Positions 1-46,179 of a stretch of 46,179 nt of DNA are shown here, piece after piece. Under the pieces are notes generated by a model, which had not been told where the DNA came from, did no database searches, and saw only the letters and a program-made list of their open reading frames with translations. Location of the stretch: NCBI GenBank assembly GCA_013813765.1, contig JACCRC010000203.1, positions 1-46,179 on the forward strand, read 5' to 3'. This DNA comes from Deltaproteobacteria bacterium (lineage in GTDB: Bacteria; Myxococcota_A; Polyangia; Haliangiales; Haliangiaceae). How positions within the stretch are numbered: position 1 is the first letter of the stretch; the number at the start of each line of letters is the position of its first letter. The position numbers and the translations under genes are program-made.

Positions 1-588
1 GATCACGGCCGTGCCCTCCACGGTGATCGAGCGTCGCGCCGGCGGTTCCGTACCGGTGAGCGAGACGATGACCAGCTCGCGCTTGCTCGGATCGTAGCCA
101 GGCGGCGGACGCTGGTCCACGCGCAAGGCGGGCCCGTTGAGCAAGAGGGCGACGCGCGCCCCATCGGGAAACCACGCAACGCCGCCGAGGCGTTTCGTGC
201 TGGGTGCAAACGGTTGGAGGGCGGCTTCGATCGCGAACGCCTTGCTGGCCAGGTCGATGGTCCCGAGGCCGACGCGCAGGCGCTTTCCATCGTCGACCCA
301 GACCGAGCCGCCGACAAACCCCACATTGTCGAAGCCGATGGTCGTAGGGGTGTCGCCGGTCCACCACGTCGCGCCAGTAAAATGGAGCGAGAGCACAGGC
401 GCCGACGCTGCGCCGCCGGCGAGCGCACCTCCTCCACCGCCCTTCAACGTCCTGAACGGGCCGAGAGGAGCGGGCTTGGTGGTCGGCGTCGTCGGTTGGG
501 GCGTTTTCATCGGGGGATCCGAGCTGCCGCTGGAGCAACTCGCGAGCAGCGCGAGCGAGGCGGCACGTAGGAGACGAGGGAGAGCCAC
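1..588 (-). CDS. Lipoprotein with beta-propeller-like repeat, 3' end outside window
   Basis: An open minus-strand frame runs from a GTG at 588 to the left edge, so the C-terminus is missing. The N-terminus has a short basic stretch, a hydrophobic core and a lipobox ending LLAS-C, followed by a Ser/Pro/Thr-rich linker. It is therefore probably an envelope lipoprotein. Further on, the phrase GGVAWFPDGARVALL resembles the strands of TolB/WD40-type propellers. The start lies 3 nt after the stop of the upstream gene at 592, so the two are likely co-transcribed and translationally coupled. No catalytic motif is visible and the function is unknown. Confidence 0.65.
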   Translation of the reverse strand, partial: MALPRLLRAASLALLASCSSGSSDPPMKTPQPTTPTTKPAPLGPFRTLKGGGGGALAGGAASAPVLSLHFTGATWWTGDTPTTIGFDNVGFVGGSVWVDDGKRLRVGLGTIDLASKAFAIEAALQPFAPSTKRLGGVAWFPDGARVALLLNGPALRVDQRPPPGYDPSKRELVIVSLTGTEPPARRSITVEGTAVI

Positions 589-591
589 GGG

Positions 592-2188
592 CTACGCCTG
601 CTTCAGATAATGCGTGCTCACGAAGCCCACCTTGCCGTCGAAGTCGATCATGGACCAATGTCCGTTCCGTGTCGATCCGGCGACCCGGACGGCGGCGTCT
701 TTCTTCAGGGTTCCGATCACATGCGAGCTGGTGGTCGCTCTCTCGCGGACGTTGAGGACGTGCGCGGTGACCTTCGCCTTGTGTGGGTTCACGTCGATGT
801 GGGACTCGTTCTTTCCGTCGTGATTCAGGTCGGCGTTGCCGTCGATCGTGACGCCGGGCGCCGGCGGCGCCTTGTCGGAGAGCCCGATGCGCTCGAGGAT
901 GAGTCCTTCCCCGTTGGGGAACAGCGTTCCGACGTTCAGCGCCGCCGGGAACGCGCGCGACGCCGTCCCGCCTGCTGCTTTGATCAGGAATTCGCGGACG
1001 TGGGACGGGACCGAGCCGTCGCCATCGGCGATCGTCAGCGCTAGCAGCATCTGCGCCTGCGTCGGCGCCGCCGAGATCGGGAGCAGTGTCGCCAGGTGCG
1101 GATCGAGGATCTTACGACTGAGCTGGATCTTGAACTGCTCGACGGTCATCCCCGACGCGCCGAGCTTCGCCATGAAGTTCGCCCCCTGACCCGGATCGAA
1201 CTTCATCCAGGATTGGTAGTAGTTCGCGTCGGCGTTGTCACCGTAGCCGACCGCGAGTAGCGCCGGGAAGATCTTCGCGGCCTCGGGTTTCTTGACCGCG
1301 TCGGCCAGCCGTTGCGCCGGCGTGTCGGCGTATGCCTCCCCCCAGTGCTTTATGCGATGGAGGAGATCCGCGAGCATCGCGACGTCGACGTTGTGCCCCG
1401 CACCCTTGTGAAGAGCGAGCTCGAAGGCGACCCGGACGCAGCCCTCTCCCTGACTCGTGGCCCCGGCGAGTACCTTGACCCGCTTCTCCATCTCGGCCGT
1501 CGTCGATGCGATGCCGATCTTTTCATCCGCACAGCACTCGAGCGCTGCACGCAGCACGCCCTCGGGTTCGGTACCCGTTCTCACGTATCCGAGCTTCGTG
1601 CCACCGATGTCCGGATCCGAGGTGTCGCTGAGCTGCGCCTTGCCGGTGGCCGGGTCTAGGTTGAACGTGCTGAACACCGTCGATGCGTTCGCCGCGTGCA
1701 TCTCCACGCTCGTGCCCGTAGCGACCATGCGCGACTTCACGTAGTCCGCGAGGTTCGGGTGCGCCTTGATGTTCGCGCGCAGGCGCCTCTCGATCGCCGC
1801 GGCGGATCCCGTCAGCTTCGACTTCGACGGATCGATGTCGTGGGAGTTGATGAGACAGCCGGCGAACACGAGGTGTCCCGCCGAGATTGGCGTCGCGATA
1901 GCGGAACGCCAGCGTGATCGGAGAGTTGAACTGGATGGCATCCGGGCCGAGCTGGTAGACCTTGCCGACCACGCGCGACAGTGACGTGCCGACGGCTTCA
2001 GCGGTGATCACCACATCGGAGCTCACGGCTCCGGATGGAGCCGTTAGTGTGATCTCGCCGCCGGCGAGCTCGAGCGTTCCGCCGCTCGGCCCGAGCGTGC
2101 CTGAGGTTTCCTCCCCTTCTCCGTTCGGAGCTTTGCCTTCGGGACAGCCCGCGAGTACCAGTGACAGCAACACCCACTCGCGAGACAT
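592..2188 (-). pseudogene. Lipoprotein with C-terminal SH3 domain, interrupted by +1 frameshift
   Basis: The gene begins at ATG 2188 with a lipoprotein signal (LLSLVLAGC). It continues through a ZU5-like beta domain rich in TAPSGAV-type phrases and is readable to about residue 104 (RYRDANLGG). The frame then changes. Dropping one base from the CCC run at 1877-1879 joins this to a second frame (GHLVFAGCLINSHD) that is open to 592. That second part has about 330 residues of unrecognised alpha-rich sequence and a C-terminal bacterial SH3 domain (LNVRERAT ... VGFVSTHYL). Both halves have normal coding character, so this is one gene with a single-base indel. A homopolymer sequencing error and a real mutation fit equally well. 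If intact it would be about 530 aa, bound to the envelope. Confidence 0.7.
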
Positions 2189-2246
2189 CTCCCCAACGTA
2201 ACTGAGATCCGGTGGTGGCGTCTACTCAGGTTAGTTCCAATGCCGC

Positions 2247-2384
2247 TCACTTAGCGCGGCTCCTCGACGACGATTTCGTCGGAACTTTGCCAGCGTAGTT
2301 GCTCATCTCGATCTTCACGGCCCGGGGAAAGACACGTTCGGGGAGTCGCAGGGGCATGACGAAGTTCCGTATCCGGTCGGCCAC
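2247..2384 (-). CDS. Possible short CDS or gene remnant
   Basis: A minus-strand frame ending at 2247 reads like protein (ADRIRNFVMPLRLPERVF, then KIEMSNYAGKVPTK). The only ordinary start in the readable part is GTG 2384, giving 45 aa. The frame stays open upstream (AIEDLYKRPGRTIPRRLA) without an ATG, GTG or TTG, so this may be the tail of a decayed gene. No family is recognised. The neighbouring genes on both sides carry frame disruptions, which supports local decay or poor sequence. Confidence 0.22.
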   Translation of the reverse strand: MADRIRNFVMPLRLPERVFPRAVKIEMSNYAGKVPTKSSSRSRAK

Positions 2385-2513
2385 TGTGGCGAGACGTCTC
2401 GGAATAGTGCGGCCGGGCCGCTTGTAGAGATCTTCGATCGCCGAGCGACTCGCGTGCGCTATAGTCAGCGCGCTGTGACGATGCTCTGCCGCGCTTGCCT
2501 GTTCCCGCGCCCT

Positions 2514-2655
2514 AGCTGGGGGAGTCCCCGGCTGCGGCGATCGTAGGCGTTCGCGTCTCCGTCCGTATCCGAGGCACTCCCCGTCATAGCGGCGAGTGAG
2601 GAGTGCCTCGTTGGGTGCTCCGTGATTCCGTTCACCTCGAACCGATGGAGCACCC
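2514..2655 (+). promoter_or_regulatory. Structured 5' leader of proS: three tandem hairpins, the last covering the RBS
   Basis: Three inverted repeats occupy the leader. (1) 2514-2533: 8-bp stem with a GAGT loop. (2) 2570-2580 pairs perfectly with 2600-2610 (11 bp). (3) 2613-2621 pairs perfectly with 2647-2655 (9 bp). The 3' arm of the third contains GGAG (2647-2650), which sits 6 nt before the ATG at 2657 and is the only visible Shine-Dalgarno. Folding would hide it. This fits translational control by a cis-RNA element, but I recognise no known riboswitch or T-box consensus (no AGGGTGGNACC). The rest of 2189-2513 shows nothing else apart from the possible remnant at 2247-2384. Confidence 0.5.
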
Positions 2656-2656
2656 C

Positions 2657-3924
2657 ATGCGGATCTCTCAACTCTTCGGCCAGCGCCTTCGCGACAAGGC
2701 GTGCCACGCAGACTCGATCAGCCACTCTCTTCTTCTTCGTGCGGGCTACATCCGCCAGCACGCGACTGGCCTGTATTCCTACCTGACCCTCGGCCTCAAA
2801 TCGCTGCGCAAGATCGAGCGCATCGTGCGCGAGGAGATGGACGGAACTGGGGCGCAGGAGATCCTGCTGACCATGGTCCAGTCCGCCGATGCCTGGAAAG
2901 CCAGCGGGCGTTACCACGCGATCGACGAGACGCTGGTTCGCTTCGCTGACCGGCGCGGCCACGACATGGTCCTCGGCATGACCCACGAGGAGATCGTCGC
3001 GCAGCTCGCAGCGACCGAGATTCGCTCATCGTGGTCTATCAGATCCAGACGAAGTTTCGCGACGAGGCCCGGGCGCGCGGCGGCCTGCTTCGAACACGCG
3101 AGTTCCTCATGAAAGACGCGTACTCGCTGCACCTCGATCAGGCGGGCCTCGAGGAGGCGTACCAAACACAGACGCACGCCTATCACCGGATCTACCGACG
3201 GCTCGGCCTCACCGACGTCCACCAGGTACGCTCGGCCACCGGCGACATGGGAGGCACACTCGCGCACGAGTTCATGGCGCTCCTCGACGTGGGCGAGGAC
3301 ACGGTCGCGTTCTGTCGGGGATGGAACACCGCCGTCAACATCGAGGTGCTCGAGCAGGCCGTCTCCTGCGCGACCTGTGGTGGCGCGCTCGATCACCGGC
3401 GAGCGGTCGAGGTCGGCAACATCTTCCAGCTCGGCACGAAGTACAGCGAAGCCCTGAACGCGTTCGCCATGGATCGGAGCAACGTACGGAGGGCGCTGGT
3501 CATGGGTTCGTACGGCCTCGGCGTCAGCCGCTTGCTGGCTGTCCTCATCGAGCAACAACACGACGCCGCCGGCATCGCGCTCACGGCAGCCTCGGCCGCC
3601 GTGGACGCGCACGTCGTCCAGATCGGTGGAGGAGACAGCCGCGCCGCGCGAGTCGCCGCCGAGATCTACGCCGGCCTTCGAGCACGCGGACTCGACGTGC
3701 TCCTCGATGACCGAGACGCACGGGCGGGCGAGAAGTTCACGGACGCGGATCTGATCGGCGCCACGCTGCGCGTGACCGTCGGCTCGCGCGCGGAGCGAGA
3801 CGGAACGGTCGAGATCCGCGAGCGCCGGACCGGAGCCGTGCACGAGGTCGGAGTGACCGATGCAGCCCTGGCGGTCGTGCGACTGCACCAGGACATCTTG
3901 CGAAGGGAGGCGGCGGTCAACTGA
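2657..3924 (+). pseudogene. proS: Prolyl-tRNA synthetase, editing-domain-less type, frame broken by short deletion
   Basis: ATG 2657 begins MRISQLFGQRL, the usual N-terminus of bacterial ProRS, followed by motif 1 (LLRAGYIRQHATGLYSYL) and GMTHEE. After EIRSS the frame changes near 3022-3030, and YQIQTKFRDE (motif 2) continues in another frame to 3924. The stretch between EIR and YQIQT is about 16 nt shorter than family members need, which matches the frame change. Motif 3 (MGSYGLGVSRLLA) and the anticodon-binding domain follow. The editing insertion of about 180 aa normally found between motifs 2 and 3 is absent, as in alphaproteobacterial-type short ProRS. It would make Pro-tRNA(Pro) in the cytoplasm if intact. 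It may be a second, decaying copy, or the deletion may be an assembly error. Confidence 0.75.
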
Positions 3925-3983
3925 TCCCAGTCCGAGCAGCCGACGAAGGCATGCGTCGTGAGTGGCCCGCTCCGACGCTGGGC

Positions 3984-3989
3984 TATGCT
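3984..3989 (+). promoter_or_regulatory. -10 box of leaderless promoter (TATGCT)
   Basis: TATGCT is followed by 6 nt and then GTG 3996, so the predicted +1 falls exactly on the start codon. No -35 match is seen at the usual distance. This site is the reason for choosing GTG 3996 over the upstream ATG 3951. Confidence 0.5.
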
Positions 3990-3995
3990 CGCTCC

Positions 3996-4781
3996 GTGCC
4001 TCGGCATGAACTTGTCGGACTGTCCTATCGCCGGCATCACGTGCTGACGGTGGATCATGCCCGGTGGGACATCCAGGCGGAGTGTCAGCTCCGTGGGAAG
4101 GCAGCGCCGCCGACCCCGGACCACCGGATCCGGTTCACGCTCGAGCTCTCGTCGCTCCACGCGGATTGGCAGACCGCGATCGCCCGCGCTCGAAGGCTCG
4201 AACCTGCGTTGATCGATGGGATCCCCGCTCGCATCGAGCTGCAAACCGTCGAGCTGCATTTCTCGACGTACGTCGAACAGACGGAGCCTCATGGAGACGC
4301 CATTTTCGTCGCGATCGTAGACAAGCCGGCTCCGTTTCCGCGCACGCTCGACGATCCTGAGTTCGTGAAAGCACTCGCACAGGCAGGCAATCTGGCGGGC
4401 AACCTCCTTATACAGGCGGACGAGATCGAGGTGAGCGAGCGCTATTGGATCTTCCCGATTCAGAACATTGGCGCCAACGGAGTCATCGTCGATCGATCCA
4501 ACGGACGCGCGTTCATGACCGCCGGCTCGATGGCGCGGTCCACGTGGATCTGGGCGTACGAGCATCGGCTCCTGGAAGAGCCATCCGGCGATGTCGTTAT
4601 CGAGCAGATTTCGGATCCGGATCGTGCGTTCGCAGCGCTTCGTAGGTTCGCTCGTATCCGCCGCGAGGATCTTGCGACGCTTCCACTCGTCCTTCACGGC
4701 TGCGCGAGTTGGATGGCGGCTGCCGAACTGAAGGAGGCGGAGACTGCGCTCCGCTGGCGCGTTGCACCACGAGTTGGGTGA
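3996..4781 (+). CDS. Conserved-looking protein of unknown function
   Basis: A 261-aa soluble protein starts at GTG 3996, chosen because a TATGCT box ends 6 nt upstream. It has no signal peptide, membrane segment or recognisable catalytic motif. Mixed alpha/beta sequence surrounds the phrases YWIFPIQNIGANGVIVDR and RFARIRREDLATLPLVLH. It lies 71 nt after the proS frame on the same strand and overlaps the next small gene at its 3' end. I do not recognise the family. Confidence 0.6.
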   Translation: MPRHELVGLSYRRHHVLTVDHARWDIQAECQLRGKAAPPTPDHRIRFTLELSSLHADWQTAIARARRLEPALIDGIPARIELQTVELHFSTYVEQTEPHGDAIFVAIVDKPAPFPRTLDDPEFVKALAQAGNLAGNLLIQADEIEVSERYWIFPIQNIGANGVIVDRSNGRAFMTAGSMARSTWIWAYEHRLLEEPSGDVVIEQISDPDRAFAALRRFARIRREDLATLPLVLHGCASWMAAAELKEAETALRWRVAPRVG

Positions 4782-5097
4782 CGAAGGACGGCACGCGTGT
4801 GCATTCGGCTCCGCCGCGTCGAGGCGCAACTTGGAAATCGAGCGCTTGCAGCTTCACCGTAGGGCAGCCAGACGAGGGCAATTTGTTGCAGGGCTCCTCG
4901 GTGGTATTTTGCTCGGCGCGGCGTCGTTGTGGATCTCCGGCGGTATGAAGAGCTACGGCTATGCGCCCTTGGTCTGCAGTGGCGTGATGGCCGCGCGGCT
5001 CGGCATCAAGGCACGACGCAACCGGACTAGCGTCGATCGGCAACTCGCGAGCGCGCTCGGGATCGGACCGGTGCCTGTCGCACGCGTCGTAGAATGA
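4762..5097 (+). CDS. Small membrane protein, unknown function
   Basis: A 111-aa frame starts at TTG 4762 inside the end of the preceding gene (20-nt overlap). TTG 4774 is an alternative start. A basic amphipathic N-terminus (about residues 20-38) leads into two probable membrane segments, GLLGGILLGAASLWI and a second one around YAPLVCSGVMAARLG. A basic cytoplasmic tail follows. No known domain. The overlap suggests coupling to the gene at 3996. Confidence 0.45.
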   Translation: MHHELGDEGRHACAFGSAASRRNLEIERLQLHRRAARRGQFVAGLLGGILLGAASLWISGGMKSYGYAPLVCSGVMAARLGIKARRNRTSVDRQLASALGIGPVPVARVVE

Positions 5098-5191
5098 GGA
5101 GCGTGCCTGTCAGGGGGCTGACAGCGTCGTCTTTGCACGATCTTTACAGAGAGAGCTGTGGCCCGCACGCCGCGGCTTTGCACGACTTCGG

Positions 5192-5197
5192 TAGAGT
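5192..5197 (+). promoter_or_regulatory. Putative -10 box of trkA (TAGAGT)
   Basis: TAGAGT would place +1 near 5204, giving a leader of about 9 nt before ATG 5213. No convincing -35 and no clear Shine-Dalgarno are visible. Confidence 0.3.
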
Positions 5198-5212
5198 TCC
5201 GGCCCAACCGGG

Positions 5213-6565
5213 ATGTACATCATCATTGTCGGCGCCGGCGAAGTCGGCAGCTATCTCGGCAGGATCTTGGTCGAGGAGGGCCATAACGTCGCGGTGATCG
5301 AGAACGATGAGAAACTCGCTCGCGATCTGGATGGCGAGCTCGACGCGCTGGTGGTCCAGGGCAGCGGCATCAGCCACGCCAACCTCCAGCGTGCAGGCAT
5401 CATGCAGGCGGATCTCCTGCTCGCCGTGACCGCCGGAGACGAGATCAACCTCATCACGTGCATGACCGCGGTCCGGCTCAAGAAGAACATCCGCACAGTC
5501 GCTCGGGTCCGGGAGGCCGCGTACCTCGCTGGCGAGGGAACATTGAGCGCCAGGGATCTCGGCCTGGATCTGCTGGTCGGGCCGGAGCGCGCGGTTGCTC
5601 GGGAGGTGGTGGAACTGCTGAGCTACGAGGGCGCCGGGAACGTTCACTACATGGCGAACGGCCGGATCGTCCTGCTGGAATTGCCGCTCACGTCCGACTC
5701 GCCGCTCGCTCACGAGTCGCTCGCCGAGCTACGCGACGTGTTCCCGACGCCATCTCTCGTAGCTGCGATCAGCGGGGCGCGAGGCGTCCGGATCCCACGC
5801 GGCAGTGACCGCCTTGGCGTCGACGATCGCGCGTACATCCTGACGCTGCCGAAGAACATCAACGAATTCTGGATTCTCTCGGGTAAGCCTTGGCATCACG
5901 TTCGACACGTCCTCATCATCGGCTGCGGGCAAATCGGGTTTCACCTCGCTACCGAGCTCGAGTCGCGCGGCCTGTATCCCACGATCATCGAGGTGAACGA
6001 GCAACGCGCCGAATGGGTCGCCAAGCGCCTGACCAACTCGATCGTGCTCCATGGTGATGCAAGCGAACCCGAGATGCTGCGCGAACAACTCGAGGAACGC
6101 GCGGACGCGGTCGTGGTTCTGCTCGAGGACGACGAGAAGGCGCTGCTCATTGGCTTGTTCGCCCGCCACCTCGGCGCCAAGAAGGTCATCGTACGTTCGG
6201 ACAAGCCGGCCTACGCTCCGATCGCGCACCGGCTCGGCATCGACGCGCTCATCAGTCCGAAACGCGCAGTCGCGGATCAGATCCTGCGCTTCGTTCGACA
6301 GGGCCGCATCGAATCGGCGCACATGCTGGGTGACCACGAGGTCGAGATCCTCGAGCTGCGTGTGCCCGCCGAACCACGGAATCCTGCGCTCATTACGCGC
6401 CCGCTCCGTGATCTGGACATTCCAGAGGGTGCCCTGTTTGGAGCGGTCCTCCGAGGCGAGCAGGTGATCATCCCAGATGGTGAGGCTCGACTTCAGCCCA
6501 ACGATGACGTGTTCATGATCTGCACCACCGAGGCGATCGGCGGCGTCGAGCGCCTCCTGTCCTGA
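5213..6565 (+). CDS. trkA: Trk potassium uptake regulatory subunit TrkA
   Basis: This 450-aa protein has the usual TrkA length and two RCK halves. Each begins with a Rossmann nucleotide-binding motif: [14 protein letters not shown] near residue 3 and [14 protein letters not shown] near residue 232. TrkA_C-type domains follow each half. It binds NAD(H)/ATP on the cytoplasmic face and gates the TrkH channel-like transporter. trkH starts 3 nt after its stop, so the two form an operon. The KdpDE-type pair lies convergent just downstream, giving a potassium-related locus. Confidence 0.95.
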
Positions 6566-6568
6566 ACC

Positions 6569-8032
6569 ATGCGCGCAGGCGTCATCCAACGAATTGTCGG
6601 CCGCATGCTCTGGTTCGCTGCCGGTGCTCAGATCATGCCGCTCCTGGTCGGGCTCATCAGCAGTGACGGCGCGTGGTGGGCCTTCGCGCCGCCAGGTGCA
6701 TGCGCTGTACTCGCAGCAGCTGGGTTCGTCAGGCTCCCCGCAGCGATGACCACGCCCCTCGATTCGCTGCGCAGGCGAGAGGGCTTTCTCGCGGTCGTCC
6801 TCGGGTGGCTGATCATCGTGTTCATCACGGCAGTCTCGTACCGGCTGAGCGGTGCATTCGAGAGCTTCGCCGAGTGCTTCTTCGAATCGATGTCGGGTTA
6901 CACCACAATGGGCGCGACAGTTGCGAACGACATCGAGGCGCTGCCGACCTCGGTCTTGTTCATGCGCTCACAGTCGCACTGGATCGGCGGCATGGGGATC
7001 ATCGTCCTCACGGTCGCGATCCTTCCGGAGCTCGCGGTCGGTGGCATGCAGCTTTTCGCGGCCGAATCGACCGGTCTGGACGCCGAGAAGCTTGCGCCTC
7101 GGATCTCTGCGACCGCGCGACGGCTCTGGGTGATCTACGTCGGCATCACGCTCGCGGAGACGTTGCTCCTCGTCGTGGCCGGAATGAGCGTCTTCGATGC
7201 GGTGAATCATGCGATGTCCACGATCGCGACCGGCGGGTTCTCGACGAAGAACGCATCGATCGCGGCATACGACAGCCTTGCGATCGAGCTGATCGTCCTG
7301 GTCTTCATGTTCTTCGCCGGCATCAGCTTCACGTTGCAATTTCGCGTTTTCGTTAATCGCAACGCGCGCCCGCTGCTCAAGAATCCGGAGGTCCGCCTCT
7401 ACACAGCTCTGACGCTCGGCGCGATCGTTCTACTCACGATCGACACGCTCGCCCGCGGCCCCTTCGATAATCTGTTCGTAGCGCTGCGGCAGGCAAGCTT
7501 CCAGGCCGTCGCGATCATCACGACCACCGGCTTCGGAACTGCAGACTTTGACCTGTGGCCGGAGTTGAGCCGGCTCGTTCTTGTTCTGTTGATGTTCGTC
7601 GGCGGCTGCGCAGGCTCGACCGCCGGGGGCTTCAAGGTCGTGCGGTTCTACGTCGTGATGGAGTACGCGTTCGTTCAGCTAAGGCGCCTGGTTCGGCCTC
7701 GCCTCGTCCAACCACTCCAGCTCGGTGAGCGCAGCATCTCTCGTGAGACCACGGAAGCCATCCTCGGATTCTTCCTCTTGTACTTCATCGTGCTCGTGGC
7801 GTGCAGCTTGGCGATGACAGCGCTCGGACTGGATATCGTCAGCGGAACGACCGCATCCATCAGCGCGCTCAATTCGATCGGGCCAGGGCTAGGCAGTGTC
7901 GGTGCCGCAGAAAATTTCGATGCGGTTCCTGAGGCCGGCCTCTACGTCCTATCGTTCGCGATGCTGCTCGGCCGACTCGAGATCTACACCGTGCTCGTTC
8001 TGTTCACGCGTCACTTTTGGCGGCGTGGCTGA
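6569..8032 (+). CDS. trkH: Trk potassium transporter membrane subunit TrkH
   Basis: A 487-aa polytopic membrane protein of the SKT (Trk/Ktr) family. All four filter-like P-loops are visible: [32 protein letters not shown] and [10 protein letters not shown]. The typical glycines are present, so a functional potassium pore is likely. It directly follows trkA and ends 18 bp from the convergent kdpE stop. No strong terminator is seen in that gap, so antisense read-through between the two operons is possible. Confidence 0.95.
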
Positions 8033-8050
8033 TCGTCTGCACTCTCGACC

Positions 8051-8737
8051 TCAGACGTCACGGAGGCGATAGCCGACGCCTGCTTCAGTTGTTAGCCACC
8101 GAGGCCGAGCAGGGTCCGTCTCAATCTTGCGACGGAGCGCTGACATGTGAACTCGCAGGTACTCGCCATGATGCGCGTTCTGCGGCCCCCACACCTCGTG
8201 CAGCAACTGCCGGTGCGTGAGCACCTTGCCTGCGTGACGCGCGAGAAACGCGAGCAACCGGAACTCGATCGGCGTCAGGTGCACGATGTTGGCATCGACC
8301 GACACCTCGTGCCGCGAGTGATCAATGCGGATCGGCCCGACCGCGACTACCGGATCTTCCGCAGCACCATGGCCTCGCGCATGTCGCAGCGCGACTCGAA
8401 TCCGCGCGAGCAGCTCGCTCGCTCCAAAGGGCTTGGTCAGGTAGTCGTCGGCGCCCGCATCAAGCGCCAAGACTTTGTCGTCCTCGCGATCACGTGCCGA
8501 GAGCACGATGATAGGTGTCTTCGACCGCTCACGAAGTCGCCGCAGTAACTCCATACCGTCGCCATCCGGTAGTCCCAGATCGAGCAGGATCGCAGCAGGT
8601 GGCGTCCCCGTGACGAGCGGCTCTGCTTCTCGTATGGAGCCAGCTTCCAGGACACGAAACCCGTTTGCACTGAGCGCCGTGCGCAGAAAACGTCGCATCG
8701 GCAACTCGTCTTCGACGATCAGGACCATTTCGTTCAT
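8051..8737 (-). CDS. kdpE: KdpE-like OmpR-family response regulator
   Basis: A 228-aa protein with an N-terminal receiver domain (LIVEDE acidic pocket, phospho-acceptor in LLDLGLPDGDG, switch Lys in YLTKPF) and a C-terminal OmpR winged helix (LTPIEFRLLAFLARHAGKV, then VHMSALRRKIE, GVGYRL). Start ATG 8737 overlaps the kdpD stop as ATGA, so the pair is coupled. KdpE normally activates kdpFABC. No kdpFABC lies in the window and the adjacent potassium system is trkAH, so trk is an inferred local target. Confidence 0.9.
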   Translation of the reverse strand: MNEMVLIVEDELPMRRFLRTALSANGFRVLEAGSIREAEPLVTGTPPAAILLDLGLPDGDGMELLRRLRERSKTPIIVLSARDREDDKVLALDAGADDYLTKPFGASELLARIRVALRHARGHGAAEDPVVAVGPIRIDHSRHEVSVDANIVHLTPIEFRLLAFLARHAGKVLTHRQLLHEVWGPQNAHHGEYLRVHMSALRRKIETDPARPRWLTTEAGVGYRLRDV

Positions 8738-10677
8738 GAGGCCGCCAGGTGTTCTGCCACGGGTGCCGGACCTGCTGCGACACCGACGCGGAACGTTGCT
8801 CCACCTCCAATGCGTTGCTCGGCCTCGATCCGCCCGCCGTGGGCGAGAGCGATTCCTCGGCAAACGGCAAGGCCCAGTCCGGCGCCTGCCGTGCGAACAC
8901 CGGGGCCACGAACGAACTTCTCGAACAGCTGATCGTGTGGACCTGGTGGCAAGCCTGGACCTCGATCGGAAACCTCGATGATGGCCTCGTTCCCTTCGGC
9001 TCGAACGCGAACCTCGATGGGTGTGCCGGCTGGCGTGTGCTTGGCGGCATTCTCGACAAGGTTGATGACGATTTGTTCGAAGAGCACAGGCTCGACACGC
9101 GCGCCAACGTCGGGGTCGACGGCAACAGCGACAGGGTGGGATCCTAGAAGCGAATCGCAACGTCCGAGTGCGGACCCGATGATCTCCTCGAGAGGCACCC
9201 AGTCTCGACGTAACGCTGCACCGCTCTCGACGCGCGTGATTGCGAGCAGGTTATAGAGAATCGAACCGAGCCGCTCCGCCTCGTCCACGATCGTGTCCAG
9301 CGATTCGACCTGATCTGCAGTGAGGTTCGATGCGGAGTCTCGCAGCGCGCTAGCCGTGCCCGAGATGATCGCCAGAGGTGTACGCAGGTCGTGCGAGACC
9401 GTGGACAAGAGCGAGCTGCGAACCTCTTCGGTCTGCGCCCGCAACGCCGCATCATGAGCTTCGCGCCCGAGGCGAAGCCTTGCGATGGCGACGCCTGCTT
9501 GACGCGCAATCGCCTCCAGCAGCGTTCGCGCGTCGAAGTCGATCCGTCGCCGTGCGCGATCGAGCTGCACCGCCACCACACCCGCAGACTGCTCACCGTC
9601 CCAGAGCGGAACCGCGAGGAGCCGGGCATCAGGTTGCATTTCCGTACCACGACCAGCGGCACGACGATGACGGTGCGCCCACAAGGCGACAGCCATCTCC
9701 TGTTCCGCGAGGGGTGCGAGGCCAGCAACGGCCTCGAGCTCCCCATCGTGGCGCGAGACCAGTACCGACGCTGGGGCCCGTAACGCGTCCTCGATCTGAG
9801 CGACGACGGCAGCGGCCACGTCCGCCGTGCTGCGTGCTGCGGCCGCGTGCCCTGTAAACGAAAGCAGAGCCGACGTACGTCGCTCGCGCAAGCGGCTCGC
9901 TTCCTCGGCATGGCGCATGCGTGCCACCAAGGTTCCCGTTGCAGTGCCGACGGTGAACATCACAGCGAACGTGATCAGGTGATCGAGATCCGCGACCGCC
10001 AACGTGTAGAGCGGCGGCACGAAGAAGAAGTTGTACGCCGCGACCGAGAGCGCCGCCGCGAGAACTCCCGGCGCGCGACCGCCCAGCGCGGCGACAATGA
10101 TCGCAGCGAGGTACAGCATCGCCTGATCCGTCAGCGAGACGTGGGCGAGCAGCCCGATGCCGGTGGCGAACAAGATCGCGAAGACGGCACGTGCATACGC
10201 GACGAAGCCCGTGGCTGCGCCGCGCTCGATGACTCGAGGCAAGACCTCCTCGCTGGGAGCGATGACATGGAGCTCCATCGGCCCCGAATCACGCACGAGC
10301 GCGTCGATCAGACTCCCATGCAGTCGATCGCGCCATCGAGAATGCGTTGGCTTGCCCGCCACGATACGTGTTGCGCTGTGCTCGCGCGCGAACTCCAGTA
10401 CTGCCTCCGCCACCGATGAGCCGAGGACATACGCGACCTCAGCGCCCAGCGATTCCGCGAGCCCAAGGTGATTCTCGACGCGATCTCGATCGACCTGGGA
10501 GAGCGGCGCCGCTGCATTCAGCGCGACGTGTACCGCATGCCACCTGGCGCCCAAGCTCTCTGCAAGTCGTCTGGACGCGTGAACGAGACGCTCGGAGCCT
10601 GGACTCGGCCCAACGCAAACCACCACGCACTCGTGCGCGGGGCCCTCGATGGCGGCGGTCGGGTCGATGTCGTTCAC
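8734..10677 (-). CDS. kdpD: KdpD-like sensor histidine kinase lacking the N-terminal P-loop domain
   Basis: A 647-aa protein, compared with about 895 aa for classical KdpD. It starts directly with the universal-stress-protein domain (VVVCVGPSPGSERL, residues about 15-145). A four-helix DUF4118 membrane module (about 155-255), a GAF-like domain, HisKA (STVSHDLRTPLAII) and HATPase (NLVENAAKHTP; GAGLGLAVCRG) follow. The KdpD domain with its Walker A motif is absent, and only 82 nt separate the start from the next gene, so it is not encoded upstream. Start GTG 10677 is supported by a TAGCCT box. It partners KdpE through an ATGA overlap. Confidence 0.9.
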   Translation of the reverse strand: MNDIDPTAAIEGPAHECVVVCVGPSPGSERLVHASRRLAESLGARWHAVHVALNAAAPLSQVDRDRVENHLGLAESLGAEVAYVLGSSVAEAVLEFAREHSATRIVAGKPTHSRWRDRLHGSLIDALVRDSGPMELHVIAPSEEVLPRVIERGAATGFVAYARAVFAILFATGIGLLAHVSLTDQAMLYLAAIIVAALGGRAPGVLAAALSVAAYNFFFVPPLYTLAVADLDHLITFAVMFTVGTATGTLVARMRHAEEASRLRERRTSALLSFTGHAAAARSTADVAAAVVAQIEDALRAPASVLVSRHDGELEAVAGLAPLAEQEMAVALWAHRHRRAAGRGTEMQPDARLLAVPLWDGEQSAGVVAVQLDRARRRIDFDARTLLEAIARQAGVAIARLRLGREAHDAALRAQTEEVRSSLLSTVSHDLRTPLAIISGTASALRDSASNLTADQVESLDTIVDEAERLGSILYNLLAITRVESGAALRRDWVPLEEIIGSALGRCDSLLGSHPVAVAVDPDVGARVEPVLFEQIVINLVENAAKHTPAGTPIEVRVRAEGNEAIIEVSDRGPGLPPGPHDQLFEKFVRGPGVRTAGAGLGLAVCRGIALAHGGRIEAEQRIGGGATFRVGVAAGPAPVAEHLAAS

Positions 10678-10684
10678 GAGGTGC

Positions 10685-10690
10685 AGGCTA
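10685..10690 (-). promoter_or_regulatory. -10 box of near-leaderless kdpD promoter (TAGCCT)
   Basis: On the minus strand TAGCCT predicts +1 at 10678, one base before GTG 10677. It forms a compact divergent promoter pair with the 10726-10753 promoter. Confidence 0.45.
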
Positions 10691-10725
10691 CCTCACGGCA
10701 AGCTCGCGTTCGCGGCCGGGTGAGC

Positions 10726-10753
10726 TTGACACGCCTATGGGCACGGTCAGGAT
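10726..10753 (+). promoter_or_regulatory. Leaderless promoter of the 10760 operon (TTGACA, 16 bp, CAGGAT)
   Basis: A perfect -35 hexamer TTGACA (10726-10731), a 16-bp spacer and CAGGAT (10748-10753) place +1 at 10760, exactly the A of the first ATG. No Shine-Dalgarno is needed or seen. This is the best promoter in the window and drives the four-gene overlapping operon. Confidence 0.6.
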
Positions 10754-10759
10754 GACCGA

Positions 10760-11971
10760 ATGCGCGCCGCCGACACCCCGACGACATCTCCGCTTGCGGG
10801 AGAGCTTCTTCGGCAGTTCGGCAGCCCGCTCTACGTCTACGACGCCGACGTCGTGCGCGCGATGTATGCGCGGTTCGTCGGCGCGTTCGACTACCAGCCG
10901 CTGCACATCCACTACGCGATCGTGTGCAACAAGAACCGCTACCTCGTGCGCCTGCTCGCGGGCCTCGGCGCGGGGATCCATGCGAACACGCCGGGCGACG
11001 CGTTCGCCGCCCTCGCGGCGGGTGTGCCCGCGGATCGCATCGTGTACAGCGGGACGAACCTCGACGAGCAGGACTTCCGATTCTTGCTCGATCGCGGGAT
11101 CCGCATGAACCTCGATTCGCTCGATCAGCTGCGCGATCGTGCGCGGCTCGGGCGCGCAACGGATCGCACCGACATCGGCATGCGGTTCTTGATCGACGAC
11201 GAGGATCGTCCCAACCGGATCGGCATCACCCGCGGCGAGCTGCCCGAGGCGATCGCGATCGCGAATGCGGCGGAGCTGCGAATCACCGGACTGCACATGT
11301 ACGCGGGCACGAACACGCGGCGCGCCGGTCGGTTCGTCGAGTGTATGGAGCGCCTCGTCGAGGCCGCGACCCAGCTGCCCGATCTCGCGTGGATCGATAT
11401 CGGTGGCGGCTTCGGTGTCGCCTACGACGATGACGAGCCCGAGCTCGAGCTCGAGCAGCTCGGCCGCGAGGTCTCGGCGAGGATGCGGACACTCTCGGAG
11501 GCACGCGGACCGATCGAGCTGATCGTCGAGCCTGGCCGCTACCTCGTCGGCACGGCGGGCAGCCTGCTGACCACCGTGGTCTCGGTCAAGTCACACGGCG
11601 GTCGCCGCTACATCGGCGTCGACACCACCGTCGGTAACATTGTCGTGCCGAGCGTCTATCACACGCGCCATCGGATCGAGCTCGTTGCCGAGGCGGCGCC
11701 GGTCCTCGATGCACCGACGGACGTGTGCGGCAACACCACGCACTCGCGCGACTATCTGGGACGCAACGTGCGCTTGCCCGCGGTCGTGCCCGGCGACGTC
11801 CTGCGCCTGCGCGACGTCGGCGCCTACGGCTACGCGATGTCGAGTCACTTCCTCAATCGCCCGCGCCCGGCCGAGGTCGTGGTCGATGGTGCCGGCGTGC
11901 ACCTCACGACGCGGCGCGAGACGTTCGCGGACCTCGTCGCGACCCAGGTCGACGCGCAGGGGGATCGATGA
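10760..11971 (+). CDS. Diaminopimelate-decarboxylase-fold protein with PLP lysine replaced
   Basis: This 403-aa protein aligns end to end with fold-III PLP decarboxylases (LysA type). It keeps DIGGGFG, EPGRYLV and the C-terminal GAYGYAMSSHFLNRPRPAEV. The signature YA-x-K-x-N reads YAIVCN at residues 52-57, so the Schiff-base lysine is V55. A lysine lies three residues later (K58), in what aligns as a non-catalytic position. The ring-stacking His of HIGS is Tyr (HMYAGT) and the C-E-S active-site motif reads T-H-S (NTTHSRD). It is likely a pseudoenzyme or a strongly altered enzyme. It starts a four-gene operon; its stop overlaps the next ATG (ATGA). Confidence 0.85.
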   Translation: MRAADTPTTSPLAGELLRQFGSPLYVYDADVVRAMYARFVGAFDYQPLHIHYAIVCNKNRYLVRLLAGLGAGIHANTPGDAFAALAAGVPADRIVYSGTNLDEQDFRFLLDRGIRMNLDSLDQLRDRARLGRATDRTDIGMRFLIDDEDRPNRIGITRGELPEAIAIANAAELRITGLHMYAGTNTRRAGRFVECMERLVEAATQLPDLAWIDIGGGFGVAYDDDEPELELEQLGREVSARMRTLSEARGPIELIVEPGRYLVGTAGSLLTTVVSVKSHGGRRYIGVDTTVGNIVVPSVYHTRHRIELVAEAAPVLDAPTDVCGNTTHSRDYLGRNVRLPAVVPGDVLRLRDVGAYGYAMSSHFLNRPRPAEVVVDGAGVHLTTRRETFADLVATQVDAQGDR

Positions 11972-13713
11972 GCGGAATCTGCGGCTGGGTCGGTGACGCC
12001 GACGACAAGGACACGCTGGAACGGATGCTCGGCGCGATCGACTACCGCGGCGACACCTCGGTGCGCGAGGACCTGCGCGGCGCGACACTCGGCTATCGGT
12101 GGTGGGCCGGCCGTCCCGGCAAGTCTTCCGGCGTCGCGCGGGATGGAGTCCGCGCCGCCGTGTGCGCCGGCACGTTCGCGCCACCGGTCGAGTCCCCTGC
12201 CCGCTCGATCCTCGAACGCACCGCGCGCGAGCCCGCCGCGCTCGACGATGCGGATGGCGCGTTCGCATTCGCGGTCTACAACGAGGAGACCCGCGAGCTC
12301 GTGCTCGGCCGCGACCCGTTCGGCGTGCGGTCGCTGTACTACGTCGAGCACGCAGGCCGGTTCTACTTCGCGACCGAGCTCAAGCAGCTGCTCGCGATCC
12401 CGACGCTGCCGGTCGAGATCGATCCGGCCGCGGTCCACAAGTACCTGACGTTCTCGTTCGTCCCGGGCGAAGCCGTCCCGGTGAAGGGCATCAAGCGCGT
12501 GCTACCTGGTCACCTGCTGCGCTACCGCGCGGGCGCGATCACGACGCAGCCGTACTTCACGCTCACCGAGTCGATCGACGAGGAGCTTCGCGACGTCAAG
12601 ACGGCGGTGCGGCGCGTCCGCGAGCTCGGCAAGCAAGCCGTCGGCCGCCGACTCAACGGTGAGTCCGAGGTTGGCCTGTTCCTGTCGGGCGGCATCGACT
12701 CGTCCGTCGTCGCGCTGTGGTTGCGTTCCCTCGATGCCAAGGTGCGGGCGTTCAGCCTCGACTTCGGCGATCGCAGCGTCGAGCGCGAGCAAGCGACCGA
12801 GGTCGCGAAGCTGCTCGAGATTCCGCTCGAGCTCGTGAAGGTCTCGGGCCCCGACATCGAAGCGGTGTTCTGGGATGTCGTCGCGAAGCTCGATCTCCCG
12901 TTCGGCGACGCGGTCACCGCACCGCAGTACCTGCTCGCGAAGACCGCCCGCGCGGCCGGCGTCACCGCCGTGTTCAACGGCGAGGGCGGCGATCAGCTGT
13001 TCGGCGGCTGGACGAGCAAGCCGATGATCGCGGCCGAGATGTACGGCCACCTCTACGAGCACCAGGAGACCGAGAGCCGCGAGGAGACGTACCTCCACTC
13101 GTATCATCGGTTCTACGGTCTCGAGGACGAGCTCTACACCGAGCGGTTCCACGCCGAGGTCGGTGGCCCGGGGCAGCGCCGCGCGTATCTCACGCCGTAC
13201 CTCGGCTCGGCCAGCGAGGGCGCCTTCCTCAACCGCGTTCGTCTCGCTGACATCTCGCTCAAGGGCTCGCAGAACATCCTGCCGCGCGCGGAGCGGATGA
13301 CGAATGCGTTCGGTCTCGACGTGCGGGTACCACTGTTCGATCGCAAGCTCGCCGAGGTCTCGTTCAAGCTGCCCCCCGAGCTCAAGCTCCACGGTGCGTG
13401 CGAGAAGTACGTGCTCAAGCTCGCGGTCCAGAAGCGGCTGCCCGAGGACATCGTGTGGCGCCGCAAGTTCGGCATGTCGGTCCCTGTCACGGACTTCGTG
13501 CTCGGACCGCTCGCGCCGCTGTTCGAGGAGCTGCTCGGCGAGGCGTCGATCGCGAAGCGCGGCATGTTCCGACCCGCGTACGTGCGCTCGCTGCTCGCAG
13601 GTCACGACGTGCCGAGCGAGCTCCGCAAGCGGCGAATCGGCGAGCGGCTGTGGGCCCTGGCGATGCTCGAGGCGTGGATGCGAACGTTCATCGACAGGCG
13701 CGGTGCCGCGTGA
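11968..13713 (+). CDS. Asparagine-synthetase-like ligase 1 (degenerate glutaminase domain)
   Basis: A 581-aa AsnB-type protein. The N-terminal Ntn domain keeps its scaffold (GRDPFGVRSLYYV, FATELKQLL) but begins MSGICG rather than MCGI. The nucleophilic Cys2 is thus Ser, and the LGHRRL arginine motif reads LGYRWW. The ATP-pyrophosphatase domain has SGGIDSS at residues 240-246. The usual SGDGGDE loop reads NGEGGDQ. It probably adenylates a carboxylate and uses ammonia or an amine rather than glutamine. Start ATG 11968 overlaps the upstream stop; its own stop overlaps the next GTG (GTGA). Not a housekeeping asnB by context. Confidence 0.85.
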   Translation: MSGICGWVGDADDKDTLERMLGAIDYRGDTSVREDLRGATLGYRWWAGRPGKSSGVARDGVRAAVCAGTFAPPVESPARSILERTAREPAALDDADGAFAFAVYNEETRELVLGRDPFGVRSLYYVEHAGRFYFATELKQLLAIPTLPVEIDPAAVHKYLTFSFVPGEAVPVKGIKRVLPGHLLRYRAGAITTQPYFTLTESIDEELRDVKTAVRRVRELGKQAVGRRLNGESEVGLFLSGGIDSSVVALWLRSLDAKVRAFSLDFGDRSVEREQATEVAKLLEIPLELVKVSGPDIEAVFWDVVAKLDLPFGDAVTAPQYLLAKTARAAGVTAVFNGEGGDQLFGGWTSKPMIAAEMYGHLYEHQETESREETYLHSYHRFYGLEDELYTERFHAEVGGPGQRRAYLTPYLGSASEGAFLNRVRLADISLKGSQNILPRAERMTNAFGLDVRVPLFDRKLAEVSFKLPPELKLHGACEKYVLKLAVQKRLPEDIVWRRKFGMSVPVTDFVLGPLAPLFEELLGEASIAKRGMFRPAYVRSLLAGHDVPSELRKRRIGERLWALAMLEAWMRTFIDRRGAA

Positions 13714-14768
13714 AGTGCATCAAGTGCCAGGCCGACTGCACCTATCCGCAACGCTCCGACGGGCGCTGCCCGAAATGTCGCCAGCAGTTCGCGTTCGAGC
13801 CGCGCACGGGCGCGATCATCTCCGACGCGGGCTTCGAGTCCGCGATCTCCGCGGTGTCATCGCAGGGCAGCGTGCGGTTCCTGCCCGAGCACGTGTATTA
13901 CGAGCTGGCGCGACGCAAGAAGGGTGGCGGCGGAGGACGCGCCTTCATGTACACGCTCGGCGGCGCGGGCGCGATCGCCGCGATCGTCGCGACCCCGCTG
14001 TTCCTGATCGGGACCGCCGCGTGTATCGGCATCGGGGCCATGATGCCTCCGAAGAAGACCGTCAACGTCGAGCGCTCCACGTTCGATCAGATGTGGAGCC
14101 GCTGGCTCGACGTCCATGGGGCTCCGAAGGGGCTGATCGTGCGCCGCGACGCGACCCGCGGTCCGTATCGCTCGGAGACGCAGCACGCGGATATTCAGCA
14201 CTACTCGTTCGATCGCGCGGTGATCTGCGATCGTCCCGAGACCGTCGACGTGCTGCTCGCGAACAACTTCCACTTCGAGAACAACTGTGCGGTGCTCGCG
14301 GTCACCGGCTATCCCGAGCACGCGTTCTCGACCGTGCGCGACATGCTCAAGAACAACCCGCGCCTGACGGTGTTCGCGCTGCACGACGCGACGCCCGAGG
14401 GCTGCGGCCTCGCCCACAAGCTGGCGAGCGACGAGCGGTGGTTTCGCGGCAGCGCGCGCGTCGTCGAGGTCGGCATCCGCCCGGCCCACGCGCGTTCGCT
14501 CAAGGGGGTATGGCGCGCGGCGACCACCCCGGTCGACACGGCGGTCGTGACCGATGACGAGCGCCGCTGGCTGACGAACTACACGTGCGAGCTCGCAGCG
14601 ATCCGGCCCGAGCAGGTGATCAAGCGGCTGTTCACCGCGATCACGAAGGAAGACACGCTCCAGCCCGCCAGCGACTACATCGCGGACGGCGGCGACTACT
14701 ACGTCGACTCGTTCTCTTTCTCGAGGAACTCCGAAGCCTCCGACGGCGGCGACGATAGTTTCGGGTGA
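13710..14768 (+). CDS. Zinc-ribbon, membrane-anchored TOPRIM-like protein
   Basis: 352 aa from GTG 13710, which overlaps the previous stop. Residues 3-23 hold a zinc ribbon (CIKC ... CPKC). A hydrophobic hairpin spans about residues 79-112 (LGGAGAIAAIVATPLFLIG and following) after a Gly-rich linker. The C-terminal part resembles a TOPRIM fold as in topoisomerase VI/Spo11 or primases: VICDRPET (170-177, Asp in place of the usual Glu), AVTGYP (197-202) and LHDATPEGCGL (224-234, compare DxDPxG). A Ser/Asp/Gly-rich acidic tail ends the protein. TOPRIM assignment is by motif only. It lies between two AsnB-like genes with 4-nt overlaps on both sides. Confidence 0.7.
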   Translation: MKCIKCQADCTYPQRSDGRCPKCRQQFAFEPRTGAIISDAGFESAISAVSSQGSVRFLPEHVYYELARRKKGGGGGRAFMYTLGGAGAIAAIVATPLFLIGTAACIGIGAMMPPKKTVNVERSTFDQMWSRWLDVHGAPKGLIVRRDATRGPYRSETQHADIQHYSFDRAVICDRPETVDVLLANNFHFENNCAVLAVTGYPEHAFSTVRDMLKNNPRLTVFALHDATPEGCGLAHKLASDERWFRGSARVVEVGIRPAHARSLKGVWRAATTPVDTAVVTDDERRWLTNYTCELAAIRPEQVIKRLFTAITKEDTLQPASDYIADGGDYYVDSFSFSRNSEASDGGDDSFG

Positions 14769-16498
14769 TCGCGATGGCGGGCCCGGTCGTCCTCACACCA
14801 CGCGCGGGCCCATCGTTCGCCCGCCGCAACCTGCGCGAGCGCCCGGCAGGTCACGCGCGGATCGCCGGTGCCAGCCGTGAGCTACACGCGGATGCCCGGG
14901 CGCGCCTGCGCGCGAGCCTCGGCGCGGGAACCCAGCTCCTCGACGCCGAGCCCGGGGCGCTGGTCGCGGACTTCGATGGCTGCAGCCTCGACGGCCGCGC
15001 GCTCACGACGCTGACCGAGCTCGGTGCGGTGATCCGCGACGGCCGGATCGCCGAGGTCGAGGGTGCGTTCGTGATCGCATGGCGTGATCACGCCGGAGCT
15101 CTCCATCTCGCGCGCGATGCGATCGGTCACCGCACCGCGTACTACGCCGAGCACGCCGGCCAGCTCGTGTTCGCGTCGCACCTCTGCGCGCTGCTCGACG
15201 CGTTCGAGCTGCCGCGGCGGATCGATCTGCGCTCGGTCGCCGCGTTCCTGTCGTGTGCGTACATCCCCGGCCGCGGGACGATGGTCCAGGGCGTCCACGA
15301 GCTGCTGCCGGGCGAGCAGATCAGCCACCACGGCTCGCTGTCACGACGCACGTGGTGGGCGATGCCGGCCGAGCCGGCGAACGCCGCCGCGACGCCCGAT
15401 GAAGCATCGAAGATGCGGGTAAGCCTGAGAAACGCGCTCGAGCGCGTGATCGGCGCCGCGCTCCCCGACGGCCCCGTGTGTGCGTCTCTATCGGGCGGCA
15501 TCGACTCGAGCCTCGTCGTCGCGATCGCGCGCCGCCTGCACGCACCTCCAGTCCGCACGTTCTCGATCACGTTCGGAGACGAGTACAAGAACGAGCTCGC
15601 CTATAGCTCGGTCGTCGCCGCCCACACCGGCAGCGAGCATCACGTCGTGCATCTGCGCGCGGACACCGTGATCGCGCACCTCGACGACACCATCGCGCGG
15701 ATGGACAAGCCGAACGGCGATCCGCTGACGGTCCCGAACGCGCTGCTGTTCCAGGCGATGAGCGAGCACGGCGTCGTCGCGCTCAATGGCGAGGGCGGCG
15801 ATCCGAGCTTCGGCGGCCCGAAGAACCTGCCGATGCTGCTCGCCGAGCTGTACGGCAATCCCGACGGTGAGCCTGACGCGTTCGAGCGCGAGCGGAACTT
15901 CCTGCGGGCCCACCTCAAGTGCTTCGACGACCTGCCGGCGATGCTGACCGCCGACAGCTACGCCCAGGCCAACACGCCACCGCTCGAGCAGGAGCTCGCG
16001 CCGTGGTTCAACGACCCGCGGTGGCCGACCTTCGTCGGCATGCTGATGGCGATCAACGTCCAGTTCAAAGGCGGCCACCACATCTTGCCGAAGGTCGATG
16101 CGCTCGCGGAGCCGTTCGGCGTGCTGCCGCGCTCGCCGCTGTTCGCGAAGTCGATCGTCGAGCTCGCATTCTCGATCCCGTCGACGCTCAAGCTGTCGGG
16201 CTCGACAGAGAAGTACCTCCTCAAGGAGTCGGTGCGGGACCTGCTGCCCGGCACGATCGTCGATCGCGCAAAGAGCGGGATGCTGGTCCCGGTCGAGGGT
16301 TGGTTCCAGACCACGCTCGCGAAGGAAGCGCGTACGCGGATCCTCGACGGCCTGTCGGGCACACGCATCTTCCGGCGCGAGATGCTCGAACAGCTGCTCG
16401 CCGGCAAGCAGCTCGGCCTGCGGCCGCGGCGCGGCGTGAAGATCTGGCTGCTGATCACACTCGAGGCGCACCTGCGCGCGCTTCGGCTCACGCTCTAA
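14765..16498 (+). CDS. Asparagine-synthetase-like ligase 2 (no glutaminase nucleophile)
   Basis: 577 aa from GTG 14765, which overlaps the previous stop (GTGA). The N-terminal third has an eroded Ntn domain: no MCGI start, but LARDAIGHRTAYYAEH and FASHLCALL remain. The synthetase domain has SGGIDSS at residues 243-249 and the loop NGEGGDPSFGG, the same unusual NGEGGD as in the 11968 gene. Helical C-terminal motifs of AsnB (KYLLKES, KSGMLVPV) are kept. The two ligases probably arose by duplication and may act as a pair. No glutamine hydrolysis is expected. Confidence 0.85.
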   Translation: MIAMAGPVVLTPRAGPSFARRNLRERPAGHARIAGASRELHADARARLRASLGAGTQLLDAEPGALVADFDGCSLDGRALTTLTELGAVIRDGRIAEVEGAFVIAWRDHAGALHLARDAIGHRTAYYAEHAGQLVFASHLCALLDAFELPRRIDLRSVAAFLSCAYIPGRGTMVQGVHELLPGEQISHHGSLSRRTWWAMPAEPANAAATPDEASKMRVSLRNALERVIGAALPDGPVCASLSGGIDSSLVVAIARRLHAPPVRTFSITFGDEYKNELAYSSVVAAHTGSEHHVVHLRADTVIAHLDDTIARMDKPNGDPLTVPNALLFQAMSEHGVVALNGEGGDPSFGGPKNLPMLLAELYGNPDGEPDAFERERNFLRAHLKCFDDLPAMLTADSYAQANTPPLEQELAPWFNDPRWPTFVGMLMAINVQFKGGHHILPKVDALAEPFGVLPRSPLFAKSIVELAFSIPSTLKLSGSTEKYLLKESVRDLLPGTIVDRAKSGMLVPVEGWFQTTLAKEARTRILDGLSGTRIFRREMLEQLLAGKQLGLRPRRGVKIWLLITLEAHLRALRLTL

Positions 16499-16557
16499 CT
16501 TCCCGCTTCCTGTGGACCCGCGTTCGATGGCAAGCTCCTCCGGTCCAAGGGGGTCTC

Positions 16558-17472
16558 ATGTCGCTGTCTAAGGTTGTGTTGCTCTCGACGCTGCTGGCCG
16601 GATGCGGTGGTGATGGGGGGAGCAGCATCGATGCGGCGCCCGGCTCCATCGACTCGGCCGCCCCCGATGGATGGACGTCGCTCCTCGAGGGCGACTGGAC
16701 GCTACCGGCCGGCCAGCCCGACACGTACTACTGCGTGTACGCGACGGTTCCGCGCGACATGTACATCAAGGCGTTCCGCCCGATGATCCCGGTCGGGACG
16801 CACCACACGGTGCTGACGCTGTTCAGTGGCGCTTCGCCCGCCGACGGCACGCACCTGTGCAACGTCGGCACGAACGGCCAGAGCATGATCTACGGTTCAG
16901 GCGTCGGCACGCCAGACTTCGTGTTCCCGCAGGGCGTCGGCCTCCACCTCAAGGCCGGGCAGCGGCTGATTCTCAACCTTCACCTCTACAACGCGACCGA
17001 CGACACCATCTCTGGTCGCTCCGGTACGTACATCCAGGAAGCGACGGCGAGCGAGATCCAGAACGTCGCCGAGATCGTGCTGGCCGGCCCGACGTTCACG
17101 CTGCAGGTTCCGACCGGCATGTCGACGCAATCGGGCGGCTGCAACATCTCGGCGATCACGAGCCAGCCCATCCAGGTGTTCTCGCTCTCGGGGCACATGC
17201 ACAAGACCGGCACGCGCGTGAAGTCGGTCATCACGCGCGGCACGCAGGAGATCGTGCTCCAGGACGAGCCCTACAACTTCGAGAAGCAGCTGTTCCATAT
17301 GGTGGACCCGCCGATCACGCTCCAGCCGACCGACAAGCTGACCACGTACTGCACGTACAACAATCCCGGCGCGCCCAAGCGGTTCGGCGACGGGTCGGAC
17401 GACGAGATGTGCTTCAGCGACCTCTTTTACTATCCGGCGCAGGGCGCGAACTTCACCTGCTCGGGCCTGTGA
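16558..17472 (+). CDS. PHM-like copper type II monooxygenase lipoprotein
   Basis: A 304-aa lipoprotein (lipobox LLAG-C16) with an AAGGGGG ribosome binding site before ATG 16558. Copper ligands typical of peptidylglycine alpha-hydroxylating monooxygenase are present in order: HH in GTHHTVL, His in LNLHLYN, HxH in SGHMHKTG, and Met in DDEMCF. Paired cysteines are also retained. It would hydroxylate an aliphatic carbon using ascorbate and oxygen, on the periplasmic or outer face; the substrate is unknown. It lies 59 nt after the four-gene operon on the same strand, so co-expression is possible but unproved. Such lipoproteins also occur alone in myxobacteria. Confidence 0.8.
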   Translation: MSLSKVVLLSTLLAGCGGDGGSSIDAAPGSIDSAAPDGWTSLLEGDWTLPAGQPDTYYCVYATVPRDMYIKAFRPMIPVGTHHTVLTLFSGASPADGTHLCNVGTNGQSMIYGSGVGTPDFVFPQGVGLHLKAGQRLILNLHLYNATDDTISGRSGTYIQEATASEIQNVAEIVLAGPTFTLQVPTGMSTQSGGCNISAITSQPIQVFSLSGHMHKTGTRVKSVITRGTQEIVLQDEPYNFEKQLFHMVDPPITLQPTDKLTTYCTYNNPGAPKRFGDGSDDEMCFSDLFYYPAQGANFTCSGL

Positions 17473-17553
17473 CGCGATTCTCGACGCCGACACGACACGG
17501 CGATGTCGCGACCGAACGCGCCTCGAAGACGGTGCGGGCCCGTGGACGCGCGC

Positions 17554-18648
17554 TCATCGCGACTCGCGCGTTTCTTCAGTCAACTTCTCCATCAATGGCA
17601 GAAGCTGCTCGACGAGCTCGGGGGATCGTAGGTATCGCGCGAGGTCCGCGTCGGTGCCCTCGCGAACGACCTCGCTACGCTTGTTCTCCCCGCTTGGAGA
17701 CTCGATGCGCAGCTCGAGGACACGACGGTCCCCGGCTCCAGGCTTGAGATCGAGAGCGACGTATCCACCGTTGTCGATCTCAGGAAGCGGCTGGTAGATC
17801 GACGTGAACGTCCCCGTCGGTGCCACCTCGCGCTCGATGCGACCCGCGAAGTACGCGGCCATCTTGGCGACCGCGACATCCATCGGCGCATCACCACGCT
17901 GACCGCTCTCGATATAGGCTTGGTCGAGGATCACCTTGTCGCGCGCCTCGACCGCAGCGACCCGAGCCTGACGCTTTGCGACTCGATCCGGATCATCCCA
18001 ACGGTTGTAGGCGTCGATCACACCGTCGATCAGCCGATCGGTGCCACTGTCACGGCCCATTCCGATTGGCTGCGTGACCCGGTCCCATATCTCGTCATGA
18101 TGAGCGATTCCGAGGTTCGTCGCGAGGTCGTGGCCGAGCGCCACGATCCAGCCGGCGTCGATCTCGAGATTCTGGCGACCGTAGGTCGGATCGAACGAGG
18201 GGGCCTGATCGTGCTCCTCGGCCACGATCATCTGGCTTCCGTCGGCGAGGTTGACCTTGACGCCTCGGTGCGCGATGTCCGCGGCATCGACGAACGACAC
18301 GATCGACTTGATGTTGTGGATGTTCACGCGCCGCCCCGTGACCATGAGGTTCGCGCCGATCGCCTCCGCCACCACTCCACCCTCGATCTTCACGACGGCG
18401 CAGTGCTCGTCCTCGACGACCCACACATAGTCGCAGTTACGGAACGTGTTGCCGATCAGGATCCGGTGATCGCGGAGCCGCTGCTCGAGCGCTGCACGTT
18501 CGGCCTTCGGCACCCTCTCGCGCGCCAGCAGCGTCGCGGTGTCACGCGTGATCGCCACGACAGTGAGCGAACCGTCGCCTTCGATCGAGCGGTCCCAGGC
18601 CGCGACTCGCGGTCCCGCCTGCGCCAGCGCGGCTTCCAATCCGATCAC
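17554..18648 (-). CDS. Unknown protein downstream of the urease genes
   Basis: 364 aa from GTG 18648 (VIGLEAALAQAG), 24 nt after ureG ends. Beta-rich sequence in the middle (IHNIKSIVSFVDAADI, GVKVNLADGSQMIVAEEHD) contains one HHDE. It then becomes helical (RVAKRQARVAAVEARDKVI) and beta again near the end. No clear signal peptide; the frame upstream reads [11 protein letters not shown], so a longer lipoprotein-like start is conceivable but would lie inside ureG. I do not recognise the family. Same strand and spacing suggest it is last in the urease operon. Confidence 0.6.
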   Translation of the reverse strand: MIGLEAALAQAGPRVAAWDRSIEGDGSLTVVAITRDTATLLARERVPKAERAALEQRLRDHRILIGNTFRNCDYVWVVEDEHCAVVKIEGGVVAEAIGANLMVTGRRVNIHNIKSIVSFVDAADIAHRGVKVNLADGSQMIVAEEHDQAPSFDPTYGRQNLEIDAGWIVALGHDLATNLGIAHHDEIWDRVTQPIGMGRDSGTDRLIDGVIDAYNRWDDPDRVAKRQARVAAVEARDKVILDQAYIESGQRGDAPMDVAVAKMAAYFAGRIEREVAPTGTFTSIYQPLPEIDNGGYVALDLKPGAGDRRVLELRIESPSGENKRSEVVREGTDADLARYLRSPELVEQLLPLMEKLTEETRESR

Positions 18649-18671
18649 GTAACAGCAGCTTACGAGAAGGG

Positions 18672-19403
18672 TCAGCGCCGGGCGAGCGCCGAGGTGCGGG
18701 CGGCGATCACGTGCGCGGCGATCTCGCTGGTTCCGACGCCGCGCGTGACCTGCGCGAACACGGTCGGCCCGTCCCCGCGCATCTTCTTCGCGTCGCGATC
18801 CATGACCGCGAGGTCGGCACCGACGTGCGGGGCGAGATCCGTCTTGTTGATCACGAGCAGATCGCTCTGCGTGATGCCAGGCCCGCCCTTGCGAGGAACC
18901 TTGTCGCCGCCGGCAACATCGATCACGTAGATCGTGTAGTCGACGAGCTCGCGACTGTACTGAGCGGCGAGGTTGTCGCCGCCGCTCTCGACGAACAGCA
19001 GCTCTGGGCGGACGCTCGCCATCAGATCTTCGAGGGCAAGCAGGTTCGGGCTGATGTCCTCGCGGATCGCGGCGTGCGGACAGCCGCCGGTCTCGACCGC
19101 GCGGATCTGAGCCGGCGGCAGCGCCTCGTGGCGGGTCAAGAACTCCGCGTCTTCGCGCGTGAAGATGTCGTTCGTGACGACACCGAGACGCACGATGTCG
19201 CGGAGCTGGCGGCACAGTGCGAGCAAGAGTGCGGTCTTGCCGCTGCCGACCGGACCGCCGATGCCGACGGTGAACGAGCGCTGCGCGAAGTCACGATCGC
19301 GCGGCGCATCGCGCTCGCCGAAGCGTCCCGCGTGCGGCCAGTGCTCGTGGGTGTGGCCATGCGTATGTGGGTGGTCGTGATCGTGATCGTGGTCGTGGCC
19401 CAT
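18672..19403 (-). CDS. ureG: Urease accessory GTPase UreG with His-rich N-terminus
   Basis: 243 aa. The first 25 residues alternate His and Asp ([17 protein letters not shown]), a nickel-binding tract. The SIMIBI GTPase follows: GPVGSGKT (Walker A), the nickel CPH motif in [18 protein letters not shown], and NKTD for guanine. UreG delivers Ni(II) to apo-urease with UreF and UreD, using GTP. No ureE is present in the cluster, so the His tract probably takes over nickel binding. It follows ureF by 11 nt. Confidence 0.95.
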
Positions 19404-19414
19404 GGTTGGATCTC

Positions 19415-20077
19415 CTAGCTCTGGAACAGCCGTGAGTAGAGACGGTCGTGGGTGGCCTGCACCAGCTCGACGATCGGTGCCGACTGCGCGACGTCGTCGA
19501 GCGTCGAAGTGCGCGCGCGCACGGAGGCCGCCTCGAGCGTCGGATGCAGCCGCAGATGTACCGCCTGTGCCTCCGTCGGTCCGAGCACGCCGAGACGGAT
19601 CGCACTCGACAGCACGCCTCGTGCCGCGAGGTGGAGGTACGTCGCGAGCGCATCGTCACGCGTGACGTCGAGCGCGCGCGTGACGAAGCCAAACGCCGGT
19701 GCGAGGTGACCGAGCAGCTCGCCTCGCATCACGCGGTCACGCGCGTCGACGAGCAACGTGTGGCGGAACGCGCGGGCCGCCGTGTCGAGGAGTGCGCGAC
19801 CCTGGTTCTTGCTCGCGCGCGCGGCGATATGGCTCCACGTCAGGACGCCCGCGTAGCGGTCGACCTCCTCGAGCCGCGCCGGATCGTCGTGCGTCGCGCT
19901 GACCAGTGGCAACGCACCTCGCGCGGTCTGCCAGACCGTATCGACGACGAACGCCTCGACCTCCGCTGCGCTGCGCAGCTCACCCGCCTGGATCATGGCT
20001 TCGAGACCCGCGGAGTGAGCGAACCCACCGGTCGGGAACGCCGAGTCGGCGAGCTGCAGGACGATCCATGCGGTCAT
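19415..20077 (-). CDS. ureF: Urease accessory protein UreF
   Basis: 220 aa from ATG 20077, which begins [22 protein letters not shown], the conserved UreF N-terminus. This fixes the start, although the frame is open further upstream. All-helical protein with the usual conserved GLE and a C-terminal [11 protein letters not shown] tail. It bridges UreD and UreG during urease maturation. The ureC stop is 2 nt upstream. Confidence 0.93.
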
Positions 20078-20079
20078 GG

Positions 20080-21795
20080 TCAGAACAGCGAGAAGCGCTG
20101 GGTCAGCGGCAGCGAGGTGGCTGGCGCGCAGGTGAGCAGCTCGCCATCGGCACGAACCGCGTAGGTCTCGGGATCGACCTCGAGCTTGGGCAACGTGTCG
20201 TTGAGCTTCATGTGCCGCTTGCCGATGCCGCGGCAACCGCGGACAACCGAGAGCTTCTTGGTCAGGGCCAGCGCACGGAGGTGGCCTTCCTGCATCGCAC
20301 GCTCGGAGACAAACGCGAGTGACGTCGCACCGATCGCGCGACCGCGCGCACCGAACATCGGTCGCATGTACTGCGGCTCCGGTGTCGGGATCGATGCGTT
20401 CGGATCGCCCATCTGAGCCCAGGCGACGAATCCCCCCTTCAGCACGAGCTCGGGTCGAATGCCGAAGAATGCCGGCCGCCACAACACGAGGTCCGCGAGC
20501 TTACCGATCTCGACCGAGCCAACGTCGTGCGAGATGCCGTGTGCGATCGCGGGGTTGATCGTGTACTTCGCGACGTAGCGGCGGATGCGGTTGTTGTCGT
20601 TGTCGCCGCGTTCCGACGGTAGACGACCGCGCTGCTGCCGCATCTTGTGCGCGGTCTGCCACGTACGCGTGAGCACCTCTCCGACGCGGCCCATCGCCTG
20701 GCTATCGCTCGAGATGATGCTGAGCGCGCCGATATCGTGGAGGATGTCCTCGGCGGCGATCGTCTCGCCGCGAATCCGGCTCTCGGCAAACGCGACGTCC
20801 TCTGGGATCTCGCGATCGAGGTGATGGCAGACCATCAGCATGTCGAGGTGCTCGTCGAGCGTGTTGATCGTGTAAGGCCGCGTCGGGTTCGTGGAGCTCG
20901 GGATGACGTTCGGCTCGCCGCACACGCGGAGGATGTCGGGGGCGTGGCCGCCGCCTGCACCCTCGGTGTGATAGGTGTGGATCGTTCGTCCCTTGAACGC
21001 CGCGATCGAGTCGTCGACGTAGCCCGACTCGTTGAGCGTGTCGGTGTGGATCGTGACCTGGATGTCCTCGCCCTCGGCGACCGTGAGGCAGCAGTCGATC
21101 GCGGCCGGCGTCGTGCCCCAGTCCTCGTGCAGCTTGAGCCCGATCGCACCGGCGCGGATCTGATCGATCAAACCGTTCGACATCGACGTGTTGCCCTTGC
21201 CGGTCAACCCGATGTTGAGCGGAATCGTGTCCGTCGCCTGCAGCATGAGCTCGATGTGCCGCGCGCCGGGCGTGCACGTGGTCGCCTTGGTTCCGGTTGT
21301 TGGCCCGGTACCGCCGCCGATGAACGTGGTGACGCCGCTCGCGAGCGCCTCGTCCGCCTGCTGCGGCGCGATGAAGTGGACGTGCGCATCGATACCCCCG
21401 GCGGTGAGGATCAGCCCCTCCCCTGCGATCGCCTCCGTCGTGACGCCGACGATCATCGACGGTCCGACACCGACCATCACGGTCGGATTGCCCGCCTTTC
21501 CGATGCCGACGATGCGACCGTTCTTGATGCCGATGTCCGCCTTGTAGATGCCGGTCCAGTCGATCACGGTCGCGCTCGTGATGACGAGATCGAGCGCCTC
21601 GGAGTCGTCGGCACCGGCGAACTGGCCCATCCGATCGCGAAGGACCTTGCCACCGCCGAACTTGCACTCGTCGCCGTAGCTCGCGTGATCGAGCTCGATC
21701 TCGGCGATCAGATCGGTATCGCCGAGTCGAAGCCGATCGCCGACGGTGGGCCCATAGAGCTCCGCGTAGTGACGGCGCTCGATCGTGTAGCTCAC
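20080..21795 (-). CDS. ureC: Urease alpha subunit UreC
   Basis: 571 aa, full length. Active-site features are intact: the carbamylated lysine in GLKLHEDWG, nickel histidines in HVHF and [15 protein letters not shown], the flap catalytic histidine in MVCHHLD, and the metal Asp in the late TINPAIAHG region. It hydrolyses urea to ammonia and carbamate in the cytoplasm. GTG 21795 overlaps the ureAB stop (GTGA). Confidence 0.97.
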
Positions 21796-22496
21796 GAGTC
21801 CTCGCGTGCGTGAGGGCCAGCGCTGACCTCACCGCGGCGCCGCCCTGCGACCAGTCGCACCATGCGCTGCTCTCCCGGCTCGAACCGGACCGCCGCGCCC
21901 GCAGGGATGTCGAGGCGCATCGCGGCCGCAGCTGCCCGATCGAACACGAGCGCACGGTTGACCTCGATGAAGTGGAAGTGACTGCCGACCTGGATCGGCC
22001 GATCGCCGGTGTTGGTGACGAGGATCTCGAGCGTCGGCCGGCCCTCGTTGAGGACGATCTGACCGGGCGCGCACAGCAACTCGCCGGAGATCGCCTGCAC
22101 AGGATCGGTCGCGAAGAGCGAGAGCGCGGGCACCGGGAGAAAGCTGCCGTACAGGGCGAGCGCGAGATCACCGTTGTCCGCGACGATGGGGTGATGCACC
22201 GTCACGAGCTTGGTGCCGTCGGGCAGCGTCCCTTCGACCTGCACCTCGGTGACGAGCTCGGGAACTCCGTCCATCACCTGCCGCCGGCCGAGCAGCGTGC
22301 GCCCGAGATCCATCAGCTCTGCGACGGAACGACCGTCACGGATCAGCTCGAGGAGCTGCGTGGCGATCAACGCGACCGCCTCGGGGTAGTTGAGACGAAC
22401 TCCGCGCGCGAGCCGCTTCTGCGCGAGGAACCCGGCGTTGTGGAGCAGCAGCTTGTCGAGGTCGCGAGGCGCGAGGCGCACGCTGCTTGCTAGCAT
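21792..22496 (-). CDS. ureAB: Fused urease gamma-beta subunit UreAB
   Basis: 234 aa from ATG 22496. Residues 1-100 are UreA ([36 protein letters not shown]). After a short linker the UreB beta-barrel follows ([50 protein letters not shown]). Fusion of gamma and beta is known in Helicobacter and some other bacteria; most bacteria encode them separately. The usual UreA start fixes ATG 22496. Confidence 0.93.
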
Positions 22497-22509
22497 GCGT
22501 GGCGACGCG

Positions 22510-23352
22510 TCAGAACTTGCGCGACCAAGGATCTTCGCCGACGGCGCGACAGACCTCGCGGAGCAACTCCCGCGTGGTCTCGACGACCGCGTGCACCCGA
22601 TCGCCCGCGATCCGGAACATCGCACCGGTCGCGAACGGACTCCCGGCGATGATCACGGGGTCGTCTCTGCGCACGGGAATCTCGGCGAGCGCGGCCAGCT
22701 GCGCCGTCGCGATGAGGTCGACGCGCGGTCCGCAGATCACGACCGTGCCGATCGCCTCGAACCGGCCGAGGCGGCGCGCGAGGCTGCCGTCCTCGGGGTC
22801 GAGCACGAAGCGGTCGACGAGTCGCCGCGTGCCATCGAGCGAGATCGAAAGCGTCGAGTCGAACCGGGTCGCGCTCCAGCGTTCGCCGTGAGCGACACGG
22901 CCCGCGGTGACGACATCGACCAGCGCGAGCGACGCGGAGGCGTCGAGCTCGATCGACGTGAGCTGTGTGAATGTCGCATCGCGATACGGGACGATCGGAT
23001 CGGGGACGATCAACGCCGTGGCGTCGCCGAGGGCGCGCACCCGCAGCTGCTGCGAGGTCGTGCCGCGATACGCCTTCGTCGAGGATTGCGTGGTGATCAC
23101 GCAGGTCGCGCCCGGATGGATCGCGATCTCACACGCGACGTTGTCGCCATGGACGAGACCGCCCCCGAGGCTGCTCGTGACGACCCACGCCGCGCGTCCG
23201 GCGGCCCGCGGAGTGAGCAGGCGCAGGGGACCGGCCGCGCGCGCGCGATGGACCTCGCTGCGATCGAAGCCGGCTCGGACGACGACCTGCGCGGTGGCGA
23301 GCGATCCGAGCACAGCGCTCGATAGCACGGACTCCCTACCACCGGAACGCAT
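22510..23352 (-). CDS. ureD: Urease accessory protein UreD
   Basis: 280 aa. UreD (UreH) hallmarks: [41 protein letters not shown] and the C-terminal PWSRKF. It forms the first complex with apo-urease and channels nickel. It is the promoter-proximal gene of the cluster, in the order ureD-ureAB-ureC-ureF-ureG. A GTG about 27 nt inside is an alternative start. Confidence 0.9.
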
Positions 23353-23385
23353 CGGAACCTGACCGGGCGAGGCGAGGCGCGTCGG

Positions 23386-25518
23386 TCACCCGACGGATTT
23401 GATCTTCGACTCCTCCTCGAGCTCATCGGGGGAGGCGGTCAGCAGGCTCATGACCGTCAGGAACGTCGCGGGCTTGGTCACGTGTGCGTCGAAGCCAGCC
23501 TCGGCGGTCTTCACGCGGTCGCCATCCTGGCCGTAGCCGGTGACCGCGATGATCCGGATCTTGCCACCTCCGAGCTCGAGCGTGCGGAGCTGGCGGGCGA
23601 CCTCATAACCGTCCATCACGGGCAGGCCGATGTCGAGCAAGGCGACCTGTGGGTGGAACGTCCTCGCGACGTCGAGGGCGGTTGGCCCATCGTAGGCTAC
23701 GCGGACGACATGCCCACCCTTGACGAGCGCCTCGCCGAGCACGTCCGCGGCATCCTGGTTATCGTCGACGATGAGCACACGTCGGGGTTCGGCCGGGGTG
23801 CGCTTCCCGAGGCCTGGGGGCTGCGAAGCACGCACCCTGCGGCGACGACCTGGAGGCACGCGGATCTCGAACTCGCTACCTTGGCCCGCACCGGCGCTCC
23901 GGGCGATCACCGTGCCGCCGTGGAGCTCGACCATGCTGCGAACGATCGCGAGCCCGAGGCCGAGGCCGCCCTCTGTTCGCGCGCTCGAGCGCTGGCCCTG
24001 CACGAACGAGTCGAACACCGTTGGAAGGAGCGCCTCGGGGATTCCCATGCCGCTGTCCTTCACGGTCATCACGATGTGGCCGCCGGCGTCCTCGGCTTCC
24101 TTCATCACGACGAGCGCGATCTGACCGCCTGGCTCGGTGAACTTGGCAGCGTTGGTGAGGAGGTTCGTCAAGACCTGGCACATGCGGGTCTCGTCGGCGT
24201 CGATGATGAGCCCCGGCGTCACGTGCACGGACAAGGAATGTCGCCGCTCCTCCATCAAGGGCTTCGCCAGCTCGACGGCGCGCGCGACCAGGTGGGCAAC
24301 CTCGTGCGCGGTGCGGTCGAGCTTGACCTTTCCCTGCGTGATGCGTGACACGTCGAACAGATCGGCGATCAACCGCACCATGTGGTGAACCTGTCGCTCG
24401 ATGATCTCCCGCTCGCGCTTCATGGTCTCTTCGGACTCGAGCCTCATCAGCTCGAGCGAGGTCAGGATCGGCGCGAGGGGGTTGCGCAGCTCGTGCCCGA
24501 GCATGGCGAGGAACTCGTCCTTGGCGCGATTCGCGGCCTGCGCGACCTCGAGGAGCTCGAGTCGTTCCTGCGCGATGCGTTTGCGCTCCGTCACGTCGAC
24601 GAACGACAGCACGCAGCCAAGCGCGGTCTTGTCGGACGCGAGCACGGGCCCCGCGGAGACCAGCAACGTCAGCTCGGTGAGACCGGCGCCTCCGAGGGTC
24701 ACCTCCACGCCGCTGGTCACTTCGCCGCGCAACGCCGACGCGACGATCGCGTGAGCTACCTCCAGGCCATCTGCGTTGCGAAGCTGGACCACGTCGGCGA
24801 ACCGGTCGAGCAGGAGGTTTGTGCCGGCGATCCGGTGCGCGGCGTGGCTGGCGCGCACCACGCGCCCCGACGGGTCACAGACGACGAGCCCGTCGGTCGC
24901 CTGGTCGACGATCAGCGACGCGAGTCCCTCGGCGGCGACGATCGCCTGGCCGCGCTTCTGGTCGGTCAGATCGGTGGCGAGCACGTACGTCAGCCTGACC
25001 TCGGCGTCCCAGCTCGCCGAGGCCGACAGGTAGACGGGAACGCGGCTCCCGTCCTTGGCCTGCAGCTCGACCTCGGCGCTCTGCGGATTGTGCCGGGAGG
25101 ACCGCAGAAGCGCGTCGAGCATGTGCCGGGAGCTGTCCGGAACCAGCTGCTGGATCTGCGAGCCGATGAGTCGCGCAAGAGGCAGCTTTGCGAGCTCGGC
25201 AACGCGCGCGTTGGCGTAGACGATGGTGCCGAGGTCATCGAGGAGCAGCGCGCCCTCGTTCATGGTCTCGACGAGCTGGCGATACCGCTGATCGGTATCC
25301 TGAAGCGTGAACACCTGGGCACCGTCCTGTCCGTGGACGACCAGACCATCGGCGTGGCCCATGCGGATGGCGGTGATCGTTGCCTCGGCTTCGCGAGCGC
25401 GTTCGCGGAGGCGGGCGTTGGTGGCCCGGAGGCGGAGGAGCACGTCGGACGCGGCAACCTTGGCTGGACCCGCGCTGCGTTTGGAACCACTGCGAGGTTT
25501 GGAAGGTCTACGCGACAT
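23386..25518 (-). CDS. Hybrid PAS histidine kinase with C-terminal receiver domain
   Basis: 710 aa. A short N-terminal coiled coil (about 25-50) leads into two PAS domains (about 75-185 and 195-310). HisKA has phospho-His near 342 (LGHELRNPLAP), followed by HATPase (NLLTNAAKF, GLGLGLAIVRS) and a receiver domain (LIVDDNQDAAD; LLDIGLPVMDGY; KPA). No membrane segment, so it is cytosolic. It follows kaiB by 8 nt in the kaiC-kaiB order, so it is the likely signalling partner of the Kai proteins. Confidence 0.92.
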   Translation of the reverse strand: MSRRPSKPRSGSKRSAGPAKVAASDVLLRLRATNARLRERAREAEATITAIRMGHADGLVVHGQDGAQVFTLQDTDQRYRQLVETMNEGALLLDDLGTIVYANARVAELAKLPLARLIGSQIQQLVPDSSRHMLDALLRSSRHNPQSAEVELQAKDGSRVPVYLSASASWDAEVRLTYVLATDLTDQKRGQAIVAAEGLASLIVDQATDGLVVCDPSGRVVRASHAAHRIAGTNLLLDRFADVVQLRNADGLEVAHAIVASALRGEVTSGVEVTLGGAGLTELTLLVSAGPVLASDKTALGCVLSFVDVTERKRIAQERLELLEVAQAANRAKDEFLAMLGHELRNPLAPILTSLELMRLESEETMKREREIIERQVHHMVRLIADLFDVSRITQGKVKLDRTAHEVAHLVARAVELAKPLMEERRHSLSVHVTPGLIIDADETRMCQVLTNLLTNAAKFTEPGGQIALVVMKEAEDAGGHIVMTVKDSGMGIPEALLPTVFDSFVQGQRSSARTEGGLGLGLAIVRSMVELHGGTVIARSAGAGQGSEFEIRVPPGRRRRVRASQPPGLGKRTPAEPRRVLIVDDNQDAADVLGEALVKGGHVVRVAYDGPTALDVARTFHPQVALLDIGLPVMDGYEVARQLRTLELGGGKIRIIAVTGYGQDGDRVKTAEAGFDAHVTKPATFLTVMSLLTASPDELEEESKIKSVG

Positions 25519-25526
25519 CGTCTTGC

Positions 25527-25871
25527 CTACGTCACCTTGAGATCGAGGCCGACCACCACCACTTCTTGCGCGGACAAATCACCGATGAAGCGCCGCAGCG
25601 GCACGGGGAGCGCGCGGATGAGCGTCGGCACTGCGAGGATCTGGTGGTCCTTGGCCAGCGCGGGCTGCTGCAGGATGTCGATCACCTCGAGCTGGTAGCG
25701 ACCCTCGAGATGCTCGTCGCAGATCTTGCGCGCGTTCTGGATTGCCCGCGTGGAGCGAATCGAGGTCCCGGCGATGTAGAGGCGAAGCAGAATCGTGGCC
25801 GGCGGCTTGGCGCGGGCCGATCTGGGTGCGCGCTTCGCAGCCTTCGGGCTCTGCCTGCTCTTCACAGCCAT
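25527..25871 (-). CDS. kaiB: KaiB family protein
   Basis: 114 aa from ATG 25871, 1 nt after the kaiC stop. After a basic N-terminal tail of about 23 residues comes the KaiB domain: LRLYIAGTSIRSTRAIQNA, ICDEHLEGRYQLEVIDI and VPTLIRALPVPLRRFIGDLS. KaiB switches fold to bind the KaiC CI ring. No kaiA is nearby. A KaiB-only, hourglass-type system is the expectation. Confidence 0.92.
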   Translation of the reverse strand: MAVKSRQSPKAAKRAPRSARAKPPATILLRLYIAGTSIRSTRAIQNARKICDEHLEGRYQLEVIDILQQPALAKDHQILAVPTLIRALPVPLRRFIGDLSAQEVVVVGLDLKVT

Positions 25872-25872
25872 A

Positions 25873-27648
25873 TTACGTCTCGGCCTTCTTGCGTGGAGCG
25901 CTGCGGAGCTGCGAGGCCAGCGCGCTTCCCTCGCTGAGTCGCTGGGCGCGTTCATGCGCCTCCCGGATCCCCGCGCGGGTGTCCTCCTCCTCGGCCGCAT
26001 GCGCCGCGTGCAGAGCTTCGACCTGGGCGGCGAGGACCTTGCGCTTGCGCTCGAGGTGGCGTTCGCGCCGATCCAGCTCGAGCTCCATGGCGAGGGTGCT
26101 GGCGAGCCGCTCCGATTCGAGGTTGATCCGGGCGGAGCCGGTGAGCACGCCCGATGGGCCGACCGCGACCGGGACCAGGTCGATCCCGCTGGAGCTGATG
26201 AGGAACTCGCGGATCTGATTCGAGTGCCCCATGCCGCGAGACTTGACCAAGGACAGGCCGCGCGTGCGCTCCCCCGCGATCTCGATGTCCCGCACCTGGA
26301 ACCATGAGTCGATCAGCGAGGAGATGCCAAGGGTCGTCTCCTCGAGTCCCTCGGAGCTCGTCAGCGAGGTCACGAGCGTGGTGATCTGCTTGCCCTTGAG
26401 GTAGTCGAACAGCCGGACCAGCATCGACTTGACCTCGCGACGATCGCCGGAAGTCACGAGGCTGGAAACGGGGTCCACGATCACCGCGTGCGGCGCGAAG
26501 GCCTCGATCGCCTGATGCATCCGTAGGAGGTGCATCTCGAGGCCATAGACGGTGGGGCGCTCGGCGCGGATCACGAGCCGCTTCTTCGCCTGCCACTTCG
26601 CGAGATCGAGACCGATCGACGACATGTTGCGGACGATCTGCGCGCCCGGCTCCTCGAGTGCGAAGTACAGCACCCGCTCGCCCCGTCGACATGACGCGTC
26701 CGCGAACATCGCGGCGAGGCTGCTCTTGCCCGTGCCCGCGGTGCCAGACACCAGCACGCTCGAGCCACGGAAGTAGCCCCCGCCCGACAGCAGCCCGTCG
26801 AGCGCCGTGACGCCCGTGGGGACCCGCTCGGTGGAGACCGGATAGTCGAGCCCGAGACTCGTCACGGGCAGCACCGACAGGCCCTGCTTGTCGATGAGGA
26901 ACGGGTACTCGTTCGTGCCGTGGGTCGAGCCGCGGTACTTGACGATACGCAGCCGTCGCGTGGAGATCTGGTCGACCACCCGGTTATCGAGCGCGATGAC
27001 GCAGTCGGAGACGTACTCCTCGAGGCCGTAGCGCGTAAAGGTGCCGTTCCCCTGCTCCCCCGTGATGACGGCGGTGACGCCCCGATCCTTGAGCCAGCGG
27101 AACAGCCGCCGCAGCTCGGCGCGCAGGACGAGCTCGTTGTCGAAGCTCACGAACAGTGCCTCGAGCGTGTCGAGCACCACTCGCTTGGCGCCGATCGAGT
27201 CGATCGCGTGACCGATCCGCACGAACAGACCCCCGAGGTCAAAATCGCCGACGTGATGATGCTCGGAGCGATCGAGCGCGATCGCGTCGACCGAGATCAG
27301 CTCGCGCGCGATCAGATCTTCGAGATCGAAGCCGAGCGAGGCGACATTGGCGGCGAGCTCATCGGTGGTCTCCTCGAACGCGATGACGACTCCCGGTTCG
27401 CCGAACTGGATCGCACCGTTGATGACGAACTCCATCGCGAGCAGGGTCTTCCCGCAGCCCGGTCCGCCGCACACGAGCGTGGTGCGGCCACGAGGCAGTC
27501 CCCCCTCGGTGATCTCGTCGAGCCCGCTGATTCCAGTCGGTACCTTGCTGATGCCCGAGGGCCTGCGCTTGCGCGCGCGACCGCGCGATGTTTGCCCCAC
27601 GCGTGACCGTCGCATGTGGGGCACAGACGAGCAATCCAGCGCCCGCAT
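25873..27648 (-). CDS. kaiC: KaiC family ATPase with C-terminal coiled coil
   Basis: 591 aa, double RecA/KaiC domains. CI has GGPGCGKT (61-68) and EE in AFEETTDEL. CII has GTAGTGKS and EE in ALEEPGAQI. The phosphosite region of CII reads GISSLIDSW, so the Ser-Thr pair of cyanobacterial KaiC is Ser-Ser. About 85 residues at the C-terminus form a charged coiled coil, as in dodecamer-forming KaiC of Rhodobacter type. ATG 27648 is supported by a TACATT box 4 nt ahead of the predicted +1; ATG 27615 is an alternative. First gene of kaiC-kaiB-kinase. Confidence 0.93.
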   Translation of the reverse strand: MRALDCSSVPHMRRSRVGQTSRGRARKRRPSGISKVPTGISGLDEITEGGLPRGRTTLVCGGPGCGKTLLAMEFVINGAIQFGEPGVVIAFEETTDELAANVASLGFDLEDLIARELISVDAIALDRSEHHHVGDFDLGGLFVRIGHAIDSIGAKRVVLDTLEALFVSFDNELVLRAELRRLFRWLKDRGVTAVITGEQGNGTFTRYGLEEYVSDCVIALDNRVVDQISTRRLRIVKYRGSTHGTNEYPFLIDKQGLSVLPVTSLGLDYPVSTERVPTGVTALDGLLSGGGYFRGSSVLVSGTAGTGKSSLAAMFADASCRRGERVLYFALEEPGAQIVRNMSSIGLDLAKWQAKKRLVIRAERPTVYGLEMHLLRMHQAIEAFAPHAVIVDPVSSLVTSGDRREVKSMLVRLFDYLKGKQITTLVTSLTSSEGLEETTLGISSLIDSWFQVRDIEIAGERTRGLSLVKSRGMGHSNQIREFLISSSGIDLVPVAVGPSGVLTGSARINLESERLASTLAMELELDRRERHLERKRKVLAAQVEALHAAHAAEEEDTRAGIREAHERAQRLSEGSALASQLRSAPRKKAET

Positions 27649-27658
27649 TCACGCGTCG

Positions 27659-27664
27659 AATGTA
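27659..27664 (-). promoter_or_regulatory. Putative -10 box of kaiC (TACATT)
   Basis: Minus-strand TACATT predicts +1 at 27652, four bases before ATG 27648, in the 29-bp gap between the two signalling units. Confidence 0.4.
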
Positions 27665-27677
27665 CGTGAGCCCGACG

Positions 27678-28814
27678 TTACGCAGTCGGCGTCGTCGTGG
27701 CAGGCGCCACACGGGACAGGCGCAGGGTGAACGTCGTGCCGGCCTCCGCGGTGGAGGTCACCGTCAGCTCCCCGCCGTGCGCGATCGCGATCTGGGCGGT
27801 CACGTACAGGTTGAGCCCGAGAAATGTATCGGTCGGTTGGGTGACGCGACGCACGCGAGGCTCGAGGATCTTCTCGAGCAGCGCAGGCGTGATCGCCGGG
27901 CCGCCGTTGTGGACCGAGACGATCACCTCGAGCCCGTCGCCGCGGGCGCTCACCTCGACCTTGCCACGCGCTCGGTGCTTGACCGCGTTGTTGATCAGGT
28001 TGACCAGCGCCTGCTCGATCCGGTCGACGTCCCACGAACCACGAAGATCTCCGGTGCTGGAGAACGTCACCACCGGCGCGCCGTCGACCTCGCGTGCGTC
28101 GATCTCCGCGACCACCCGACGACAGAGGTCCGCGAGTTCGAGTGTGGTCGGGCTGATCGTGATCACCTCGCCGAACCGAGTCTTCGTGAGATCGATGAGG
28201 TCCGCGACCAGGCGGGTCATCTTGGCTGCGTTGTTCGCGATGCGCGTGATCATCCGTCGCTGCCCGTCATCGAGATCGTCCGACTCGAGCATGCTCGAAG
28301 AGGCCATGACGACCGTCGAGAGGGGGTTGCGCAGGTCGTGCCCGAGTACGCCGAGGGCCTGGTCGCGAAACGTCTCGGTGGTATCGGTGAAGGACGACAC
28401 CGCCTCGGCGAGCGCCTCGTCGATGGCCTCGTTGAACCGCGTCACCCCGACGGGGTCGCTCTCTTGATCTTCCCAGAGGCGCAGGATGCTCGCACGCAGC
28501 GCGCGGTACTCGGCCACCAGTTGCGTCAGCTCGAAGCCGTTGTCGATGCGCAGCACGGCATGAACGTGGCCGATCGCTCCCAGCTCGCCCGCCGCGGCGT
28601 GTCCCTTCGACTTGGCCGCCTGACTGCTGGCGCTCTGCCGGGACCGCATGTCCGCGACGATCGCGGTGAGGATCTCGTCCGCGTGGTCGCGCAGCTCGAT
28701 GCCGGTCATCGGCCGACCGGGTCGCGACAGGGAGCGGGCGAAGACCTCCCATTCCTCCACGATCTTGACGCGCTTCTGGTCGATGAACTCAGCAAGCCCG
28801 AGGTGCTTCGTCAC
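27678..28814 (-). CDS. RsbRD-type sensor histidine kinase
   Basis: 378 aa from GTG 28814, chosen because a TAGAGT box puts +1 one base upstream. The N-terminal 140 residues form a helical RsbRD/globin-like sensor domain (IVEEWEVFARSLS ... LVAEYRALRASILRLW). HisKA (VLGHDLRNPLSTVV) and a HATPase domain (NLINNAVKH; GLNLYVTAQIAIAHGG) follow. No membrane segments and no receiver. It lies 29 bp upstream of kaiC on the same strand, so it may feed the same pathway. Confidence 0.9.
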   Translation of the reverse strand: MTKHLGLAEFIDQKRVKIVEEWEVFARSLSRPGRPMTGIELRDHADEILTAIVADMRSRQSASSQAAKSKGHAAAGELGAIGHVHAVLRIDNGFELTQLVAEYRALRASILRLWEDQESDPVGVTRFNEAIDEALAEAVSSFTDTTETFRDQALGVLGHDLRNPLSTVVMASSSMLESDDLDDGQRRMITRIANNAAKMTRLVADLIDLTKTRFGEVITISPTTLELADLCRRVVAEIDAREVDGAPVVTFSSTGDLRGSWDVDRIEQALVNLINNAVKHRARGKVEVSARGDGLEVIVSVHNGGPAITPALLEKILEPRVRRVTQPTDTFLGLNLYVTAQIAIAHGGELTVTSTAEAGTTFTLRLSRVAPATTTPTA

Positions 28815-28821
28815 GGGCGAC

Positions 28822-28827
28822 ACTCTA
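28822..28827 (-). promoter_or_regulatory. -10 box of near-leaderless kinase promoter (TAGAGT)
   Basis: Minus-strand TAGAGT predicts +1 at 28815, one base before GTG 28814. No -35 match is visible. Confidence 0.42.
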
Positions 28828-28857
28828 GTTCATGACGGGCAGCGTGACGACTCGTAG

Positions 28858-29727
28858 CTATTGATGGGTACTACTCACGGGGTCGAGCGGTCGGGTGTCG
28901 ACGGGTGGTGCCTCCAGGCTGACTTGCCCGATCACGCCGGCGCGAAACTCGTGCACGAGCAACTCGGCCGCCTTGTGAAGGTCCACCGCCCCGCCCTTGC
29001 GGAGTCCGCCGCGCCGCCGGCCGATCTCGGCGAGCAACCCCTCGGCATCCGGAGGTACGCCCTCGAGCTTGTATCGCGCGATCACGAGCTGCGGGTATCG
29101 CTCGAGCAAGTACTCCGCGCCGAACATCCCGATCGTGAGGTAGTCGATCGCCGTGTCAGGGATCGAACCCGCGAAGGCGAGACGGAACGCACGCGGCTCG
29201 TGCTCGATCTTCGGCCACATCAGGCCCGGGCTGTCAGTGACCACCATCCCGTCGGCGAGGTGGACGACCTGCTGCTCCTTGGTGACGGCGGGCTTGTCGC
29301 CGACCTTGGCGACAGCTCGATTGACCAGGATGTTGAGCAGCGTCGATTTACCAACATTCGGAACGCCGGCGATCAACGCCCGCACCGGCTTGTCGGGACC
29401 GCGGTGCTTCGCGAGGTCCTTGCACAGCTCCGCGATCCGCTTCCGTGTGACCTGGGGTCGTTCGGTGGTCGCCGCGAACGCCTTCACACCCGGCTCGCCC
29501 TCGAGGTACGCCACCCACGCTCGCGTGACGGCGGGGTCGGCGAGGTCACTCTTGGTGAGCACCTTGATCACCGGCCGTGTGCCTCGAAGCTCGGCGACCA
29601 GCGGGTTCGAGCTCGCCTTGGGCAGGCGGCTGTCGATGACCTCGATCATCACGTCCTGCGATGGCATCAGCGCGACCAGCTCGCGCCGTGCCTTCGTCAT
29701 GTGGCCCGGGTACCACTGGAGCGACAT
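28858..29727 (-). CDS. rbgA: Ribosome biogenesis GTPase RbgA/YlqF
   Basis: 289 aa, circularly permuted GTPase: the G4 motif TKSD comes before G1 (GVPNVGKST) and G3 (DSPG). The N-terminus QWYPGHMTKA is diagnostic for the YlqF/RbgA group. A helical C-terminal RNA-binding domain is present. It matures the 50S subunit in the cytoplasm. It stands alone on the minus strand. Confidence 0.93.
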   Translation of the reverse strand: MSLQWYPGHMTKARRELVALMPSQDVMIEVIDSRLPKASSNPLVAELRGTRPVIKVLTKSDLADPAVTRAWVAYLEGEPGVKAFAATTERPQVTRKRIAELCKDLAKHRGPDKPVRALIAGVPNVGKSTLLNILVNRAVAKVGDKPAVTKEQQVVHLADGMVVTDSPGLMWPKIEHEPRAFRLAFAGSIPDTAIDYLTIGMFGAEYLLERYPQLVIARYKLEGVPPDAEGLLAEIGRRRGGLRKGGAVDLHKAAELLVHEFRAGVIGQVSLEAPPVDTRPLDPVSSTHQ

Positions 29728-29734
29728 CCCCGCC

Positions 29735-29932
29735 TGTATGACACGTTCCCGAGGACGAGGCGCCTAGGCTCGCGAGTAGAGTCGCCGCGATCGATAGCGC
29801 GACGCAGACCTTCGGTCTCGGGGTCGCGACCTCCGCGCTCCTCGCGGAGCGTGGCTATCGACTACACGAGCTCAGTACCGTGCTGGTGCAACCGCTCGAC
29901 GGTTCGCTCGACGCGCCGGGACAAGCAGGGTG
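29735..29932 (+). other. Open frame without a start codon, possible gene remnant
   Basis: Between rbgA and the GAF gene a plus-strand frame reads like coding sequence (VAAIDSATQTFGLGVATSA, then LLAERGYRLHELSTVLVQPL) and ends with TGA. No ATG, GTG or TTG occurs in frame before GTG at the STVLVQ phrase. It could be an eroded gene or chance; nothing else is seen in this 267-bp gap. Confidence 0.2.
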
Positions 29933-29982
29933 AGACTGCCTAACGCCGGGGGCCGGCAGCCGCCAGCTTGGACGATGTGGGC

Positions 29983-29988
29983 TAGGCT
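29983..29988 (+). promoter_or_regulatory. -10 box of leaderless promoter (TAGGCT)
   Basis: TAGGCT then 6 nt then ATG 29995: predicted +1 is the A of the start codon. Confidence 0.5.
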
Positions 29989-29994
29989 CGCGCG

Positions 29995-30471
29995 ATGTCG
30001 AGCACCACGCCGGAACTGGCAGAGCTTCGCGTCGCGTTGCGCGACGGGGTGCACGCTGCGTTGCGCTACCTGAACGGCCGGACGCCACACCGTTTCACGG
30101 GGGCCTATCGCTACGACGGCGAGCTGCTCCGCAACATGGCCTTATTCGACCGATCCGAGCCGGAGAAGCAGCGCGGGGACGACATCCCGATGGCGCATGC
30201 CTACTGCACCAACGTGGGTCGCAACCGAGAACCGCTCGAGTTCGCCGATGCCAAGGCAGACGGCCGCTTCACGTACCTGTCTGCGAGCCCGGTGGTCTGC
30301 TACAGCGGTGTGCTGATCTCGAGTCACGAGGGCGTGCCCTACGGAACTCTTTGCCACTACGACATCCGTCGCTGCGAGACGCGCACCAGCGACATCCCCT
30401 TGCTGAAGGCAGCAGCTCCTCTGATCTACGACGCGCTGAAGGTCAGCAACCAGGCGAGCGTCTCGCGGTGA
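29995..30471 (+). CDS. GAF-domain protein
   Basis: 158 aa, essentially a single GAF domain: helix (ELAELRVALRDGVHAALRYL), beta core (FTGAYRYDGELLRN), an AYC ... NREPLEF segment, and VVCYSGVLISSHEGVPYGTLCHYD, a strand pattern common in GAF modules. Two Cys and several His could bind a small ligand, but no cofactor is assignable. The promoter is leaderless. Its stop overlaps the next GTG (GTGA), so it is coupled to the M23-like lipoprotein. Confidence 0.75.
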   Translation: MSSTTPELAELRVALRDGVHAALRYLNGRTPHRFTGAYRYDGELLRNMALFDRSEPEKQRGDDIPMAHAYCTNVGRNREPLEFADAKADGRFTYLSASPVVCYSGVLISSHEGVPYGTLCHYDIRRCETRTSDIPLLKAAAPLIYDALKVSNQASVSR

Positions 30472-31628
30472 TCGCACGCTGTTCGATCGTGCTCGTCCTC
30501 GCCGCGTGTGGCGGCGCGGCTCCGAGACCTGCACCACCCGCACCAGCGCCGGTAGCTGCGCCCGCGCCGGCCGCCGCACCGGAAACGAAGCGCCCCGAGC
30601 CCACCGCACCCGCATCGCCGCCGACGCTCTCCGTGCGCCCCGATCCCGCGTACATCGAGCGCACCGATGGCGGTCAGATGCTCCACTGCGACATCGTGAT
30701 CGACAACCCGGCCGCGGTGAGCCGCACGATCACCCGACTGCAGGTGACAGCGCATGATGCGAGCGGCGCGATCGGCTACCGCAGGTTCATCGACGGCAAC
30801 GGCGTCAGCCCCGCGATTCTCACCGTTCCGAACCGCGAGGTGCCCGCGAACGGCAAGATCCTCCTGTTCAACCCGATGCCGGTGTTCCCGCAGGATCTCG
30901 ACATCACGCGCGTGCGCTTCGACATCGACTTCGGCGAGGGACCGGAACGAACGGTCTCCGCGTCGGTCGAGGTCGCCCCGGTCGTGTATCAGGCGCGGGC
31001 AAGGCTACAGATCCCGATCTCCGGCCGCATGATCGTGTGGGACGGCCACGACCTGCTCGCGCACCACCGGCGCTGGGACTACTTGTTCGAGCCGATCCGC
31101 GCGTTCGGATTCGTCAGCAATCCGGCACGCTACAGCTACGATCTCGTGCCCGTCGACGCGACCGGCGCTATGGCAAATGGCGACGGGGCACGCAACGAGA
31201 GCTGGATCGGATTTCGCGCACCGGTCCGCTCGCCTGCCGCCGGAACGATCACCATGGTGGTCGACGATCAGCTCGACAATCGCCAGTTCGACATGAACGA
31301 GCTGAAGCGCGATCTGATGGTCGTGTACGGCAACCGGATCGTGATCGACCATGGCAACGGCGAGTTCAGCGTCCTCGCTCACCTCGCAGAACGCAGCGCG
31401 AAGGTGAAGGTCGGTGACAAGGTCCGTGCAGGACAGGTGATCGCCTCGATCGGCGCGTCGGGCAGCGCGATGTTCCCCCATCTGCATTACCAGCTGCAGA
31501 CCTCTGCCACCGGCACCGCCGAGGGGCTGCCTTCCTACTTCAACGGCTTCTCGAGGATCCGCGGCACGCGTCGCATCGCGGTCTCGGCTGGCCAGATCGA
31601 CAGCGGCGAGATCATCGAGGCGAAGTAA
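30468..31628 (+). CDS. M23 (LytM)-type lipoprotein peptidase
   Basis: 386 aa from GTG 30468. The N-terminus VIARCSIVLVLAAC is a short lipoprotein signal, followed by a Pro/Ala-rich linker. A beta domain spans about 55-175. The C-terminal LytM-like domain has GNRIVIDHGNGEFSVLAHL, KVGDKVRAGQVIASIG and HLHYQL. HxH and a possible HRRWD (HxxxD) give the metal set. Function: cell-wall endopeptidase or regulator of one. The upstream GAF gene overlaps by 4 nt. Confidence 0.82.
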   Translation: MIARCSIVLVLAACGGAAPRPAPPAPAPVAAPAPAAAPETKRPEPTAPASPPTLSVRPDPAYIERTDGGQMLHCDIVIDNPAAVSRTITRLQVTAHDASGAIGYRRFIDGNGVSPAILTVPNREVPANGKILLFNPMPVFPQDLDITRVRFDIDFGEGPERTVSASVEVAPVVYQARARLQIPISGRMIVWDGHDLLAHHRRWDYLFEPIRAFGFVSNPARYSYDLVPVDATGAMANGDGARNESWIGFRAPVRSPAAGTITMVVDDQLDNRQFDMNELKRDLMVVYGNRIVIDHGNGEFSVLAHLAERSAKVKVGDKVRAGQVIASIGASGSAMFPHLHYQLQTSATGTAEGLPSYFNGFSRIRGTRRIAVSAGQIDSGEIIEAK

Positions 31629-31643
31629 CCGGCCGATCGTCCA

Positions 31644-33455
31644 GTGTCTGACCCCTCTCCCATCGGCGACACCCCGATCGCCCGCGCGTTCTACATCGGT
31701 CGCTACAGCGAGATCATCAAGGCGACCTATGAAGCTGACGGCCCGATCGCCGCGGCTGACATTGGCTTCGTGGTGGGCGCGTTGACGTTCGTCGATCGAG
31801 TCGACGAGGCGCGCGCGGTGTTCGAAGGCTGGCTCGGCAAATCGGCGCAGCCCGATCCACGCACGCTCGCGGCGTGTCGGTTCTTTCTTGGACTCGCAGC
31901 GGCGCGCGCGGGGTACTTCGACCGATCGTTCGTAATGCTGGTCACGGAGGGCTTTCGCGACCGACATCATCCGGATCCGTGGGTCCGAGCTCTCGTGTTC
32001 CAGGGAATCGCGTGCCAGTGCTATTTCACGGGCCGTTATCCTGGAGCGGCACGCAACGCGTTGCGCGCCTTGCAGGCGGCGCACGAGGCGGGCTTCCTCT
32101 ACGCGGCGATGCTCGGGACCGACATGCGCGGGCACTCGCTCGTGCAGATGGGGCAGCTGCACCGCGGGATCGCGATGCTCGAGCAAGCGAAGAAGCAGGC
32201 GCATCGGCTCGGGCTGACGAACAACGCGTTTGCCGTGGACGCGTCGATCGCTACCTATGTGACGCGGTTTGTCCCGCATTCCGAATCTCTCGATCGCGTC
32301 GAGAAGTTGTTGCGGAGGCGAGCACACGATTCGTACTCGCAGCGCGCCCTTCTCACCGAGGCGGCGGTTCAGCGCGGACTGCGAGGTCGGTGCCGCGAGG
32401 CAGTGGAGGCGCTCGACGCGGCGGACCGCGATGCGCTGCGCGGTGACACGAGACGCGGCAAGCTCGGAAGCCTGCTCGCGCGGCTCTGGGTCACGCGATG
32501 GCAGCGCGGACCGGCCGCGTGTCAGGAGCTTCTCGAACAAGCGATCGATCTCGTCGAGCCACGTGACGTGGAGTTCCGGGCGGAGCTCCTCGGCTTCGAG
32601 ATCCTGGTCGCGCGCACGCTGGCGGATGCAGACCGCGAGCAGCGAGCTCTCCACGATCTGCGTGCTCTGTGGCGAGCGACGCATCACTTCGCGGCCAAGT
32701 CCGCGCTCGGTCAGTTCGAGCCGATGAGCCGCACGAGCGCGTTCGACGAGGACGCGGTGACGCCGCTGCTCCGGGCGGTCGCGCATCGGGATCAAGGCGC
32801 GCTGTCGCGGATGGTGTCGCTCGGCCTGGTCGGTGCGATTCCCGAGCTGCTCGGTCTCACGCCCGGTCGCCGCATCATCATCATCCCGTCGGAGGACATC
32901 TTGCTCCTCGAGGATCACGGTGACGTGATCGTTCGTCAGCGCCCGCCGCGCTGGTGTCCCGTGCTGTTGCGAATCCTCGCGAGCGGGGACTCCAGCAAGG
33001 AACGGATCGTCGCGGGTCTATGGGGACTGCGGGCCTACCACCCCCAGCTCCACGATCCGCCGGTGCGCACCGCAATTCACCGGCTGCGAACGTTCTTGCA
33101 GCCGCATGCAGCGTGGATCGAGGTCGGCGAGGTCGGCTATCGCACGACCGTGCCGGTGCACCTCGTGGCGAGCACCGATGCGCCGATCGCCGAGGCTCCA
33201 CCGCTGTGGGAGGAGATCGAGCTCCCGACCCTCGAACGCCCCATCGGATCACGCGCGCCGATGATCGTGGAGAGCTCGACGCAACTCGTCTTCCAACGAC
33301 TGGGCGAGCTCGAGCTCGCGACGGTCCCGCAGCTCGCGAAATCGCTCCACGTGTCCGCGAGCACCGTGGTCCGCGCGCTCCGGGAGCTGGTCGCGGAGGG
33401 CCGGGTCGAACGCCTCGGCTTCGCCCGCGCGACGCGATACCGACCGCTCCGCTGA
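31644..33455 (+). CDS. TPR regulator with two winged-helix domains
   Basis: 603 aa from GTG 31644, 15 nt after the previous stop. The first about 370 residues are TPR-like helical repeats (AACRFFLGLAAARAGYF; HSLVQMGQLHRGIAMLEQA). Residues about 450-500 resemble an OmpR-type winged helix (ERIVAGLWGL, VRTAIHRLRTFL, VGEVGYRT). The last 60 residues form a second wHTH of GntR/MarR style (TVPQLAKSLHVSASTVVRAL, EGRVERLG). It has no receiver domain. It is probably a DNA-binding regulator sensing a protein or peptide through the TPRs; targets unknown. Confidence 0.7.
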   Translation: MSDPSPIGDTPIARAFYIGRYSEIIKATYEADGPIAAADIGFVVGALTFVDRVDEARAVFEGWLGKSAQPDPRTLAACRFFLGLAAARAGYFDRSFVMLVTEGFRDRHHPDPWVRALVFQGIACQCYFTGRYPGAARNALRALQAAHEAGFLYAAMLGTDMRGHSLVQMGQLHRGIAMLEQAKKQAHRLGLTNNAFAVDASIATYVTRFVPHSESLDRVEKLLRRRAHDSYSQRALLTEAAVQRGLRGRCREAVEALDAADRDALRGDTRRGKLGSLLARLWVTRWQRGPAACQELLEQAIDLVEPRDVEFRAELLGFEILVARTLADADREQRALHDLRALWRATHHFAAKSALGQFEPMSRTSAFDEDAVTPLLRAVAHRDQGALSRMVSLGLVGAIPELLGLTPGRRIIIIPSEDILLLEDHGDVIVRQRPPRWCPVLLRILASGDSSKERIVAGLWGLRAYHPQLHDPPVRTAIHRLRTFLQPHAAWIEVGEVGYRTTVPVHLVASTDAPIAEAPPLWEEIELPTLERPIGSRAPMIVESSTQLVFQRLGELELATVPQLAKSLHVSASTVVRALRELVAEGRVERLGFARATRYRPLR

Positions 33456-33554
33456 CTGGTTTAACATGCTGAAAATACGGTCGTTATCGCCAATCGCGTC
33501 AGATCGGCCTCGGATTGACAGCTCTCGTTATGTGCGCTTTTCGCCGGTGTCCGC

Positions 33555-33560
33555 AATGGT
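33555..33560 (+). promoter_or_regulatory. Putative -10 box (AATGGT) of near-leaderless gene
   Basis: AATGGT keeps the key A and final T and predicts +1 one base before ATG 33568. The upstream 33456-33554 stretch is unusually AT-rich for the window and holds a TTGACA at 33515, too far away to pair with it. Confidence 0.35.
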
Positions 33561-33567
33561 GCCGCCC

Positions 33568-34119
33568 ATGCACGCTCACCTCGTTGGTTTTTTGGTCTCC
33601 TCGACGCTCGTCGTCGGGTGCGCGACCGACAACGGCAGCCCGCAGCCCGCGACCCGACCGCTGCCGAGTGGGAGCGGAGAGTTCGTCGGCCAGTACCGCG
33701 TTCCGACCACGTCGGCCCTCGAAGCAGCCGCGACGTATCCGGTCGAGAGCGTGGACTGGATCGTCGTCAACGGACTCGTCACGCTCCACTACGATCTGCC
33801 GCTTGGCCTCGTGGGTGGCGATGTCGATGTCACGCTGACCGGAACGTTCGAGCCCGGTGCCACCAGCGTCGAGCTCACCGGCGCGGTGGGCACCGGGTCG
33901 TGCGTCGCCACCGCGGCCTCCGTGATCTCGTGCACCGAAGTGTTCACGAACCTCGGCGCGTTGCCGATCAGCATGCCGGTCGTGGAGCGGATCGCCGCGC
34001 TCGAATCCGTCTCGGTCCGCGATCGCGGTTCTCTCGCGACTCAGTTCGCGTCCGAGCCGATCGGTATCGTCGACATCGATCTGCAGGCACCGTACATCGA
34101 GGACGAGGACGACGACTGA
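33568..34119 (+). CDS. Small lipoprotein of unknown function
   Basis: 183 aa from ATG 33568. The signal ends VSSTLVVG-C, a lipobox, and a Pro/Ser-rich linker follows. The body is all beta (VDWIVVNGLVTLHYDL, GDVDVTLTGTFEPGATSVELTG) and the C-terminus is very acidic (EDEDDD). No catalytic motif. It is convergent with the outer-membrane protein gene ending at 34120, with no gap and no visible terminator. Confidence 0.65.
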   Translation: MHAHLVGFLVSSTLVVGCATDNGSPQPATRPLPSGSGEFVGQYRVPTTSALEAAATYPVESVDWIVVNGLVTLHYDLPLGLVGGDVDVTLTGTFEPGATSVELTGAVGTGSCVATAASVISCTEVFTNLGALPISMPVVERIAALESVSVRDRGSLATQFASEPIGIVDIDLQAPYIEDEDDD

Positions 34120-35232
34120 TCACAGATAGTAGTGAAGTTGCAGCATGCCGAGCAGGTCACCACGTCCGAGCTCGCGCGCGACGGTCGAGCCACGTACGAG
34201 TGCCGAGATCTCGAAGTGCGCTCGCGGGAACCACGCGAACCGCGTCTCGGCCGCAACACGGTCGTTGTCGACGAGTCGGAGGTCCGCATCGAAGTAGTGC
34301 GCCCCGAGCGCGATGCCCCAGCGCTTGCCGGGCCGATAGTGGACCGTGCCGTACGCGACGGCCCGACCGATCAGTGGGATGCCGTCGATCCGGGTGATCC
34401 CTGCGTTCGCCTCGACTGCGAACAGGAGGTCCGATGACTCGAGCCAGCGCTTCCAGGTGCCGCCGAACCAGGTCTCCAGCGCACCGTCGTTCTGCTGCGT
34501 CTTGGCCTGGATCGCCCAGCTGCCGGTCTCCTCGCCCGTCAGGCGCTCGAGCTGGACGGCAGCGCCCCAGCCGTGACGCCCGACGCGCGGGTGCACCTCG
34601 AGCGGGGTGACGAGCGTCGCGTGGACCTCCCAGCGATCGCGAACGAGTCCTCCGCTGATCGCGTAGCTCTCCTCGAGCGAGTGCAGACCGGTAAAGCGAC
34701 GCACGTATGCCGTGTGATCGGGGAGGCGCAGTCCGAACGTCGGATAGAACCGGCCGGCGCGCGCGTACCACGTCTTCGCCTCCGCCTCGTAGAGGACGTA
34801 GTGCTCGCGACTGCCGATGCGCTCCGACAGCGGAGCAGGCTCGCGGATCGCCTCGAGCACGCCCACGGTCGCGTTCGCCGACAGGCCCCCCCTCGCGAGC
34901 CGTGCATAGAGATCGACCTGCATCGGAAAAACCGCTGCTTCGGTCCCCTCGCGAACACGCTTGCCGAGCGTCGCCACGCGAATGTCACCACCGAGTGCGA
35001 ACCACGCGGGCGGCTCGACGGCCCCGTGAAGAAACCGACCATCCCCTGCCCCGGAGATCGTCGTGGCCGCTTCGTCACGCCCGTAGTCATTGATGAGCCC
35101 GCCACCGACCGGCGAGTAGTGACACGCGGAGCACCGCGCAGTTCCCGTCGAGAACTGGAACTCGGGGTATGCGGCCGCCGTTCCGTGCGCTGCCACGAGG
35201 ACGAGGGCGACTGCCAGGGCAACTAATCGCAT
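34120..35232 (-). CDS. Outer-membrane beta-barrel with N-terminal c-heme motif
   Basis: 370 aa from ATG 35232 (MRLVALAVALVLVA), which overlaps the upstream stop by 10 nt. Signal peptide ends near AAA-YPEF. A single CxxCH follows at once (RCSACHYSPVGGGL), then about 300 residues of alternating aromatic beta-strands ending in a hydrophobic strand with aromatic Tyr residues (LLGMLQLHYYL). This is typical of an outer-membrane barrel. The heme is expected at the periplasmic mouth. Last gene of a five-gene cytochrome cluster; an electron-conducting porin is the likely role. Confidence 0.75.
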   Translation of the reverse strand: MRLVALAVALVLVAAHGTAAAYPEFQFSTGTARCSACHYSPVGGGLINDYGRDEAATTISGAGDGRFLHGAVEPPAWFALGGDIRVATLGKRVREGTEAAVFPMQVDLYARLARGGLSANATVGVLEAIREPAPLSERIGSREHYVLYEAEAKTWYARAGRFYPTFGLRLPDHTAYVRRFTGLHSLEESYAISGGLVRDRWEVHATLVTPLEVHPRVGRHGWGAAVQLERLTGEETGSWAIQAKTQQNDGALETWFGGTWKRWLESSDLLFAVEANAGITRIDGIPLIGRAVAYGTVHYRPGKRWGIALGAHYFDADLRLVDNDRVAAETRFAWFPRAHFEISALVRGSTVARELGRGDLLGMLQLHYYL

Positions 35233-35597
35233 GCGGCACCGGATCTCATCCACGCTTCGATGCGCTCGATCTCCGAGTCTGCGAGCCGCCCGTTCGGTGG
35301 CATCCCGGTCGGTCCCGAGCGCCGCAGCAGCCCGGACAGGATGCTGTTCGGTGGATCCGCGTCATCGACGTAGCCGCCGATCGGTGCAGCGAGGTCGTCG
35401 CATGCGCGTCCCGTAAGGCTCCTGTACGCACTGGCCTCGTCGTGAAGATCGACCGCACCTGCCCGGGACAGGCTCGAGTGGCACGCGCTGGTCGTGCAGC
35501 TCGTGACGATGATCGAGTTGTAAACGTAGCTGAACTGCACGGGCGCTTCGTCGACGCACGCGGCTGCGAGCATCGCGATCACCAGCGCGCGCTTCAT
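35223..35597 (-). CDS. Monoheme c-type lipoprotein (CX4CH)
   Basis: 124 aa. A lipoprotein signal (VIAMLAAAC) is followed by YNSIIVTSCTTSACHSS. This is a C-x4-CH heme site, one residue longer than the usual CxxCH but known in some cytochromes. The C-terminal MPPNGRLADSEIERIEAWM is typical of planctomycete-type (PPC) cytochrome domains, with Met as likely axial ligand. ATG 35597 overlaps the DUF2231 gene stop (ATGA). Confidence 0.78.
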   Translation of the reverse strand: MKRALVIAMLAAACVDEAPVQFSYVYNSIIVTSCTTSACHSSLSRAGAVDLHDEASAYRSLTGRACDDLAAPIGGYVDDADPPNSILSGLLRRSGPTGMPPNGRLADSEIERIEAWMRSGAACD

Positions 35598-36097
35598 CGG
35601 TGCGCGTCCGATGCGTTCGCGACGTAGACCAGACGGCCGCCGGCGTCACCGACGCGATACCCAGCATACGCACCCGCAGCCAGGCCGACGATCGCGAACG
35701 CACCGGCGAGCTGCTGTCGGCGGTCGCGGTGCAAGAGGAACGTTGCGCCGCATAACAGGAAGTTCGCGCCGGCGACATAGAGGAACCAGTACGCGGCGTC
35801 CTCGTGTGCAGACAGCGCCTCCTCGCTTGCATACCCTTCGACCTTCTCGCCGTCCTCCTGGCCGGTGAGCAACGCCGCAACGCCACCGCCGAGCGTCGCG
35901 CCCTGAAGGAACGCGGCGATCAACCACACGCGCGGCGTGAACCATCCACGACGCACGCCGACCCAGATCAGCGTCGCGACCATGGGCATGAGAATGCAGA
36001 GTGCCATCGGCACGTGAACGAGCTTGGGATGCATCGGCAAGGCGTGCGCCCAGTACTCGGAGGAGGCAGCGATCTGGTCGATGGACTCGAGAGGCAT
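35594..36097 (-). CDS. DUF2231-family inner-membrane protein
   Basis: 167 aa with four probable membrane helices. HPKLVHVPMALCILMPMVATL is the DUF2231 signature; further helices are near VWLIAAFLQGATLGGG, YVAGANFLLCGATFLL and GAFAIVGLAAGAYAGY. The conserved histidines could bind heme b. Sitting between two cytochrome lipoproteins, it could pass electrons from the quinone pool to them (inference). Confidence 0.8.
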   Translation of the reverse strand: MPLESIDQIAASSEYWAHALPMHPKLVHVPMALCILMPMVATLIWVGVRRGWFTPRVWLIAAFLQGATLGGGVAALLTGQEDGEKVEGYASEEALSAHEDAAYWFLYVAGANFLLCGATFLLHRDRRQQLAGAFAIVGLAAGAYAGYRVGDAGGRLVYVANASDAHR

Positions 36098-36109
36098 GAG
36101 AGCTCCTGA

Positions 36110-36991
36110 TCAATTCGGTGGCAGCAAGATCCGGCCTGGCGCGCCGTTCGCACCCTGCTCGGTGTGGCAGCTGTTGCAGTCGCCGGTCATCTGCGGCGTC
36201 GTCATCTGCGTGAACGCGCCGCTCGGCGAGACCACGCGCGCGGTGAACGGCAGTGCGATGTTTGCGTTGCGTGACATCGAGAAGAAGTTCCCCCGCGCGC
36301 GCACCGGCATCGTCACCGCCACGTTTCCATTCGCATCGAGGATCTCGACGCGCGTCCCCGCCGCCACCGTCGAGAAGCAGCGATCCTGCTCGTGCAGCGT
36401 CGGGTACGCCGTGCCCATGAAGAAGCGCGCTTCGTCGGGCTCGTTCGCGAGGTGACACGCACGGCATGGCATGCCCGGGTTCATGTCCGGACTGCCGTCC
36501 TCGTCGTCGTCGTCCCCGTTCTGCGGGATGTACTTCTGCCCGGACGAGCAGACCGTCGGGAACGGACCCGTCGGGCCACCATCACCGGGCGGGGTGACGC
36601 CATCGCACGAACCCGGCGGCATGCCGCTCGCGACCCACGCCGTGAAGGCGTCGATGCCACCCGGCGCAGGACGCGGGCTTCCTGGCGGCGGCATCGGCCG
36701 CGCGGAGTCCTTCATGCGGATCACCGCGCGCTCCGCGACGCTCATCGCCGGCGCGACACCGGAGACGGCCCGCAGATCGGCGAGCTTCGTGAGAGGAATC
36801 GGAGCGCCGCCGCGTGGCGGATTCGAGTGACAGCCCCAGCAAGTCGTCAACACGTTCGCGACCTCGCACGGGAACTCGGTGCTCGCGACCTGACCGTCGA
36901 CTCCACCGCCGCCGCTGACGTCCGGCGCGCTGCCGTAGTAGCAACCCGCGAAGCTCGCGATCAGTGCGAGCGATGTGCACGCGCTCGTCAC
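36110..36991 (-). CDS. Triheme c-type cytochrome lipoprotein
   Basis: 293 aa from GTG 36991, which overlaps the upstream stop (GTGA). Signal ends LIASFAG-C. Three CxxCH sites are seen: CWGCH, CRACH and CNSCH. Between the first two lies MPPPGSP and a GIDAFTAWVASGMPPG tract as in PPC cytochromes. An acidic loop (GDDDDEDGSPD) precedes the second. A beta domain sits between the second and third hemes. Located on the periplasmic side or on the cell surface. Confidence 0.85.
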   Translation of the reverse strand: MTSACTSLALIASFAGCYYGSAPDVSGGGGVDGQVASTEFPCEVANVLTTCWGCHSNPPRGGAPIPLTKLADLRAVSGVAPAMSVAERAVIRMKDSARPMPPPGSPRPAPGGIDAFTAWVASGMPPGSCDGVTPPGDGGPTGPFPTVCSSGQKYIPQNGDDDDEDGSPDMNPGMPCRACHLANEPDEARFFMGTAYPTLHEQDRCFSTVAAGTRVEILDANGNVAVTMPVRARGNFFSMSRNANIALPFTARVVSPSGAFTQMTTPQMTGDCNSCHTEQGANGAPGRILLPPN

Positions 36992-37287
36992 TGCCCGCCG
37001 AGCTTCTTGAAGGTGGCCAGGCCATCGGGCTTGAGGTCGTACGTGGGTGCGAGCTTGGAGTGGCAGGTCGCGCACTCGAGCCCCGCCTGCTTGGACTTCA
37101 CGTCCTTCACCCACTTCTTCATGACGTCCTTCGCGCGCGGAGTTCCGCCTGCGGCACATGCGTCGGCGACGAGCCGGGTCTCGAACTTCGTGCGCTTGCA
37201 CGGGTCCGCGCCGTACGCGGGTTCGCGAGGGAGCGCGGCAATGACGACCGCGGAGGCGAGCAGCGACAAAACGACGGTGGTCTTCAT
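36988..37287 (-). CDS. Small monoheme cytochrome c, periplasmic
   Basis: 99 aa from ATG 37287 (MKTTVVLSLLASAVVIAAL); ATG 37296 is an alternative. After signal cleavage about 80 residues remain, with one CATCH heme site and a Lys-rich surface (KDVMKKWVKDVKSK). The C-terminal KLAPTYDLKPDGLATF gives no Met near the usual position, so the sixth ligand is unclear. First gene of the cytochrome cluster; likely a soluble shuttle. Confidence 0.75.
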   Translation of the reverse strand: MKTTVVLSLLASAVVIAALPREPAYGADPCKRTKFETRLVADACAAGGTPRAKDVMKKWVKDVKSKQAGLECATCHSKLAPTYDLKPDGLATFKKLGGQ

Positions 37288-37467
37288 GGAATGCATGTAC
37301 GGGCGCTGCTGATTCACAACAAGTTTCCCCCGGTCACGCCCGTGCCGCGATCCGACCAAACCTGTCTGATTACAAGCGACTAATCGCGTCACGCCCTGCG
37401 ACGCGTCAAATCAAGAAAACTGCGTACGGTGCACGCTCCTGGGGAGGCGTGGGCGGGCGGAGCGGCG

Positions 37468-37488
37468 TATCCTGTCGCGGTCTGGAGG
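37468..37488 (+). promoter_or_regulatory. Putative -10 box (TATCCT) and ribosome binding site (GGAGG)
   Basis: TATCCT at 37468-37473 predicts +1 near 37480. GGAGG at 37484-37488 is 7 nt ahead of TTG 37496 and decides that start for the GAF-PAS gene. Confidence 0.4.
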
Positions 37489-37495
37489 ACGCATC

Positions 37496-38614
37496 TTGAC
37501 CACCACCGAGCGAACTCCGTCGCGCACGCTGGAGCAGGCAACCATGCAGCTAGAAAGCGAAGCCGATCGCCAAGCCTTCCTCGCGAAAGCGGGCCGCACT
37601 CTGCTCTCGTCGCTCGACTACCGGGAGACGCTGCAGCGGCTCGCCGATCTGGCCGTGCCTGCCCTCGGTGACTGGTGTGCCGTGGACATGGTTCGTGAGG
37701 ACGGCAGCTTTGCGCGGCTCGCGGTGGCGCACTCGGATCCTCACAAGGTGAAGCTCGCGCTCGACCTGTGGGATCGCTATCCGCCCAGCGCGACGGATCC
37801 CCACGGTCTGGCAAACGTGATCCGTACCGGCATCCCCGAGATGATCGCGGAGATTCCTGCCGAGTTGCTCGAAGCGAGCGCCAAGGATCCCGAGCATCTC
37901 GAGATCCTCAGGAGCCTCGGCCTCAAGGCGTACGTGGTGCTTCCGCTGACCGCGAAGGGCTCGGTGCTCGGCGCGCTCACGCTCGTTCAAGCGGAGTCCG
38001 GCCGCTCGTACCGCGAAGACGAGGTCCCCTTCGCGGCAGAGTTCGCGAGGCTCGCCGCGATTGCCGTCGATAACGCTCGACTGTTCGAGGGCCAGATCGA
38101 GGCGCGTGCACGCGCCGAGGCGAGCGAGGAGACGTTCCGCACCTTCATCGACAACCTCCCAGGTCTCGCGTGGACCGCGCTCGCAGACGGCCACATCGAT
38201 TTCTACAATCGAGGCTGGTACGAGTACACCGGCACCACGTTCGAGGAGATGGAGGGCTGGGGCTGGGAGAAGGTCCACGACCCCGAGTTGCTGCCGAAGG
38301 TCACCGCTCGCTGGAAGCACTCCATCGAGACGGGCGAGCCATTCGAGATGGAGTTTCCGCTCGTCGGCGCGAACAAGTTGCCGCGCTGGTTTCTGACGCG
38401 CGTCAATCCGCTACGGGACAGGACGGGGAAGATCGTCCGCTGGTTCGGCACGAACACGGATATCGACGACATTCGCTCCGCGCGTGCGCTCGCTGAAGAG
38501 ATGGCGAGACAGAGCCATGACACGGCGCGAGAGATCGGCGAGCTGCGTCGCCAGAAGGAACGAGCCGAGCAGCGGGTCGCTCAGCTCGAAGCGGAGCTCG
38601 CTACGCGAGGCTAG
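37496..38614 (+). CDS. GAF-PAS sensor protein without an output domain
   Basis: 372 aa from TTG 37496, preferred because of GGAGG 7 nt upstream. A GAF domain (about 28-205: GDWCAVDMVREDGSF ... AYVVLPLTAKGSVLGALTLV), a PAS/PAC domain (about 215-335: NRGWYEYTGTTFEEME, WFGTNTDIDD) and a C-terminal coiled coil (ELRRQKERAEQRVAQLEAEL) are seen. No kinase, cyclase or GGDEF follows. Output must go through a partner; the 91-aa protein encoded next overlaps by one base (TAGTG). Confidence 0.82.
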   Translation: MTTTERTPSRTLEQATMQLESEADRQAFLAKAGRTLLSSLDYRETLQRLADLAVPALGDWCAVDMVREDGSFARLAVAHSDPHKVKLALDLWDRYPPSATDPHGLANVIRTGIPEMIAEIPAELLEASAKDPEHLEILRSLGLKAYVVLPLTAKGSVLGALTLVQAESGRSYREDEVPFAAEFARLAAIAVDNARLFEGQIEARARAEASEETFRTFIDNLPGLAWTALADGHIDFYNRGWYEYTGTTFEEMEGWGWEKVHDPELLPKVTARWKHSIETGEPFEMEFPLVGANKLPRWFLTRVNPLRDRTGKIVRWFGTNTDIDDIRSARALAEEMARQSHDTAREIGELRRQKERAEQRVAQLEAELATRG

Positions 38615-38889
38615 TGTCGCCGTCGGCTTCCATAGCGGCAGACAAGTTCCACGAGCTTGCGCTGACGAAGATGACTCGCATCCTCGGGGCGCAGCGGGCG
38701 AATCGGCTCATGCACCAGATCCTGGAGTCACTGGACATCCAGCTTCACGGTCCCGACGAGCTTCTTCGATTCGCCGCGGAGCTGTCGAAGCTCGCCGGCT
38801 TCGAGGGAGCGGTCGGTGCGATGTTGAGCGTGCAGGCGGTGATGAATGGTGCCAGCGCTGACGCCGAGCCCGATCCGCCCGACGACTGA
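38614..38889 (+). CDS. Small helical protein paired with the GAF-PAS sensor
   Basis: 91 aa from GTG 38614, sharing one base with the preceding stop. Predicted all-helical (FHELALTKMTRILGAQRANRLM, LLRFAAELSKLAGF), soluble, acidic tail. No family recognised. Tight coupling suggests it is the partner or output of the GAF-PAS protein. Confidence 0.55.
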   Translation: MSPSASIAADKFHELALTKMTRILGAQRANRLMHQILESLDIQLHGPDELLRFAAELSKLAGFEGAVGAMLSVQAVMNGASADAEPDPPDD

Positions 38890-38897
38890 CGCGAAGG

Positions 38898-39920
38898 TCA
38901 GAACAGTCCGATCACCGTCATCACGATGAACGCGAGCAGCGCGCTAAGCGGCAAGGTCAACACCCAGGCGACCACGATGTTCGCGGCCACACCCCACCGC
39001 ACGGCCGACAATCGCTTCGTGGCCCCGACACCCATGATCGCTGCGTTGATGCAATGGGTCGTCGAGACCGGAACGCCGACGCGACTCGCCGCGATGATCG
39101 TGATCGCGCCGGCGGTCTCCGCAGCGAAGCCCTGCAGCGGGGAGATGCGGATGATCTTGGTTCCCATCGTCTTGATGATCTTCTTCCCGCCGGCCATCGT
39201 GCCGGCCGCGATCGCCGCGGCGCAGATCCAGACGACCCACACCGGCACCTCGCCGGAACCGACGTCGGGCGCCATCCAGTCCGGCATGCCCGTGTGACCC
39301 GCGGTGACGAAGGCCACCAGCGCGAGGGTGATGATGCCCATCACCTTCTGCGCATCGTTCGACCCGTGCGAGAAGGCCATCATGCATGCCGAGACCAGCT
39401 GCATTCGGCGCGACGCCTTGTTCACGGTCACCGGGCGCATGTTGCGAACGAGCCACAGCAGCAGGATCATCACGATCATCGCCGCGACGAAGCCGATGGC
39501 AGGTGACACGACGAGCGGGATCAGCACCTTCCCGCCCAGAGTGCCCCAGTTGAATGCATCGACGCCGCCGTGCGCCACCACGGCGCCGGCGAGACCGCCG
39601 ATCAGCGCGTGCGAAGAGCTTGAAGGGATGCCCTTCCACCACGTGATCAGGTTCCAGATCGTGGCGCCGATCAGCGCGGACAGCACGACGGTCTGCGTGA
39701 CGATCGCCGGATCCGCAAAGCCCGTGGCGATCGTCTTCGCCACCGCGGTCCCGAGCAGCGCACCGATGAAGTTGAAGACCCCGGCCATGATGACGGCGGT
39801 GCGGATCGGCAGCACACCCGTCGACACGACGGTCGCGATCGCGTTGGCGGCATCGTGGAAGCCATTGATGAAGTCAAAGATGATCGCGGCAATGATTACC
39901 GCGATGAGCAGACTAACCAT
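38898..39920 (-). CDS. pit: Inorganic phosphate transporter, Pit family
   Basis: 340 aa. PiT repeats are seen at both ends: GFHDAANAIATVVSTGVL near residue 20 and FSHGSNDAQKVMG near 185, with PSSSSHALIGG and PVSTTHCINAAI signatures. About ten membrane helices. It imports phosphate with cations. The DUF47 gene overlaps its start by 8 nt, the usual Pit partnership. Confidence 0.94.
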   Translation of the reverse strand: MVSLLIAVIIAAIIFDFINGFHDAANAIATVVSTGVLPIRTAVIMAGVFNFIGALLGTAVAKTIATGFADPAIVTQTVVLSALIGATIWNLITWWKGIPSSSSHALIGGLAGAVVAHGGVDAFNWGTLGGKVLIPLVVSPAIGFVAAMIVMILLLWLVRNMRPVTVNKASRRMQLVSACMMAFSHGSNDAQKVMGIITLALVAFVTAGHTGMPDWMAPDVGSGEVPVWVVWICAAAIAAGTMAGGKKIIKTMGTKIIRISPLQGFAAETAGAITIIAASRVGVPVSTTHCINAAIMGVGATKRLSAVRWGVAANIVVAWVLTLPLSALLAFIVMTVIGLF

Positions 39921-40548
39921 GCTTCACCGAGAGGTTGATCAGCCGCTCGGCGACGTCCTCGCACGAGTCGATCGCATTCTCGAGATCCTCGAGGACGCCC
40001 TTCTCGCGCAGCAACGCCTTGGCATCGATCTTGGGGTCGCGAAACAACTCGGAGACTGCAGCGCGGTAGACCTGATCGGCCTCCTTCTCGAGCGCCTTCA
40101 TGCCCTTCACGGCGACAATGATCTCCCCGTACGCATGCTTGCGTAGCTTCGGCATTGCGGTCTTGAGCACCTCTGTACACCGCACGAGGATCGCCATCAG
40201 CTTCGTCATCGCTTCGCTCGGGCGGTCGACACCAAACAAGGCGCACGCACGGGCGGCTCCGTTCGTCAGATCGAGGATGTCGTCGATCGTCGTCGACACG
40301 CTGTGCAGATCTTCGCGGTCGATCGGTGTCACGAACGTGCGGGCCAGCGCCTCCTCCATCTCGTGGACGATGCTGTCGCCCTGATGCTCGAAGCCCTGCA
40401 CGGCGTCGCGAACCGCCTGGCCGTTGCCTTCGACGAAGGTCGCCAGGGCGACCGCGCCGTCGTGCGCGACGACCGCCTGACGCTCGAGGAACGTATAGAA
40501 GTGATCTGCCTTGGGTACGAAGAACCGGATGACCGCTGCAAACCCCAT
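39913..40548 (-). CDS. DUF47 (PhoU-like) Pit accessory protein
   Basis: 211 aa from ATG 40548 (MGFAAVIRFFVPKADHFY); ATG 40575 would add nine residues. All-helical DUF47/PhoU-like protein with acidic metal-binding repeats (EHQGDSIVHEMEEAL, EKEADQVYRAAV, DSCEDVAERL). It probably regulates the Pit transporter encoded next. Confidence 0.9.
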   Translation of the reverse strand: MGFAAVIRFFVPKADHFYTFLERQAVVAHDGAVALATFVEGNGQAVRDAVQGFEHQGDSIVHEMEEALARTFVTPIDREDLHSVSTTIDDILDLTNGAARACALFGVDRPSEAMTKLMAILVRCTEVLKTAMPKLRKHAYGEIIVAVKGMKALEKEADQVYRAAVSELFRDPKIDAKALLREKGVLEDLENAIDSCEDVAERLINLSVKHG

Positions 40549-40659
40549 GGACCACAAAAAGCTCAAACTTGTCACCGAGTCAATACGTAGACGCCATCAG
40601 AGTTCGCTAGGGCGGGCTCGCGGACCGCACGCGCACCGCACCTGCGCCGACCCAGGCGC

Positions 40660-40665
40660 TATGGT
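40660..40665 (+). promoter_or_regulatory. -10 box of leaderless promoter (TATGGT)
   Basis: TATGGT then 6 nt then ATG 40672, giving +1 on the A of the mini-ORF start codon. Confidence 0.5.
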
Positions 40666-40671
40666 CCCGCC

Positions 40672-40716
40672 ATGGCTCACGCTCCTGCTGGTGTACTCGT
40701 GAGGGCTTGCGCATGA
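40672..40716 (+). CDS. Leaderless 14-aa leader ORF
   Basis: ATG 40672 opens a 14-codon frame (MAHAPAGVLVRACA) whose TGA overlaps ATG 40713 as ATGA. No Shine-Dalgarno stands before ATG 40713, so ribosomes entering at the leaderless start may reinitiate there. No codon run suggests amino-acid attenuation. Confidence 0.4.
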   Translation: MAHAPAGVLVRACA

Positions 40717-41402
40717 GCGTCGTGGGCTGGCTCGACCGAGTCATCGGGTGGCTGAAGTGGCCGATCGCCTTCTTGAGCCTGGTCTTCTTGCCGGGCGTGG
40801 TCTACGCGCTTGGTTTCGTGGCGCGCGATCTCGTGCGTCGGCCGGGTGCGCTCGTCCCGTTGCTCGTCGGAGCCGCGGCGTTCGTGGCCATCTGGCTGGT
40901 CATGCTGCGACCGAAGACCTCGCGTCATCCCGTGGTCACGGTCCAGCACGAGCTGACCCATGCGTTGTTCGCGTTGATCTCGGGGCATCGCGTCACCGGG
41001 CTGAGTGCTTCGCTCCGCGGCGGTGGACACGTCGGCTACGCGGGAAAGGGAAACTGGCTGATCGCCATCGCACCGTTCGTCTTCCCGCTGTTCCCGCTGG
41101 TCGTCATGGTGCTCGCCTACTGGGTGCGTCATCCGCAGCTCATCTCCGGACTGCTCGGGTTCACGCTCGCGTGGAACGTGATCGGGAACTGGTCGAGCAC
41201 CCACCGTCATCATGGCGATCACCGCGAGGCGGGGAGCATCTTCTCGTTCCTGTTCGTCACCGCCTCGAATCTGCTCGTGCTCGGCCTCGCGCTGAACTAC
41301 GCGACGCAGGCGCACTCGCTCACCGGTCACCTGACTCACGTCCGCGGACCGACGACGGCGTTCTTCCACTGGCTCGTGAACCTGATCGCCCCGGGAGGCT
41401 GA
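40713..41402 (+). CDS. M50B-like membrane metallopeptidase
   Basis: 229 aa, about five membrane helices. The zinc motif HELTH sits in VVTVQHELTHALFALISG (about residues 78-95), as in M50B-like peptidases. GNWLIAIAPFVFPLFPL follows, and NVIGNWSSTHRHHGDHREAG may supply the third ligand. Integral inner-membrane protein; substrate unknown. TTG 40707 is an alternative start, but the ATGA overlap favours 40713. Confidence 0.72.
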   Translation: MSVVGWLDRVIGWLKWPIAFLSLVFLPGVVYALGFVARDLVRRPGALVPLLVGAAAFVAIWLVMLRPKTSRHPVVTVQHELTHALFALISGHRVTGLSASLRGGGHVGYAGKGNWLIAIAPFVFPLFPLVVMVLAYWVRHPQLISGLLGFTLAWNVIGNWSSTHRHHGDHREAGSIFSFLFVTASNLLVLGLALNYATQAHSLTGHLTHVRGPTTAFFHWLVNLIAPGG

Positions 41403-41407
41403 CCTCC
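41394..41407. terminator. Weak GC hairpin between convergent genes
   Basis: GGAGG-CTGA-CCTCC forms a 5-bp stem across the stop codon at 41402, with no T-run on either side. Confidence 0.2.
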
Positions 41408-41426
41408 ACGGCGCGCTTCGATTCAG

Positions 41427-43124
41427 CTACCGACGGATCTGGAAGATCTTCATCGGCTTCTCTTTACCCTTGAGCGCAGCGTCGGGCAGCTGCTCGAGCG
41501 GGAACCGCCCGCCGAGCTGGTTCGCGGTCTCCTCGGACACGAGGATCTGGCCACCGGCGGCGATGCCGCAGAGCCGCGCGCTGATGTTCACCGTGTCACC
41601 GATGACGGTGTACGAGAGCGACTTCGAGCTGCCGACGTAGCCCGAGACGAGCGCGCCCGTGTGAATCCCGATGCCGGCCGTGAGCGGGATCGCACCGAAC
41701 GATGCGCGGTGTGCGTTGAGCTGGTCGAGGACCTCCAGCTGTTCGATCGAGCACTGCACGCAGCGAACCGCATCGTCAGCATGAAAGGCCGGCGCGCCCC
41801 AGAACGCCATGATGCCGTCGCCCATGAACTTATCGAGCGTGCCTTCGTACTTGAAGATGCACTCGACCATGAGCTCGAAGTACTCGTTGAGCAGCTCGAC
41901 CATCGCCTCGGCCGTGGTCGCCTCGCTCATGCGCGTGAAGCCACGAAGGTCGCTGTTGAAGACGGTGGCCCTCGGGACCTGGATGCCGCCCTTCTTGATG
42001 TCGAGCTTTCCGGAGATGACCTGCTCGGCGACGTTGGGCGAGAGCAGCCGCGAGAACCGATCGCGCGTCATGATCTCCTGCTGCACCTTGAGGCCAAGCA
42101 TGGTGTTGGAGATCAGCATCGCGACCTGATTTCCGACCGCGGTCAGGAGCTCGAGGTCCTTTGCCTTGAACGAGGCGATTCGCTCGGAGTCGAGCCACAG
42201 CGCGCCGATGACCTCCTTCTCGTGAAGGAGCGGCACGACGATCGCGCTGGTGATGCGGTTCAGGAACATCGACTTGCCGCCGGCAAAGTCTGTCCCCGCA
42301 TCGTGGGTCAAGACGCCCGCACGTTCCTTCGTGACGTGCGCGAGGATCGTCGACGAGACGTTGATCGGCACGTTCGCACCATCGCGGCGGCGGTGGGCGC
42401 GCGGCGTCAGGGTGCCGTCGGGCTCCTTGAGCAAGATCACGCCGCGGTCGGCATCGACGAACCGGAACAGGGCGACGAGGATCTTTGACAGCAGCGTGTC
42501 GAAGTCACGCTCGAGCCCGATCTCGCGGAGGAGCTCCCAGGTGATGCGCAGTCGCTCGTAGTCCAGGCGCAGCGCAGCGTTGTCGCGGGCGGCCTCGTCG
42601 AACGGCAAGAACTCCTTGCTCTGCACGGCCACCTGCTGCCCGATGGCGTGCTTCGAGTTGTCGAGGTTGACGAGGTGATCGTGCGCCGGGACCTCCACTG
42701 CCTCCGCGGTGCGCTTCTTGACCACCCACTGCGGCGCGCCGCCGCCCAGCGGCGCTCCGGTGGCGGGATCGAAGCTGCCGACGAACGGGTGATGGATCAC
42801 GCCGGGTGACGGCGGCGGGGGCGCGAAGTGAAATGGCATGGTGCCGTCGTCGTACTGGAGTGCCGTGTTCCCGAGCCTGATCTCGTCCCCGTGCCTCAGG
42901 ACACGCGAGCCGGCGACCCTCTCCCCGTTGACGTACGTGCCGTTCATGCTGCCGAGGTCGCGGAGCACCATCGACGGGCCCTGCTGCTCGATCACGCAGT
43001 GTTCTTTACTGACGATCGTGTCGAGCAGCTGGATCACGTTGTTCGGATGTCGACCGACACCCTGATGCGGCGCCAGCTCGACCGCCTGCCAGCCCTGCTC
43101 GGTGATGTAGACGATGCGCGGCAT
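41427..43124 (-). CDS. FHA-GAF class III adenylate/guanylate cyclase
   Basis: 565 aa. FHA domain (about 15-95: VGRHPNNVIQL, SKEHC, DLGSMNGTYVNGE) binds phosphothreonine proteins. GAF domain (about 200-355). The C-terminal cyclase domain has both metal aspartates (FNSDLRGFT and KFMGDGIMAFWG) and the transition-state region YTVIGDTVNISARL. It makes a cyclic nucleotide in the cytoplasm, gated by phosphoprotein binding. A TACACT box predicts a 3-nt leader. Confidence 0.93.
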   Translation of the reverse strand: MPRIVYITEQGWQAVELAPHQGVGRHPNNVIQLLDTIVSKEHCVIEQQGPSMVLRDLGSMNGTYVNGERVAGSRVLRHGDEIRLGNTALQYDDGTMPFHFAPPPPSPGVIHHPFVGSFDPATGAPLGGGAPQWVVKKRTAEAVEVPAHDHLVNLDNSKHAIGQQVAVQSKEFLPFDEAARDNAALRLDYERLRITWELLREIGLERDFDTLLSKILVALFRFVDADRGVILLKEPDGTLTPRAHRRRDGANVPINVSSTILAHVTKERAGVLTHDAGTDFAGGKSMFLNRITSAIVVPLLHEKEVIGALWLDSERIASFKAKDLELLTAVGNQVAMLISNTMLGLKVQQEIMTRDRFSRLLSPNVAEQVISGKLDIKKGGIQVPRATVFNSDLRGFTRMSEATTAEAMVELLNEYFELMVECIFKYEGTLDKFMGDGIMAFWGAPAFHADDAVRCVQCSIEQLEVLDQLNAHRASFGAIPLTAGIGIHTGALVSGYVGSSKSLSYTVIGDTVNISARLCGIAAGGQILVSEETANQLGGRFPLEQLPDAALKGKEKPMKIFQIRR

Positions 43125-43133
43125 CCCCCCACC

Positions 43134-43139
43134 AGTGTA
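43134..43139 (-). promoter_or_regulatory. -10 box of the FHA-cyclase gene (TACACT)
   Basis: Minus-strand TACACT predicts +1 at 43127, three bases before ATG 43124. Confidence 0.4.
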
Positions 43140-43151
43140 TCGCGACTGCGA

Positions 43152-43673
43152 TCAAAGGCGGCCCAGGTCGCGCTCGATCGCGTCGAAGGTCGTATCCACG
43201 TCCTTCGTATAGGCCGCCCAGGCTGCATCCGCGGGTGCCGGCATGTTGGCGAGGAGGGACGCGAGCTGGTCCCGCCGGGCCTTGAAACCCGCGGCCGCGT
43301 CCTTTGCTGCGGCGTCCGTCTTGGTCGCGAGATGGGCGAGCGCGGCATCGAGCTTCGCGAGACGCTCGGTCACGGCGGCGCGATAGGCCGTTCCGGCTTC
43401 CGCCAGGGTTCCCTGCGCGGAGCCGAGCTTCTCGCGCTCCGCAGCGAGCGCGGCTTGCTTGTCCGCGAGCTCCTGCTGCTGCTTGATCACCTCGCGCTTG
43501 CGCCGCTCCACCTCATCGGCGGTCGCCTCGATCTCACTGCGCTGTTCACTGACCGCGGACTGCGCCGCGCGCAGATCCTTGCCCGCCTGATCCGTGTCGG
43601 TCGAGTTGTCCTTGCTGCCGCATGCCGCGGTTACCAGTGCGACGAAGATGAGTACGTAGTTTGACGTGGTCAT
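43152..43673 (-). CDS. Coiled-coil lipoprotein
   Basis: 173 aa from ATG 43673; signal ends VALVTAA-C. Residues 35-110 form a long coiled coil (EVERRKREVIKQQQELADK, AALAAEREKLGSAQ). The C-terminal part is helical and ends FDAIERDLGRL. It is probably an envelope structural lipoprotein. It is divergent from two plus-strand lipoprotein genes with similar Ala/Lys/Glu-rich helices, across a 219-bp gap in which no clear promoter or other element was found. Confidence 0.68.
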   Translation of the reverse strand: MTTSNYVLIFVALVTAACGSKDNSTDTDQAGKDLRAAQSAVSEQRSEIEATADEVERRKREVIKQQQELADKQAALAAEREKLGSAQGTLAEAGTAYRAAVTERLAKLDAALAHLATKTDAAAKDAAAGFKARRDQLASLLANMPAPADAAWAAYTKDVDTTFDAIERDLGRL

Positions 43674-43892
43674 GCGCAACAGGAGCGTTGCAAGTGAGCG
43701 CCCAGATCGCAACGTCAAGAATTGCATTCCAGCGACCTCGGCCGCACGCACGATCGCCCGTCCCCTCGCCGATTCGGGCGCATTCGCCCCACGCTCGGGC
43801 GCGGCTCACGCCAACGCCATGACATTGCACGCGAGACGAGTGGGCTCGTTCGTGCAGAGGGGGCCAGCGGGCTCGTAGAGGTGCCCAGACTC

Positions 43893-44273
43893 ATGACGAT
43901 CAGGACAACGACCACGCGGGCACTGCTCGCACTGTTCCTCGGCACTGCGCTGGTTGGCGGATGCTCCAGCACGCGGCCGCCCACCGAAACGATGGAGGCC
44001 TCCGCGGCCTCGATCCGCGGAGCCGAACAAGCCGGCGCAGAGGACGTGCCGCGCGCCGCGCTCTACCTCCAGCTCGCCAACGAGCAATCGGCGAAGGCCA
44101 AGGTGCTCATCGCCTCCGGTGGCGAAGACAACATGCGAGCCGCCTCGAACCTCCTGATGCGCGCCGCCGCCGACGGTGATCTCGCGATCGCACTCGCGGA
44201 CAGCGACAAGGATCGCGTTGCCGCCGAGCAAGCGCTCGCCGAGATCCGTACGTTCAAACAGCAGACCGAGTAG
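43893..44273 (+). CDS. DUF4398-like lipoprotein
   Basis: 126 aa from ATG 43893; signal ends GTALVGG-C. The helical body (ASIRGAEQAGAEDV, ALYLQLANEQSAKAKVL, AADGDLAIALADS) follows the DUF4398 pattern. It lies 13 nt before the OmpA-like lipoprotein gene; this pair is a common envelope unit. Confidence 0.72.
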   Translation: MTIRTTTTRALLALFLGTALVGGCSSTRPPTETMEASAASIRGAEQAGAEDVPRAALYLQLANEQSAKAKVLIASGGEDNMRAASNLLMRAAADGDLAIALADSDKDRVAAEQALAEIRTFKQQTE

Positions 44274-44286
44274 CGCAGGAGCTCCC

Positions 44287-45216
44287 ATGACCAAACGAAA
44301 TCTGATCGCCTGCGTGCTGGCCACGCTCGCCCTCGCCGCGTGCGGATCGTCCCCTTCTCGCGAGCTGATCGACGCGCGCGCGGCGTATGCCCGCGCAAGC
44401 TCGGGACCCGCGATGCAGTCGGTTCCCGCCGAGGTTCACAAGGCCAAGGTCTCTCTCGACAAGGCGGAGTCGGCCTTCTCCAGCGATTCCTCCAATCAAC
44501 GCGACCTCGCGTATGTCGCCCAGCGCAGGGCGCAGCTCGCGGAGGCGCTCGCCAAGCAGGCCGAGCACAGCGCCCTGCGCGTCAACGCAGAAGCAAATCT
44601 GGTGTCCGCGAAGGATGCCGACGCCCGCGCCACGAAGAACGAGCTCAACAGGACGAAGTCCGACCTCGCCAGCGCGGAGACCACCGCCGCCGACGAGAAG
44701 CGTCGCGCAGCCGAGTCGGCAACGATGGCCGCGGACGCCAACGCGAAGGCGGCAGAGGCCGACCGGCGTGCTGCCGACTCCGACAGCAAGGTCAAGGCGA
44801 TGCAGCTCGAGCTCGCGAAGTGGGCTGCGGTGAAGGAAGAGCCCCGTGGCGTGGTGATCACGTTGTCGGGCAGCGTGCTGTTCGCGTCCGACAAGGCGAC
44901 GTTGCTGCCCGAAGCGCGCAACCGACTGACGCAGGTCACCGCTGCACTACTGGAGACCAAGGAACGTCGTCTCGACATCCGGGGCTACACCGACTCGCAG
45001 GGCAAGGACGCGTACAACATCGATCTGTCGCAGCGCCGCGCGGACGCCGTGCGTACGCACCTCATCGCCGGTGGCTATCCGCCGGACCTGATCGTCGCCC
45101 AGGGCTCTGGCAAAGCCTCGCCGATCGCAGACAATGCGACGGCCGAAGGACGCGCGAACAACCGCCGCGTCGAGATCATCATCGAGCCGAAGCGTCCCGG
45201 AAGCGCCCAGCGCTAG
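44287..45216 (+). CDS. OmpA-family lipoprotein
   Basis: 309 aa from ATG 44287, with AGGAG 6 nt upstream. Lipobox LALAA-C near residue 19. A DUF4398-like start (ELIDARAAYARASS), then a long Ala/Lys/Glu coiled coil (about 60-175). The C-terminal OmpA peptidoglycan-binding domain has FASDKATLLPEARNRL, GYTDSQG and the diaminopimelate-binding NIDLSQRRADAVRTHL and NNRRVEIII. It tethers the outer membrane to the cell wall. Confidence 0.9.
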   Translation: MTKRNLIACVLATLALAACGSSPSRELIDARAAYARASSGPAMQSVPAEVHKAKVSLDKAESAFSSDSSNQRDLAYVAQRRAQLAEALAKQAEHSALRVNAEANLVSAKDADARATKNELNRTKSDLASAETTAADEKRRAAESATMAADANAKAAEADRRAADSDSKVKAMQLELAKWAAVKEEPRGVVITLSGSVLFASDKATLLPEARNRLTQVTAALLETKERRLDIRGYTDSQGKDAYNIDLSQRRADAVRTHLIAGGYPPDLIVAQGSGKASPIADNATAEGRANNRRVEIIIEPKRPGSAQR

Positions 45217-45222
45217 CCGCCC

Positions 45223-45246
45223 GCGGCGAGCGAATGCGCTCGCCGC
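45223..45246 (+). terminator. Strong 10-bp GC hairpin after the OmpA-like gene
   Basis: Perfect 10-bp stem (45223-45232 with 45237-45246) and AATG loop, 6 nt after the stop codon. No T-run follows, so it is either a T-less terminator or an RNA-end stabiliser. It ends 1 nt before the next promoter box. Confidence 0.55.
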
Positions 45247-45247
45247 C

Positions 45248-45253
45248 TAACCT
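45248..45253 (+). promoter_or_regulatory. -10 box of leaderless promoter (TAACCT)
   Basis: TAACCT lies 5 nt before ATG 45259, placing transcription start at or next to that codon. Confidence 0.42.
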
Positions 45254-45258
45254 GTGCG

Positions 45259-45276
45259 ATGGTGCGAGGAAGATGA
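45259..45276 (+). CDS. Leaderless 5-codon leader ORF
   Basis: ATG GTG CGA GGA AGA TGA (MVRGR) begins at the predicted start of transcription. Its stop overlaps ATG 45273 of the kinase gene (ATGA). The purine-rich GAGGA inside it ends 2 nt before ATG 45273, too near to act as an ordinary Shine-Dalgarno, so coupling is likely. Confidence 0.35.
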   Translation: MVRGR

Positions 45277-46148
45277 CGACCGATCCGAACAACATCGTAC
45301 CCCGCCCGGAACGGATCGAGACCGACGATAGCTTGCGCGCGGAGCGCGAGAAGACCGACGAGGAGCTCGGGCGCGTGACCGCGGCGCGTGACAGAGACGC
45401 CGACGAGGTCGTGGAGCTCGCGCGCGAACGCGCGGATGACCTGCTCGCGGTGGCCGAGAAGACGGCTGCCGCGAAGCTCCCGCGGGTCGACGCCGATGCT
45501 GGCGCTCGGGTGTCTGCACGCGCGTCCGCACAGGACGTCATCAACGCGGAGCGACTCGCCGCCGACGACAAGCTCGCGATCGAGCGAGCCGCGCTCGATC
45601 GGACTGCGACGCACATTCTTGCACAGGAGCGCGAGGAGACCGACGAACGGCTCGTGACCGAGCGCGATCGCGCCGACAAGGTGGTCGCCTCCCGCGACGA
45701 CTTCATGGCGATCGTCAGTCACGACGTCCGCGGCATCCTCGGAGCGATCGCGATGAGCGCCGAGGTGCTCGCGAACCTGCCGGCGGACGGCGGCGCATCG
45801 GCCGTGCGTACGCAGAGCGAGGCCCAGCGAATCCGCCGACTCACGGCGCGGATGAACCGGCTGATCGGCGATCTCCTGGATGTGGTGAGCATGGAGACCG
45901 GCATGCTCCGCGTGCTTGCCACGGATCAGGATGCGACCCTTGTCGTGGTCGAGGCGATCGAGAGCTTTCAGCTCACCGCGGCATCGCAGAAGATCCACCT
46001 GACCTCGACGATCCCACCAGGCCCCCACCTCGCGAGCTTCGATCACGATCGCATTCTCCAGGTCCTGACGAACCTCGTCGGCAACGCGATGAAGTTCACG
46101 TCTCCGGGCGGCGCGATCTCGGTGCACCTAGGAGCCTGTAGAGCGTAG
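45273..46148 (+). CDS. Histidine kinase, truncated within its ATPase domain
   Basis: 291 aa. The N-terminal half is a charged heptad-rich coiled coil with repeating ER/AD/DE motifs (about 20-135). HisKA follows (FMAIVSHDVRGILGAIAMS), then the ATPase N-box (NLVGNAMKFTSPGGAISVHLG). The frame then ends in ACRA-stop before any G-box. Such kinases normally go on for about 70 more residues, so as it stands it could not bind ATP. The break lies next to the window edge and a small hairpin. Confidence 0.78.
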   Translation: MTTDPNNIVPRPERIETDDSLRAEREKTDEELGRVTAARDRDADEVVELARERADDLLAVAEKTAAAKLPRVDADAGARVSARASAQDVINAERLAADDKLAIERAALDRTATHILAQEREETDERLVTERDRADKVVASRDDFMAIVSHDVRGILGAIAMSAEVLANLPADGGASAVRTQSEAQRIRRLTARMNRLIGDLLDVVSMETGMLRVLATDQDATLVVVEAIESFQLTAASQKIHLTSTIPPGPHLASFDHDRILQVLTNLVGNAMKFTSPGGAISVHLGACRA

Positions 46149-46157
46149 CGACGCTCT
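46140..46157. repeat. 7-bp inverted repeat at kinase truncation point
   Basis: AGAGCGT-AGCG-ACGCTCT spans the premature stop of the kinase gene. It could be the end of an inserted element, a terminator-like hairpin or chance; only 22 bases remain to its right. Confidence 0.3.
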
Positions 46158-46179
46158 TGGTCGACGCGCGCATCGGCAG

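Follow-up and report, generated by a model that had tools for sequence, protein, structure and literature searches.

A transferable bacterial gene unit couples two cysteine-less AsnB-like ligases to a membrane protein with a conserved Phe-Gly end

Four overlapping genes form a sharply bounded unit in a 46,179-nucleotide contig of a Deltaproteobacteria bacterium (JACCRC010000203.1, assembly GCA_013813765.1), here called the window. They encode a decarboxylase-fold protein (A), two AsnB-like ligases (B and D) and a membrane protein (C). The new feature is the near-invariant Phe-Gly end of C, which lies behind a disordered acidic linker. B, C and D are linked far above chance in many bacteria. 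The folds are known; the system itself has no known counterpart. The conserved end of C may point to a hitherto overlooked mechanism by which bacteria attach something to a protein's end or dock on it. The features of the unit are as follows.

10760–11971, + strand: gene A, 403 aa, diaminopimelate-decarboxylase fold without the PLP lysine
11968–13713, + strand: gene B, 581 aa, AsnB-like ligase; ATGA overlap with A
13710–14768, + strand: gene C, 352 aa, zinc ribbon, TM hairpin, Topo-VI-type Toprim fold and disordered acidic tail ending SFG; GTGA overlap with B
13716–13778, + strand: CxxC...CxxC zinc-ribbon motif of C; C3, C6, C20 and C23 invariant (44/44); putative zinc site
13932–14042, + strand: predicted pair of membrane helices in C (residues 75–93 and 95–111; AlphaFold2 model; hydrophobic by eye)
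14175–14504, + strand: Toprim-like core of C (about residues 156–265, borders by eye)
14667–14765, + strand: Ser/Gly/Asp-rich C-terminal tail of C; the last two codons, 14760–14765, encode Phe-Gly
14765–16498, + strand: gene D, 577 aa, second AsnB-like ligase, NGEGGDP type; GTGA overlap with C

The original prediction of four genes joined by ATGA, GTGA and GTGA overlaps between 10760 and 16498 was exact in coordinates and overlaps. An in-frame ATG is also present at 14774 in the start region of D. The “leaderless promoter” TTGACA/CAGGAT that had been placed ahead of the genes was unsupported. CAGGAT agrees with TATAAT at 3 of 6 positions, and a scan of 10400–16700 for sigma-70-type promoters found 0, with 0.3 expected from shuffles. 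The closest relative shares 84.5% DNA identity with the window over 10798–16497, and the rest of the window is unmatched.

Record titles place relatives in Myxococcota, Cyanobacteria, Proteobacteria, Planctomycetes, Acidobacteria and Armatimonadetes; roughly three in four of the 78 loci retrieved carry cyanobacterial titles. The unit is conserved, and Myxococcota, the group named originally for a check of gene adjacency, was too narrow a scope. To count linkage, 96 loci were examined, of which 75 contained C or a C-like gene flanked on both sides by 4 kb or more. B and D were both present in 55 of these, B only in 10, D only in 5 and neither in 5; for the 10 loci with B and without D, absence refers to the locus stretch. 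Homologues scattered singly, the pattern named beforehand as speaking against a unit, were seen in a minority of loci only. A Gloeothece plasmid, found via protein similarity and not via the tail, carries a copy in which C ends QSFG and A has VTN for KAN. The unit is mobile, in this one case lying on a plasmid, and its relatives occur in many unrelated bacteria.

Phe-Gly was the terminus of 90 of 92 C homologues of at least 250 aa and was present in 35 of 36 C clusters (60% identity). The two ORFs without it are both extra copies beside an FG copy. Among other ORFs of the same loci, FG ends were found in 4 of 2651. The most frequent final dipeptide reached only 5/124 in AsnB-like proteins, 7/63 in A and 26/51 (VK) in E, a fifth gene described below. 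Residues 344–352 of C have a pLDDT below 50 in the AlphaFold2 model. Counted from P300, the C-terminal stretch is anywhere between 21 and 117 residues long, is rich in S, G and D, and is net negative in 42 of 44 sequences. Its conserved end is short: acid or Gln, a small residue, then Phe-Gly. One C protein (L106) has no CxxC and no evident TM segment and still keeps FG.

The Phe-Gly end is linked to the D-type AsnB. Divergent C-like proteins ended in FG in 6 of 6 cases near a D-type AsnB and in 0 of 4 cases without one, the latter being a small control of four genomes from two genera, with L109 covered by 1.2 kb of downstream DNA only. The sixth positive case (L144) was found later by profile and matched the prediction of FG together with a D-type AsnB. 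The NGEGGDP-type D accompanies FG-tailed C-like proteins even without B. At three loci (L042, L070 and L092) an FG-ended C has no neighbouring AsnB, and a D-type gene was found elsewhere in the genome in 3/3. In the four genomes whose C-like protein is without FG, no D-type signature was seen among the AsnB matches examined.

Pfam and NCBIfam identified B and D as Asn_synthase domains with a GATase remnant. The N-terminus of B reads MSGICGW instead of MCG, and the MCG start that supplies the glutaminase Cys was found in 0 of 126 AsnB-like proteins. The synthetase motifs SGGxDS[SA] and NGExGD were present in 126/126 and KxGM in 125/126. Two amide ligases, as predicted, are supported; both keep the ATP PP-loop motifs and lack the glutaminase cysteine. 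The further statement that all three enzyme-like members are changed at catalytic positions holds for A and for the glutaminase half of B and D, but the synthetase half of both is intact. Lasso cyclase (McjC), beta-lactam synthetase and CarA are AsnB-family amide makers without the glutaminase Cys, and they act on small substrates or peptides. B and D would resemble them in amide ligation; they differ in being two adjacent paralogues accompanied by a tailed membrane protein. We rejected three specific identities, as B and D, respectively, scored under each curated cut-off: glutamine-hydrolysing asparagine synthase (TIGR01536; 257.8 and 187.8, cut-off 267.1), the XrtA/PEP-CTERM amidotransferase of exosortase/exopolysaccharide loci (TIGR03108; 237.2 and 196.1, cut-off 816.9) and lasso peptide cyclase (NF033535; 143.1 and 92.1, cut-off 525).

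Structure prediction supports the description of C as a membrane TOPRIM-like protein. The best Foldseek match of the C model was the A subunit of topoisomerase VI, 1d3y (1d3y_B), with probability 1.00, E 5.6e-3 and TM 0.33/0.39. The predicted fold of C is like that of the Topo VI A/Spo11 Toprim, but the match is partial, and C is membrane-anchored. H188, E190, H225 and G231 are invariant (44/44), D226 is present in 35/44 and the second Asp in 1/44; the Glu of the Toprim metal site (E190) is kept and the DxD is not conserved. Pfam gave TOP6A-Spo11_Toprim (E 0.0056) and zinc-ribbon matches, both sub-threshold, and NCBIfam held no model for C. Neither C nor E matched a curated Pfam or NCBIfam family above threshold. 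A PDB sequence search with the C profile returned only zinc ribbons of RNA polymerase subunit P/Rpo12 (E 0.44 and 0.98), which we did not take as relatives.

A was assigned by Pfam and NCBIfam to the Orn/DAP/Arg decarboxylases, with lysA as best model. It aligns with diaminopimelate decarboxylase and BtrK over nearly its whole length and keeps GGG, EPGR and GAYGY, loops that bind phosphate in relatives, so that the predicted PLP fold is recognisable at sequence level. In the 2p3e alignment the Schiff-base lysine (Y-A-x-K-A-N) corresponds to Val55 (codon 10922–10924), and Lys occurs at this position in 0 of 64 aligned sequences. The HIGS His of the decarboxylase pocket is replaced by Tyr and the Cys-Glu by Thr-His/Tyr, with CGNTT[HYF]SRD in place of the C-E site (G-P-x-C-E-x-x-D). 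V55, Y181 and T327 are invariant (32/32). Because the substituted residues are themselves invariant, A looks repurposed and not decayed; because the lysine is missing throughout, the usual PLP route is not expected. The label “pseudoenzyme” captures the loss of the catalytic lysine but is too weak for such a pocket. A housekeeping LysA was rejected: A scored 269.4 bits against diaminopimelate decarboxylase TIGR01048, below the cut-off of 297.9, and the window's genome has a separate LysA-like gene elsewhere, with YAVKAN.

Certain lineages have a bicupin, unrelated to A, where A would be, and the two were never found together among the loci examined. A third partner replacing A or bicupin in Betaproteobacteria was considered and rejected; besides the system genes, 5–6 of 6 loci shared only antisense frames and repeats that we take to be Bug-receptor-like. 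The fifth membrane gene, E, usually lies upstream of the set in loci with cyanobacterial titles and has helices, one TM segment and an Ig-like domain. A search of the window's genome did not detect this gene (best E-value 0.8).

We tentatively favor a model in which the C-terminal glycine of C is adenylated and then amidated by D, possibly with B taking part, and such a reaction could quite possibly occur. The operon would then be a transferable, membrane-associated amide-ligation module. The helix hairpin would hold C at the membrane, and the flexible acidic tail, presumably on the cytosolic side, would offer Phe-Gly-COOH. The PP-loop of the Cys-less D would adenylate the terminal glycine carboxylate, and B would be a second copy that has become specialised. 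The activated glycine would be joined to a putative amine rather than to ammonia from glutamine. A may bind the adduct, or an amine that bears phosphate, in order to deliver or sense it, and the bicupin may perform this job in other lineages. The earlier suggestion that amides are formed at the membrane, with use of ATP, on a carrier or peptide is in keeping with this model, with the Phe-Gly of C as the candidate carboxylate; the ligation step is one that we infer.

One of the closest parallels is LysW with its ligase LysX, an ATP-grasp enzyme. PMC10433800 describes LysW as a protein with Cys residues that bind Zn and with ligation at the final residue of its C-terminal EDWGE; in LysW/ArgW with LysX/ArgX an ATP-dependent ligase acts on the conserved C-terminal motif, and the protein is a carrier used by other enzymes. 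The four Zn-binding Cys of LysW are probably matched by the four invariant cysteines of C, which would likewise be a tail-tagged carrier or modifier. However, C ends in FG and not EDWGE, its partner is AsnB-type and non-homologous to LysX, the conserved set has no ATP-grasp gene, and C has a membrane hairpin and Toprim fold. Ubiquitin-like proteins, Atg8 and Pup carry a C-terminal Gly after a flexible tail, and its carboxylate is activated for linkage with an amine. The TFG end of processed Atg8/LC3 is close to the [DE]SFG of C, but the C model is not beta-grasp, the set has no E1 or PafA homologue and the ligase would be AsnB-type. A bolder version, which we regard as doubtful, is AsnB-powered C-terminal glycine conjugation in which D/B would join C to an amine, be it on the head group of a lipid, on a protein or on an A-held phospho-amine, convergent with ubiquitin-like and LysW chemistry and spread horizontally between phyla.

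Several points count against the ligation model. The Toprim domain of C plays no part in it. In the window's genome, a [DE]-x-F-G search covering part of the codons found C as the only long gene, which leaves a tagging system, if this is one, with no target in view. Among the genes of the loci, none for a protease, an acyl carrier or amine synthesis proved constant. The brevity of the conserved motif, the two C ORFs with another end, the ten loci with B but no D and the small control of divergent proteins weigh against the model as well. Finally, a docking peptide would show an equally conserved C-terminus, and docking is the main rival. Here the tail would be an unmodified, SSB-like acidic peptide that brings the AsnB-like enzymes (or A/bicupin) to the membrane to make small-molecule or lipid amides. 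We consider this a possible explanation: a fixed hydrophobic end on a disordered acidic linker suits it, it accounts equally well for the pairing of FG with D-type AsnB in the divergent set and the three unlinked loci, and the AsnB relatives named above, matched here below cut-off, use small substrates or peptides. However, conservation in tails used for docking usually extends beyond two to four residues, and little more than acid-small-Phe-Gly is retained across phyla. A carboxylate-activating enzyme beside a free carboxylate is also a suggestive coincidence.

It is unlikely that the AsnB pair amidates a diffusible substrate from A in secondary metabolism, with C a mere membrane sensor or scaffold and its tail structural. 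AsnB and decarboxylase-fold genes do co-occur in biosynthetic clusters, as remarked originally (TIGR03099/TIGR03108 were below cut-off), and the mobility of the unit would agree. Against this, A lacks the PLP lysine in 64/64, apart from C, AsnB, A and E, clustering of ORFs from the 78 loci gave no family shared by a majority of them, and no member of the set is as specific as C and no part as constant as its end. A defence or nucleic-acid system centred on the Toprim domain is highly improbable, since the Topo VI A fold match and the sharp borders and patchy distribution, as in defence islands, are outweighed by the lost DxD, the membrane anchor, the AsnB partners and a PADLOC run on six proteins with one match only, generic and QueC-like, to B. 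A phage-shock partner system was also rejected; the text of PMC11237479 does not contain “asparagine”, “AsnB” or “toprim”.

The set stays together across phyla, and our search of titles and abstracts revealed no description of it, in agreement with the initial view that no pathway with these four genes is described. If the tail of C is a substrate, the activators of protein C-termini, now E1, PafA and LysX, would come to include AsnB-type enzymes, and the genes called “asparagine synthase” and “decarboxylase” in many cyanobacteria would have to be given new names. On the docking reading, too, A is an unusual and testable repurposing, with its cofactor lysine lost, a newly invariant pocket and an apparent interchangeability with a cupin.

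The genes of the operon were found where the original prediction had placed them:

10760-11971, plus strand: A, a protein of diaminopimelate-decarboxylase fold
11968-13713, plus strand: B, an AsnB-like ligase
13710-14768, plus strand: C, a zinc-ribbon membrane protein ending in Phe-Gly (FG)
14765-16498, plus strand: D, a second AsnB-like ligase

The overlaps were also exact, with ATGA at 11968-11971 (A/B) and GTGA at 13710-13713 (B/C) and 14765-14768 (C/D). The promoter proposed with them is unsupported, because a search of window 10400-16700 for sigma-70-type promoters found none. The flanking genes are as follows:

5213-8032: presumably Trk-like genes
8051-10677, minus strand, divergent from the operon: a two-component gene pair, which we take to be a KdpE/KdpD-like response regulator and sensor kinase
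16560-17472, plus strand, after the operon: a secreted-protein-like gene, whose product presumably resembles copper type II monooxygenases
18672-22625, minus strand, 3' of the operon: a gene group that we assume to encode urease, including UreG and UreC

The DNA matches of six relatives do not reach the gene at 16560-17472.

C, the gene without a family, was used as bait for relatives. The search of genome contigs matched 183 stretches, 137 of them encoding a relative, and the best 80 were retained as 78 loci. When A, B, C and D were used in tblastn, the same partner genes appeared around C across the relatives. The order A-B-C-D on one strand was found in L026, L028, L031 (with the membrane gene E inserted), L035, L037 and L040. 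Ten loci have B-C-D with A absent (L027, L029, L030, L032, L033, L034, L036, L038, L039 and L041). Of the 96 loci examined, 52 show a third order, B-A-C, which E precedes in 51. Among these 52, D is on the opposite strand in 33, shares the strand in 3 and is missing from the available stretch in 16. The closest copy, L026, gave a single alignment of 84.5% DNA identity to window 10798-16497 and no other match in the window. For the six A-B-C-D loci that were tested, each 10 to 21 kb long, no DNA match fell outside the operon. In Gloeothece verrucosa PCC 7822, the order E-B-A-C-D is plasmid-borne and annotated, from E to D, as hypothetical, asparagine synthetase B family, decarboxylase, hypothetical and asparagine synthase-related. 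Among Myxococcota genomes, the C search matched 19 of 282 (counting distant relatives and the window's own genome) and the C profile 14 of 266. G085, the sole same-family genome in the Myxococcota listing, had no C match. By these sequence comparisons, the module is patchy and transferable. Two B-C-D loci, L030 and L032, are on metagenome-assembled contigs titled Bordetella parapertussis, which resemble other betaproteobacterial assemblies in the set and may be mistitled in the database.

Residues 15-397 of A can be aligned with diaminopimelate decarboxylases. The position of their PLP-holding lysine is Val55 in A, and none of 64 sequences (63 homologues and A) has lysine there. On contig C425, the window's genome also encodes a LysA-like paralogue, whose YAVKAN, FHIGS and GPICETGD correspond to YAIVCN, MYAGT and GNTTHSRD in A. 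The replacing residues (V55, H74, N76, P78-D80, Y181, C323-T327 and S329-D331) are invariant in all 32 aligned sequences, A included. GGG, EPGR and GAYGY are retained; in relatives, these motifs bind the phosphate of PLP. The pocket of A looks rebuilt and under selection, rather than decayed.

B and D are both AsnB-like. Across 126 such proteins, the glutaminase-cysteine start MCG was found in none, SGGxDS[SA] and NGExGD in all, and KxGM in 125. They are expected to use ATP to activate a carboxylate and not to use glutamine. Six divergent systems have a single AsnB, which carries the D signature NGEGGDP in all six and sits with the D proteins in a midpoint-rooted tree (topology only).

The AlphaFold2 model of C (mean pLDDT 87.9) has a zinc ribbon, a hairpin of helices at residues 75-111 and an alpha/beta domain; its tail has pLDDT <50 over the final nine residues. 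The top Foldseek match was Topo VI A (1d3y; probability 1.00, E 5.6e-3), and nothing was found at E <=0.001. The Toprim DxD pair is unconserved in the C family, which makes topoisomerase-type action unlikely.

Among the 92 ORFs of the C family that reach 250 aa, 90 end in FG, and the two exceptions are extra copies adjoining an FG-ending copy. With C clustered at 60% identity, FG is present in 35 of 36 clusters and exclusive in 34; down to 80 aa, fragments included, 93 of 109 ORFs end in FG. Only 4 of 2651 non-C ORFs of the same loci do so, one being the A protein of L045. In alignment A1 (44 sequences), the segment that begins at P300 and reaches the C-terminus is 21 to 117 residues long; Ser, Gly and Asp make up 45% of its linker, which has a net negative charge in 42 of the 44. 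The AsnB-like proteins and A have no constant C-terminus; E ends in VK in 26 of 51. In the window's genome, a pattern for [DE]-x-F-G-stop that includes some of the possible codons matches 14 sites, 6 of them with a true stop, and sites other than C have frames of 14 to 132 codons only. Tandem C copies retaining FG are found in L064 (three intact), L089, L048, L066 and L081, which suggests diversification of C.

Myxococcota searches also gave C-like proteins of about 21-33% identity. FG ends all five in which AsnB is next to the C-like gene or one gene away from it (L104-L108) and none of four without AsnB nearby (L109-L112), one of which sits 1.2 kb from a contig end. The tenth, L144, a later profile find, has both AsnB and FG, matching prediction. 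Three loci (L042, L070 and L092) run counter to this, having an FG-ended C with AsnB absent from the available stretch; all three genomes carry a D-type gene (NGEGGDP) elsewhere, and two also a B-type gene. These unlinked D-type genes are 60-62% identical to D of L055, lack MCG and have NGEGGDP and KxGM. In genome G248 and the four genomes whose C-like protein is FG-less, AsnB matches were of 26-38% identity with partial D coverage; most have MCG, and the NGEGGD and KxGM signatures are missing from all that were examined. As far as sequences go, FG accompanies D-type AsnB in the same genome, although the FG-less set is small. C of L106 retains FG with no CxxC and no evident membrane segment. 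In L105 and L108, both divergent, a TPR-repeat protein lies between AsnB and C (L105:5804-6739, L108:6910-7887).

Two further families accompany C:

L106:9574-10233, L107:8123-8782 and L036:7594-8259, among others: F, a double-cupin protein (Pfam Cupin_2)
L045:6268-6888 and 54 other loci: E, the fifth gene of the cyanobacterial-type operon

F lies near C and AsnB in lineages without A. HxHP and HPM..T are invariant in the family, as are YIDGC, HxHP and HPM in nine aligned members; three members scanned had no NCBIfam model above cut-off. Of the 96 loci examined, 75 have C and flanks of 4 kb or more on both sides; among these, A alone was found in 51 (50 of 74 distinct loci, L037 and L116 being one contig), F alone in 11, neither in 13 (including three with an FG-less C-like gene) and both in none. 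Among 15 chosen whole genomes, A-type genes (at least 44% identity) were found in 5 and F (at least 50%) in 4, with one extra weak F match and no genome having both. F is absent from the window's genome, with the search of the chosen genomes serving as positive control. Part of this exclusion is shared descent, since the majority of A loci are cyanobacterial. A and F probably substitute for each other in a single role. E has N-terminal helices, one predicted membrane helix and an Ig-like domain, with PA1606 (3n6y) as best Foldseek match; it was not detected in the window's genome.

The gene set is undescribed in the full-text literature searched, at title and abstract level, with preprints and most subscription journals outside; a prior description beyond that scope is possible. 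The FG tail could be a docking peptide like that of SSB, the precedent for a docking tail. This reading, in our view only a little less likely than ligation, accounts for the same tail conservation as ligation does. Ligation at the C-terminus of C is our tentative preference. The searches of the unlinked and FG-less genomes tie FG to D more firmly and fit both readings, so the standing of each is unchanged. The tail of Atg8 ends in ..TFG. The nearest precedent for C is LysW, a zinc protein on which LysX acts as ligase at the C-terminal EDWGE (PMC10433800). In letters, the Atg8 tail is closer to that of C than EDWGE is, and both proteins are, on present evidence, non-homologous to C. The components suggest that the module forms amides at the membrane with ATP and without glutamine. 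The most economical candidate substrate would be the C-terminal carboxylate of C, which is favoured because no feature of the most specific protein is more constant than this tail, and because the tail accompanies the ligase.
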